A stretch of DNA of 33,361 bases, from assembly GCA_014377015.1 (NCBI GenBank), contig JACMQL010000034.1, positions 1-33,361 on the forward strand. The letters are read 5' to 3'. The stretch's first letter is position 1. The number at the start of each line of letters is the position of its first letter. The position numbers and the translations under genes were made by a program. The notes under the pieces were generated by a model that made no database searches, was not told where the DNA came from, and worked only from the letters and a program-made list of their open reading frames with translations. Below are positions 1-33,361 of this stretch, one piece after another. The DNA is from Actinomycetota bacterium. Lineage in GTDB: Bacteria; Actinomycetota; Actinomycetes; Nanopelagicales; Nanopelagicaceae.

Positions 1-1673
1 AAGCAGGTGTAGCGATTGAATATCGGCTAAACGGACGGGCATTTCGAATTGATTTCATGCTTTCGGGCAGGAACCTATCTGGGCAAGAATCTTTGGTGAT
101 CATAGAACTCAAGCAATGGACCGATGTTGCTCTATCTGATCTATCTGAGCATGTTCGCACCGTTGTCGGTGGAAACATCAGGGATCTCCCACACCCTTCT
201 TACCAGGCTTGGAGTTACTCAAGTCATCTCAAGATGTACAACGAATACGTGTACAGCAACGAGGTGTCCGTAACAGCTTGCGCCTATCTCCACAATTGTA
301 TGGATGCAACTGTAGTAAATGAATCGCGGTACGAAGCCAAGTTGCGCGAAGTCCCAGTTTTTATCAAGGGTCAGTCTTCGGAATTGCGTGAACTGATCAC
401 CAGAAATATTTCGAAAGGCACAGGTACCGCACTTTTAGAGCGGATAGATAGCGCCGTTGTTAGGCCATCGAAACAACTGGCAGAGGCCGTCGGATCAATG
501 CTGAGGGGTCAAGAAGAATTTGTTTTACTTGACGAACAAAAGACAGTTTTGGAAAAGATTGTGAAGGCTTCGAAAGACTCGGTAACGGGCCAAAAGCGAG
601 TTTTGATTATTAACGGAGGGCCAGGGACTGGGAAGTCCGTTATCTCAATTAATGCATTGGCTCGGTTAACTGGCGAAAGATTGAATGCTAAATATGTTAC
701 TCCGAATGCTGCGCCTAGAGCCGTGTTTGAATCAAAACTAAAGAAGATATTCGGCAAGGCCGAGATTAAACATCTTTTTAGCGGATCTGGGTCATTCACG
801 GAATCAGAATCTGAAAGTTTTGACACACTAATTGTGGATGAGGCTCATCGATTAAGGATGAGGTCTGGAATGTTTAAGAATCTGGGTGAAAGTCAAGTTA
901 AAGAAATAATCAATTCCGCACATACCTCAGTGTTTTTCATAGATGAGGCACAAAAAGTTACTTGGTCGGATGTGGGTGAAATTCTGATGATCGAGGAAGT
1001 GGCCAAAGAGGCTGGGGCGTTTGTTGAGCGATTCGAGTTAACCTCGCAGTTCCGTTGTGGAGGTTCTGATGACTACATCGCTTGGTTGGATGAGACACTC
1101 GGCATCCACGCTGATGTCTCACATTATTTCTCGACCGAAAAATTTGATTTTCAGATATTTGACAGTCCTGTTGCTATGCACGAAATAATCAAAGAGAAAA
1201 ACAAAGAGAACAATAAATCCCGAGTGGTTGCGGGCTACTGCTGGGATTGGATTAGTAAGGATAAGCCGAATCTTTCAGATATTTCAATCCCTGAATTTGG
1301 CTACAAAGCCACTTGGAATCTGACGTCGGACGGAGGCGAATGGATTATTAGCCCACATTCGGTGGAGGAAGTCGGATGCATTCATACTTGCCAAGGGTTA
1401 GAGGTTGATTATGTTGGCGTGATTATTGGTCCAGATTTGATCGCCAGAAATGGAGTATTAAGGACCGATCCTTTGGGGCGGGCCAAGACCGACAAATCTT
1501 TGGCTGGTTTTAAGAAGGAATTTAAGGAAGATCCCATAAAGGCAGAATTGAAAGCAGACGAATTGATTCGAAATACTTATCGCACCCTTTTGAGTCGAGG
1601 AATGAAGGGTTGTTATGTGTACTTTACGGATGCGGAAACTGCCCAGTACTTTAGGGACCACTTACCTTCATAG
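1..1673 (+). CDS. PD-(D/E)XK nuclease / DUF2075 superfamily 1 helicase fusion, 5' truncated by window edge
   Basis: The reading frame is open from the first complete codon (position 3), so the gene starts outside the window and the ATG at 57 is internal. The visible N-terminus has a nuclease-like pattern: Asp in RIDFML, then the E-x-K of IIELKQW, then a Q-x-x-x-Y motif in YQAWSY, as in PD-(D/E)XK nucleases. A DUF2075 (COG3410) SF1 ATPase follows: Walker A GGPGTGKS near 616-640, Walker B VDEAHR near 833-850, a second acidic motif FIDEAQK, LTSQFRCGG, the motif V-like HTCQGLEVDYVGV and the motif VI-like YRTLLSRGMKG. At least 556 residues are visible. Proteins of this type are uncharacterised DNA/RNA helicase-nucleases, often in accessory or defence regions (family knowledge). 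The MazG-like gene begins 9 bases downstream, so the two are probably co-transcribed. A role in phage defence is inference. Confidence 0.85.
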   Translation, partial: AGVAIEYRLNGRAFRIDFMLSGRNLSGQESLVIIELKQWTDVALSDLSEHVRTVVGGNIRDLPHPSYQAWSYSSHLKMYNEYVYSNEVSVTACAYLHNCMDATVVNESRYEAKLREVPVFIKGQSSELRELITRNISKGTGTALLERIDSAVVRPSKQLAEAVGSMLRGQEEFVLLDEQKTVLEKIVKASKDSVTGQKRVLIINGGPGTGKSVISINALARLTGERLNAKYVTPNAAPRAVFESKLKKIFGKAEIKHLFSGSGSFTESESESFDTLIVDEAHRLRMRSGMFKNLGESQVKEIINSAHTSVFFIDEAQKVTWSDVGEILMIEEVAKEAGAFVERFELTSQFRCGGSDDYIAWLDETLGIHADVSHYFSTEKFDFQIFDSPVAMHEIIKEKNKENNKSRVVAGYCWDWISKDKPNLSDISIPEFGYKATWNLTSDGGEWIISPHSVEEVGCIHTCQGLEVDYVGVIIGPDLIARNGVLRTDPLGRAKTDKSLAGFKKEFKEDPIKAELKADELIRNTYRTLLSRGMKGCYVYFTDAETAQYFRDHLPS

Positions 1674-1682
1674 GAGTAGCCA

Positions 1683-2003
1683 ATGCCTGCAGATGACCTC
1701 GTTCAATTGACGCGCGAAATAAGGCAATTTGCGGAAGCGCGAGATTGGGGGAAATTTCACACGCCTAAGAACTTAGCTATGGCCATTGCAGGCGAGGCCG
1801 GTGAATTGGCTGCCGAATTTCAATGGATGACTGCTGAGGAAAGTTCGCTTTCGTCACTTTCTGAGGAGAGTTTAGAAGCCATCAGATTCGAAATTGCTGA
1901 CGTGCAGATTTACTTGATGAGGCTTGCAGACGTTCTTTCCGTTGATATTTCAGAAGTTGTACGCAACAAGATCGCGATTAATGAAACTAGATTCTCAAAG
2001 TGA
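1683..2003 (+). CDS. MazG-like nucleotide pyrophosphohydrolase (dCTPP1/RS21-C6-like)
   Basis: A 106-residue all-alpha NTP pyrophosphohydrolase. The conserved FHTPKNLAMAIAGEAGELAAEFQW block supplies Glu38, Glu41 and Glu45, and EIADVQIYLMRLAD supplies Glu70 and Asp73, the metal-binding pattern of the MazG/dCTPP1 superfamily; the length matches single-domain members. These enzymes hydrolyse (d)NTPs to the monophosphate and pyrophosphate, often acting on non-canonical or damaged nucleotides. An AGGAG Shine-Dalgarno overlaps the stop codon of the preceding helicase gene and the start is ATG, so the two genes form a tight pair. Its stop codon is followed with no spacer by a lexA 3' remnant. Together with the nuclease-helicase it may alter nucleotide pools or process nucleic acid in defence; that role is inferred from context only. 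Confidence 0.85.
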   Translation: MPADDLVQLTREIRQFAEARDWGKFHTPKNLAMAIAGEAGELAAEFQWMTAEESSLSSLSEESLEAIRFEIADVQIYLMRLADVLSVDISEVVRNKIAINETRFSK

Positions 2004-2171
2004 CTAACCAACGCTCTTCATAACCGCAATCACCTTGCCCAAGATCTCGCAGCCTCCGCCATCAGTGGGTGCGTAGGCATCATTGGCCGGGAGCAACCAG
2101 ATGTGCCCTTCTGGGCGGGAGAAAGTTTTCACAGTAGCCTGACAAGCAATCAAGGCTGCCGCCATTTCACG
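2004..2171 (-). pseudogene. lexA 3'-end remnant 1 (last 55 codons plus stop)
   Basis: Translated on the minus strand, this stretch reads as the C-terminus of LexA. It includes the block around the catalytic lysine (QATVKTFSR), then GHIWLLPAN, then CEILGKV and a final SVG before TAG. By hand alignment 38 of 55 residues match residues 182-236 of the intact LexA encoded at 9658-10368, with no gap and no internal stop. Many base differences are at third codon positions, so this end evolved as coding sequence before being stranded. It has no start, no DNA-binding domain and no catalytic serine, so it cannot make a repressor. It abuts the MazG gene stop and has the same orientation as intact lexA. 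Likely a displaced or imported attachment-site fragment. Confidence 0.9.
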
Positions 2172-2226
2172 CCTAAAAACCATTTACCAGAGGGGCTTCC
2201 CAAAGTGTGACCTACGCGATACGCTT

Positions 2227-2240
2227 TTGGAACGTTCAAA
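2227..2240. promoter_or_regulatory. Candidate LacI-family operator upstream of sugar operon
   Basis: TTGGAACGTTCAAA is almost a perfect inverted repeat centred on CG, the symmetry expected for a LacI-family operator. It lies 30 bases before the TTG start of the binding-protein gene, and a LacI-type regulator is encoded at the end of the same operon. AACGTT cores recur at 3495-3500 and 3632-3637 but without good flanking symmetry. Confidence 0.5.
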
Positions 2241-2269
2241 TTCTGGACGGGAAATCTAGGAGGATCATT

Positions 2270-3493
2270 TTGAAGCATCGTTTACACGTTGGAGCGGTGC
2301 TTGCAGCATCGATCCTTATATTGCCTTTCGCCCAGGCGGCCCAAGCGGCTGACCCAGTCACCACTATTTCACTTGCTACCTGGGGTTCCTCTCCCTCGGA
2401 GACGGCGGCCCTGAAGGATGCGGTTGCTACTTTTGAAGCCCGTTACCCAACTATCAAGGTTGATCTGATTGTCGATACCGATCACGGCGCGCAAATGGCT
2501 GCCAAGTTCGCATCGCACACCCCACCAGATGTTTTCTACTTAGGCGCAGACGTTGCACAAGATTGGGCAAGTCAGGGAGTTTTGCTTGACCTTATGCCTT
2601 CAATTGCATCCACCAGTTTTAGCCTGGATGCATTCAATAAGAGCTATTTGAAGCCATTCCAAGTTGGCAGCGCTTTGTACGCACTTCCAAAGGATGCTAA
2701 TCCGCTAGTTCTCGAGGGCAATATGACGCTTATGGCGAAAGCCGGTATCAAGAAGTTGCCTAAGACCACTGCGGAATTCGATGCTCAGGCAAAGAAGTTC
2801 TTGAAGAAGAAGATCACTCCAATGTGCGTTGATGCAGATATCAACCGACTCGGTGCATATTTCGTCGCCTTCGGTGGCGGTATTGCAGATGCCAGCGGAA
2901 AGAACTCCTTGCTCAAATCTGCTGGAACCAAGGCAGCAATGAATTGGGTTATGAATAATTACAAGACAGGTGCTTTCAGAACCCCAGCGCAGTTATCCGC
3001 TGGATGGGCTGGCGAAGCATTTGGTAAGTCCAAGTGCGCATACACAATGGAAGGCGCATGGCTTGATCCTTTCCTAAAGGATTCTTTCCCTGACGTCAGC
3101 AAGGTAATGATCAAGGCGCCTCTTCCTAAGGCAAAGCAAGCCGGATCACTTGCCTTCACCGCTGGATATGCAATCGGAAAAGAATCAGCACATCCAGCAC
3201 AAGCGTGGACCTTCATTTCATACATGACAGGTGTTCGTGGCATGACAGTGTGGACCTCATACGGCGTGGCTCTTCCATCGCGTTCGGATGTAGTTACACC
3301 GCTTGGTTATGGCGTTAACGGCGCAGTTGCAAAACTTGCGACAACGGTGACGACTCCTGCTTTCGTGGGCTGGGGCAAAGTTATCGATGCCTTCAATAAC
3401 GAGGCAAAGAAGCAGATTCAGGACAAGAAATTTGTTCCTGCGAAGGCTGCAGCAGCTGTTCTTGCGGCCGCATCAGCAGCTTGGCCAGCCTAA
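2270..3493 (+). CDS. Extracellular solute-binding protein of a carbohydrate ABC transporter (family 1)
   Basis: A MalE/UgpB-like periplasmic-type sugar-binding protein. The frame is open back to a GTG at 2207, but a strong AGGAGG at 2258-2263 sits 6 bases before TTG at 2270, which I take as the start (407 aa). The N-terminus is a classic signal peptide: positive residues, a hydrophobic stretch at about residues 7-20 and a probable cleavage site after AQA at residue 26. No lipobox cysteine is present, unlike many Gram-positive binding proteins, so it may be secreted or held by the permeases. Family features include the early ISLATWGSS strand, the DVFYLG and LPKDANP segments and the late EGAWLDPF block. 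It heads an operon with two permeases. No ATPase gene is present, so it probably uses a shared MsmK/UgpC-type ATPase encoded elsewhere. The substrate is unknown, perhaps an oligosaccharide given the downstream hydrolase. Confidence 0.88.
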   Translation: MKHRLHVGAVLAASILILPFAQAAQAADPVTTISLATWGSSPSETAALKDAVATFEARYPTIKVDLIVDTDHGAQMAAKFASHTPPDVFYLGADVAQDWASQGVLLDLMPSIASTSFSLDAFNKSYLKPFQVGSALYALPKDANPLVLEGNMTLMAKAGIKKLPKTTAEFDAQAKKFLKKKITPMCVDADINRLGAYFVAFGGGIADASGKNSLLKSAGTKAAMNWVMNNYKTGAFRTPAQLSAGWAGEAFGKSKCAYTMEGAWLDPFLKDSFPDVSKVMIKAPLPKAKQAGSLAFTAGYAIGKESAHPAQAWTFISYMTGVRGMTVWTSYGVALPSRSDVVTPLGYGVNGAVAKLATTVTTPAFVGWGKVIDAFNNEAKKQIQDKKFVPAKAAAAVLAAASAAWPA

Positions 3494-3557
3494 AACGTTA
3501 GAACTTATCGCCTCTTGATTGAGACGGTAAGGGCAAGTTGTTAGACCGGGAGTGAGT

Positions 3558-3604
3558 AAGTTTGGTCCGCGTACCTGAAATGGTCGAGGTCGCGGACCAA
3601 ACTT
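3558..3604 (+). other. Intra-operon stem-loop between binding-protein and permease genes
   Basis: Two perfectly complementary 14-base arms (AAGTTTGGTCCGCG at 3558-3571 and its complement at 3591-3604) enclose a 19-base loop. The hairpin sits in the 230-base gap between the binding-protein and first permease genes. There is no clean U-tract, so it is more likely a 3' mRNA-stabilising or partly attenuating hairpin. Such hairpins let the binding protein be made in excess over the permeases in many sugar ABC operons. Confidence 0.7.
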
Positions 3605-3726
3605 CACTTATTTTCGCTCTCGTTGGTTTAAAACGTTAGCTCTGAATTCCCCTCGGCAAGAAGCTCAAAAAATCGTTTGCGCAAAGCGGTAGATAATTTT
3701 CAATTGTGGGAGAGGATGCGGAGCGT

Positions 3727-4659
3727 ATGGCTACCAGCACTATTGAACGAAGTAAGCGAAAGACCAAGATCCAAGAAGCCCTGGTTGGCTGGGGATTTGT
3801 TTCGATTCCGATGGGACTCTTCTTCGTTCTGAGCATCGGTATCTTTTTTTACGCGATCTATATCTCCACCTACAACTGGGGAATCATGGGGCCGCGCGGG
3901 TTTCTTGGAATAGAGAACTACACCAAGGCCATACATGATCCGATCTTTCTCAAGGCAATCCGAAATTCAATTCTTTACGCCGCACTTGTCGTGCCGCTAC
4001 AAACAATGGCCGGCTTGATTCTTGCCCTACTTGTGAACTCGAAGATCAAGGGCTCTCGCTTTTTTAGGTCATCCTTCTATTTCCCATCAGTGGCAAGTAG
4101 CGCGGCAATTACAACTTTGTTCATCTTTCTTATGGCGCCGGAAGGCCTATTTAATAAGATTTTGACCTTCTTCGGAGTTGATGTTCCGAATCTGTTTAAC
4201 CAAGGAGCATGGCTCTCCGATTCTCGCACAGCGCTTTTCTCTGTCATTGGTCTTAACGCTTGGACAACAAGTGGAACCATGATGCTCTTTTACCTAGCGA
4301 ATTTACAAAGTATTGATGGCTCATATACCGAAGCTGCCATCATGGATGGGGCAAGTCGTCGCCAAGTCTTTTGGTATATCACCATGCCACTTTTGAAGCC
4401 GGCTCACTTCTTTGTTGTGACCTCCGGAATGATCGGTGCCTTGCAACTATACGACCAGGCGATCTTGGCCGGTGGCGCTGATGGAAGTCCGGACTATTCG
4501 CTGATGACCATGGTGCTCTACATCTACAACGCCTGCTTTAGGCAATTTGCCTTTGGTTATGCCAGTGCGATTGGCGTGATCTTGTTCATCATTATCTTCT
4601 CGTTAACTATGTTCCAGAAGCTTATTTTTGGAAATGATGCATGGAAGGCGAATGATTAA
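3727..4659 (+). CDS. Carbohydrate ABC transporter permease 1 (MalF/UgpA type)
   Basis: Inner-membrane permease subunit of a CUT1-type sugar importer, about 310 aa with six predicted membrane segments. The EAA loop that docks the ATPase is seen as YTEAAIMDGASRR followed by ITMPLLKP. The frame is open to a GTG at 3706, but that codon has no ribosome site; the ATG at 3727 has GAGAGG about 11 bases upstream and is preferred. The gene overlaps the next permease by a few bases, as usual for MalF-MalG pairs, implying coupled translation and a heterodimeric channel. It belongs with the binding protein at 2270. Specificity cannot be read from the sequence. Confidence 0.88.
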   Translation: MATSTIERSKRKTKIQEALVGWGFVSIPMGLFFVLSIGIFFYAIYISTYNWGIMGPRGFLGIENYTKAIHDPIFLKAIRNSILYAALVVPLQTMAGLILALLVNSKIKGSRFFRSSFYFPSVASSAAITTLFIFLMAPEGLFNKILTFFGVDVPNLFNQGAWLSDSRTALFSVIGLNAWTTSGTMMLFYLANLQSIDGSYTEAAIMDGASRRQVFWYITMPLLKPAHFFVVTSGMIGALQLYDQAILAGGADGSPDYSLMTMVLYIYNACFRQFAFGYASAIGVILFIIIFSLTMFQKLIFGNDAWKAND

Positions 4660-5491
4660 TATGGCTAAATTCAGACGTTATTTCTTTTATGGAACTCTTA
4701 TTGCGTACTCGGCATTTACAATTGTGCCTTTTCTTTGGTCACTGAGCACATCTATAAAGCCGCAGGACGAGGTTTATCAATCAAATCTCATTCCACATAA
4801 CCCCACCGCTCGGGCCTATGCAACTGTTTTTGGAAAGATCCAGCCCAACTTTCCTTCACTCTTTGCCAATTCACTCTTCATCGCGTGCGTTGTTGTGATT
4901 TTGCACTTGATCTTCGCCTCCCTTGCTGGGTACGCCTTCGCCAGACTTCGCTTCCCGGGACGAGATGTGCTCTTCTACTTGGTATTGGGCTCAATGATGA
5001 TTCCGGATCAACTTCGCTTGGTCCCGATTTATCAGTTGATGGTCAAAATGGGGCTCATCAGTGATAGACCTTCAAACTATCTGGCAATCTTTTTGGTCAA
5101 GGCGATTTCCGCGGCGGATATTTTCCTTATGCGACAGTACTTTTTGACGATCCCGCGCGAACTTGAGGATGCGGCAAAGATAGATGGAGCAGGTCCTGTG
5201 CAGACCTTCGTTCGCATCATGCTTCCCAACGCCATGCCAGTCATGGCGACGGTGGCGATTTTGACTTTTCAAGGGACCTGGAACGATTTGTTCTGGCCCT
5301 CAATTATCTTGCAGAGCCCAAATCACTGGACGCTACCTTTCGGCATCTTACAATTTAAGGGACAGTTCTCGACCGATTGGCCGCCGATTATGGCCTTAGT
5401 GGTTCTTTCTACTTTGCCAATTCTCGCTACCTACATCTTCGGGCAGAGATACATAATTAATATGCAGCTTGGCTCATCGGTAAAGGGATAA
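4652..5491 (+). CDS. Carbohydrate ABC transporter permease 2 (MalG/UgpE type)
   Basis: Second permease subunit, about 279 aa with six membrane segments. It shows the MalG-family pattern: an FLWSLSTSIKP segment after the first helix, SLAGYAFARLRFPG, and the EAA loop ELEDAAKIDGAGPVQTF followed by MLPNAMPVM. The start is uncertain: ATG 4652 overlaps the end of permease 1 and has GGAAGG just upstream, while ATG 4661 is equally in frame. The frame also opens to a TTG at 4628 with no support. The protein ends three codons after the conserved IINMQLGSSVKG tail, the usual C-terminus of the family. It is co-transcribed with the genes on both sides. Confidence 0.87.
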   Translation: MINMAKFRRYFFYGTLIAYSAFTIVPFLWSLSTSIKPQDEVYQSNLIPHNPTARAYATVFGKIQPNFPSLFANSLFIACVVVILHLIFASLAGYAFARLRFPGRDVLFYLVLGSMMIPDQLRLVPIYQLMVKMGLISDRPSNYLAIFLVKAISAADIFLMRQYFLTIPRELEDAAKIDGAGPVQTFVRIMLPNAMPVMATVAILTFQGTWNDLFWPSIILQSPNHWTLPFGILQFKGQFSTDWPPIMALVVLSTLPILATYIFGQRYIINMQLGSSVKG

Positions 5492-5493
5492 GC

Positions 5494-6135
5494 ATGCAAG
5501 AGAAGTCGAAGGTACAAGTGCAATCTCCTGTGCGATTTGGGTTGAGTATTTTGTGGACCTTAAATTTTAAGGCCATGCCATCTGCTCTGCTTTGGTCGTT
5601 TTCGCTCTTTGTAAGCATCCAAACGCCTTCCTTCATTGTTCGCCTTATTGCCGTGATGAGTTGTGGCATCGCGGCTTTTTTGGGCAGCCACCTCATTAGT
5701 CGGAGTTTGTTTCCCGGTTCAAAATTTTCATTGAGAGCCATTTTCCAGAACAAACTTAATGTGGGTTTGGTTGTAGTACCCGGGTTGATCTTTGCGATCA
5801 CTCTTGAGAACGTCTCGCGGTACTCCGATTCGGGGCAATTTGTCAGATTGCTAATGGTCTCCAACTTTGTCGCGGCTCTTGTCGTCTGGTTATTCATTCA
5901 AGTTGTGGTCGTACCTATCCGCGTCGTATCTGGGTCGCAATTATCGTCGGCGCAGACGTGGAGTCGCGCCTTCATTTACCTTGCAGAAAAAAGAAAATCT
6001 TTGGCTGTCTCCATGGCATCTCTACTCCTTGGCTGGCCCTTGTTCTTCTTCTACTTCCTGCTCGCATTAACTTTTGCGCAGGCGATGACATTTTCAGCAG
6101 TTGAGCCTGATGATGGGGCAAAAGTTGGTAATTGA
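5494..6135 (+). CDS. Unrecognised multi-pass membrane protein of the sugar operon
   Basis: A 213-residue protein I cannot assign to a family. Hydrophobic stretches near residues 28-45, 46-68, 88-105, 118-142 and 168-195 suggest about five membrane segments. An AAAGGGA ribosome site at the end of the permease gene precedes the ATG by a few bases, so it is co-expressed with the transporter. Its size and operon position resemble DUF624/YesL proteins of Gram-positive sugar operons, but I see no convincing YesL motif. Its 3' end overlaps the start of the hydrolase gene. A role as an accessory or sensory partner of the transporter is possible but unproven. Confidence 0.75.
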   Translation: MQEKSKVQVQSPVRFGLSILWTLNFKAMPSALLWSFSLFVSIQTPSFIVRLIAVMSCGIAAFLGSHLISRSLFPGSKFSLRAIFQNKLNVGLVVVPGLIFAITLENVSRYSDSGQFVRLLMVSNFVAALVVWLFIQVVVVPIRVVSGSQLSSAQTWSRAFIYLAEKRKSLAVSMASLLLGWPLFFFYFLLALTFAQAMTFSAVEPDDGAKVGN

Positions 6136-7522
6136 TTCAGATGTAAAGGTCGGCGAGAAGGTCATCTTAGATAAGCAGGTTTTTAAGGCAGATGATCCGA
6201 TATTTGATCCCACCACGCGCCCAAGTCTTGAGGCGGCTATCGGGATGATTATTGGGAGCCAGAGCGGATTTGAGATCCCTTTCGCTGCTGTGCCGTTGTC
6301 GCATCACGTGGATATGGCCGAACAAAATCTTTACCGTTGTTTATTTGGGCGGGATTCCTTGCTCATTGCAGATTTATTGAGCAAGCGCCGGCCAGAATTG
6401 CGACTCAATGTGCTCTCTTCCTTGGCTTCGGTACAGGGAGTAAACATTGATCTCTTGAGTGAAGAGGAGCCAGGGCGAATTGCGCATGAGGTGAGAAGCG
6501 CCGATGATCTCAGGGCGATTGAATTGGTTGCCAGCGCAAGTTGGAAATTTCCATATTACGGATCCGTCGATGCGACGTTGATCTGGTTGCGAATACTGCG
6601 AGATGTTGCCGTGGAAACACCGACTAATCTAGATATAGAAATAGTCGGGGTTCCATTGTGGCAACGAGCGGCCCAGGCAACTTCGTGGGTATTGAAAAGG
6701 TTAGAGACGCCTTCTGGAATTATTGAATCCCATCGAAGTAATCCCAATGGAATTTCCAATCAAGTATGGAAGGACTCGGGAGATTCCTACATGCACGCCG
6801 ATGGGACTTTGGCGCGGGGAGATTCGACCGCATCAATCGAAACGGTGGGCGAGACCTACGATGCCTTGATTGCAGCTAGCCAGATTCAAGGATTAAGGCC
6901 GAGCGCGCTGTGGCCAGCGAGTGTTGAAGAATTGAAGGAGCGAGCCACCCAGGTGCAACAGCGATTGATAGAACTGATGTGGCTCGGTGATCGCTTTGCA
7001 TTAGGAACCGAAAGAGATGAGCAAGGTATTCAGCGGCCATTTGATTCGCAAGCAAGTAATCAAGGAAGATTATTGGATTCGCAGATCCTGGTAGGAAATG
7101 AATTTGAGCAATATCGTCGTGCAATCGCAGATGCGGTCACTGGCCCCGAACTTTTGGGGGAAACTGGATTGCGAACGCTTTCGGCGAATCATGTCTCGTA
7201 TCGCCCAGGTGGCTACCACACCGGTTCGGCCTGGCCAATGGATGGAGTTTTCGTTGCAAGAGGACTGGCGAGGCAAGGATATGGGCGTGAGGCAAGAATG
7301 TTGGCCGACAAAGTAAAGTCTGCGATTGAAAATTTCGGCGGATATCCAGAATTCTTTAGAGGTGACTGGCCCGAGAATGGCTTAATATCAACATCTGTCG
7401 TAGATATTGTTGGCGAAATTGGAGATATACAAAATCGTAGAAATAGAATCTGCCAACCTCCGCAAATAATCCAAGGATGGTCGGTTGGCGCTTATGCTTG
7501 GCTGAACGAGTTTTCTGGTTAG
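6110..7522 (+). CDS. Amylo-alpha-1,6-glucosidase / debranching-enzyme-like glycoside hydrolase
   Basis: A cytoplasmic alpha/alpha-barrel glycosidase-like protein of about 470 aa, with no signal peptide. Family signatures are FGRDSLLIAD (about residue 76), PYYGSVDATLIWL, NQVWKDSGDSYMHADG, the YRPGGYHTGSAWPMD block and the final QIIQGWSVGAYAWL. This order is typical of the catalytic half of glycogen-debranching-like proteins and related sugar hydrolases (GH15/GH63/GH133-like folds). It lies directly behind the sugar importer, so it probably cleaves the imported di- or oligosaccharide. The start is unclear: tandem ATGs at 6110 and 6113 overlap the previous gene without a strong ribosome site; TTG at 6101 or 6125 is also possible. 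The exact linkage cleaved cannot be deduced. Confidence 0.8.
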   Translation: MMGQKLVIDSDVKVGEKVILDKQVFKADDPIFDPTTRPSLEAAIGMIIGSQSGFEIPFAAVPLSHHVDMAEQNLYRCLFGRDSLLIADLLSKRRPELRLNVLSSLASVQGVNIDLLSEEEPGRIAHEVRSADDLRAIELVASASWKFPYYGSVDATLIWLRILRDVAVETPTNLDIEIVGVPLWQRAAQATSWVLKRLETPSGIIESHRSNPNGISNQVWKDSGDSYMHADGTLARGDSTASIETVGETYDALIAASQIQGLRPSALWPASVEELKERATQVQQRLIELMWLGDRFALGTERDEQGIQRPFDSQASNQGRLLDSQILVGNEFEQYRRAIADAVTGPELLGETGLRTLSANHVSYRPGGYHTGSAWPMDGVFVARGLARQGYGREARMLADKVKSAIENFGGYPEFFRGDWPENGLISTSVVDIVGEIGDIQNRRNRICQPPQIIQGWSVGAYAWLNEFSG

Positions 7523-7528
7523 GAAGCA

Positions 7529-8611
7529 ATGCCAAAGGTAGAAAGAAGCGCTTCACTTCGCGAGGTTGCGGCGCTTGCGGACGTATCTATCCAGACGGTT
7601 TCGAATGTCCTAAATGCCCCGCATATTGTTAAGTCGAAAACGCGCGAGAAAGTTTTGTGGGCGATAAATGATCTTGAGTACATTCCAAATCTATCTGCAC
7701 GACGACTTCGCTCCAAAAAATCATCCTCCATTGCAGTTCGATTAGACCCAAATTTTAGCGAAGGGCAAGATTCGAAAGGTTTGGCCCCCGGCTTCATTCA
7801 GGACGAGTTCGTGTATTGCTTGGTGGAGGCGGCAAATACGCGAGGAATTAAGGTCATTGCCTATACCGTGGCGAATGGGGATTCGGAACTTTCAAAGTTA
7901 AAGACATTTATTAATTCGAGAGACGTTGACGGAATTATTTTGACAGCCACCAGAGAGAAAGATGAGCGGCTGGAATTTCTCGAGGCAAGCAACTCGCCGT
8001 TTTTAAGCTTTGGACGCCCATGGGGCGCCGCCGGGATGTTTTCGACATCAAATCCCTGGATAGACATCGACGGTCGAAGCGGCACTGCTGCGGCAACTCA
8101 AATGTTCTGGGATTCAAACAAGCGAACGATTGGTTTCATCGGCTGGGAAAATCAACAGCCTAAGGATGGAGTTGCGCGCAGTACGGGAGAGGATCGGTAT
8201 CTGGGTTGGTTCGAAAAACTAAGAGAATTGAGCGGTAAATCAAGATCCGATATTTCATTGGCGACGTTTGGAGGCGAATCAATTGAAAGTGGGAGACGCG
8301 CAGCGCGCGAACTCTTGCACGCCGCACCTGAGTTGGACGCAGTTGTGTGCGTTAGCGACACGTTAGCCCTCGGGTGTTTGTTGGAATTCCAAAAGAAAGG
8401 ACTTAACCACATTTTAGTTTCTGGTTTTGATAATAGTCCGGTCTCGAAAGAGTTTGGATTTTCGAGCCTGGATCAAAATTTATCCGAAGTCGCCGAGAGT
8501 GCATTGAAGGTGCTGATGGGCGCAACCGGATTTCAAATCAGGAAAGTCGATTTTAGCGCGGAGCATACAAACGCCCACATTCTCCTTGAACCGAAATTAA
8601 TAGTCCGCTAA
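7529..8611 (+). CDS. LacI-family transcriptional regulator
   Basis: A 360-residue repressor with an N-terminal LacI helix-turn-helix (SLREVAALADVSIQTVSNVLN, then the hinge-helix region NLSARRLRSKKS) and a periplasmic-binding-protein-like sensor domain with the late VVCVSDTLALGCL and HILVSGFDNSPVS strands. It is the last gene of the sugar operon, 6 bases after the hydrolase stop, with an AGGA site. It most likely represses the operon in the absence of its sugar, acting at the palindrome near 2227. The stop codon lies inside the first unit of a tandem lexA-tail repeat, so the cassette boundary falls exactly at its end. Confidence 0.9.
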   Translation: MPKVERSASLREVAALADVSIQTVSNVLNAPHIVKSKTREKVLWAINDLEYIPNLSARRLRSKKSSSIAVRLDPNFSEGQDSKGLAPGFIQDEFVYCLVEAANTRGIKVIAYTVANGDSELSKLKTFINSRDVDGIILTATREKDERLEFLEASNSPFLSFGRPWGAAGMFSTSNPWIDIDGRSGTAAATQMFWDSNKRTIGFIGWENQQPKDGVARSTGEDRYLGWFEKLRELSGKSRSDISLATFGGESIESGRRAARELLHAAPELDAVVCVSDTLALGCLLEFQKKGLNHILVSGFDNSPVSKEFGFSSLDQNLSEVAESALKVLMGATGFQIRKVDFSAEHTNAHILLEPKLIVR

Positions 8612-8651
8612 CAAAACTCCGCTACCCAACGCTCCGCTAACCAACGCTCCT
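8608..8651 (-). repeat. Three tandem ~15-bp copies of the lexA tail
   Basis: Units at 8608-8621 (CTAACAAAACTCCG), 8622-8636 (CTACCCAACGCTCCG) and 8637-8651 (CTAACCAACGCTCCT) are head to tail. Each matches the last 15 bases of lexA: the intact gene has CTACCCCACGCTCCG at 9658-9672 and remnant 1 has CTAACCAACGCTCTT at 2004-2018. The third unit continues into remnant 2. This looks like successive recombination events using the lexA terminus as a core site. Confidence 0.8.
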
Positions 8652-8684
8652 AATAACCGCAGTCACCTTGCCCAAGATTTTGCA
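8637..8684 (-). pseudogene. lexA 3'-end remnant 2 (last 15 codons plus stop)
   Basis: On the minus strand this encodes [15 protein letters not shown] and a stop. Only one residue (Lys for Glu) differs from the end of the intact LexA, yet 9 of 48 bases differ, mostly silently. It differs from remnant 1 at only 5 of the same 48 bases, so the two remnants are closer to each other than to the resident gene. It stops 4 bases before the end of the Fic-like gene and has the same orientation as lexA. Probably a second attachment-type scar. Confidence 0.85.
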
Positions 8685-8688
8685 AATG

Positions 8689-9102
8689 TTAGGAGCGAAC
8701 AAATCTCATTAGCGCGCTTAAATCGTGGCTATCGGCGTCCTTGAGGGCTTGGATGTATTCATGTCGAGCGGGGCCATCTTCGTCAATATTCGAACTGCCC
8801 CAAGTGAATTCTTTTTCACCCAATATACGGAGAAGTTTGTCCGTGATGAGCCGGGCGTGGCGGCCATTTCCATTTACGAAAAGATGAATTTGGACAAGTC
8901 GATGGTGAAAGCGAGCGGTTAACAACTGTTCAACGCTCATCTGGGAACGATCCAACCAAATGTTAGCTTTCAGGATATTTTCTAGTTCTGCTCCGTCTAA
9001 TTCCGATTTAACTGTGATTGCACGGGGAATGAGCCCTTCTTTTTCTTCTTCGGTAAGCGGAGTAGCGCCAGGAGGTCCAGAGAAAATATCTTCAGAACTC
9101 AC
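8689..9102 (-). CDS. Mobile mystery protein B, Fic-domain protein, internally deleted
   Basis: A Fic-family protein of the mobile mystery B type (TIGR02613). It begins with the family hallmark PPGATPLTEEEKEGLIP and carries the Fic signature FHHRLVQIHLFVNGNGRHARL, with catalytic His and the GNGR loop, followed by FTWG and a Y-I-x-AL-x-x-AD block. Fic enzymes usually transfer AMP to target proteins. I choose GTG at 9102 because it overlaps the stop of the upstream gene as GTGA; a TTG at 9135 is possible. The product is 137 aa, whereas family members are recalled as about 200. The segment with the FGDVWRWAG-like helix, between the ANIL helix and the Fic motif, is missing in frame. HPF is HLF here. 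It may be inactive or a minimal form. It pairs with the gene at 9099-9575. Confidence 0.85.
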   Translation of the reverse strand: MSSEDIFSGPPGATPLTEEEKEGLIPRAITVKSELDGAELENILKANIWLDRSQMSVEQLLTARFHHRLVQIHLFVNGNGRHARLITDKLLRILGEKEFTWGSSNIDEDGPARHEYIQALKDADSHDLSALMRFVRS

Positions 9103-9575
9103 TTTGAATTTTGTTTCGGATTCATGGAGTGCCAAACCTTCGGAGAATTCATCAGTTCCGTAACCAAATCCTCATAAGCTGAATCGGTAAGTTTGGTTGC
9201 CTGATCCTCAAGTTTCATTGAATGAGAAACAGTGCCCATGCTTTGGTCGACGATTTTCACTACTTGATTTCGAAGAATGCTTTCCAAACTTGAGTTTGGT
9301 ATGAAGCCATATATGAATGTGCAGTCAAGGGCTTCGGCAGCGCGATTGAGCGAATCCATTCCCGCCCGCCCCTGAGATTCTGATTCTTCAAGTGTGAGCA
9401 CCGATTGACGCGCGATCCCCATGCGGTTTCCAAGGTCGGCTGCGCTCATCCCGAGGGCTTCACGAATGGACTTGATCCAGCCTTGGGGTGGGACAGCAAA
9501 TTCTTCCTTTTTGGGGAGTTTGTTTAACCGGTTATCGAGGGTGCGCCGGTCTCGCACTCGGGATTCTCTCTTCAT
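9099..9575 (-). CDS. Mobile mystery protein A, helix-turn-helix partner
   Basis: A 158-residue DNA-binding protein matching mobile mystery protein A (TIGR02612). The sequence runs from a basic N-terminus through PPQGWIKSIREALGMSAADLG, a Cro/C1-type helix-turn-helix with RQSVLTLEESE, to the family segment LNRAAEALDCTFIYGFIPNSSLE. The ATG at 9575 has GAGAG 8 bases upstream; the open frame reaches back to 9635 without other support. This family is known for occurring as the upstream member of a two-gene cassette with a Fic protein on plasmids and other mobile DNA, as here. It probably regulates the pair and may neutralise the Fic protein, like an antitoxin (inference). It lies directly downstream of lexA in the same direction, between lexA and a lexA remnant. 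Confidence 0.88.
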   Translation of the reverse strand: MKRESRVRDRRTLDNRLNKLPKKEEFAVPPQGWIKSIREALGMSAADLGNRMGIARQSVLTLEESESQGRAGMDSLNRAAEALDCTFIYGFIPNSSLESILRNQVVKIVDQSMGTVSHSMKLEDQATKLTDSAYEDLVTELMNSPKVWHSMNPKQNSK

Positions 9576-9657
9576 GGTTGTGCTCTCGCATTGACATACT
9601 AGAGTTTGCTTTTTATAATAAAAAAAGCATAGCACAACCTGTCAGTAAATCGATGAA

Positions 9658-10368
9658 CTACCCCACGCTCCGAATTACTGCGGTGACTTTGCCCAAGATT
9701 TCGCAATTATCTCCATCGATAGGCGCGTAGGAGCCATTGGCTGGTAACAACCAGATGTGCCCGTCTTTGCGTGAGAAAGTTTTTACAGTTGCTTCGCCAT
9801 CAATCATTGCTGCCACGATCTCGCCCTTTTCGCAATTCTTTTGACTGCGAATGACGACGTAATCTCCATCGCAGATAGCCACATCAATCATTGAATCACC
9901 AATGACTTTGAGCATGAAGAGTTCGCCTTGGCCCACGATTGATTCGGGTAGCGGGAAAGTGTCTTCGATTATCTGCTCAGCAAGGAGTGGGCCACCGGCA
10001 GCGATGCGACCAACGAGTGGGACAAGACGGGTCTTATCGGCTTGCGGAGTGTTCTCAATTTCTGACGGCTCACCCGGAAGGAGAACTTCCATGGCACGCC
10101 CGCGCGAAGGATCGCGGCGGATGAAGCCCTTCTTCTCGAGGGCTTGGAGCTGATACTGGACAGAGGCAGGGGAGGCCAGGCCGGCGGCGGCACCGATTTC
10201 GCGCATGCTGGGTGGGTAGCCATTGGTAATCATGGCGGACTTGATCGCCTGCAGAATCTTGAGCTGGCGAGTGGTTAGCCCATGCTCATCGGCGGGGCCA
10301 TCGGGAAGTTCGGTAATTGCGGCTGAGGTTGGGTCCAGCGTCGCCTCAGGTGTCACTTTTTTAGCCAT
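9658..10368 (-). CDS. lexA: SOS repressor LexA
   Basis: LexA represses DNA-damage genes and self-cleaves when RecA is activated. The 236-residue protein has a winged helix-turn-helix (about 31-95, with [16 protein letters not shown]), the Ala124-Gly125 cleavage site in GRIAAGGP, the catalytic Ser159 in IGDSM and Lys196 in ATVKTF. The ATG at 10368 begins MAKKVT; the frame is open to 10539 but upstream codons show no LexA homology. No clear Shine-Dalgarno is seen. Two LexA boxes upstream indicate autoregulation. The last 15 bases recur in tandem at 8608-8651, and longer 3' copies lie at 2004-2171 and 8637-8684, which implies that this end is an integration target. Confidence 0.97.
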
Positions 10369-10399
10369 GGTTTGAGGGTAGGGGAAGTTCATCAAATAT

Positions 10400-10415
10400 T
10401 CAAACATCTGTTCGA
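10400..10415. promoter_or_regulatory. LexA box 1 (SOS box)
   Basis: TCAAACATCTGTTCGA matches the actinobacterial SOS box TCGAAC-N4-GTTCGA with one arm mismatch. It lies 32 bases upstream of the lexA start, probably in its leader. Confidence 0.8.
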
Positions 10416-10457
10416 ATATTTCTTGCTTTTTGTCGGTGGAGTGCACTATAAATGGAC

Positions 10458-10473
10458 TCGAACAGTTGTTCGA
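10458..10473. promoter_or_regulatory. LexA box 2 (SOS box), shared by lexA and the LysM gene
   Basis: TCGAACAGTTGTTCGA is a perfect actinobacterial SOS box. It lies between the divergent lexA and LysM genes, 57 bases before the LysM start codon, and next to a TATAGT-like -10 on the lexA strand. Confidence 0.93.
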
Positions 10474-10529
10474 AAGCCAGATTTTTGGCTTCGAAACTTC
10501 CCTAAATAACTGTTTGAAGGAGTAAGACC

Positions 10530-10880
10530 ATGAGCGCAATCGCGGTAAACACAGTGTCTAGCACTGTTTTTTCACGTACTTCGTCCTATCCGTCGCTGAC
10601 TCGTAAGGGTCGCTTGGCGCGGTTCCTCGTGGTGCTTTCTCTGACTGTGGTTTTTGGGGCGGGCTTTGCGATGAAAGCTGGAGCCGGCGCGTCGGTGGCG
10701 CCTTCAGTTGGAGTTTCATATGTCACGGTCGTCGTGGCGCCAGGGGAGTCTCTCTGGTCGATTGCCTCGGCGGCGAGCGTGGGAGGCGATGTGCGCGACA
10801 CGATTGACGCGATCATGAGCGCGAATTCGCTTAACTCAGCGAGCGTTCAAGCCGGACAGGTTTTGCGGGTTCCAGCGTAA
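10530..10880 (+). CDS. Small membrane-anchored LysM protein, probable SOS-induced division inhibitor
   Basis: A 116-residue protein with an excellent AAGGAG site 8 bases before ATG. It has a basic N-terminal cytoplasmic stretch, one hydrophobic segment at about 31-48, and a C-terminal LysM peptidoglycan-binding domain (about 63-115; [10 protein letters not shown] and the final GQVLRVPA). Position and architecture correspond to the gene divergent from lexA in other Actinobacteria: Rv2719c/ChiZ of Mycobacterium tuberculosis, with divS of Corynebacterium as a functional analogue. These suppress cell division after DNA damage. The perfect LexA box upstream supports SOS induction. The protein here is very short, with no other domain. 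Confidence 0.85.
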
Positions 10881-10890
10881 AGAAACTCTC

Positions 10891-10919
10891 TTCCTGACTG
10901 TTCCAGCTTCTGTTATCCT
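10891..10919 (+). promoter_or_regulatory. Possible leaderless promoter for the vapBC-type pair
   Basis: TTCCTG at 10891-10896 and TATCCT at 10914-10919 are 17 bases apart. The ATG follows the -10 by 6 bases and no Shine-Dalgarno is present, the layout of a leaderless actinobacterial transcript. Confidence 0.45.
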
Positions 10920-10925
10920 TGACTT

Positions 10926-11198
10926 ATGGTACCTAAGGTAAAGGCTAAGGAAAAGACAACACGAGCCGGACGAACAACTTCCACTCGCCTCAGCGCAAAG
11001 AATCAAATAACTATTCCTGTAGATGTAATTCGAAAGGTTGGATTCAAAGTGGGGGAGACAATTAATTGCGCAGTCGGTGAAGACGGCAAAGTAATTTTGT
11101 CTCGTCCACGTAATCCAATTCTTGAATTATCTGGAATTGGCACTGGTTTATATGACAAATTTGACCTCGAAGAAGAACGCAAATCATGGGGCGAGTAG
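10926..11198 (+). CDS. AbrB/MazE-type antitoxin (VapB-like)
   Basis: A 90-residue antitoxin. After a lysine- and arginine-rich N-terminal extension, residues 20-60 form a SpoVT/AbrB swapped-hairpin DNA-binding domain (TRLSAKNQITIPVDVIRKVGF, then VGEDGKVILSRP). The C-terminal tail, rich in acidic residues and ending ERKSWGE, would bind and block the toxin. It overlaps the PIN toxin gene by 13 bases, as expected for a coupled toxin-antitoxin operon, and probably autoregulates its promoter. It sits between the SOS divergon and nrdR, so the pair looks like an insertion into a conserved neighbourhood. Confidence 0.88.
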   Translation: MVPKVKAKEKTTRAGRTTSTRLSAKNQITIPVDVIRKVGFKVGETINCAVGEDGKVILSRPRNPILELSGIGTGLYDKFDLEEERKSWGE

Positions 11199-11572
11199 CT
11201 CTAGATTCATCGGTACTGATTGCACTTTTGAATGACAATGATTCACACCATGATCTTGTTTACTCGCGGATTAAATCTGTAGAAAATCATTACGAAATTT
11301 CCGCGGTGACACTCATGGAGTGCTTGGTAGGGCCATTCATGGAAAGCGCTCGAGCGGCCGCGGAGATTCGACGAAAGATCGCACTGGCGATTGGCTCTAT
11401 CGAATCCGTAACGGACGAGATAGCCGTGGAGGCCGCCAAAATTCGCGCAATGACAAAATTAAAGGCGCCGGATTCGATCATTTGCGCGTCAGCCAGGCTC
11501 ACTGGGGCAACCCTTTGGACCCTTGATCAACGCTTGGCCAAGGCGCACAAGGGGGCGATATTGGTCGCCTGA
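11186..11572 (+). CDS. PIN-domain ribonuclease toxin (VapC-like)
   Basis: A 128-residue PIN-domain protein, the toxin half of the pair. The acidic metal-binding residues are all present: Asp7 in ALDSSVLIALL, Glu45 in TLMECLVGP, Asp96 in APDSIICASA and Asp114 in TLDQRLAKA. VapC toxins are Mg-dependent ribonucleases, often cutting tRNA or rRNA. The start ATG lies inside the antitoxin gene. The intact active site suggests a working toxin. A short hairpin at 11638-11656 follows. Confidence 0.9.
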   Translation: MGRVALDSSVLIALLNDNDSHHDLVYSRIKSVENHYEISAVTLMECLVGPFMESARAAAEIRRKIALAIGSIESVTDEIAVEAAKIRAMTKLKAPDSIICASARLTGATLWTLDQRLAKAHKGAILVA

Positions 11573-11637
11573 GATATGGCGGCGGATGTATCGCGCAGGG
11601 GTCTATGGAGAAGATGTGGGTTTGTCCTAATTTGTTC

Positions 11638-11656
11638 TTGGGGCGACACGCCCTAG
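11638..11656 (+). terminator. Hairpin downstream of the toxin gene
   Basis: TTGGGGCG and CGCCCTAG pair as an 8-bp stem (two G-U pairs) around a 3-base loop, 65 bases after the toxin stop. No U-run follows, so termination is only possible. Confidence 0.35.
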
Positions 11657-11711
11657 AAGAATTTAGCTGGGCAATGTGAGATAACCCTCAAGACCTCCTT
11701 TACAGTTGCCA

Positions 11712-11742
11712 CTAGATGTAGGGGTCCAAGCGCGATATAGTT
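11712..11742. promoter_or_regulatory. Two NrdR-box-like sites upstream of nrdR-nrdJ
   Basis: CTAGATGTAG at 11712-11721 matches 8 of 10 positions of the NrdR core CWATATATWG. CGATATAGTT at 11733-11742 matches 7 of 10. They start 21 bases apart, two helical turns, which fits paired binding by NrdR. They lie about 90 bases before nrdR, suggesting autoregulation and repression of nrdJ. Confidence 0.55.
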
Positions 11743-11746
11743 CCAT

Positions 11747-11767
11747 AAGTAGTGGTTTTCACTACTT
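11747..11767. promoter_or_regulatory. Perfect inverted repeat next to the NrdR boxes
   Basis: AAGTAGTG and CACTACTT flank a 5-base GTTTT centre. It could be another operator or a leader hairpin; it does not fit the NrdR core. Confidence 0.5.
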
Positions 11768-11831
11768 TCACAGGGATTATTCGGAATTCGCAATACACCC
11801 CCGTTGGACTAGTTGAGAGGAGACACGCCGC

Positions 11832-12365
11832 ATGATTTGCCCATTTTGCCGACATGATGATTCGCGCGTAGTCGATTCTCGCCCCGCCGAAGATGGCACC
11901 CAGATTCGCCGTCGTCGCGAGTGCCCAGAGTGCGGATCACGTTTTTCCACTCAAGAGATGGCTCTGCTCAATATTGTGAAGCGATCTGGAGCCACTGAAC
12001 CATTTAGCCGGGAGAAAGTTGTCGCTGGCGTACGCAAAGCCTGCCAGGGTCGCCCAGTCAATGATGATGATTTAGCTCTGCTTGCCCAGCGGGTGGAGGA
12101 GGCGCTTCGCAAGATGGGTCAGGCAGAAGTTGAGGCACAGGAAGTTGGCATGGCCATCCTCGCGCCACTTCGCGAATTAGATGAGGTTGCCTACCTGCGT
12201 TATGCCTCGGTCTACCGTAACTTTAACTCCCTTGAAGATTTCGAAGGCGAGATCGCAGTTTTGCGAGCGACGCATTCGAGCACAACACAAACAACTGGGC
12301 AAAGTAATTCCCCAATTACAGCGAACACGTCATTAAGTAATCGAACTTCCGCACTCAAAAGTTAA
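11832..12365 (+). CDS. nrdR: Transcriptional repressor NrdR
   Basis: NrdR senses ATP/dATP and represses ribonucleotide reductase genes. The 177-residue protein has the N-terminal zinc ribbon (Cys3, Cys6, Cys31, Cys34), the [15 protein letters not shown] segment, and an ATP-cone domain from about 46 to 136 with [14 protein letters not shown] and [11 protein letters not shown]. The ATG has AGGAG about 10 bases upstream. It is longer than typical NrdR (about 150-160) because of a Ser/Thr/Asn-rich tail of about 30 residues with no recognisable function. It precedes nrdJ by 75 bases, the usual actinobacterial nrdRJ arrangement. Confidence 0.96.
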
Positions 12366-12440
12366 CGCTGTAATAAGCGCGCCCGTTTTACGCACTACAA
12401 AGAATTAACACGTACTACTAAAAGAACCGGAGAAATACGA

Positions 12441-15290
12441 ATGTCAGACACGGTTATCAACCGCCCAGGTAAAGTCACAACTAAGTCAGGTAAGGGACTT
12501 TCCATCGAACGCATTTACACAACTGCGGGAAAACATCCTTACGACGAAGTTACTTGGGAGCGCCGAGATGTTGTGCAGACCAACTGGCGTACGGGCGAGG
12601 TCGTATTCGAACAGCGCGGAGTTGAGTATCCAGATTTCTGGTCCGTCAATGCCTCCACCATCGTCACCACCAAGTACTTTCGTGGGGCAGTAGGCGCAGA
12701 GAATCGCGAGTGGTCACTCAAGCAAGTTATCGATCGCGTTGTCCTGACCTACGTCAAAGCCGGCAAGGAGTACGGCTACTTTGCAACGGATGCCGATGCC
12801 GAAGTTTTCGAGCACGAACTCACACATATGCTCTTGCACCAGATCTTCTCTTTCAACTCACCAGTCTGGTTTAACGTTGGCACCAATGCGCCGCAGCAAG
12901 TAAGTGCCTGCTTTATTCTCTCTGTCGATGACACTATGGATTCAATCCTCAACTGGTATCGCGAAGAAGGAATGATTTTCAAGGGCGGATCAGGTGCGGG
13001 GCTTAACCTCTCGCGCATTCGCTCATCCAAGGAGCTACTCAAATCCGGTGGAACCGCATCAGGTCCTGTCTCATTCATGCGTGGTGCAGATGCATCAGCA
13101 GGAACAATCAAGTCCGGTGGCGCAACACGTCGTGCGGCCAAGATGGTTGTTTTGGATATTGATCATCCAGATATCGAAGAATTCATCGAGACCAAAGTTC
13201 GTGAAGAAGACAAGATTCGCGCGCTGCGCGATGCTGGCTTTGATATGGACTTGGGTGGAAAAGACATTATTTCCGTGCAGTATCAGAACGCTAATAACTC
13301 AGTGCGCGTTACAGATTCATTTATGCGCGCGTATGAGAGTGGTTCAGACTTTGGGCTTTCAGCTCGCTCAACCGGTGAAGTTATCGAGCGCGTTGATGCG
13401 CGCGGACTTTTCCGCAAAATGGCAGAGGCTGCCTGGGCATGTGCTGACCCAGGAATTCAGTACGACGACACCATCAACGATTGGCACACCAACCCAGAGA
13501 CTGGCCGCATCAATGCATCCAATCCTTGCTCTGAGTACATGTCACTCGATAACTCTTCTTGCAACCTTGCATCACTTAACTTGATGAAGTTCCTCAAGAG
13601 CGATGGTTCATTTGATGCAAAGACCTTTGGGCGCGCAGCAGAGATGATAATTACTGCGATGGATATCTCTATATGTTTCGCTGATTTCCCAACAGAGGCA
13701 ATCGGTGAGACCACTCGTGCTTATCGTCAACTCGGAATCGGATATGCAAACCTGGGCGCACTGCTGATGGCATCGGGTCTTCCATATGACTCAGACGGTG
13801 GACGTGCCCTGGCTGGGGCAATCACATCATTGATGTCGGGCATCACATACAAGCGCTCGGCAGAACTCGCAGGAATCGTCGGCGCCTATGACGGCTTTGC
13901 ACGCAACGCAGCGCCACATTCTCGCGTGATGCGCAAGCACGCGTCCGCTTCGATTTCTGCCAAGTCAGTCACCACCCTTGATCGCGATGTCTGGACCGAA
14001 GCCAATAAAGCTTGGGATGACAATCAACGCATCGGCGAAGCAAATGGCTGGCGCAATGCGCAGATCTCGGTACTTGCCCCAACTGGCACCATTGGCTTGA
14101 TGATGGATTGCGATACCACTGGAATTGAGCCTGACTTCTCGCTCGTGAAGTTCAAGAAGCTTGTCGGTGGCGGATCAATGCAGATCGTTAACCAGACAGT
14201 TCCTGCAGCACTTCGCAAGTTGGGATATGCCGAAGAGACAATCGAGGCAATCGTTGAATTCATTGCGGCACACGGACATGTCATTGATGCACCTGGCCTC
14301 AAGCCAGAGCATTACGACGTATTTGATTGCGCATTAGGCACTCGCTCAATCGCGCCAATGGGTCACGTGCGAATGATGGCTGCTTGCCAACCATTCCTTT
14401 CTGGGGCAATCTCTAAGACCGTTAACTTGCCAGCAGATGCCACTGTTGCCGATGTTGAAGAGGTTTACTACGAAGGATGGAAGTTGGGTCTCAAAGCTCT
14501 CGCCGTCTATCGCGACAACTGCAAAGTTGGTCAGCCACTCTCTGATGGCAAGGCGAAGAAGCAGGATGCGGCAGTTGCGGCAGTCGCACCTGCAACAGCA
14601 GTTCGCAAGCGTCTTCCTAAGTCACGTCCCTCGATGACGACATCGTTCTCTGTTGGTGGCGCTGAGGGTTACATGACTTCAGGTGCGTATGCCGATGGCG
14701 CACTGGGTGAGGTATTCCTCAAGCTGGGCAAGCAAGGCTCCACACTTGCCGGTGTGATGGATGCATTCTCAATCGCGGTCTCAATCGGATTGCAGTATGG
14801 GGTTCCACTACAGACCTTCGTCGAGAAGTTCACTAACTTGCGCTTTGAGCCAAGTGGAATGACGGATGATCCAGATATCCGCATCGCGCAATCGATGATG
14901 GATTACATCTTCCGTCGCTTGGCACTGGATTACTTGCCATTTGAAACTCGCTCGGCAATCGGTCTTTACTCTGCAGCAGAGCGCGCTCGCGCGCTCGAGA
15001 CAGGTGAGTACACCGAAGATCCAGTGTTGGATTCAGACGAGTTCGAACATTCAAGTGAGCCAGTAGCACTTGCAACCAAGGTTGCAACGCCAGCACCAAA
15101 ACTGGTCGCAGTGAAGATCGAATCTGCACCAACGTCAGCCCAGGAGTACGGATCATCAACCGAACTAATGGAGGCAATGTCAGGCATTAAGTCTGATGCA
15201 CCGCTTTGCATGACGTGTGGTGTGAAGATGCGCATGTCGGGTGCTTGCTACGTCTGTGAAGGTTGCGGCAACACATCTGGTTGTAGCTAA
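12441..15290 (+). CDS. nrdJ: Adenosylcobalamin-dependent class II ribonucleotide reductase NrdJ
   Basis: This 949-residue enzyme reduces ribonucleotides to deoxyribonucleotides using coenzyme B12, independent of oxygen. Diagnostic blocks include FNSPVWFNVG, QQVSACFILSVDD, the GGSGAGLNLSRIRS phosphate-binding loop, NPCSEYMSLDNSSCNLASLNL with the active-site Cys and Glu, APTGTIGLMMDCDTTG, and a C-terminal cysteine cluster (CMTCG, CYVCEGCG, SGCS) that shuttles electrons. The length fits the long bacterial NrdJ with a TSCPD-type C-terminal domain (GGAEGYMTSG). GGAG precedes the ATG. Codon use is more biased than in the flanking cassettes, as for a highly expressed gene. No B12 riboswitch was seen upstream. 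Confidence 0.97.
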   Translation: MSDTVINRPGKVTTKSGKGLSIERIYTTAGKHPYDEVTWERRDVVQTNWRTGEVVFEQRGVEYPDFWSVNASTIVTTKYFRGAVGAENREWSLKQVIDRVVLTYVKAGKEYGYFATDADAEVFEHELTHMLLHQIFSFNSPVWFNVGTNAPQQVSACFILSVDDTMDSILNWYREEGMIFKGGSGAGLNLSRIRSSKELLKSGGTASGPVSFMRGADASAGTIKSGGATRRAAKMVVLDIDHPDIEEFIETKVREEDKIRALRDAGFDMDLGGKDIISVQYQNANNSVRVTDSFMRAYESGSDFGLSARSTGEVIERVDARGLFRKMAEAAWACADPGIQYDDTINDWHTNPETGRINASNPCSEYMSLDNSSCNLASLNLMKFLKSDGSFDAKTFGRAAEMIITAMDISICFADFPTEAIGETTRAYRQLGIGYANLGALLMASGLPYDSDGGRALAGAITSLMSGITYKRSAELAGIVGAYDGFARNAAPHSRVMRKHASASISAKSVTTLDRDVWTEANKAWDDNQRIGEANGWRNAQISVLAPTGTIGLMMDCDTTGIEPDFSLVKFKKLVGGGSMQIVNQTVPAALRKLGYAEETIEAIVEFIAAHGHVIDAPGLKPEHYDVFDCALGTRSIAPMGHVRMMAACQPFLSGAISKTVNLPADATVADVEEVYYEGWKLGLKALAVYRDNCKVGQPLSDGKAKKQDAAVAAVAPATAVRKRLPKSRPSMTTSFSVGGAEGYMTSGAYADGALGEVFLKLGKQGSTLAGVMDAFSIAVSIGLQYGVPLQTFVEKFTNLRFEPSGMTDDPDIRIAQSMMDYIFRRLALDYLPFETRSAIGLYSAAERARALETGEYTEDPVLDSDEFEHSSEPVALATKVATPAPKLVAVKIESAPTSAQEYGSSTELMEAMSGIKSDAPLCMTCGVKMRMSGACYVCEGCGNTSGCS

Positions 15291-15312
15291 TCTAAAAACC
15301 ATAATCACAAGG

Positions 15313-15345
15313 AGGGCTTCTCTTAACTGAGAGGCTCTTTTTGTT
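15313..15345 (+). terminator. Rho-independent terminator of nrdRJ
   Basis: Arms 15313-15322 and 15329-15338 form a 10-bp stem with two G-U pairs and a 6-base loop. It is followed by a T-rich run, 22 bases after the nrdJ stop. Confidence 0.88.
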
Positions 15346-15384
15346 TTGGTTGCCACCAAATCATCACGTAGGTCGAATTGAAGG

Positions 15385-15708
15385 CTATCTATTTCTTCGT
15401 GCCACTGTGCCGTATGCGCGCATGAGGCGGGGCACAACGATGTAGACGGCAAGTGGTACAACAACGATGGAGAGCACAAAGGCACGAAGCACTGGTGACC
15501 AATCTGCGGCGAATGGCTTGATTGCATAGAAGCCCAAAGTTACAAGCGGGAAGATGGCCGTCCATGTAATCATCGCGCGCACGTGAACAGTGGGCGGGGT
15601 CATGACTATTGGTGAGGTGGGAACGTGCAACGGTTTTTTGTCGTCAATTCCTAGAATTTCCAATGTAGACGTATCGTGGCTTTTCCCGAGGGCATTTGAA
15701 TCTGACAT
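15385..15708 (-). CDS. Small two-helix membrane protein, conserved hypothetical
   Basis: A 107-residue protein with a hydrophilic N-terminal 40 residues and two membrane segments (TWTAIFPLVTLGFYAI and VLRAFVLSIVVVPLAVYIVV). The pattern TWxAIFPLVT then LRxxVLSxxVVPLxVYxVxP resembles the membrane anchor at the C-terminus of some antibiotic-biosynthesis-monooxygenase-like proteins, but no monooxygenase domain is present. An AAAGGA site precedes the ATG. It lies 24 bases downstream of the flavoprotein gene on the same strand, so the two are probably co-transcribed. Function unknown. Confidence 0.75.
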   Translation of the reverse strand: MSDSNALGKSHDTSTLEILGIDDKKPLHVPTSPIVMTPPTVHVRAMITWTAIFPLVTLGFYAIKPFAADWSPVLRAFVLSIVVVPLAVYIVVPRLMRAYGTVARRNR

Positions 15709-15732
15709 GATATTTTTCCTTTCAGTAGTGAG

Positions 15733-16689
15733 TTATTTTGAAAAGTTTCCGGTGCGAGAATTGCTGGTTAAAAGTTTCTCGATGTCCTTTTCGAGCAGCC
15801 AACCGCTGATGGCGATGGCACTGGTACTTCCAGCACCGGCCGAGCTGATCACCTGAGCACTGGGATTTATGACGTTACCTGCAGCCCATACCCCGCTTAC
15901 GCTGGTCTGACCGAATTCATCGACTTTTACAAGATTCGTATTCGAATTAATTTCGCACCCTAAAGATTTCAAGATTCGATCATTAGGTAGAAATTCCGGT
16001 CCGACAAAGGCGGCATCACATTCAAGAGTAGTCCCGTCTTCGAAAGCGACTCCCGTTAAAGAATGTGGATCACCTAAGAGCTCAGAAATCTTTGAATCGA
16101 ATATCCGAATTCCCTGCGCCTCTAGTTTCTGATTTTCTAAAGGGGATAATTCAGAACCGTTTGAGAGAAAGTCAACATGATCCGAATAGCGGCGTAAAAG
16201 ACCAGCCTGCTTTATCGAAAATTCCCGTGATGCACCGTTGATAACAACGATTCGCTGGTTGAGCACCTCGTATCCGTGACAGTAGGGGCAGTGATGAACC
16301 AATGTGCCCCAACGCTCTTTCACTCCGGCAATTGCGGGAATCTCATCGCTCAGGCCCGTGCCCACGAGCAAAGCTCGAGAAGTTTCGATTTGATCGTTGT
16401 CCATGTGGACTTCGAAGCCGCCAGTAGAGAGTTGCGTTACACGTGCGACTTTGCGATATTCAAAATCTGATCCGTAAGTGCGGACCTCATCCCGTCCTAG
16501 AAGTGCGAACTTTGCCGGGGCTAATCCATCACGTGTGAGATAACCATGCATGTGCTCGGCTGGCGCATTACGTGGCGCGCGGGCATCAATGATCAAGACA
16601 TCGAGTTGGGCTCGTGCCAGCACAAGTCCAGCGCTGAGTCCCGCTGCTGAACCACCAATGATTATTACGTCGCGATGTTTTTTTGTCAT
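15733..16689 (-). CDS. Thioredoxin-reductase-like NAD(P)/FAD-dependent oxidoreductase with CPYC motif
   Basis: A 318-residue flavoprotein of the thioredoxin reductase fold: FAD-binding IIIGGSAAGLSAGL (about 9-22), a second nucleotide-binding region near IVVINGASREFS, and a C-terminal FAD contact at GVWAAGNVINP. The redox pair is Cys134-Pro-Tyr-Cys137 in VHHCPYCHGYE, not the CATC/CAVC of true TrxB, so it belongs to the HCPYCHGYE subgroup whose substrates are little known. The start is ATG 16689 with GGAGGT upstream; the open frame extends further without support. It is divergent from an XRE-cupin regulator, a pairing often seen for this subgroup, and probably under its control. Confidence 0.88.
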   Translation of the reverse strand: MTKKHRDVIIIGGSAAGLSAGLVLARAQLDVLIIDARAPRNAPAEHMHGYLTRDGLAPAKFALLGRDEVRTYGSDFEYRKVARVTQLSTGGFEVHMDNDQIETSRALLVGTGLSDEIPAIAGVKERWGTLVHHCPYCHGYEVLNQRIVVINGASREFSIKQAGLLRRYSDHVDFLSNGSELSPLENQKLEAQGIRIFDSKISELLGDPHSLTGVAFEDGTTLECDAAFVGPEFLPNDRILKSLGCEINSNTNLVKVDEFGQTSVSGVWAAGNVINPSAQVISSAGAGSTSAIAISGWLLEKDIEKLLTSNSRTGNFSK

Positions 16690-16735
16690 CGTTACCACCT
16701 CCGGGTTGAACCGTCTCACTTGCCATTCCCGATCA

Positions 16736-16749
16736 GCAACATTTGTTGC
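16736..16749. promoter_or_regulatory. Candidate operator between the flavoprotein and XRE-cupin genes
   Basis: GCAAC and GTTGC flank a 4-base ATTT centre in the 91-base divergent gap. The position suits control of both promoters by the XRE-cupin protein. Confidence 0.5.
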
Positions 16750-16780
16750 CGAAAATGGGACAGACTGCTTGGATGGGTGA

Positions 16781-17386
16781 ATGAGTGCAACGCCCCGTAT
16801 CGAATTCGAGTTGAGCCAAATCGCCCTTCGATTGCGTAGTGCACGCGAACGGCAGGACATCACGTTGGCCGAACTCGCTGCTGCGACGAGTATTTCAAAA
16901 AGCACACTCTCGCGACTTGAATCCGGACAACGTAAACCAAGCCTGGAATTGCTCCTGCCGATATGCGCTGCCTTGGCGGTTTCATTCGACGAGATTGTTT
17001 CTCCGCCGCGCGTAGTTGATCCGCGGGTATCGCAAATATCAACTCGCGCGGATGGTCGGATTTTTGTTCCACTTTCAAAACATCAAGGGGAGCCGCAAGC
17101 TTTCAAGATCACGATCCCGGGAAAGGAAAAGGTGCCGATTCGAAACGGAAAAGTGCACGTCGGACACGAATGGTTATTCGTGCTTTCAGGTCGCTTGCGA
17201 TTGATTTTAAGTGAACACGATGTGGTTCTGGGTCCTGGGGAAGCGGCAGAATTTGATACCTTGAATCCTCATTGGTTTGGCTCGGCGGACGGCGCGCCGG
17301 TTGAGATTTTAAGTATGTTCGGCAAACACGGAGAACGAATGCACGTGCGCGCGAAATCCAAACCAAAAGCACACGGTGCTCATTGA
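16781..17386 (+). CDS. XRE-family regulator with C-terminal cupin sensor domain
   Basis: A 201-residue regulator. Residues 15-70 form a Cro/C1-type helix-turn-helix (LRSARERQDITLAELAAATSIS, then STLSRLESGQRKPSLE). Residues 100-190 form a cupin beta-barrel with the HVGHEWLFVLSGRLRLIL and LGPGEAAEFDT segments. Such proteins usually sense a small molecule and repress or activate a neighbouring metabolic gene. It is divergent from the flavoprotein at 15733-16689, its likely target. The start ATG has no strong Shine-Dalgarno. Its end is 4 bases from the end of the convergent rarA. Confidence 0.9.
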   Translation: MSATPRIEFELSQIALRLRSARERQDITLAELAAATSISKSTLSRLESGQRKPSLELLLPICAALAVSFDEIVSPPRVVDPRVSQISTRADGRIFVPLSKHQGEPQAFKITIPGKEKVPIRNGKVHVGHEWLFVLSGRLRLILSEHDVVLGPGEAAEFDTLNPHWFGSADGAPVEILSMFGKHGERMHVRAKSKPKAHGAH

Positions 17387-17390
17387 ATTA

Positions 17391-18680
17391 CTAGTTTTTG
17401 CGAAGTATCTTTCGTATTTGTTCTAGCGCAGTCTTCACTCGCGACTCGTATCCATGTGATGTCGGGTGGTAATACTCAGTGCCGACGAGCGCATCGGGCA
17501 AATACTGCTGGTGCGCAACGCCCAATTCTAAATCGTGCGGGTAAATATAAGAATCCAACTCTCGCGCAGCTTTTTCTTGTCCATCGCGGAGGGCACCAGA
17601 GTTGGGGTCACGTAAATGTGCAGGTACCGGTCCGCCCTTACCGGCGCGCAAGTCAGCGATAGCGGATTCGATTGCCAGGTATGCCGCATTTGATTTTGGT
17701 GTACACGCTAAATAAGTAACAGCTTCGGCAAGGATAATTCGCGCTTCTGGCATTCCTACGAGAGCAACCGCTTGAGCAGCCGAGACAGCAAGCCCGAGAG
17801 CTTGAGGGTCTGCGATACCGATATCTTCGCTGGCACTGATCATGACTCGACGAGCGATGAAACGTGGGTCTTCCCCCGCTTCCAGCATTCGCGCTAGATA
17901 GTGCAGTGCCGCGTCGACATCAGAACCACGAATACTTTTGATGAAAGCACTGGCGACGTCATAGTGATTGTCCCCGCCCCGGTCATAGTTTTCGATGACA
18001 CGGTCAACGGCACGGCTCAAAACTTCTGTTGTGATTTCACCACTTGCAACCCCAGCTGCAGCTTCAAGATATGTGAGTGCGCGGCGCGCATCACCTGCTG
18101 CAAGTCTTACAAGCGAGTCACGCGCATCTGGAGCAATCGTTACTTCGTTCTTTAGACCACGCTCATCCGTGATTGCGCGATCGATCAACTTTGCAATATC
18201 AGTGTCAGGAATAGCGCGAAGAGTAAGAACAATCGAGCGTGAGAGCAAGGGGGAAATGATTGAAAAGGATGGATTCTCGGTGGTGGCGGCAACGAGGGTT
18301 ACCCAACGATTTTCAACTCCCGGAAGCAAAGCATCTTGTTGTGCTTTGGAAAAACGATGAACTTCATCAATGAATAGGACGGTTTCTTTGCCGTCATGCT
18401 CGAGTCTTTCTTGCGCCGCAGCTAAAACTTCACGGACTTGTGCTACACCCGAACTCACTGCAGAAAGTTCGACAAAGCTACGCGAGCCGGAGTGAGCGAT
18501 CATTTTAGCGAGAGTGGTTTTGCCGCTACCGGGCGGACCATAAAGAAGCACGCTGGTGATGTGTTTTTCTTCCCCATCTATCAAGCGCATAAGGGGCGAG
18601 CCAGTTTTCAGCAGGTGCTGTTGACCCAATAATTCTTGGACTGAGGCGGGGCGAAGTCGAACAGCCAAAGGCATTGTCAT
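17391..18680 (-). CDS. rarA: Replication-associated recombination protein RarA (MgsA)
   Basis: RarA is a AAA+ ATPase related to clamp loaders that acts at stalled forks. The 429-residue protein starts [11 protein letters not shown], followed by LLGQQHLL, Walker [13 protein letters not shown], Walker [10 protein letters not shown], sensor 1 ATTENPSF and arginine-finger region LLSRS. The C-terminal MgsA domain has [27 protein letters not shown] and [13 protein letters not shown] 18680 overlaps the stop of the upstream TetR gene as ATGA, so I prefer it over the open extension to 18755. This couples rarA translation to an autoregulated TetR gene, an unusual partner. Confidence 0.95.
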
Positions 18681-19447
18681 TTCTTCACTTTCTTTTCTCG
18701 CGCAAGAGTTTCTAGGCTGCGATTCTTTGGACCTTTCGGTGCGAAGGAACTCCAACCTTGTGTATGAAGTTGCTCAAATCTTTCAAGTAGGGCATCGAGT
18801 GCGAATTCGAATTCGAATTGATCATCACAGCCTTGCAGGTTTCCAGTGGATTTATCATGGGGTTTGGATTGTGCCATTTCGATGAGATATGGGAAGCGCT
18901 GGGCGAGTTGGTCAAACATCTTCTGAAGTTCTTGCGGAGAAACATCCGGCTGAGTCTCTGTCGGGAAGACTTCCTGCATGAAGCCCCACATGCGACTTCC
19001 AAGAGCGTGCATAACATGGTGCGTGAGATCTACCGTGAATCCACCGCTGCGAAAAATTCCGGTGAGGGAATTCATGTAGTCCAAAACAATCAGTGAGGCA
19101 TGAGTACGTGTCTCGATCACGCGGGGGACCCAAGGGTGTCGCAGGAGAGCTTCGCGAGCCGACAAAATCCTTTGCCGGACGCCTTCCTTCCAAACAACAT
19201 CAAGATTGGGAGGATCAATCTCGCTGACGATGACATCGACCATTGCATCTAGAAGTTCTTCTTTGTTGGCGACATGTTTGTATATGGCCATAGGAACCAC
19301 GTTCAAGGCTTGGGCCAACTCGCGCATATTGAGGGAGTCGATGCCCTCTTTGTCAGCAAGGGCGATGGCGGCTCGCACAACTCGGTCAGTGTTGAGCGGC
19401 GTCCGAGGAGGTGGCGTTTTTTTGACGCGCGGTTTTGGACTTGACAT
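18677..19447 (-). CDS. TetR/AcrR-family transcriptional regulator
   Basis: A 256-residue repressor with a basic N-terminal tail and the TetR helix-turn-helix ([21 protein letters not shown], then [18 protein letters not shown]), followed by a ligand domain resembling the TetR_C family of tetracycline-type repressors ([33 protein letters not shown]). The start ATG 19447 directly abuts a palindromic operator; the frame opens a few codons further without need. It is divergent from a DUF4386 membrane protein, its probable target, and shares an ATGA junction with rarA downstream. The ligand is unknown. Confidence 0.9.
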
Positions 19448-19462
19448 GTGTACATCGTACAC
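19448..19462. promoter_or_regulatory. TetR operator 1
   Basis: GTGTAC-ATC-GTACAC, perfect 6-base arms, touching the TetR start codon. It matches operator 2 and should mediate autorepression. Confidence 0.85.
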
Positions 19463-19481
19463 CTATGGTTCGACTTCTAAA

Positions 19482-19498
19482 GGTGTACGTCGTACACC
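19482..19498. promoter_or_regulatory. TetR operator 2
   Basis: GGTGTAC-GTC-GTACACC, perfect 7-base arms, 35 bases centre to centre from operator 1 and 20 bases before the DUF4386 gene start. Confidence 0.87.
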
Positions 19499-19518
19499 AC
19501 CGACTTTAGGAGAGCCAG

Positions 19519-20238
19519 ATGGTTTCACCAAGCAAAACAGCCAAAACAGCCGCAATTTTCTACTTTATCTCGTGGGTGGGGTCCATTGCTGGGCTTATTT
19601 TTTACGGTCCCGTCCTTGCGAATTCGAACTACCTAACAGGGGGAGCCTCAGACAATCACATTATTATCGGCGCGCTCCTGGAGATGGTTTGCGCCTTCGC
19701 AAATATCGGAACAGGTGTCGCGCTCTTCCCAATCGTGCGCCGATATTCCGAGAGCTTGGCTCTTGGTTACGCCGCCCTGCGCACACTTGAGGCTTCGGTC
19801 ATTGCAGTAGGGGTATTGCCGATTTTGGCGATTATTTCGTTAAGAATTCAGGCCGGTACCTCGGGAGTTAACGATCTTGCAACTTCAATGGTCGATTTTC
19901 ACAATCTCTCTTTCATCGTCGGACCAAACCTTATCTGCGGAGTGAATACAACTGTGATGGCTTACGCACTCTATAAGTCTCGTCTTGTTGCCCGCTTCGT
20001 TCCAACCCTGGGCCTCATAGGTGGACCGTTGGTCTTCTTCTCTGGTGTATTGAAGATGTTTGATGGTGGGCAACTGAATTCAACAGCGACCGCGCTGATG
20101 GCGATTCCCGTATTCGCTTGGGAAATTTCCCTTGCTAGCCACTTGTTCTTTAAAGGTTTTCGTGCCAGTGCTCTTGCAAGACTGAACGTGAAGGTCAGCG
20201 AAGATGTCGTAGAGGATCGAGTTCTCGCAGCGGTTTAA
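19519..20238 (+). CDS. DUF4386 family multi-pass membrane protein
   Basis: A 239-residue membrane protein with about six hydrophobic segments. Features typical of DUF4386 are the early TAAIFYFISWVGSIAGLIFYGPVL, the GALLEMVCAFANIGTGVALFPIV segment, SLALGYAALRTLEASVIAVGVL and a late LIGGPLVFFSGVLKMF. The biochemical role of the family is unknown. AGGAG precedes the ATG. It is divergent from a TetR gene and downstream of two TetR operators, so it is likely induced by a ligand of that regulator, perhaps in a stress or solute response (inference). A strong terminator follows. Confidence 0.88.
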   Translation: MVSPSKTAKTAAIFYFISWVGSIAGLIFYGPVLANSNYLTGGASDNHIIIGALLEMVCAFANIGTGVALFPIVRRYSESLALGYAALRTLEASVIAVGVLPILAIISLRIQAGTSGVNDLATSMVDFHNLSFIVGPNLICGVNTTVMAYALYKSRLVARFVPTLGLIGGPLVFFSGVLKMFDGGQLNSTATALMAIPVFAWEISLASHLFFKGFRASALARLNVKVSEDVVEDRVLAAV

Positions 20239-20280
20239 CGCAAGTCGGTGCGATTATTCTCCGTTACGCGAGAATGCAGG

Positions 20281-20311
20281 AAGGGCTTTCCAGAAATGGA
20301 GAGTCCTTTTT
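20281..20311 (+). terminator. Rho-independent terminator after the DUF4386 gene
   Basis: Arms 20281-20291 and 20298-20308 pair over 11 positions (two G-U) around a 6-base loop and run into T residues. On the other strand it may also serve the DsbA-like gene ending at 20326. Confidence 0.85.
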
Positions 20312-20325
20312 GTATTTCTAAATTA

Positions 20326-20979
20326 TTACGCGTTGGATCTTTCGCTAACGACGGTGGCGATAGCGCTTGCGTAGTCATCAACACTGAGCGCACCGGATGC
20401 TCCGTATTTCTTATCGAAGACTGCGAAAGGAACGCCTGTAATACCAAGTTCACGTCCATATTCTTCGTCAAGGCGGACGGTGTCAGCGAAGCGATCGCTA
20501 TGCAGCACGGCGAGAACATCATCTTCGGGCATGCCGGCGGCAACGCAGATACGAATCAGAGTTTCGTTTTCGTACGGACTGGATTCGCCAGCGAAATATT
20601 CGCGTTGCAAATTGTCGAATACCTCCACACTTACACCAAAAGTTTTCGCCAAGTGCATTATGCGATGAATATCAAAAGTATTTGCACTCAAGCGATTGGA
20701 ACTAAAGGGCAGACCTTCGGCAATTGCCAAGTCAGCGACTCGCTTTTCCATCGCTGCAAATTGTTCAGGCGTGGCGTTGTATTTCTTGCCGATAAGTTCG
20801 GCGATCGTCTCGGGTTTGGTCGAGGCGTTGGGATCGAGTTCGAAGGAGTGTAGGACGAGCTCGATCCTGTCGGTGTGGCCGCAGGCTTTGATGGCTTTTG
20901 CCAGACGGGCTTTGCCGACGTAGCACCAGGGACAACCCATATCCGTCCAGAGGTCGATGGTAATTGAGGTGGCTGGCAT
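20326..20979 (-). CDS. DsbA-family (FrnE-like) thiol oxidoreductase
   Basis: A 217-residue thioredoxin-fold protein of the FrnE/DsbA type. The active site is Cys16-Pro-Trp-Cys19 in TDMGCPWCYVGK, with a large helical insertion (ANTFDIHRIMHLA) and the cis-proline loop GITGVPFAVF. FrnE-like proteins catalyse cytoplasmic disulfide or 2-hydroxychromene-carboxylate-isomerase-like chemistry, and some respond to oxidative stress. There is no signal peptide, so it acts in the cytosol. AGGG precedes the ATG. It is divergent from hipBA, with an elaborate inverted repeat in the gap. Confidence 0.92.
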   Translation of the reverse strand: MPATSITIDLWTDMGCPWCYVGKARLAKAIKACGHTDRIELVLHSFELDPNASTKPETIAELIGKKYNATPEQFAAMEKRVADLAIAEGLPFSSNRLSANTFDIHRIMHLAKTFGVSVEVFDNLQREYFAGESSPYENETLIRICVAAGMPEDDVLAVLHSDRFADTVRLDEEYGRELGITGVPFAVFDKKYGASGALSVDDYASAIATVVSERSNA

Positions 20980-21099
20980 TAGCTTTCCCTACTGTTGGCG
21001 GCCCTTGCGCAATTGAGAAGGTGATTGTGTGGGTGGAAGCAAGAATAGCTGCGACCGCGAGAGTAGGGGACCGATGGTTCGAAAAGCGTCCAAAACGAG

Positions 21100-21143
21100 G
21101 CTTAAAGGTTGCAAAAGGACTCTTTTCAGTCCTTTCTTTAAGC
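21100..21143. repeat. Nested inverted repeat upstream of hipBA
   Basis: Outer arms GCTTAAAG (21100-21107) and CTTTAAGC (21136-21143) enclose inner arms AAAGGACT (21114-21121) and AGTCCTTT (21128-21135). All arms are perfect, with a 6-base loop and a one-sided 6-base bulge. It could form a long hairpin or bind a dimeric protein. Confidence 0.75.
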
Positions 21144-21168
21144 GACTCCTCTATCTTTGAATTAATGT

Positions 21169-21188
21169 ATGGCTTATTATCAAGCCAT
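21169..21188. promoter_or_regulatory. Candidate HipB operator
   Basis: ATGGCTT and AAGCCAT, perfect 7-base arms around 6 bases, end 9 bases before the hipB start. The position suits autoregulation by HipB. Confidence 0.7.
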
Positions 21189-21197
21189 GGGGGCGTC

Positions 21198-21488
21198 ATG
21201 AGTGAAGTCGTACGGAGTACCGCCGGCTGGGAAATTGAAATCGGCCACCGAATTCGCGCCGTCCGACGCCAGTATGGGATGACTCAACAGGAGTTAGCTG
21301 ACCGGGCCAATATCTCGCGTTCGACGGTCAAATACCTCGAGTCTGGTGCTGGATCCTCGTTGGCAACCTTCATCAACGTCGTACGGGCCTTGGAGTTGGA
21401 TGAGGTCTTCGATCAGATATTTGGGCAAGTGTCCACCGTTTCCCCGCTGGCTGTCATTGAGTCAAAGCAAAGGTCGGCCACGAAATGA
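21198..21488 (+). CDS. hipB: HipB-like XRE antitoxin
   Basis: A 96-residue single-domain helix-turn-helix protein (IGHRIRAVRRQYGMTQQELAD, then ISRSTVKYLESGAGSSLATF) typical of HipB. It overlaps hipA by 4 bases (ATGA), as in standard hipBA operons. The start ATG at 21198 follows a G-rich ribosome site; the open frame upstream to 20964 covers the intergenic operators and is not coding. HipB represses the operon and sequesters the HipA kinase. Confidence 0.9.
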   Translation: MSEVVRSTAGWEIEIGHRIRAVRRQYGMTQQELADRANISRSTVKYLESGAGSSLATFINVVRALELDEVFDQIFGQVSTVSPLAVIESKQRSATK

Positions 21489-22792
21489 GTCCCTATAAAT
21501 CCATCGAATACATCAAGGTGTGGTGCTGGGGGGAGTACGTCGGCGGATTGGTGTTGGACCCAAAGTTCAATGTTTACATTTTCGAATACACCCCGAAATG
21601 GATTGCCAGTCGCGTCGAACTTTCGCCGCTGCACATGCCACTTCGGAAAGGAACTTTTTATTTTCCGCACTTGTCTCGAGAAAGTTTTTACGGGTTGCCG
21701 GCGATGATTGCAGATTCGCTACCCGATGATTTTGGAAATGCAGTTATCGATGCTTGGCTGGCGGGCCAAGGAGTGGAAAAGAATCAAATCAGCGCACTTG
21801 ATCGCCTTTCCTATGCGGGAGACCGGGCTATTGGGGCGCTCTCATTTGAGCCATCTTTAAATGACACTCCGGTCGAAGCAACTGCAATTCAGATTGCCGA
21901 CATAGTTGCGCAAGCGCGCTTGCTACTGGCGCACAAGGCTCGTCAATCAGAATCGACGCACGAGACGCTTACGCAATTGATTCAGGTTGGCTCTTCGGCG
22001 GGTGGGGCAAGGGCCAAGGCGGTGGTTTTGTTCAATCCTCAAACGGAGCAAATCCGATCAGGTTATGTCAACGCCGGTGCCGGATTTGAACCATGGATAT
22101 TGAAACTTGATGGAGTGACAGAAGCAGCTGACGGCTCGCAGAATTCATTAGAGAGTCCAGGACAATTCACACGCATTGAATATGCCTACTACCTGATGGC
22201 GATGGCTGCGGGAGTCGAAATGAGTGAATGCAGATTGCTCAACGAAGGATCGCGCGCTCATTTTATTACGCGCAGATTTGATCGTGATGCGAGTGGCGAG
22301 AGAATCCATCAACAATCGCTATGTGCGATGGATCAATTGGACTTTCGACTCAAAGATACGCATTCATATTCTCAATATTTCAACGTCATAAAAAACCTCG
22401 ACTTGGGAATAGGCGCGCTATCACAGGGCTTCAGGCGTATGGTATTCAATGTTGTCGCAATGAATCGTGATGATCACACCAAGAATTTCGCATTCCTGCT
22501 CCCGAAAAACGGAAAGTGGCAGTTATCTCCAGCATTCGATGTGACCCACGCATTTAATCCGCAAGGTCAGTGGACGCAAAGACATCAAATGAATGTAAAT
22601 TCTAAGTTCGAAGGCGTTACGCGCAGCGATTTAGAAATCATGGGAGATACATTCGGAATTCCAAAATATCGCACCGCCATCGACGAAGTTGTTGATGCAG
22701 TGAATGATTGGGCTACTTATGCCGGACAATCTGGGGTCGGCAGCATCAGTACCGAGAGAATTGCACGAGCAATTTCCGAGCATCAAATTTAA
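21485..22792 (+). CDS. hipA: HipA-like serine/threonine kinase toxin
   Basis: A 435-residue HipA-family kinase with an N-terminal HipA_N region (GALSFEP), the Gly-rich loop GSSAGGARAKAVV (about 168-180), catalytic-domain motifs HFITRRFDR, VVAMNRDDHTKNFAFLL and LSPAFDVTHA. HipA toxins phosphorylate targets such as glutamyl-tRNA synthetase to arrest growth and promote persistence. The commonly seen GSSPGGARPK loop has Ala in place of both Pro, which probably does not prevent activity. It is coupled to hipB. Its stop lies 2 bases from the end of the convergent VKOR gene. Confidence 0.93.
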   Translation: MSPYKSIEYIKVWCWGEYVGGLVLDPKFNVYIFEYTPKWIASRVELSPLHMPLRKGTFYFPHLSRESFYGLPAMIADSLPDDFGNAVIDAWLAGQGVEKNQISALDRLSYAGDRAIGALSFEPSLNDTPVEATAIQIADIVAQARLLLAHKARQSESTHETLTQLIQVGSSAGGARAKAVVLFNPQTEQIRSGYVNAGAGFEPWILKLDGVTEAADGSQNSLESPGQFTRIEYAYYLMAMAAGVEMSECRLLNEGSRAHFITRRFDRDASGERIHQQSLCAMDQLDFRLKDTHSYSQYFNVIKNLDLGIGALSQGFRRMVFNVVAMNRDDHTKNFAFLLPKNGKWQLSPAFDVTHAFNPQGQWTQRHQMNVNSKFEGVTRSDLEIMGDTFGIPKYRTAIDEVVDAVNDWATYAGQSGVGSISTERIARAISEHQI

Positions 22793-22794
22793 GA

Positions 22795-23481
22795 CTAATT
22801 AAAAATTGATGTCCCGTACTTGAAGAGAATCGCCAGCGCGATCGCCGAGAAAATCGCGGTGATTATGACGGTGTCCCAGCCAGCCACAAGTCTGCGACTT
22901 AATTTTGCCGAGGTCGCGGGCTTTAAAGGTAGATAGCCTTCGAGGGCGCAGACGCGCAGCATGCTGGCGAATACTGTGATGGTGGTAATCGTGACAAGTA
23001 CGCACCAAGGACAAAATGCGCCGATGACGAAATAGGACTGCGAGAAGAGCCAGAGGGCGAAGATTAATCCGAAGAGGTAGACGGCGAGCGCAGTGCGCAT
23101 AAACCAGCGAGGCAGAAGCGCCCCGCCCAGGGCGGCGATGGCGACGGTGATCACCACTGGTTCGCACATCAAACCAATGAAGGCGTTAGGAAAGCCCAAT
23201 AAATTGGACTGCCACGAGGCGGCGACTTTGCCACACGAAACGATGGCGTTGATATTGCAACTTAGTGCGGCGCCAGGATCCTTGGCGAGTTTGATCGCAT
23301 CAATAGATAGGACGAGCGAGGCGATGAGGCTGCCAACGGAAGAAATGAGCATCGTCCAGAAAGTGCGCCGGTGGGCGATGAAGCCCTTAGGTCGATCCGG
23401 CTCTGGAAGCGAAGGGGTTTCGGTGATTGCCATTCCTTGCCCATCATCGGTAAAACGACTCTTATCGCTGGTGTCGCTCAT
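22795..23481 (-). CDS. Vitamin K epoxide reductase (VKOR) family membrane protein
   Basis: VKOR homologues reoxidise disulfide-forming proteins outside the membrane and pass electrons to menaquinone. This 228-residue protein has a cytoplasmic N-terminal 40 residues and about five membrane segments. The four expected cysteines are present: loop Cys75 and Cys83 in SCNINAIVSCGKV and active-site Cys157/Cys160 in AFCPWCVL; the LLGFPNAFIGL segment is typical. Actinobacteria use VKOR in place of DsbB. The exported partner is not in this window; the FrnE-like protein at 20326 is cytosolic and unlikely to be the partner. An internal ATG (residue 17) is an alternative start. Confidence 0.92.
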   Translation of the reverse strand: MSDTSDKSRFTDDGQGMAITETPSLPEPDRPKGFIAHRRTFWTMLISSVGSLIASLVLSIDAIKLAKDPGAALSCNINAIVSCGKVAASWQSNLLGFPNAFIGLMCEPVVITVAIAALGGALLPRWFMRTALAVYLFGLIFALWLFSQSYFVIGAFCPWCVLVTITTITVFASMLRVCALEGYLPLKPATSAKLSRRLVAGWDTVIITAIFSAIALAILFKYGTSIFN

Positions 23482-23497
23482 TCATTAGATCCAATCG

Positions 23498-23527
23498 GCG
23501 CAGGGATTCGTTGAAGTCTACCTGCGC
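23498..23527. other. Short inverted repeat between the VKOR and dioxygenase genes
   Basis: GCGCAGG and CCTGCGC, perfect 7-base arms with a 16-base loop, lie in the 57-base gap. It could be a weak terminator or an operator for the VKOR gene. Confidence 0.35.
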
Positions 23528-23538
23528 GGTGGTGCGTA

Positions 23539-24348
23539 TCAGGCAACCTTGATCGAGCGCTTGGAAAGACCCAGAAAATACCCATCTATGAGAGTTTGGG
23601 GAGCAGCATCGGTTTTTACCGCGGCGCCGAGAGTAATAAACAGGGGCGTGAAATGCTCGACGGTTGGGTGTGCGTACGGCATTCCTGGAGCCAGAGTCTT
23701 GAAGTTGGCGAGGGTATCGATATCACCTGTGGCTAAAGCCTGCGCCGCCCAGGCATCGAATTCACTTGACCACGTGGGAGCTTGGGCATCGACCTGCCAG
23801 TTTCGGATATAGGGAAGGCCATGGGTCAGGAAGCCTGAACCGATAATCAGAACGCCCTCATCGCGAAGTGGCTGTAGGCGCTTGCCGATCTCCAGTAGGC
23901 GATACGGGTCTGCTGTCGGCATGGACATCTGCAAAACCGGGATGTCTGCATTGGGATACAAAACTTTGAGAGGCACCCAAGCGCCGTGATCGAGACCGCG
24001 GGTGCTCTGGCGCACCGGTTCATTGTCGGGCATGAGGGCTGCGACTTTGGCAGCGAGTTCGGAGGAATCGGGTGAGTTGTAGGTCATCTCGTAAAACTTC
24101 TGGGCAAAGCCGCCGAAGTCATAAACCAGTGGGGAATTCGCAAGCGGATTGCTTAAGGTGACGGGCTGGGATTCCCAGTGGGCCGAGACAATGAGAATGG
24201 CCGTGGGGCGCGCAATGTCAGCCGAGACGGCGCGGAGCTGGCTCGTCCACAGTGGATCATCGAGAAGCATGGGTGCCCCGTGCCCGATGTAAAGGGAGGG
24301 CATCAAAGGCGTGGATAGCGGTTTTACTGGGATCGGCGTGGTCATCAT
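23539..24348 (-). CDS. DODA-type (LigB/YgiD-like) extradiol dioxygenase family protein
   Basis: A 269-residue class III extradiol dioxygenase homologue of the 4,5-DOPA dioxygenase/YgiD group. Motifs are SLYIGHGAPM, LIVSAHWES, the DHGAWVPLKVLYP block and YAHPTVEHFTPLF, which provide the histidines that bind Fe or Zn. These enzymes open catechol-type rings; physiological substrates in bacteria are often unknown. GAGAGG precedes a tandem ATGATG start. A perfect palindrome at 24382-24401 lies 33 bases upstream, so it probably has its own regulated promoter, separate from the sugar genes. Confidence 0.92.
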   Translation of the reverse strand: MMTTPIPVKPLSTPLMPSLYIGHGAPMLLDDPLWTSQLRAVSADIARPTAILIVSAHWESQPVTLSNPLANSPLVYDFGGFAQKFYEMTYNSPDSSELAAKVAALMPDNEPVRQSTRGLDHGAWVPLKVLYPNADIPVLQMSMPTADPYRLLEIGKRLQPLRDEGVLIIGSGFLTHGLPYIRNWQVDAQAPTWSSEFDAWAAQALATGDIDTLANFKTLAPGMPYAHPTVEHFTPLFITLGAAVKTDAAPQTLIDGYFLGLSKRSIKVA

Positions 24349-24381
24349 CTACCTCTCTTTCAAGGTTGAGTCTAACCCAAA

Positions 24382-24401
24382 GTAGTTGAAACTTCAACTA
24401 C
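24382..24401. promoter_or_regulatory. Palindromic operator upstream of the dioxygenase gene
   Basis: GTAGTTGAA and TTCAACTAC, perfect 9-base arms around AC. This size and symmetry is typical of MarR-family sites. No MarR gene is in the window, so the regulator would act from elsewhere. Confidence 0.75.
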
Positions 24402-24412
24402 AAATCAGAAGG

Positions 24413-25405
24413 CTATTTAAATGACGCGGGATCAGCGATCAGACCCAACTGCGCTAATTCTGTCCATAGCTCGGCAGGAATTTCCTTGCCGAAGCGAACG
24501 GCGTTTTCGCGGGCCTGGCTCCCATCGCGCGCGCCCAGAACAACTGAGCACACGGCAGGATGAAGTTGTACGTAAGCGAGTGCGGCTTCGGGAAGACTCA
24601 CGCCATATTTTTCGCACACGTCAGCGATGTTATTTACTCTGGCCAATACTTCAGTCGAGGCTGGGACATAGTTGTAATGAGAACCTGCATCAGGTCGTGG
24701 TTTGGCAAGTAGGCCAGAGTTGTACACGCCGACGTTGACGATTCCGATATTTCGCGCAAGGGCAGCAGGCAGAAGCTCTGTGAGTGATTCCTGCTCAAGC
24801 AGAGTAAATCTTCCCGCGAGCATCACGAGATCAATATCGGTTTCTTTAACAAATCTGGTCAGCATTTCGTGCTGATTCATTCCGGCACCGATTGCCTTGA
24901 CGACACCTTGATCACGAAGTTCGATGAGGGCTTGAACTCCAGTGGTGGATGCGCTCTCCCAATGAGCGTCGGGATCGTGTAAGTACAAAATATCTATGTA
25001 GTCGACAGCGAGGCGCTTCAGGCTGTCCTCAAAAGAGCGCATGATGCCATCGCGTGAAAAGTCGAAGACTCGCTTTACATCGGCAGGAACAACAAATCCC
25101 TGCTCGTCCTGCTGATGCGCTGTATCTGGACTGGGCACCAGTACGCGACCAACTTTGGTGGAGATGATGATCTCTCCACGTGGCAAAGACTTAATTGCTT
25201 GGCCGACGCGGCGCTCGCCAAGGCCCAATCCGTAATGCGGGGCGACGTCGATATACCGAACTCCCGAATTCCAGGATTCCATGACGGCGTCCGTGCAGGC
25301 CTCATCTGTTGTCTCACGGAAAAGATTTCCAAATTGTGCGCAACCAAGCCCAAGTTTGGTCAGAGTAATTCGATCACGGACGGTTGAGGTTGGAATTGAA
25401 CTCAT
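24413..25405 (-). CDS. Aldo/keto reductase, probable aldose 1-dehydrogenase (L-fucose / D-threo-aldose type)
   Basis: A 330-residue NAD(P)-dependent AKR. The catalytic tetrad can be seen as Asp in YIDVAPHYG, Tyr in the same block, Lys in ISTKVGR and His in YLHDPDAHW. GLGLGERRVGQAI and the late VLGARDGSQ cofactor segment fit the D-threo-aldose 1-dehydrogenase/L-fucose dehydrogenase branch, which oxidises a sugar to its lactone. The ATG at 25405 has a strong AAGGAG; the extension to 25423 does not. It follows the SDR gene by 47 bases on the same strand and probably performs the first step of the pathway encoded here. Confidence 0.87.
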   Translation of the reverse strand: MSSIPTSTVRDRITLTKLGLGCAQFGNLFRETTDEACTDAVMESWNSGVRYIDVAPHYGLGLGERRVGQAIKSLPRGEIIISTKVGRVLVPSPDTAHQQDEQGFVVPADVKRVFDFSRDGIMRSFEDSLKRLAVDYIDILYLHDPDAHWESASTTGVQALIELRDQGVVKAIGAGMNQHEMLTRFVKETDIDLVMLAGRFTLLEQESLTELLPAALARNIGIVNVGVYNSGLLAKPRPDAGSHYNYVPASTEVLARVNNIADVCEKYGVSLPEAALAYVQLHPAVCSVVLGARDGSQARENAVRFGKEIPAELWTELAQLGLIADPASFK

Positions 25406-25452
25406 CTTTCTCTCCTTAAACATTTTTGATCAGAAATTGCACATATTAACTT

Positions 25453-26202
25453 TTAGCCCAGAAAAGCTCCGCCGTCCATGGGAAGTTCTGCGCCGTTGAT
25501 CCAACGAAGTTCATCGCTGGCGAGGGCCAAGATTCCTTGAGCGAGCCACTCGGGTTGGGCCATGAGTGCGCTGGTGGATTCTTCAGGAGTTGGTGCGTGG
25601 CCCAGATGTTTCTCGAGCCATTGAGTAATGAGAGGAGTGTGCATACCGCCAGGCATGATGGCATTCACGCGCACTCCCGCATCGCGAAATTCCAGGGCCA
25701 AACCTTTGGACATGTGGTTGAGCGCAGCCTTGAGGGAGTCGTAGAGCTGGTTTTTGAGATTGACTCGCCACGCATTCGTTGAACTTACATTGATGATGCA
25801 TCCTTGAACACGCTCAAGTTGTGGGAAAGCAGCTTGCGCCATAAAAAATGGCGCTTTGAGATTTACGGCGAAAATCGCATCCCAATCCTCCTCCGTAACA
25901 TCAAGAACAGATTTATGTTCGATGCGCGCTGCGCAGTTAACAACGACGTCAACGCGTCCCCATAATTCAACTGCGCGCGCAATGATCGCCTTCGCTGCCG
26001 CTTCTGGTTTGCGCAAATCTGCTGCGAAAAATGAAACGTTCAATCCGTTTGCGAGAAGTGCATCTATGAATTGGTTGCGATCATCAATGTTGGTTGCGAG
26101 CACTCGGTAACCTTTTTCGGCAAATAGTTTTACAGTCGCCCCGCCAAGGCCGGTTGTTCCGCCGGTGATTATTGCAACACGCTCGCGGTGATTGCTGCTC
26201 AT
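25453..26202 (-). CDS. SDR-family oxidoreductase, probable sugar-acid dehydrogenase
   Basis: A 249-residue classical short-chain dehydrogenase. It has the cofactor motif TGGTTGLGG (about 13-21), DLRKPE, the NCAA version of NNAG, catalytic Ser in NVSSTNAW, and the YDSLK form of YxxxK. C-terminal WINGAELPMDGGAFLG is typical. In deoxyhexose pathways an SDR oxidises 2-keto-3-deoxy-fuconate or -rhamnonate at C4, which I think is its role here (inference). Its start codon is only 25 bases from that of the divergent gene at 26228, with a shared palindromic element between them. Confidence 0.87.
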   Translation of the reverse strand: MSSNHRERVAIITGGTTGLGGATVKLFAEKGYRVLATNIDDRNQFIDALLANGLNVSFFAADLRKPEAAAKAIIARAVELWGRVDVVVNCAARIEHKSVLDVTEEDWDAIFAVNLKAPFFMAQAAFPQLERVQGCIINVSSTNAWRVNLKNQLYDSLKAALNHMSKGLALEFRDAGVRVNAIMPGGMHTPLITQWLEKHLGHAPTPEESTSALMAQPEWLAQGILALASDELRWINGAELPMDGGAFLG

Positions 26203-26208
26203 GGGCCG

Positions 26209-26220
26209 ATACTATAGGAT
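26209..26220. promoter_or_regulatory. GntR-type operator and bidirectional -10 region
   Basis: ATACTATAGGAT differs at one base from the perfect palindrome core ATCCTATAGGAT found at 33204-33215. It occupies the 25-base gap between divergent start codons and contains TATAGT on one strand and TACTAT on the other. Confidence 0.7.
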
Positions 26221-26227
26221 TTTTTTC

Positions 26228-28198
26228 ATGTCTAACGAACACTCATCCATACCTTCCCTCAATATTTCTGAATCTTTTACGCCTCCAAAGTGGGCAATAA
26301 AAGAGCGAGAAATTATCGCCACACTCAATGAGGCTGCGAAAGAATTTGTCGCTCGCTATACGCGTCCCGACGGAACTTTGATCTGGCGAAATCAGTGGGG
26401 GAGCATGGATGGCTCCGATGATCCGTATGAGGCTTTCATGAACCTTGCCCTCTTCTACTCAATGGGCGGAAGCGAAGAGGTATATGAACTCGCACGCAAG
26501 ATGTGGGATTCAATCACGCAGCAGTGGACTGAGTACGGCCAGATCTATCGAGAGTTCGATGGTTATTACGACTGGATGCATCACGGTGAGGGATACCTGT
26601 ACCACTATTTCTTCGGGCTGACTAAGCCAGAGTCGCTGATGGATCGCCAGCGTGCGGTGCGCTTTGCCGGCATGTACAACGGCAAGGATGAAGAAGCAAA
26701 GAATTACGATCCTGCCCATAAAATTATTACTTCACCTTTGACGGGCAGCCGCGGACCGCGCCACGTAGTGACGCACGAAGATTGGCTTACGCATCGCACA
26801 GTTTTGGATGACTATTTAGCGCCATATGAAGATATTGAGGGAAATGATTTCTCTACGATGCTCTGCAATTGGTCGGATCCGAAGATTTATGACCAGCTGA
26901 TCGAGAAAATGAATCAACGCATGAACCGCGGCGATGTTCCACTCAATCTCAATGCAACATCACTCATGACCCATGCGTATATGTACACCCATGATGGAGA
27001 ACTAAAAGATTGGGTTGTTGACTACCTAGACGCTTGGCGCCAACGCGCGCAGGCGAACAATGGAGTTATTCCTGACAACGTCGGCCTCACCGGGAAAATA
27101 GGCGAGTACAACGATGGCAAGTGGTGGGGCGGTTACTACGGATGGCGCTGGCCGCATGGCTTCATGACGATCATGGAACCGCTCACAAACGCGAGCATGA
27201 ATGCAGTGCTGTTGACGGGGGATATGAACCAACTCGATCTCGCGCGTTCGCAATACGACCTCATTTGGTCGATGCGAAAAGAAGATGACGGAGTCGTGAA
27301 GGTTCCTCATCGCCACTTTGATGCGGGTTGGGCTGATTTTCGAATTCCTCTTCCTGGCCACATGATCTACCTTTGGACGACCTCGATGGCCGACGAAGAC
27401 CTCGAGCGCATAAAGCTCATTCCACGTCAAAGCGACTGGAATGAGATCACGGTGCCAGGCGTTTCAGGTAAAGATGCAAAAACTGGTAAGTCAACCAAGC
27501 ATTACATCGCAAATACTTTGCCATGGTTCCAGTTCATGCAAGGTGAGCTTCCGAATTACCCCGAAGATATTTTGGACGCCAACCTCGAATTAATCTCCAG
27601 TCAATTATTAAAGATGAGATCAACCACGGGAGATCCACGCGGTTGGGATAGTTACGATCCCGCAACTGCGGAATACGAAGTCGGTCTGGACTTAACTGTT
27701 GACGGATACCAAATCCACGCATGGCAGGAATTCAATCCTGTCTACTTCGAAGGATTAGCGCAGATGCTTACCGGGGCGCCAATGCATATTTCACACGGCG
27801 GGTTGCAGCACGGCAAGATCCGTCTCTTCGATGGACTGAAGAAGCGGTCAGGATTGCCTGATGACGTCGGTGTGATCGTAGATGCGATCTCGGCTACTTC
27901 GGTTTCTATGAAGGTTGTTAACTTGCATGAAAGCCAAGCGCGTCAACTCGTGATTCAAGCGGGCGCTTTCGGGGAGAATAACTTTACGAGCCTCACGGTC
28001 ACCACGGAATCCGGAAAGAGTCAGAGTCTTGCGCTAAACAGTAAGCATTTCGCGGTTGATCTGGCCGCAGGTGCTGGTGCAACTCTGGAATTTACAGTCG
28101 AGCGTTACGTCAATAAGCCTTCGTACGAGACTCCGTGGCAGAAGATTCAAGATTGGGATCCCCTTATCGTGGGTCGCCCGTCAGCTAACTTCCGCTAA
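26228..28198 (+). CDS. Large unrecognised protein, probable alpha/alpha-barrel carbohydrate-active enzyme
   Basis: A 656-residue protein from ATG 26228 (AGGA 8 bases upstream; the frame opens to 26192 through the divergent promoter). I do not recognise the family. The first ~450 residues are rich in Trp, Tyr, His and Asp in repeated helical blocks (for instance WGSMDGSDDPYEAFMNLALF, FDGYYDWMHHGEGYLYHYFF, YYGWRWPHGFMTIMEP), as in alpha/alpha-toroid glycosidases and lyases. The last ~130 residues look beta-rich (LVIQAGAFGENNFTSLTV). No signal peptide, so cytoplasmic. It is divergent from the SDR and upstream of an MFS transporter. It may release the sugar that the pathway consumes. Confidence 0.75.
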   Translation: MSNEHSSIPSLNISESFTPPKWAIKEREIIATLNEAAKEFVARYTRPDGTLIWRNQWGSMDGSDDPYEAFMNLALFYSMGGSEEVYELARKMWDSITQQWTEYGQIYREFDGYYDWMHHGEGYLYHYFFGLTKPESLMDRQRAVRFAGMYNGKDEEAKNYDPAHKIITSPLTGSRGPRHVVTHEDWLTHRTVLDDYLAPYEDIEGNDFSTMLCNWSDPKIYDQLIEKMNQRMNRGDVPLNLNATSLMTHAYMYTHDGELKDWVVDYLDAWRQRAQANNGVIPDNVGLTGKIGEYNDGKWWGGYYGWRWPHGFMTIMEPLTNASMNAVLLTGDMNQLDLARSQYDLIWSMRKEDDGVVKVPHRHFDAGWADFRIPLPGHMIYLWTTSMADEDLERIKLIPRQSDWNEITVPGVSGKDAKTGKSTKHYIANTLPWFQFMQGELPNYPEDILDANLELISSQLLKMRSTTGDPRGWDSYDPATAEYEVGLDLTVDGYQIHAWQEFNPVYFEGLAQMLTGAPMHISHGGLQHGKIRLFDGLKKRSGLPDDVGVIVDAISATSVSMKVVNLHESQARQLVIQAGAFGENNFTSLTVTTESGKSQSLALNSKHFAVDLAAGAGATLEFTVERYVNKPSYETPWQKIQDWDPLIVGRPSANFR

Positions 28199-28241
28199 CG
28201 CTAAAAGTTTTGAATCTGTCCCGACCAGTTTTTGGAGAGCC

Positions 28242-29393
28242 TTGCCTAAGTTAGATTCCGAAGTTTTATCCCCGGGCGGGAGAACTCGACTTCTCATCCT
28301 TGCTGGCGTGATGGGCTTCTTGATGTACGGAATGGGCTTTTGTATTCCGTTGCTCAAGCATGATCTGGGAATTTCCCGCGCCGTAGCGTCATTGCATAGC
28401 ATCTTCTTCGCCATCAGCATCATAGGGATCTCCTTTGTTATCCCACGTTTAATCGCCAAGCACTCCCCGCGGGAGGTAATGCGCGCAGGGTGGGCAATCA
28501 CCTTTGTCTCACTCATGGCGTACAGCATTTCTCGCTCGCTTTGGATCACCATTCCCGCCATGGCGTTAGCGGGGATCGGGGCAACCCTTTTTAATAACAC
28601 CAATGCAGTAACGCTGGGTCAATCGAGTGGCATGTCTACACAGATTATGTTGCGTCAAACCGGTGTATCCACTTTATCTGGAGCGGTTGCCCCATCGATT
28701 ATCTCGATCTTGATTCAGAGGGGAATTCCTTGGCAGGTGACACTTGGGACACTTTCGGTTATTGGTTGTCTGATCGCTCTCACGATTCTTCCTCCCATGC
28801 CTAATCGCTCTCCCGGACTTAAAGCTAAGGGCGAAAGGCATTGGGATAAGTCGCTGCTCATCTTGGTGGCATTTGGATTTTCAGCAGCATGCCTTGAAAG
28901 CGGCGCGGGTTCATGGGCGTTGGACTTGATGATTTCGCGCAACGTGGAACTCGCCTTGGCAACTCTGCTTGTGACCGCATTTAGTTACGGCGTCGGAACC
29001 AGTCGCCTCTTCCTATCCTTTACAAAGAACATCAGCATGAATCGTATGTGGGGTGGTTCATCCACTCTTGCTTTCGTGGGACTGATCATCATTATTGTCA
29101 CGGAATCTTCCGCACTTACGTTGGCGGGTTTAATTATGGTGGCCCTGGGAGTAGGACCGCTCACTTCGATTGGGCTCGCGCGCGCCGTGGTCTCACCGAA
29201 AGGTGCTGACGAAGGACTTGTCGCCAACGTGGTTGGGGCGGGTCTATCCATTGGGATTGCGCCATGGGTGATGGGAATTGTGAGTGATGGTTACGGATTC
29301 TCGATTGCCTACATGTTCCCAGTGGTGATGCTCTTTGTTGCGACTTACTTCTACTTCGCTTCCTTCAGATCGGATAAATCAAGTACCACATGA
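28242..29393 (+). CDS. MFS transporter
   Basis: A major facilitator of about 383 residues with around twelve hydrophobic segments. Recognisable features are GVMGFLMYGMGFCIPLL in the first helix, the first-half motif near LIAKHSPREVMRAGW, and a second half starting near SLLILVAFGFSAACLESGAGSW. The open frame extends to 28056 inside the previous gene; TTG 28242 with GGAGAG just upstream is the best start. It probably imports the sugar or sugar acid used by this cluster. Its last 43 bases overlap the end of the convergent lutC gene. Confidence 0.85.
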   Translation: MPKLDSEVLSPGGRTRLLILAGVMGFLMYGMGFCIPLLKHDLGISRAVASLHSIFFAISIIGISFVIPRLIAKHSPREVMRAGWAITFVSLMAYSISRSLWITIPAMALAGIGATLFNNTNAVTLGQSSGMSTQIMLRQTGVSTLSGAVAPSIISILIQRGIPWQVTLGTLSVIGCLIALTILPPMPNRSPGLKAKGERHWDKSLLILVAFGFSAACLESGAGSWALDLMISRNVELALATLLVTAFSYGVGTSRLFLSFTKNISMNRMWGGSSTLAFVGLIIIIVTESSALTLAGLIMVALGVGPLTSIGLARAVVSPKGADEGLVANVVGAGLSIGIAPWVMGIVSDGYGFSIAYMFPVVMLFVATYFYFASFRSDKSSTT

Positions 29394-29971
29394 AGATTGC
29401 GAGGTCCATGTACACCCTCTACACGTTCCAGTTCGATGTCACTTGTGGCCGATGGCCCGGAAATCCATGTCTGGTGGTCTTTCGCATTCAGTGAACGCAC
29501 CGCCTCGACTACTGTGCCCACCACACTTCCTGCTGAAACGATGCATATGTGGGTATCAGGAACGAGGGATATGGCGCGGCGGCCTTGGTTTTCGCGAGAG
29601 TGATTCAAGATGATGGTGCCGGTGACGGCGATTGATACTTCACTAGCCGTGATCACTGCATCAAATTGATCGAGTTCGCCAGATGAGAGATCAACGTCGA
29701 TGGTGCCTTGCGCCCACTGCGCAGGCAAACCAGATGGAATTACAATCTTTTGCAAGTCATGTTGCGCTACGAGAGCGGCGATAGTCGAGGCAACATCAGT
29801 AGTTCTGGTGAAAGTGGCTTTGTAGTCGATGATTCGGTCTTCTAACAGGTCGATCAACTGGTCGCGCGTTAGGTTTGAATCCGTGACGTAATTACGAGAT
29901 GGAGTGGTTGTATCCATGCCTAACTTTGCGGCATCGATGCGCTTGAGAATATCTTCCCGCGCTGAACTCAC
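29351..29971 (-). CDS. lutC: Lactate utilization protein LutC (LUD domain)
   Basis: LutC is one of three subunits of the iron-sulfur L-lactate dehydrogenase complex that oxidises L-lactate to pyruvate. This 206-residue protein carries the LUD domain: FTRTTDVASTIAALV, then the conserved ITASEVSIAVTGTIIL and the late SLVPDTHICIVSAGSVVGTVVEAV. ATG overlaps the lutB stop as ATGA, so translation is coupled. It is the last gene of the operon and overlaps the convergent MFS gene at its 3' end. Confidence 0.93.
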   Translation of the reverse strand: MSSAREDILKRIDAAKLGMDTTTPSRNYVTDSNLTRDQLIDLLEDRIIDYKATFTRTTDVASTIAALVAQHDLQKIVIPSGLPAQWAQGTIDVDLSSGELDQFDAVITASEVSIAVTGTIILNHSRENQGRRAISLVPDTHICIVSAGSVVGTVVEAVRSLNAKDHQTWISGPSATSDIELERVEGVHGPRNLHVVLDLSDLKEAK

Positions 29972-31365
29972 TTTCTGCCGCCTTTCCGGATGAGGCGGGT
30001 TTTTGGAATATCTCTAAAAGCGCTCCATTTTTTCGCGACAGGAAGCACTCGTGAAATTCGTTGCATGATCTCACTGGAAAGAATCGGGGAGATCACGCCA
30101 ATTACCTTTCCCAGAATCTGCAATCCCTTAGGACTAAGTGCCAGCGCAGCACCGCGCATTGCGAATTTCTCGGCAAGCTTGCCATTGGCTTTATTTTCCT
30201 TGGCTCTAAGGTGCACCAAGATTTTTGGGATATTGATTTTTACTGGACATACGTCATAACACGCACCACACAAAGTGGAGGCAAAAGGCAGAGTCTTTGC
30301 TTCGCCAGGTCCAAGCAATTGTGGGGTGATAATGGCGCCGATCGGTCCTGGATAGACGCTGTTGTAACTATGTCCGCCAGTTCGTTCGTAGACGGGGCAG
30401 ACATTCATGCATGCCGAGCAGCGAATGCAAGCAAGGGCTTCGCGACCGTGCTCATCTGCCAGCGTCTGCACGCGACCGTTGTCGAGCAAGATGACGTGCC
30501 GTGATTTGGGGCCATCGCCTTTGCCTGTCCAAAAACTGGTGTATGGATTCATGCGTTCTCCAGTGGAGGAGCGGGGGAGGAGTTGCAGAAAGACTTCTAA
30601 GTCGTTCCAGGCAGGCAAGATTTTTTCGATTCCTACCACCGAAACAAGAATTTCGGGCAAGGTCAGGCACATTCGTCCATTGCCTTCTGATTCAACGACG
30701 CAGAGCGTGCCGGATTCTGCGATTGCAAAATTGGCGCCACTCACTGCCATGCGTGCGCTGAGGAAGCGGCGCCGCAGGTGCGCACGCGCAGTCATAGCTA
30801 ATTCGCGCGGATTGTTGGTGAGACCATCGGGTGCTTCAGCGATTTTCTCGATGAAAAGATCGCGAATCTGATCACGATTCTTATGGATAGCCGGTACTAA
30901 AATATGTGAAGGATGCTCGTCAGCAAGTTGCACGATCAACTCTGCTAAATCAGTCTCTTTAGCTTCGATGCCTTTCTTCGCCAGAAACTCATTGAGATTG
31001 ATCTCATCGGTTGTAAGAGATTTAACTTTTACAACGTCTTTGATGTTGTTTTCAAGGGCAATCTTGGCCACGATCTCGCATGCATCCGCCGAATTTCGTG
31101 CCCAGTGGACGTGACCGCCTGCCGCAGTAAACTCTGCTTCGAATCTGGCTAAATGAGTAGAAAGATTTGCCAGACTTGCCATCTTGATGTCATGTCCGGC
31201 TTGGCGTAGCTCTTCCCAGTCCGCTACCTCTGCGACGACATTGGCGCGCTTGTTACGAATTGTCGTGGTTGCGCGCGCTAGGTTATTACGAAGTTGCGTA
31301 TCTTTAAGTGCCTCTTTTGCAAGAGTTGGAAAGGGCAGAGATACTCCTGAATAGCCTTTAGCCAC
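29968..31365 (-). CDS. lutB: Lactate utilization iron-sulfur protein LutB
   Basis: LutB is the 4Fe-4S-binding subunit of the LutABC lactate oxidation complex. The 465-residue protein has a LUD domain (IAESGTLCVVESEGNGRMCL) followed by two cysteine clusters, CIRCSACMNVCPVYE and LCGACYDVCPVKINIP, each suited to one 4Fe-4S centre, and a C-terminal tail of about 90 residues. Length is normal. It overlaps lutA by 8 bases and lutC by 4, the standard lutABC order. Confidence 0.95.
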   Translation of the reverse strand: MAKGYSGVSLPFPTLAKEALKDTQLRNNLARATTTIRNKRANVVAEVADWEELRQAGHDIKMASLANLSTHLARFEAEFTAAGGHVHWARNSADACEIVAKIALENNIKDVVKVKSLTTDEINLNEFLAKKGIEAKETDLAELIVQLADEHPSHILVPAIHKNRDQIRDLFIEKIAEAPDGLTNNPRELAMTARAHLRRRFLSARMAVSGANFAIAESGTLCVVESEGNGRMCLTLPEILVSVVGIEKILPAWNDLEVFLQLLPRSSTGERMNPYTSFWTGKGDGPKSRHVILLDNGRVQTLADEHGREALACIRCSACMNVCPVYERTGGHSYNSVYPGPIGAIITPQLLGPGEAKTLPFASTLCGACYDVCPVKINIPKILVHLRAKENKANGKLAEKFAMRGAALALSPKGLQILGKVIGVISPILSSEIMQRISRVLPVAKKWSAFRDIPKTRLIRKGGRK

Positions 31366-32041
31366 GGCTGGCCAACACTTCTGCCAAGTGAATTACTTCA
31401 ATGCGGTCCCGCTTGCGTTGCAATCCACCGCCAATATGCATCAGACACGAATTGTCGGCGCTCACCACGTACTTAGCTTTGGTGCTTTCAATGTTGGAAA
31501 TTTTGTCTGCCAGCATGGCTCCGCTGACATCAGAATTTTTCACGCTAAACGTGCCACCGAATCCGCAACAACTATCGGCTGCGGGCAAGTCGATTACTTC
31601 AATTCCCGCGACCGCGTTGAGGAGTTGTTGCGGCTTATCGCCTAACTTTGCCACTCGCAAAGAATGACACGTCGTGTGAAAAGTGACGCGGTGATTAAAG
31701 GTTGCTCCAACATCGGTCACCTTGAGCACGTCCACAAGAAATTCGGAAAGGTCAAGACATTTAGCGACTAGTTCTGGTCGATCCTCATGTTCGCGCAAGG
31801 AGCCAATGCACGAAGCAGATGGGGCGACTATGTAATCGACTTTGCGGAAGTTCTTTTCTACGCGATCAAGCAGTGGCTTGGCGAGATCTGGGTATCCAGA
31901 GTTGATATGCATCTGTCCGCAGCAAACTTGCTCTGTGTCGATAATCTCCACGCCAAGTCGCTCTAACACCAGACGCGTAGCAGCAACCGTGCGCGTGAAG
32001 TAAATGGAGTTGATGCATGTAGAAAAAAGCCCGACCTTCAT
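31358..32041 (-). CDS. lutA: Lactate utilization protein LutA (CCG-domain protein)
   Basis: LutA is the cysteine-rich CCG-domain subunit of the L-lactate oxidation complex. The 227-residue protein has two CCG repeats: EQVCCGQMHINSGY and ADSCCGFGGTFS, each preceded by a partner cysteine segment (FSTCINSIYF, FHTTCHSLR). It starts 21 bases after the dehydratase gene stop and should be in the same operon. AGGG lies 9 bases before the ATG. Confidence 0.94.
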   Translation of the reverse strand: MKVGLFSTCINSIYFTRTVAATRLVLERLGVEIIDTEQVCCGQMHINSGYPDLAKPLLDRVEKNFRKVDYIVAPSASCIGSLREHEDRPELVAKCLDLSEFLVDVLKVTDVGATFNHRVTFHTTCHSLRVAKLGDKPQQLLNAVAGIEVIDLPAADSCCGFGGTFSVKNSDVSGAMLADKISNIESTKAKYVVSADNSCLMHIGGGLQRKRDRIEVIHLAEVLASRG

Positions 32042-32062
32042 ACGACAAACCCTAACCGATAA

Positions 32063-33184
32063 TTAGAGCGTAGCTACCGTGTGAGCATCAATGAAGTCCC
32101 AGTCATAGTCAATGCAGAGACCTTCTCCCACCGGTGCCATGACATAACCATCTTGGATGTTGAGTTTGCTCTTGGTACCGAACTCGAAATCATCGAAGGG
32201 GAAAAGGGTTTCAAAGAATTCACAGTTAACTATGGCGAGAGAGGGATGCAATTGGATCTGCTCCATCGCGTGATAAATGGTGGTGTGAAGCTCGCACTGA
32301 ACTCCGAATGCTTCAGCGACATGCGCAGTCTTCATTACGGCGGTTATTCCACCACGCCATGAGACATCGGTACGAACAATGTCGACGATGCCTTCCGCAA
32401 TGCAATGGGCAGTTGAGTAATGTGCACCAGCGAGAACTTCAGTGCCGCATATCGGGATATCCAACTTCTCGCGCAATTTACGCAAGCCATTGAAATTAAC
32501 ATCCAAAAGAGGCTCTTCCAACCAGCGGTAGTTTAGTTTTTCCAGCTCGCGTCCAACCTTGAGCGCTTGTTCGTAGGTATAGGCAATAACTGGATCTGCC
32601 ATCAGCGTGAAGTCATCACCCACAGCTTCACGCACTGCGCGATAGCAGGCGATGTCGAGTGAAACTTCTCCCGGTGGGTGGAGCTTGTAACCTTTGTAGC
32701 CCTTGGCTTTGACTTGCATCGCCTGCTCAACATATTCGGCTGGACCAGACAGGAACATGGAACTTACGTATAGCGGAACCTTTTCACGGGCCGCACCGAG
32801 CAATTTGTAAACGGGTTGGTGAGCCATCTTGCCGACGATGTCCCATGCCGCGTTATCAAATGGGGCGTAGGCATAAATCGGCACATGATTCCAACGCCGA
32901 TCAAAGAGTTCGAATTCCTTCATGTTTTTGGCAGCATCAAAGGGACTGCGGCCGATGAAGAAGGGCTTCACTTGCGAAAGCGCCGCCGCGGCCGCTTTGG
33001 CATCTAACGCACCAAAACCAAATGAAGTACCGGTTACTCCATCCGAGGTTGTCATCGTGACGACGGTGAAATCGGGACGAGAGCCACCAGGGAGTTGTAC
33101 GGCCGTGACCGCATCGCGGGAATTAAGTGTGTCCCCGCCTCGACAGGCGCGGATTTCGATATTGGTAATCACGGGCGCAGACAT
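32063..33184 (-). CDS. Enolase-superfamily sugar-acid dehydratase (mandelate racemase/muconate lactonizing type)
   Basis: A 373-residue enolase-superfamily enzyme. Metal ligands are likely Asp197 (LMADPVI), Glu223 (WLEEPL) and Glu249 (GTEVL). The catalytic Lys is probably Lys167 (KGYKLHP), and the Asp273-His300 pair (RTDVSWRGGIT, CELHTTIYHA) places it in the mandelate racemase subgroup, most members of which dehydrate sugar acids. It is shorter than L-fuconate dehydratase (about 430-440 aa, from memory), so the exact acid is uncertain. It is the first complete gene of the dehydratase-lutABC operon, behind a perfect palindrome, and follows a GntR regulator gene. Confidence 0.92.
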   Translation of the reverse strand: MSAPVITNIEIRACRGGDTLNSRDAVTAVQLPGGSRPDFTVVTMTTSDGVTGTSFGFGALDAKAAAAALSQVKPFFIGRSPFDAAKNMKEFELFDRRWNHVPIYAYAPFDNAAWDIVGKMAHQPVYKLLGAAREKVPLYVSSMFLSGPAEYVEQAMQVKAKGYKGYKLHPPGEVSLDIACYRAVREAVGDDFTLMADPVIAYTYEQALKVGRELEKLNYRWLEEPLLDVNFNGLRKLREKLDIPICGTEVLAGAHYSTAHCIAEGIVDIVRTDVSWRGGITAVMKTAHVAEAFGVQCELHTTIYHAMEQIQLHPSLAIVNCEFFETLFPFDDFEFGTKSKLNIQDGYVMAPVGEGLCIDYDWDFIDAHTVATL

Positions 33185-33202
33185 ATGGGCTCCTAATCTA
33201 AA

Positions 33203-33216
33203 AATCCTATAGGATT
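33203..33216. promoter_or_regulatory. Perfect GntR-type operator upstream of the dehydratase-lutABC operon
   Basis: AATCCTATAGGATT is a perfect 14-base palindrome, 18 bases before the dehydratase start. Its 12-base core recurs with one change at 26209-26220. The GntR/FCD gene next door is the natural candidate regulator. Confidence 0.82.
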
Positions 33217-33276
33217 AAATACTAGTCATTTATGAGTAAAAAGTGTCAAGAGCTGCGCCACAAAATTCAAATAATT

Positions 33277-33361
33277 TTAATCCTCATTGATTGCTTGCGC
33301 GGCGGGGGAGAAACGACGCAGAGAAGATTCAATGTGCGAGTGCATGGCAGCTTTAGCTTGC
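33277..33361 (-). CDS. C-terminal fragment of a GntR/FCD-family regulator, cut by window edge
   Basis: The minus-strand frame ending at TAA (33277-33279) reads QAKAAMHSHIESSLRRFSPA and continues to AINED. This is the typical end of the FCD ligand domain of GntR regulators, where an AAM-x-x-HI helix carries a metal-binding histidine. Only 27 codons are visible and the N-terminal helix-turn-helix lies outside the window. It is followed on the same strand by the dehydratase-lutABC operon, about 90 bases away. It is too short for the usual ORF thresholds but supported by reading frame and context. Confidence 0.65.
   Translation of the reverse strand, partial: QAKAAMHSHIESSLRRFSPAAQAINED

What the first reader, a model, noticed from the sequence alone, without database searches (positions are those of the whole stretch)
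2004..10368. lexA 3' end acts as a recurrent integration site stacking unrelated cassettes
Three unrelated cassettes (nuclease-helicase/MazG, sugar ABC operon, mobile mystery A/B) lie in series against the 3' end of intact lexA, and the two junctions between them carry lexA 3' ends (2004-2171 and 8637-8684) in the same orientation as lexA. The remnants code in frame with mostly silent differences. This is the pattern left when elements integrate into a gene end and restore it, as known for tRNA genes and for tycheposons carrying partial tRNAs. I know of no described system using lexA. An element that rewrites the end of the SOS repressor gene would sit right next to the damage switch that controls many prophages and ICEs.
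Basis: partly seen in the sequence, partly recalled or inferred. Interest (0 to 1): 0.9.

Follow-up and report, generated by a model that had tools for sequence, protein, structure and literature searches.

The report
Gene cassettes stacked against lexA's end
In small lake-dwelling Actinobacteria, blocks of foreign genes, often toxin-antitoxin pairs, have repeatedly been inserted at the end of the gene for the DNA-damage repressor LexA, giving lexA a new end and pushing its old end downstream as a fossil.

Summary
Intact lexA (9658-10368, minus) is followed by two 3'-terminal lexA fragments on its strand (8637-8684; 2004-2168), the only other matches above noise in this genome. Relatives show the same: six remnants in five genomes of three genera, all downstream, on lexA's strand and reaching its stop. 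Two empty-site pairs (G076/G035, G069/G021) show displacement: DNA that follows intact lexA in the empty genome follows the remnant in the occupied one. In 1.2 Mb of G021, lexA alone of 1108 ORFs has such a copy.
Remnant 5' boundaries vary (41, 48, 70, 165, about 300, about 600 nt), and G000, G021 and G035 show only two tyrosine-recombinase genes each, probably XerC/XerD. This fits one-sided homologous displacement, as proposed for Vibrio T6SS arrays, better than a fixed att site. In three genomes the insert is only a toxin-antitoxin-like operon, from unrelated families; I propose that addiction keeps inserts lying between direct repeats. No SOS box lies in the window's inserts. My searches found no lexA precedent. 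Verdict: new variant of a known kind.

The parts
9658..10368 (-). intact lexA (236 aa; LexA DNA-binding + S24 peptidase), the anchor
   Evidence: Pfam PF01726, PF00717
10401..10472 (-). two LexA operators in the lexA promoter (10401-10414 and 10459-10472); the only SOS-box-like sites in the window at <=1 mismatch
   Evidence: consensus recalled
9099..9635 (-). mobile mystery protein A (HTH, antitoxin-like); the longest ORF begins 22 nt after the lexA stop
   Evidence: NCBIfam TIGR02612 above cut-off
8689..9135 (-). mobile mystery protein B (Fic family), lacking about 65 internal residues against the G015 homologue
   Evidence: TIGR02613 124.3 bits against cut-off 124.4; PF02661; alignment
8637..8684 (-). 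R2: displaced last 48 nt of lexA, starting 4 nt after the mobile mystery B stop
8607..8650 (-). 2-3 tandem copies of a ~15-bp unit made of the lexA end, running into the LacI stop
   Evidence: read from sequence
7529..8611 (+). LacI-type regulator, last gene of the inserted sugar block
   Evidence: PF00356
2207..7522 (+). sugar uptake block: solute-binding protein, two permease-like ORFs, membrane ORF, glycoside hydrolase; lies between R1 and R2
   Evidence: PF01547, PF22422; permeases read from sequence, not searched
2004..2168 (-). R1: displaced last 165 nt of lexA, abutting the MazG-like stop codon
57..2003 (+). older flank: Schlafen-type helicase (window probably starts inside it) and MazG-like protein
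   Evidence: PF09848, PF12643; same pair after the lexA remnant in G002

Best explanation
The 3' end of lexA is a recurrent displacement site in these freshwater Actinobacteria. SHOWN: gene blocks were inserted at the lexA 3' end, and in two empty-site pairs the former lexA end was pushed downstream and still joins the old downstream DNA. The window carries two such displaced ends. INFERRED: incoming DNA that carried a lexA end plus a block paired by homology within or upstream of lexA on one side and joined by a non-homologous or microhomologous junction on the other, inside the recipient's lexA. This is homology-facilitated one-sided recombination, probably after DNA uptake. One full lexA survives at the promoter and a 5'-truncated old copy is left behind. 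Because the insert then lies between direct repeats of lexA, it should be easy to delete again; toxin-antitoxin operons resist deletion by addiction, which would explain why they are over-represented at sites with remnants.
For: Six remnants in five genomes (G000 x2, G002, G015, G021, G035), all same strand, downstream and reaching the stop; each is also found with the genome's own lexA as query. Empty/occupied pairs G076/G035 (homology resumes at lexA -41) and G069/G021 (at -70). Controls: of 1108 ORFs in 1.2 Mb of G021 only lexA has a same-strand copy outside an ORF within 40 kb; 5 of 74 lexA loci against 1 of 794 other genes in those loci, Fisher p 2e-5. Variable 5' boundaries, with internal deletions in the G002 and G015 remnants. 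Ends look replaced: G002 remnant against its own intact lexA differs at 26 of 294 in the body and 11 of 48 at the end (p 0.009); G000 against G002 74 of 512 and 13 of 48 (p 0.034); R2 against G002 only 6 of 48. G016 lexA is a mosaic. ComEC (PF03772) in 5 of 5 remnant genomes. Toxin-antitoxin-like operon directly after lexA in 4 of 5 remnant loci and 4 of 38 other loci of the five variable genera (p 0.0026, post hoc).
Against: Remnants of this kind were seen at no other gene of G021, whereas a general one-sided process should also hit other genes; this favours a lexA-specific mechanism. Ku is absent in 5 of 5, so the non-homologous end is not classical NHEJ. Three boundaries lie close together (-41, -48 and, in the disrupted G017 lexA, -43), although I read the last as an AAAT microhomology. 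Most lexA loci with other neighbours show no remnant, though contigs are often short (23 of 74 have under 5 kb downstream). The G021 insert shows no toxin-antitoxin pair next to lexA. The Fic protein in the window is internally deleted, so addiction may not act there now. The replaced-end statistics are weak and pairs are not independent: the last 21 nt drop in g1, g7 and g15 but not in g2 and g16; among hflX-linked genera they do not drop in g5, g9, g10, g12 and g17, while g8 is low throughout; 3rd-position profiles show only a modest effect.
Confidence: 0.55

Rival explanations
1. Site-specific integration: elements with a tyrosine or serine recombinase (own or supplied in trans) use the lexA 3' end as attB, and the recombinase genes were later lost, as at tRNA genes.
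For: All remnants 3'-terminal, lexA-only in G021, exact empty sites, two remnants of 41 and 48 nt.
Against: 5' boundaries from 41 to about 600 nt. Of 60 PF00589 matches in 21 genus genomes none lies in a lexA stretch; only G015 has matches on its lexA contig, over 200 kb away; lexA was located in 18 of the 21. G000, G021 and G035 have two matches each, taken as XerC/XerD. Resolvase family: 1 of 5 genomes, a 44-residue fragment in G000. No lexA-end match in viral contigs with two degenerate patterns.
Confidence: 0.25
2. Campbell-type single crossover: circular DNA carrying a 3' fragment of lexA integrates by RecA, duplicating that fragment.
For: Explains variable remnant length and the long G002 copy (codon ~34 on) with a body 91% identical to intact lexA.
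Against: No circular carrier was seen. In G000 (to R2), G002 and G035 the insert holds only a two-gene operon.
Confidence: 0.13
3. Ordinary debris: lexA duplicated in tandem by chance and later insertions separated the copies.
For: Pseudogene-like decay of the G002 and G015 copies.
Against: Recurs in three genera, always 3'-terminal and same strand, with native flank attached in two pairs, and at no other gene of G021.
Confidence: 0.05

Closest known systems
Effector-immunity arrays of Vibrio T6SS clusters (Kirchberger 2017, PMC5361080; passages seen)
   Same: A new module is inserted at a gene, the old 3' end and older genes are shifted back in series, no integrase; homology-facilitated illegitimate recombination proposed.
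   Different: There the effector gene is itself the target and cargo; here the target is a housekeeping SOS repressor that is kept whole, and the cargo is unrelated (toxin-antitoxin, sugar uptake).
Additive flexible genomic islands, e.g. tRNA-Lys island of Ca. Methylopumilus (PMC10872708; passages seen)
   Same: Freshwater streamlined bacteria; variable blocks with repeats of the target gene's 3' end.
   Different: There the repeat is a constant 20 nt of a tRNA gene; here the gene codes for a protein and repeat length varies.
Tycheposons (as described in passages of PMC10872708; original paper recalled only)
   Same: Cargo blocks at gene ends; partial copies of the target gene (recalled).
   Different: They have a tRNA at the border and a tyrosine recombinase; neither was found here.
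Integron cassette arrays (recalled)
   Same: Newest block next to the anchor, older ones pushed back; toxin-antitoxin cassettes.
   Different: No PF00589-type integrase in the lexA stretches of the genus and the junctions are lexA ends; attC sites were not searched for.

Membership tests
Integrase-borne genomic island at a gene 3' end | remnant of target gene end at the far junction | tested here: met
   (five genomes; other insertions lack it)
Integrase-borne genomic island at a gene 3' end | one fixed crossover core for all insertions | tested here: not met
   remnants of 41, 48, 70, 165, ~300, ~600 nt
Integrase-borne genomic island at a gene 3' end | recombinase gene in the element | tested here: not met
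   a trans-acting enzyme cannot be excluded
Tycheposon | tRNA at the border and tyrosine recombinase | tested here: not met
   no tRNA in the window
Displacement array by homology-facilitated illegitimate recombination | empty site and displaced native gene end | tested here: met
Displacement array by homology-facilitated illegitimate recombination | homologous anchor on one side only, scattered junctions on the other | tested here: inconclusive
   junctions scattered, mosaic lexA in G016; no donor sequence found
Displacement array by homology-facilitated illegitimate recombination | arises on DNA uptake in culture | not testable with these tools
   only ComEC presence
Toxin-antitoxin module (mobile mystery A/B) | both family models match | tested here: met
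   A above cut-off; B 0.1 bit below cut-off in the window, 229 bits in G005
Toxin-antitoxin module (mobile mystery A/B) | toxicity and neutralisation | not testable with these tools
   none

The most novel reading that the evidence does not exclude
lexA serves as a protein-coding 'attachment gene' for minimal, recombinase-free addiction cassettes: toxin-antitoxin operons of unrelated families travel with a lexA 3' end, replace the end of the SOS repressor gene on arrival, and hold themselves there by addiction, opening the site for further cargo to stack.
Probability: 0.25. Interest if true: 0.82.

Novelty: new variant of a known kind. Interest (0 to 1): 0.62.

Why it matters
It shows, with empty-site pairs that include complete genomes, how streamlined bacteria can build variable islands beside a protein gene with no integrase in sight. 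lexA becomes an ordered record, because these insertions leave fossils of its end. The over-representation of toxin-antitoxin operons between direct repeats would turn the old question of what chromosomal toxin-antitoxin systems are for into a testable case: stabilising unstable inserts.

Tried and rejected
LexA control of the inserts: in the window no SOS box at <=1 mismatch apart from the lexA promoter; in seven other loci scanned to +3000, single-mismatch sites at +363 in G015 and +2804 in G035 were not pursued. Viral carriers: two degenerate lexA-end patterns gave 0 hits. tRNA target: none in the window. Other families of the class: 0 of 20 lexA loci have a same-strand remnant at E 1e-3, some with only 1-5 kb downstream; hflX lies within about 12 kb of lexA in 14 of 20. 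Insertions at the same place without remnant: G008/G019 against G013/G016, G040/G079/G026 against G084, G043/G073 against G029/G054, G057 against G076. A repeat beside the VapBC-like pair at 10926-11572: best score 18, taken as noise. G017's lexA is disrupted by a deletion, by my reading at a 4-nt microhomology; not counted as a remnant. A species tree from RpoB was planned; the loci could not be cut out. In one search I computed P for >=14 of 48 although 13 were observed; corrected. In one search the toxin-antitoxin comparison used 3 of 36; replaced by 4 of 38 after YoeB/YefM was noticed in G080.

Rows dropped or uneven: of 76 oriented loci, G012 and G043 (contig ends in or at lexA) are left out of the 74; two of the 74 are second contigs of G039 and G043. 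Median downstream length is 9.7 kb, 23 of 74 have under 5 kb and 32 have 15 kb or more, so remnants can be missed. In G064 and G017 the script misplaced the lexA stop because the frame is broken. Toxin-antitoxin status of the 43 loci rests on Pfam/NCBIfam for proteins and on reading the first genes, or a same-cluster gene, for the rest, so one could be missed. In one search the 35 raw hits were sorted by eye: those reaching a stop were paralogue pairs or the lexA remnant itself, except G050.
Full report
WHAT IS THERE. The window is G000:C17:1-33361 of a draft genome (1.72 Mb, 50 contigs). Named loci found with this LexA carry mixed titles, among them a Candidatus Planktophila MAG, a genus of the family Ca. 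Nanopelagicaceae, so the host is probably a freshwater acI-type actinobacterium; this is inference. lexA (9658-10368, minus) is normal (PF01726, PF00717) with two LexA boxes in its promoter. Going downstream from lexA come: the mobile mystery A/B pair (HTH plus Fic); a 48-nt copy of the lexA end (R2); a sugar-uptake block with a LacI regulator; a 165-nt copy of the lexA end (R1); and a MazG-like protein with a Schlafen-type helicase. These two copies are the only other lexA matches in the genome above noise.

RELATIVES. I searched 150 relatives for the lexA end (106 matched at E 1e-5) and fetched lexA loci of part of them. Of 76 oriented loci, 74 have the lexA 3' end and at least 600 nt after it. 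Upstream, a LysM gene sits next to lexA in all but five of the oriented loci, and those five begin inside or within 200 nt of lexA. Downstream, genera fall into two groups. hflX was found after lexA, directly or behind an insert of a few genes, in all loci of g5, g9, g10, g12, g14 and g17 (23 of 23), in 2 of 3 of g8 and in 1 of 3 of g6. In g1, g2, g7, g15 and g16 it was in none of 43 stretches, and in G015, G021, G035, G037, G046 and G048 it lies hundreds of kb from lexA. The first downstream gene there differs widely: by script 12 families in 17 g1 loci (about 10 once spurious short ORFs in G019 and G020 are set aside), 4 in 5 (g2), 6 in 7 (g7), 4 in 7 (g15) and 6 in 7 (g16). In 20 loci of other families of the class, hflX lies within about 12 kb of lexA in 14 and no same-strand remnant was found, so lexA near hflX looks like the old state.

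REMNANTS. Six lexA remnants were found in five genomes of three genera: G000 (two), G002, G015, G021 and G035. All lie downstream of intact lexA, on its strand; the alignments reach to within 8 nt of the lexA stop and the sequences run to a stop codon there. G002's copy reaches back to about codon 34 with an internal deletion; G015's starts near codon 138 and has lost codons, by my reading between two copies of ATGATCGATG. Controls: in 1.2 of 1.22 Mb of G021, 1108 ORFs gave 9 same-strand matches within 40 kb, 8 of them between full paralogues and one the lexA remnant. Among 794 other genes in the lexA loci only one (G050, 23 nt) had a stop-reaching copy outside a paralogue. Five of 74 against 1 of 794 gives p 2e-5.

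EMPTY SITES. In G076 lexA is followed directly by gene c63. In G035, 595 bp lie between, and homology to G076 resumes at lexA -41 and runs through the stop into c63. In G069 lexA is followed by gene c24. In G021, 15 kb lie between, and homology resumes at lexA -70 and runs into c24. So in these two the remnant is the displaced native end, and the end now on lexA should have come with the insert. In G000 and G002 the remnant is followed by the same MazG gene, which suggests that lexA once abutted it.

HOW IT WORKS. A fixed att site is not supported: remnant lengths are 41, 48, 70, 165, about 300 and about 600 nt. Of 60 PF00589 matches in the 21 genus genomes none lies in a lexA stretch; G015 has two on its 1.08-Mb lexA contig, more than 200 kb away; lexA was located in 18 of the 21. 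G000, G021 and G035 have two PF00589 matches each, which I take for XerC and XerD (the names are mine, and G000 is a draft). A resolvase match was found in 1 of 5 genomes, a 44-residue fragment in G000. Ku was absent in 5 of 5; ComEC was present in 5 of 5. The end of lexA may be replaced: G002 intact against its remnant differs at 26 of 294 in the body and 11 of 48 at the end; G000 against G002 74 of 512 and 13 of 48; R2 against G002 6 of 48. Across pairs, the last 21 nt are less conserved than the rest in g1, g7 and g15, not in g2 and g16; among hflX-linked genera they are not in g9, g10, g12, g17 and g5, and g8 is low throughout. Pairs with the same insert keep the end (G007/G011, G008/G019, G046/G086), but these are also the most similar pairs overall. 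The third-position effect is modest (61 against 44% in g1, 46 against 40% in the other variable genera, 44 against 38% in linked genera). G016's lexA is a mosaic, foreign-looking in its 5' two thirds, which points to recombination inside lexA. Together these fit incoming DNA anchored by homology at lexA and joined non-homologously inside the recipient lexA.

TOXIN-ANTITOXIN. Between intact lexA and its (first) remnant lies nothing but a toxin-antitoxin-like operon in G000 (mobile mystery A/B), G002 (AbiEi/AbiEii) and G035 (DUF2283/DUF4258; calling this pair toxin-antitoxin is recalled, not tested). Such pairs also follow lexA directly in G005, G015 and G018 (mobile mystery A/B; G015 by clustering), G014 (NYN plus AbiEi_4) and G080 (YoeB/YefM): 8 of 43 loci in the five variable genera, 4 of 5 with remnants and 4 of 38 without (p 0.0026, post hoc). 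In G015 the pair is followed by a sugar block before the remnant; in G021 no such pair was seen next to lexA. Close lexA relatives carry different pairs at the same place (G000 and G002; G014 and G018; closeness from lexA identity only). In the window the Fic protein lacks about 65 residues, so its toxicity is doubtful now. My explanation is survivorship: an insert between direct repeats is easily deleted, and addiction counters that. This is inference.

AGAINST. If the process were general, other genes should show displaced ends, and in G021 none did. Most lexA loci with other neighbours show no remnant. Numbers of remnants are small, contigs are often short, pair tests are not independent, and the toxin-antitoxin test was framed after seeing the data.

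LITERATURE. Searches for lexA as an integration site (listings only, showing 20 of 25) gave nothing relevant; the library lacks most subscription journals. Passages of Kirchberger 2017 propose homology-facilitated illegitimate recombination that shifts back old 3' ends; passages of PMC10872708 describe additive islands with repeats of the last 20 nt of a tRNA gene. E. coli's mutS-rpoS variable region is another analogue that I recall but did not look up.

VERDICT. Observation confirmed and extended with empty sites; interpretation partly supported; new variant of a known kind, at a new and unusual target gene, with an interesting toxin-antitoxin association.

Noticed in passing
window 10926-11572: A MazE-like/PIN (VapBC-type) pair sits between LysM and NrdR, on the other side of lexA; G002 and G005 also have extra DNA there. 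No flanking repeat found.
   Followed up: partly
L022 about 1090-1140 (G017): lexA at its normal place is disrupted by a deletion, by my reading at an AAAT microhomology, and followed by an IS3-type transposase; either LexA is lost or the draft assembly is wrong.
   Followed up: partly
L076, G050, about +2448 to +4599 after lexA: The last 23 nt of a gene that looks like a CoA transferase are repeated exactly about 0.9 kb further on, before hflX: perhaps a similar gene-end insertion.
   Followed up: no
L009, L013/L032, L019, L045, window 57-2003: MazG-like plus Schlafen-type helicase, in the relatives with a PDC-S41-type gene beside it, recurs near lexA in two genera; possibly a defence unit.
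   Followed up: no
L020 about 12072-13162 (G015): Right after the lexA remnant come a Vsr-type endonuclease and a further ORF without a match in that library.
   Followed up: no
L021 (G016): lexA is a mosaic: its 5' two thirds are at best 71-74% identical per window to any relative compared, its 3' third 86-90%.
   Followed up: partly
L044 and L045 (G039): One complete lexA and a second, different lexA end at the start of another contig, followed by the helicase/MazG genes; a further remnant or mixed strains. Not counted among the six.
   Followed up: no
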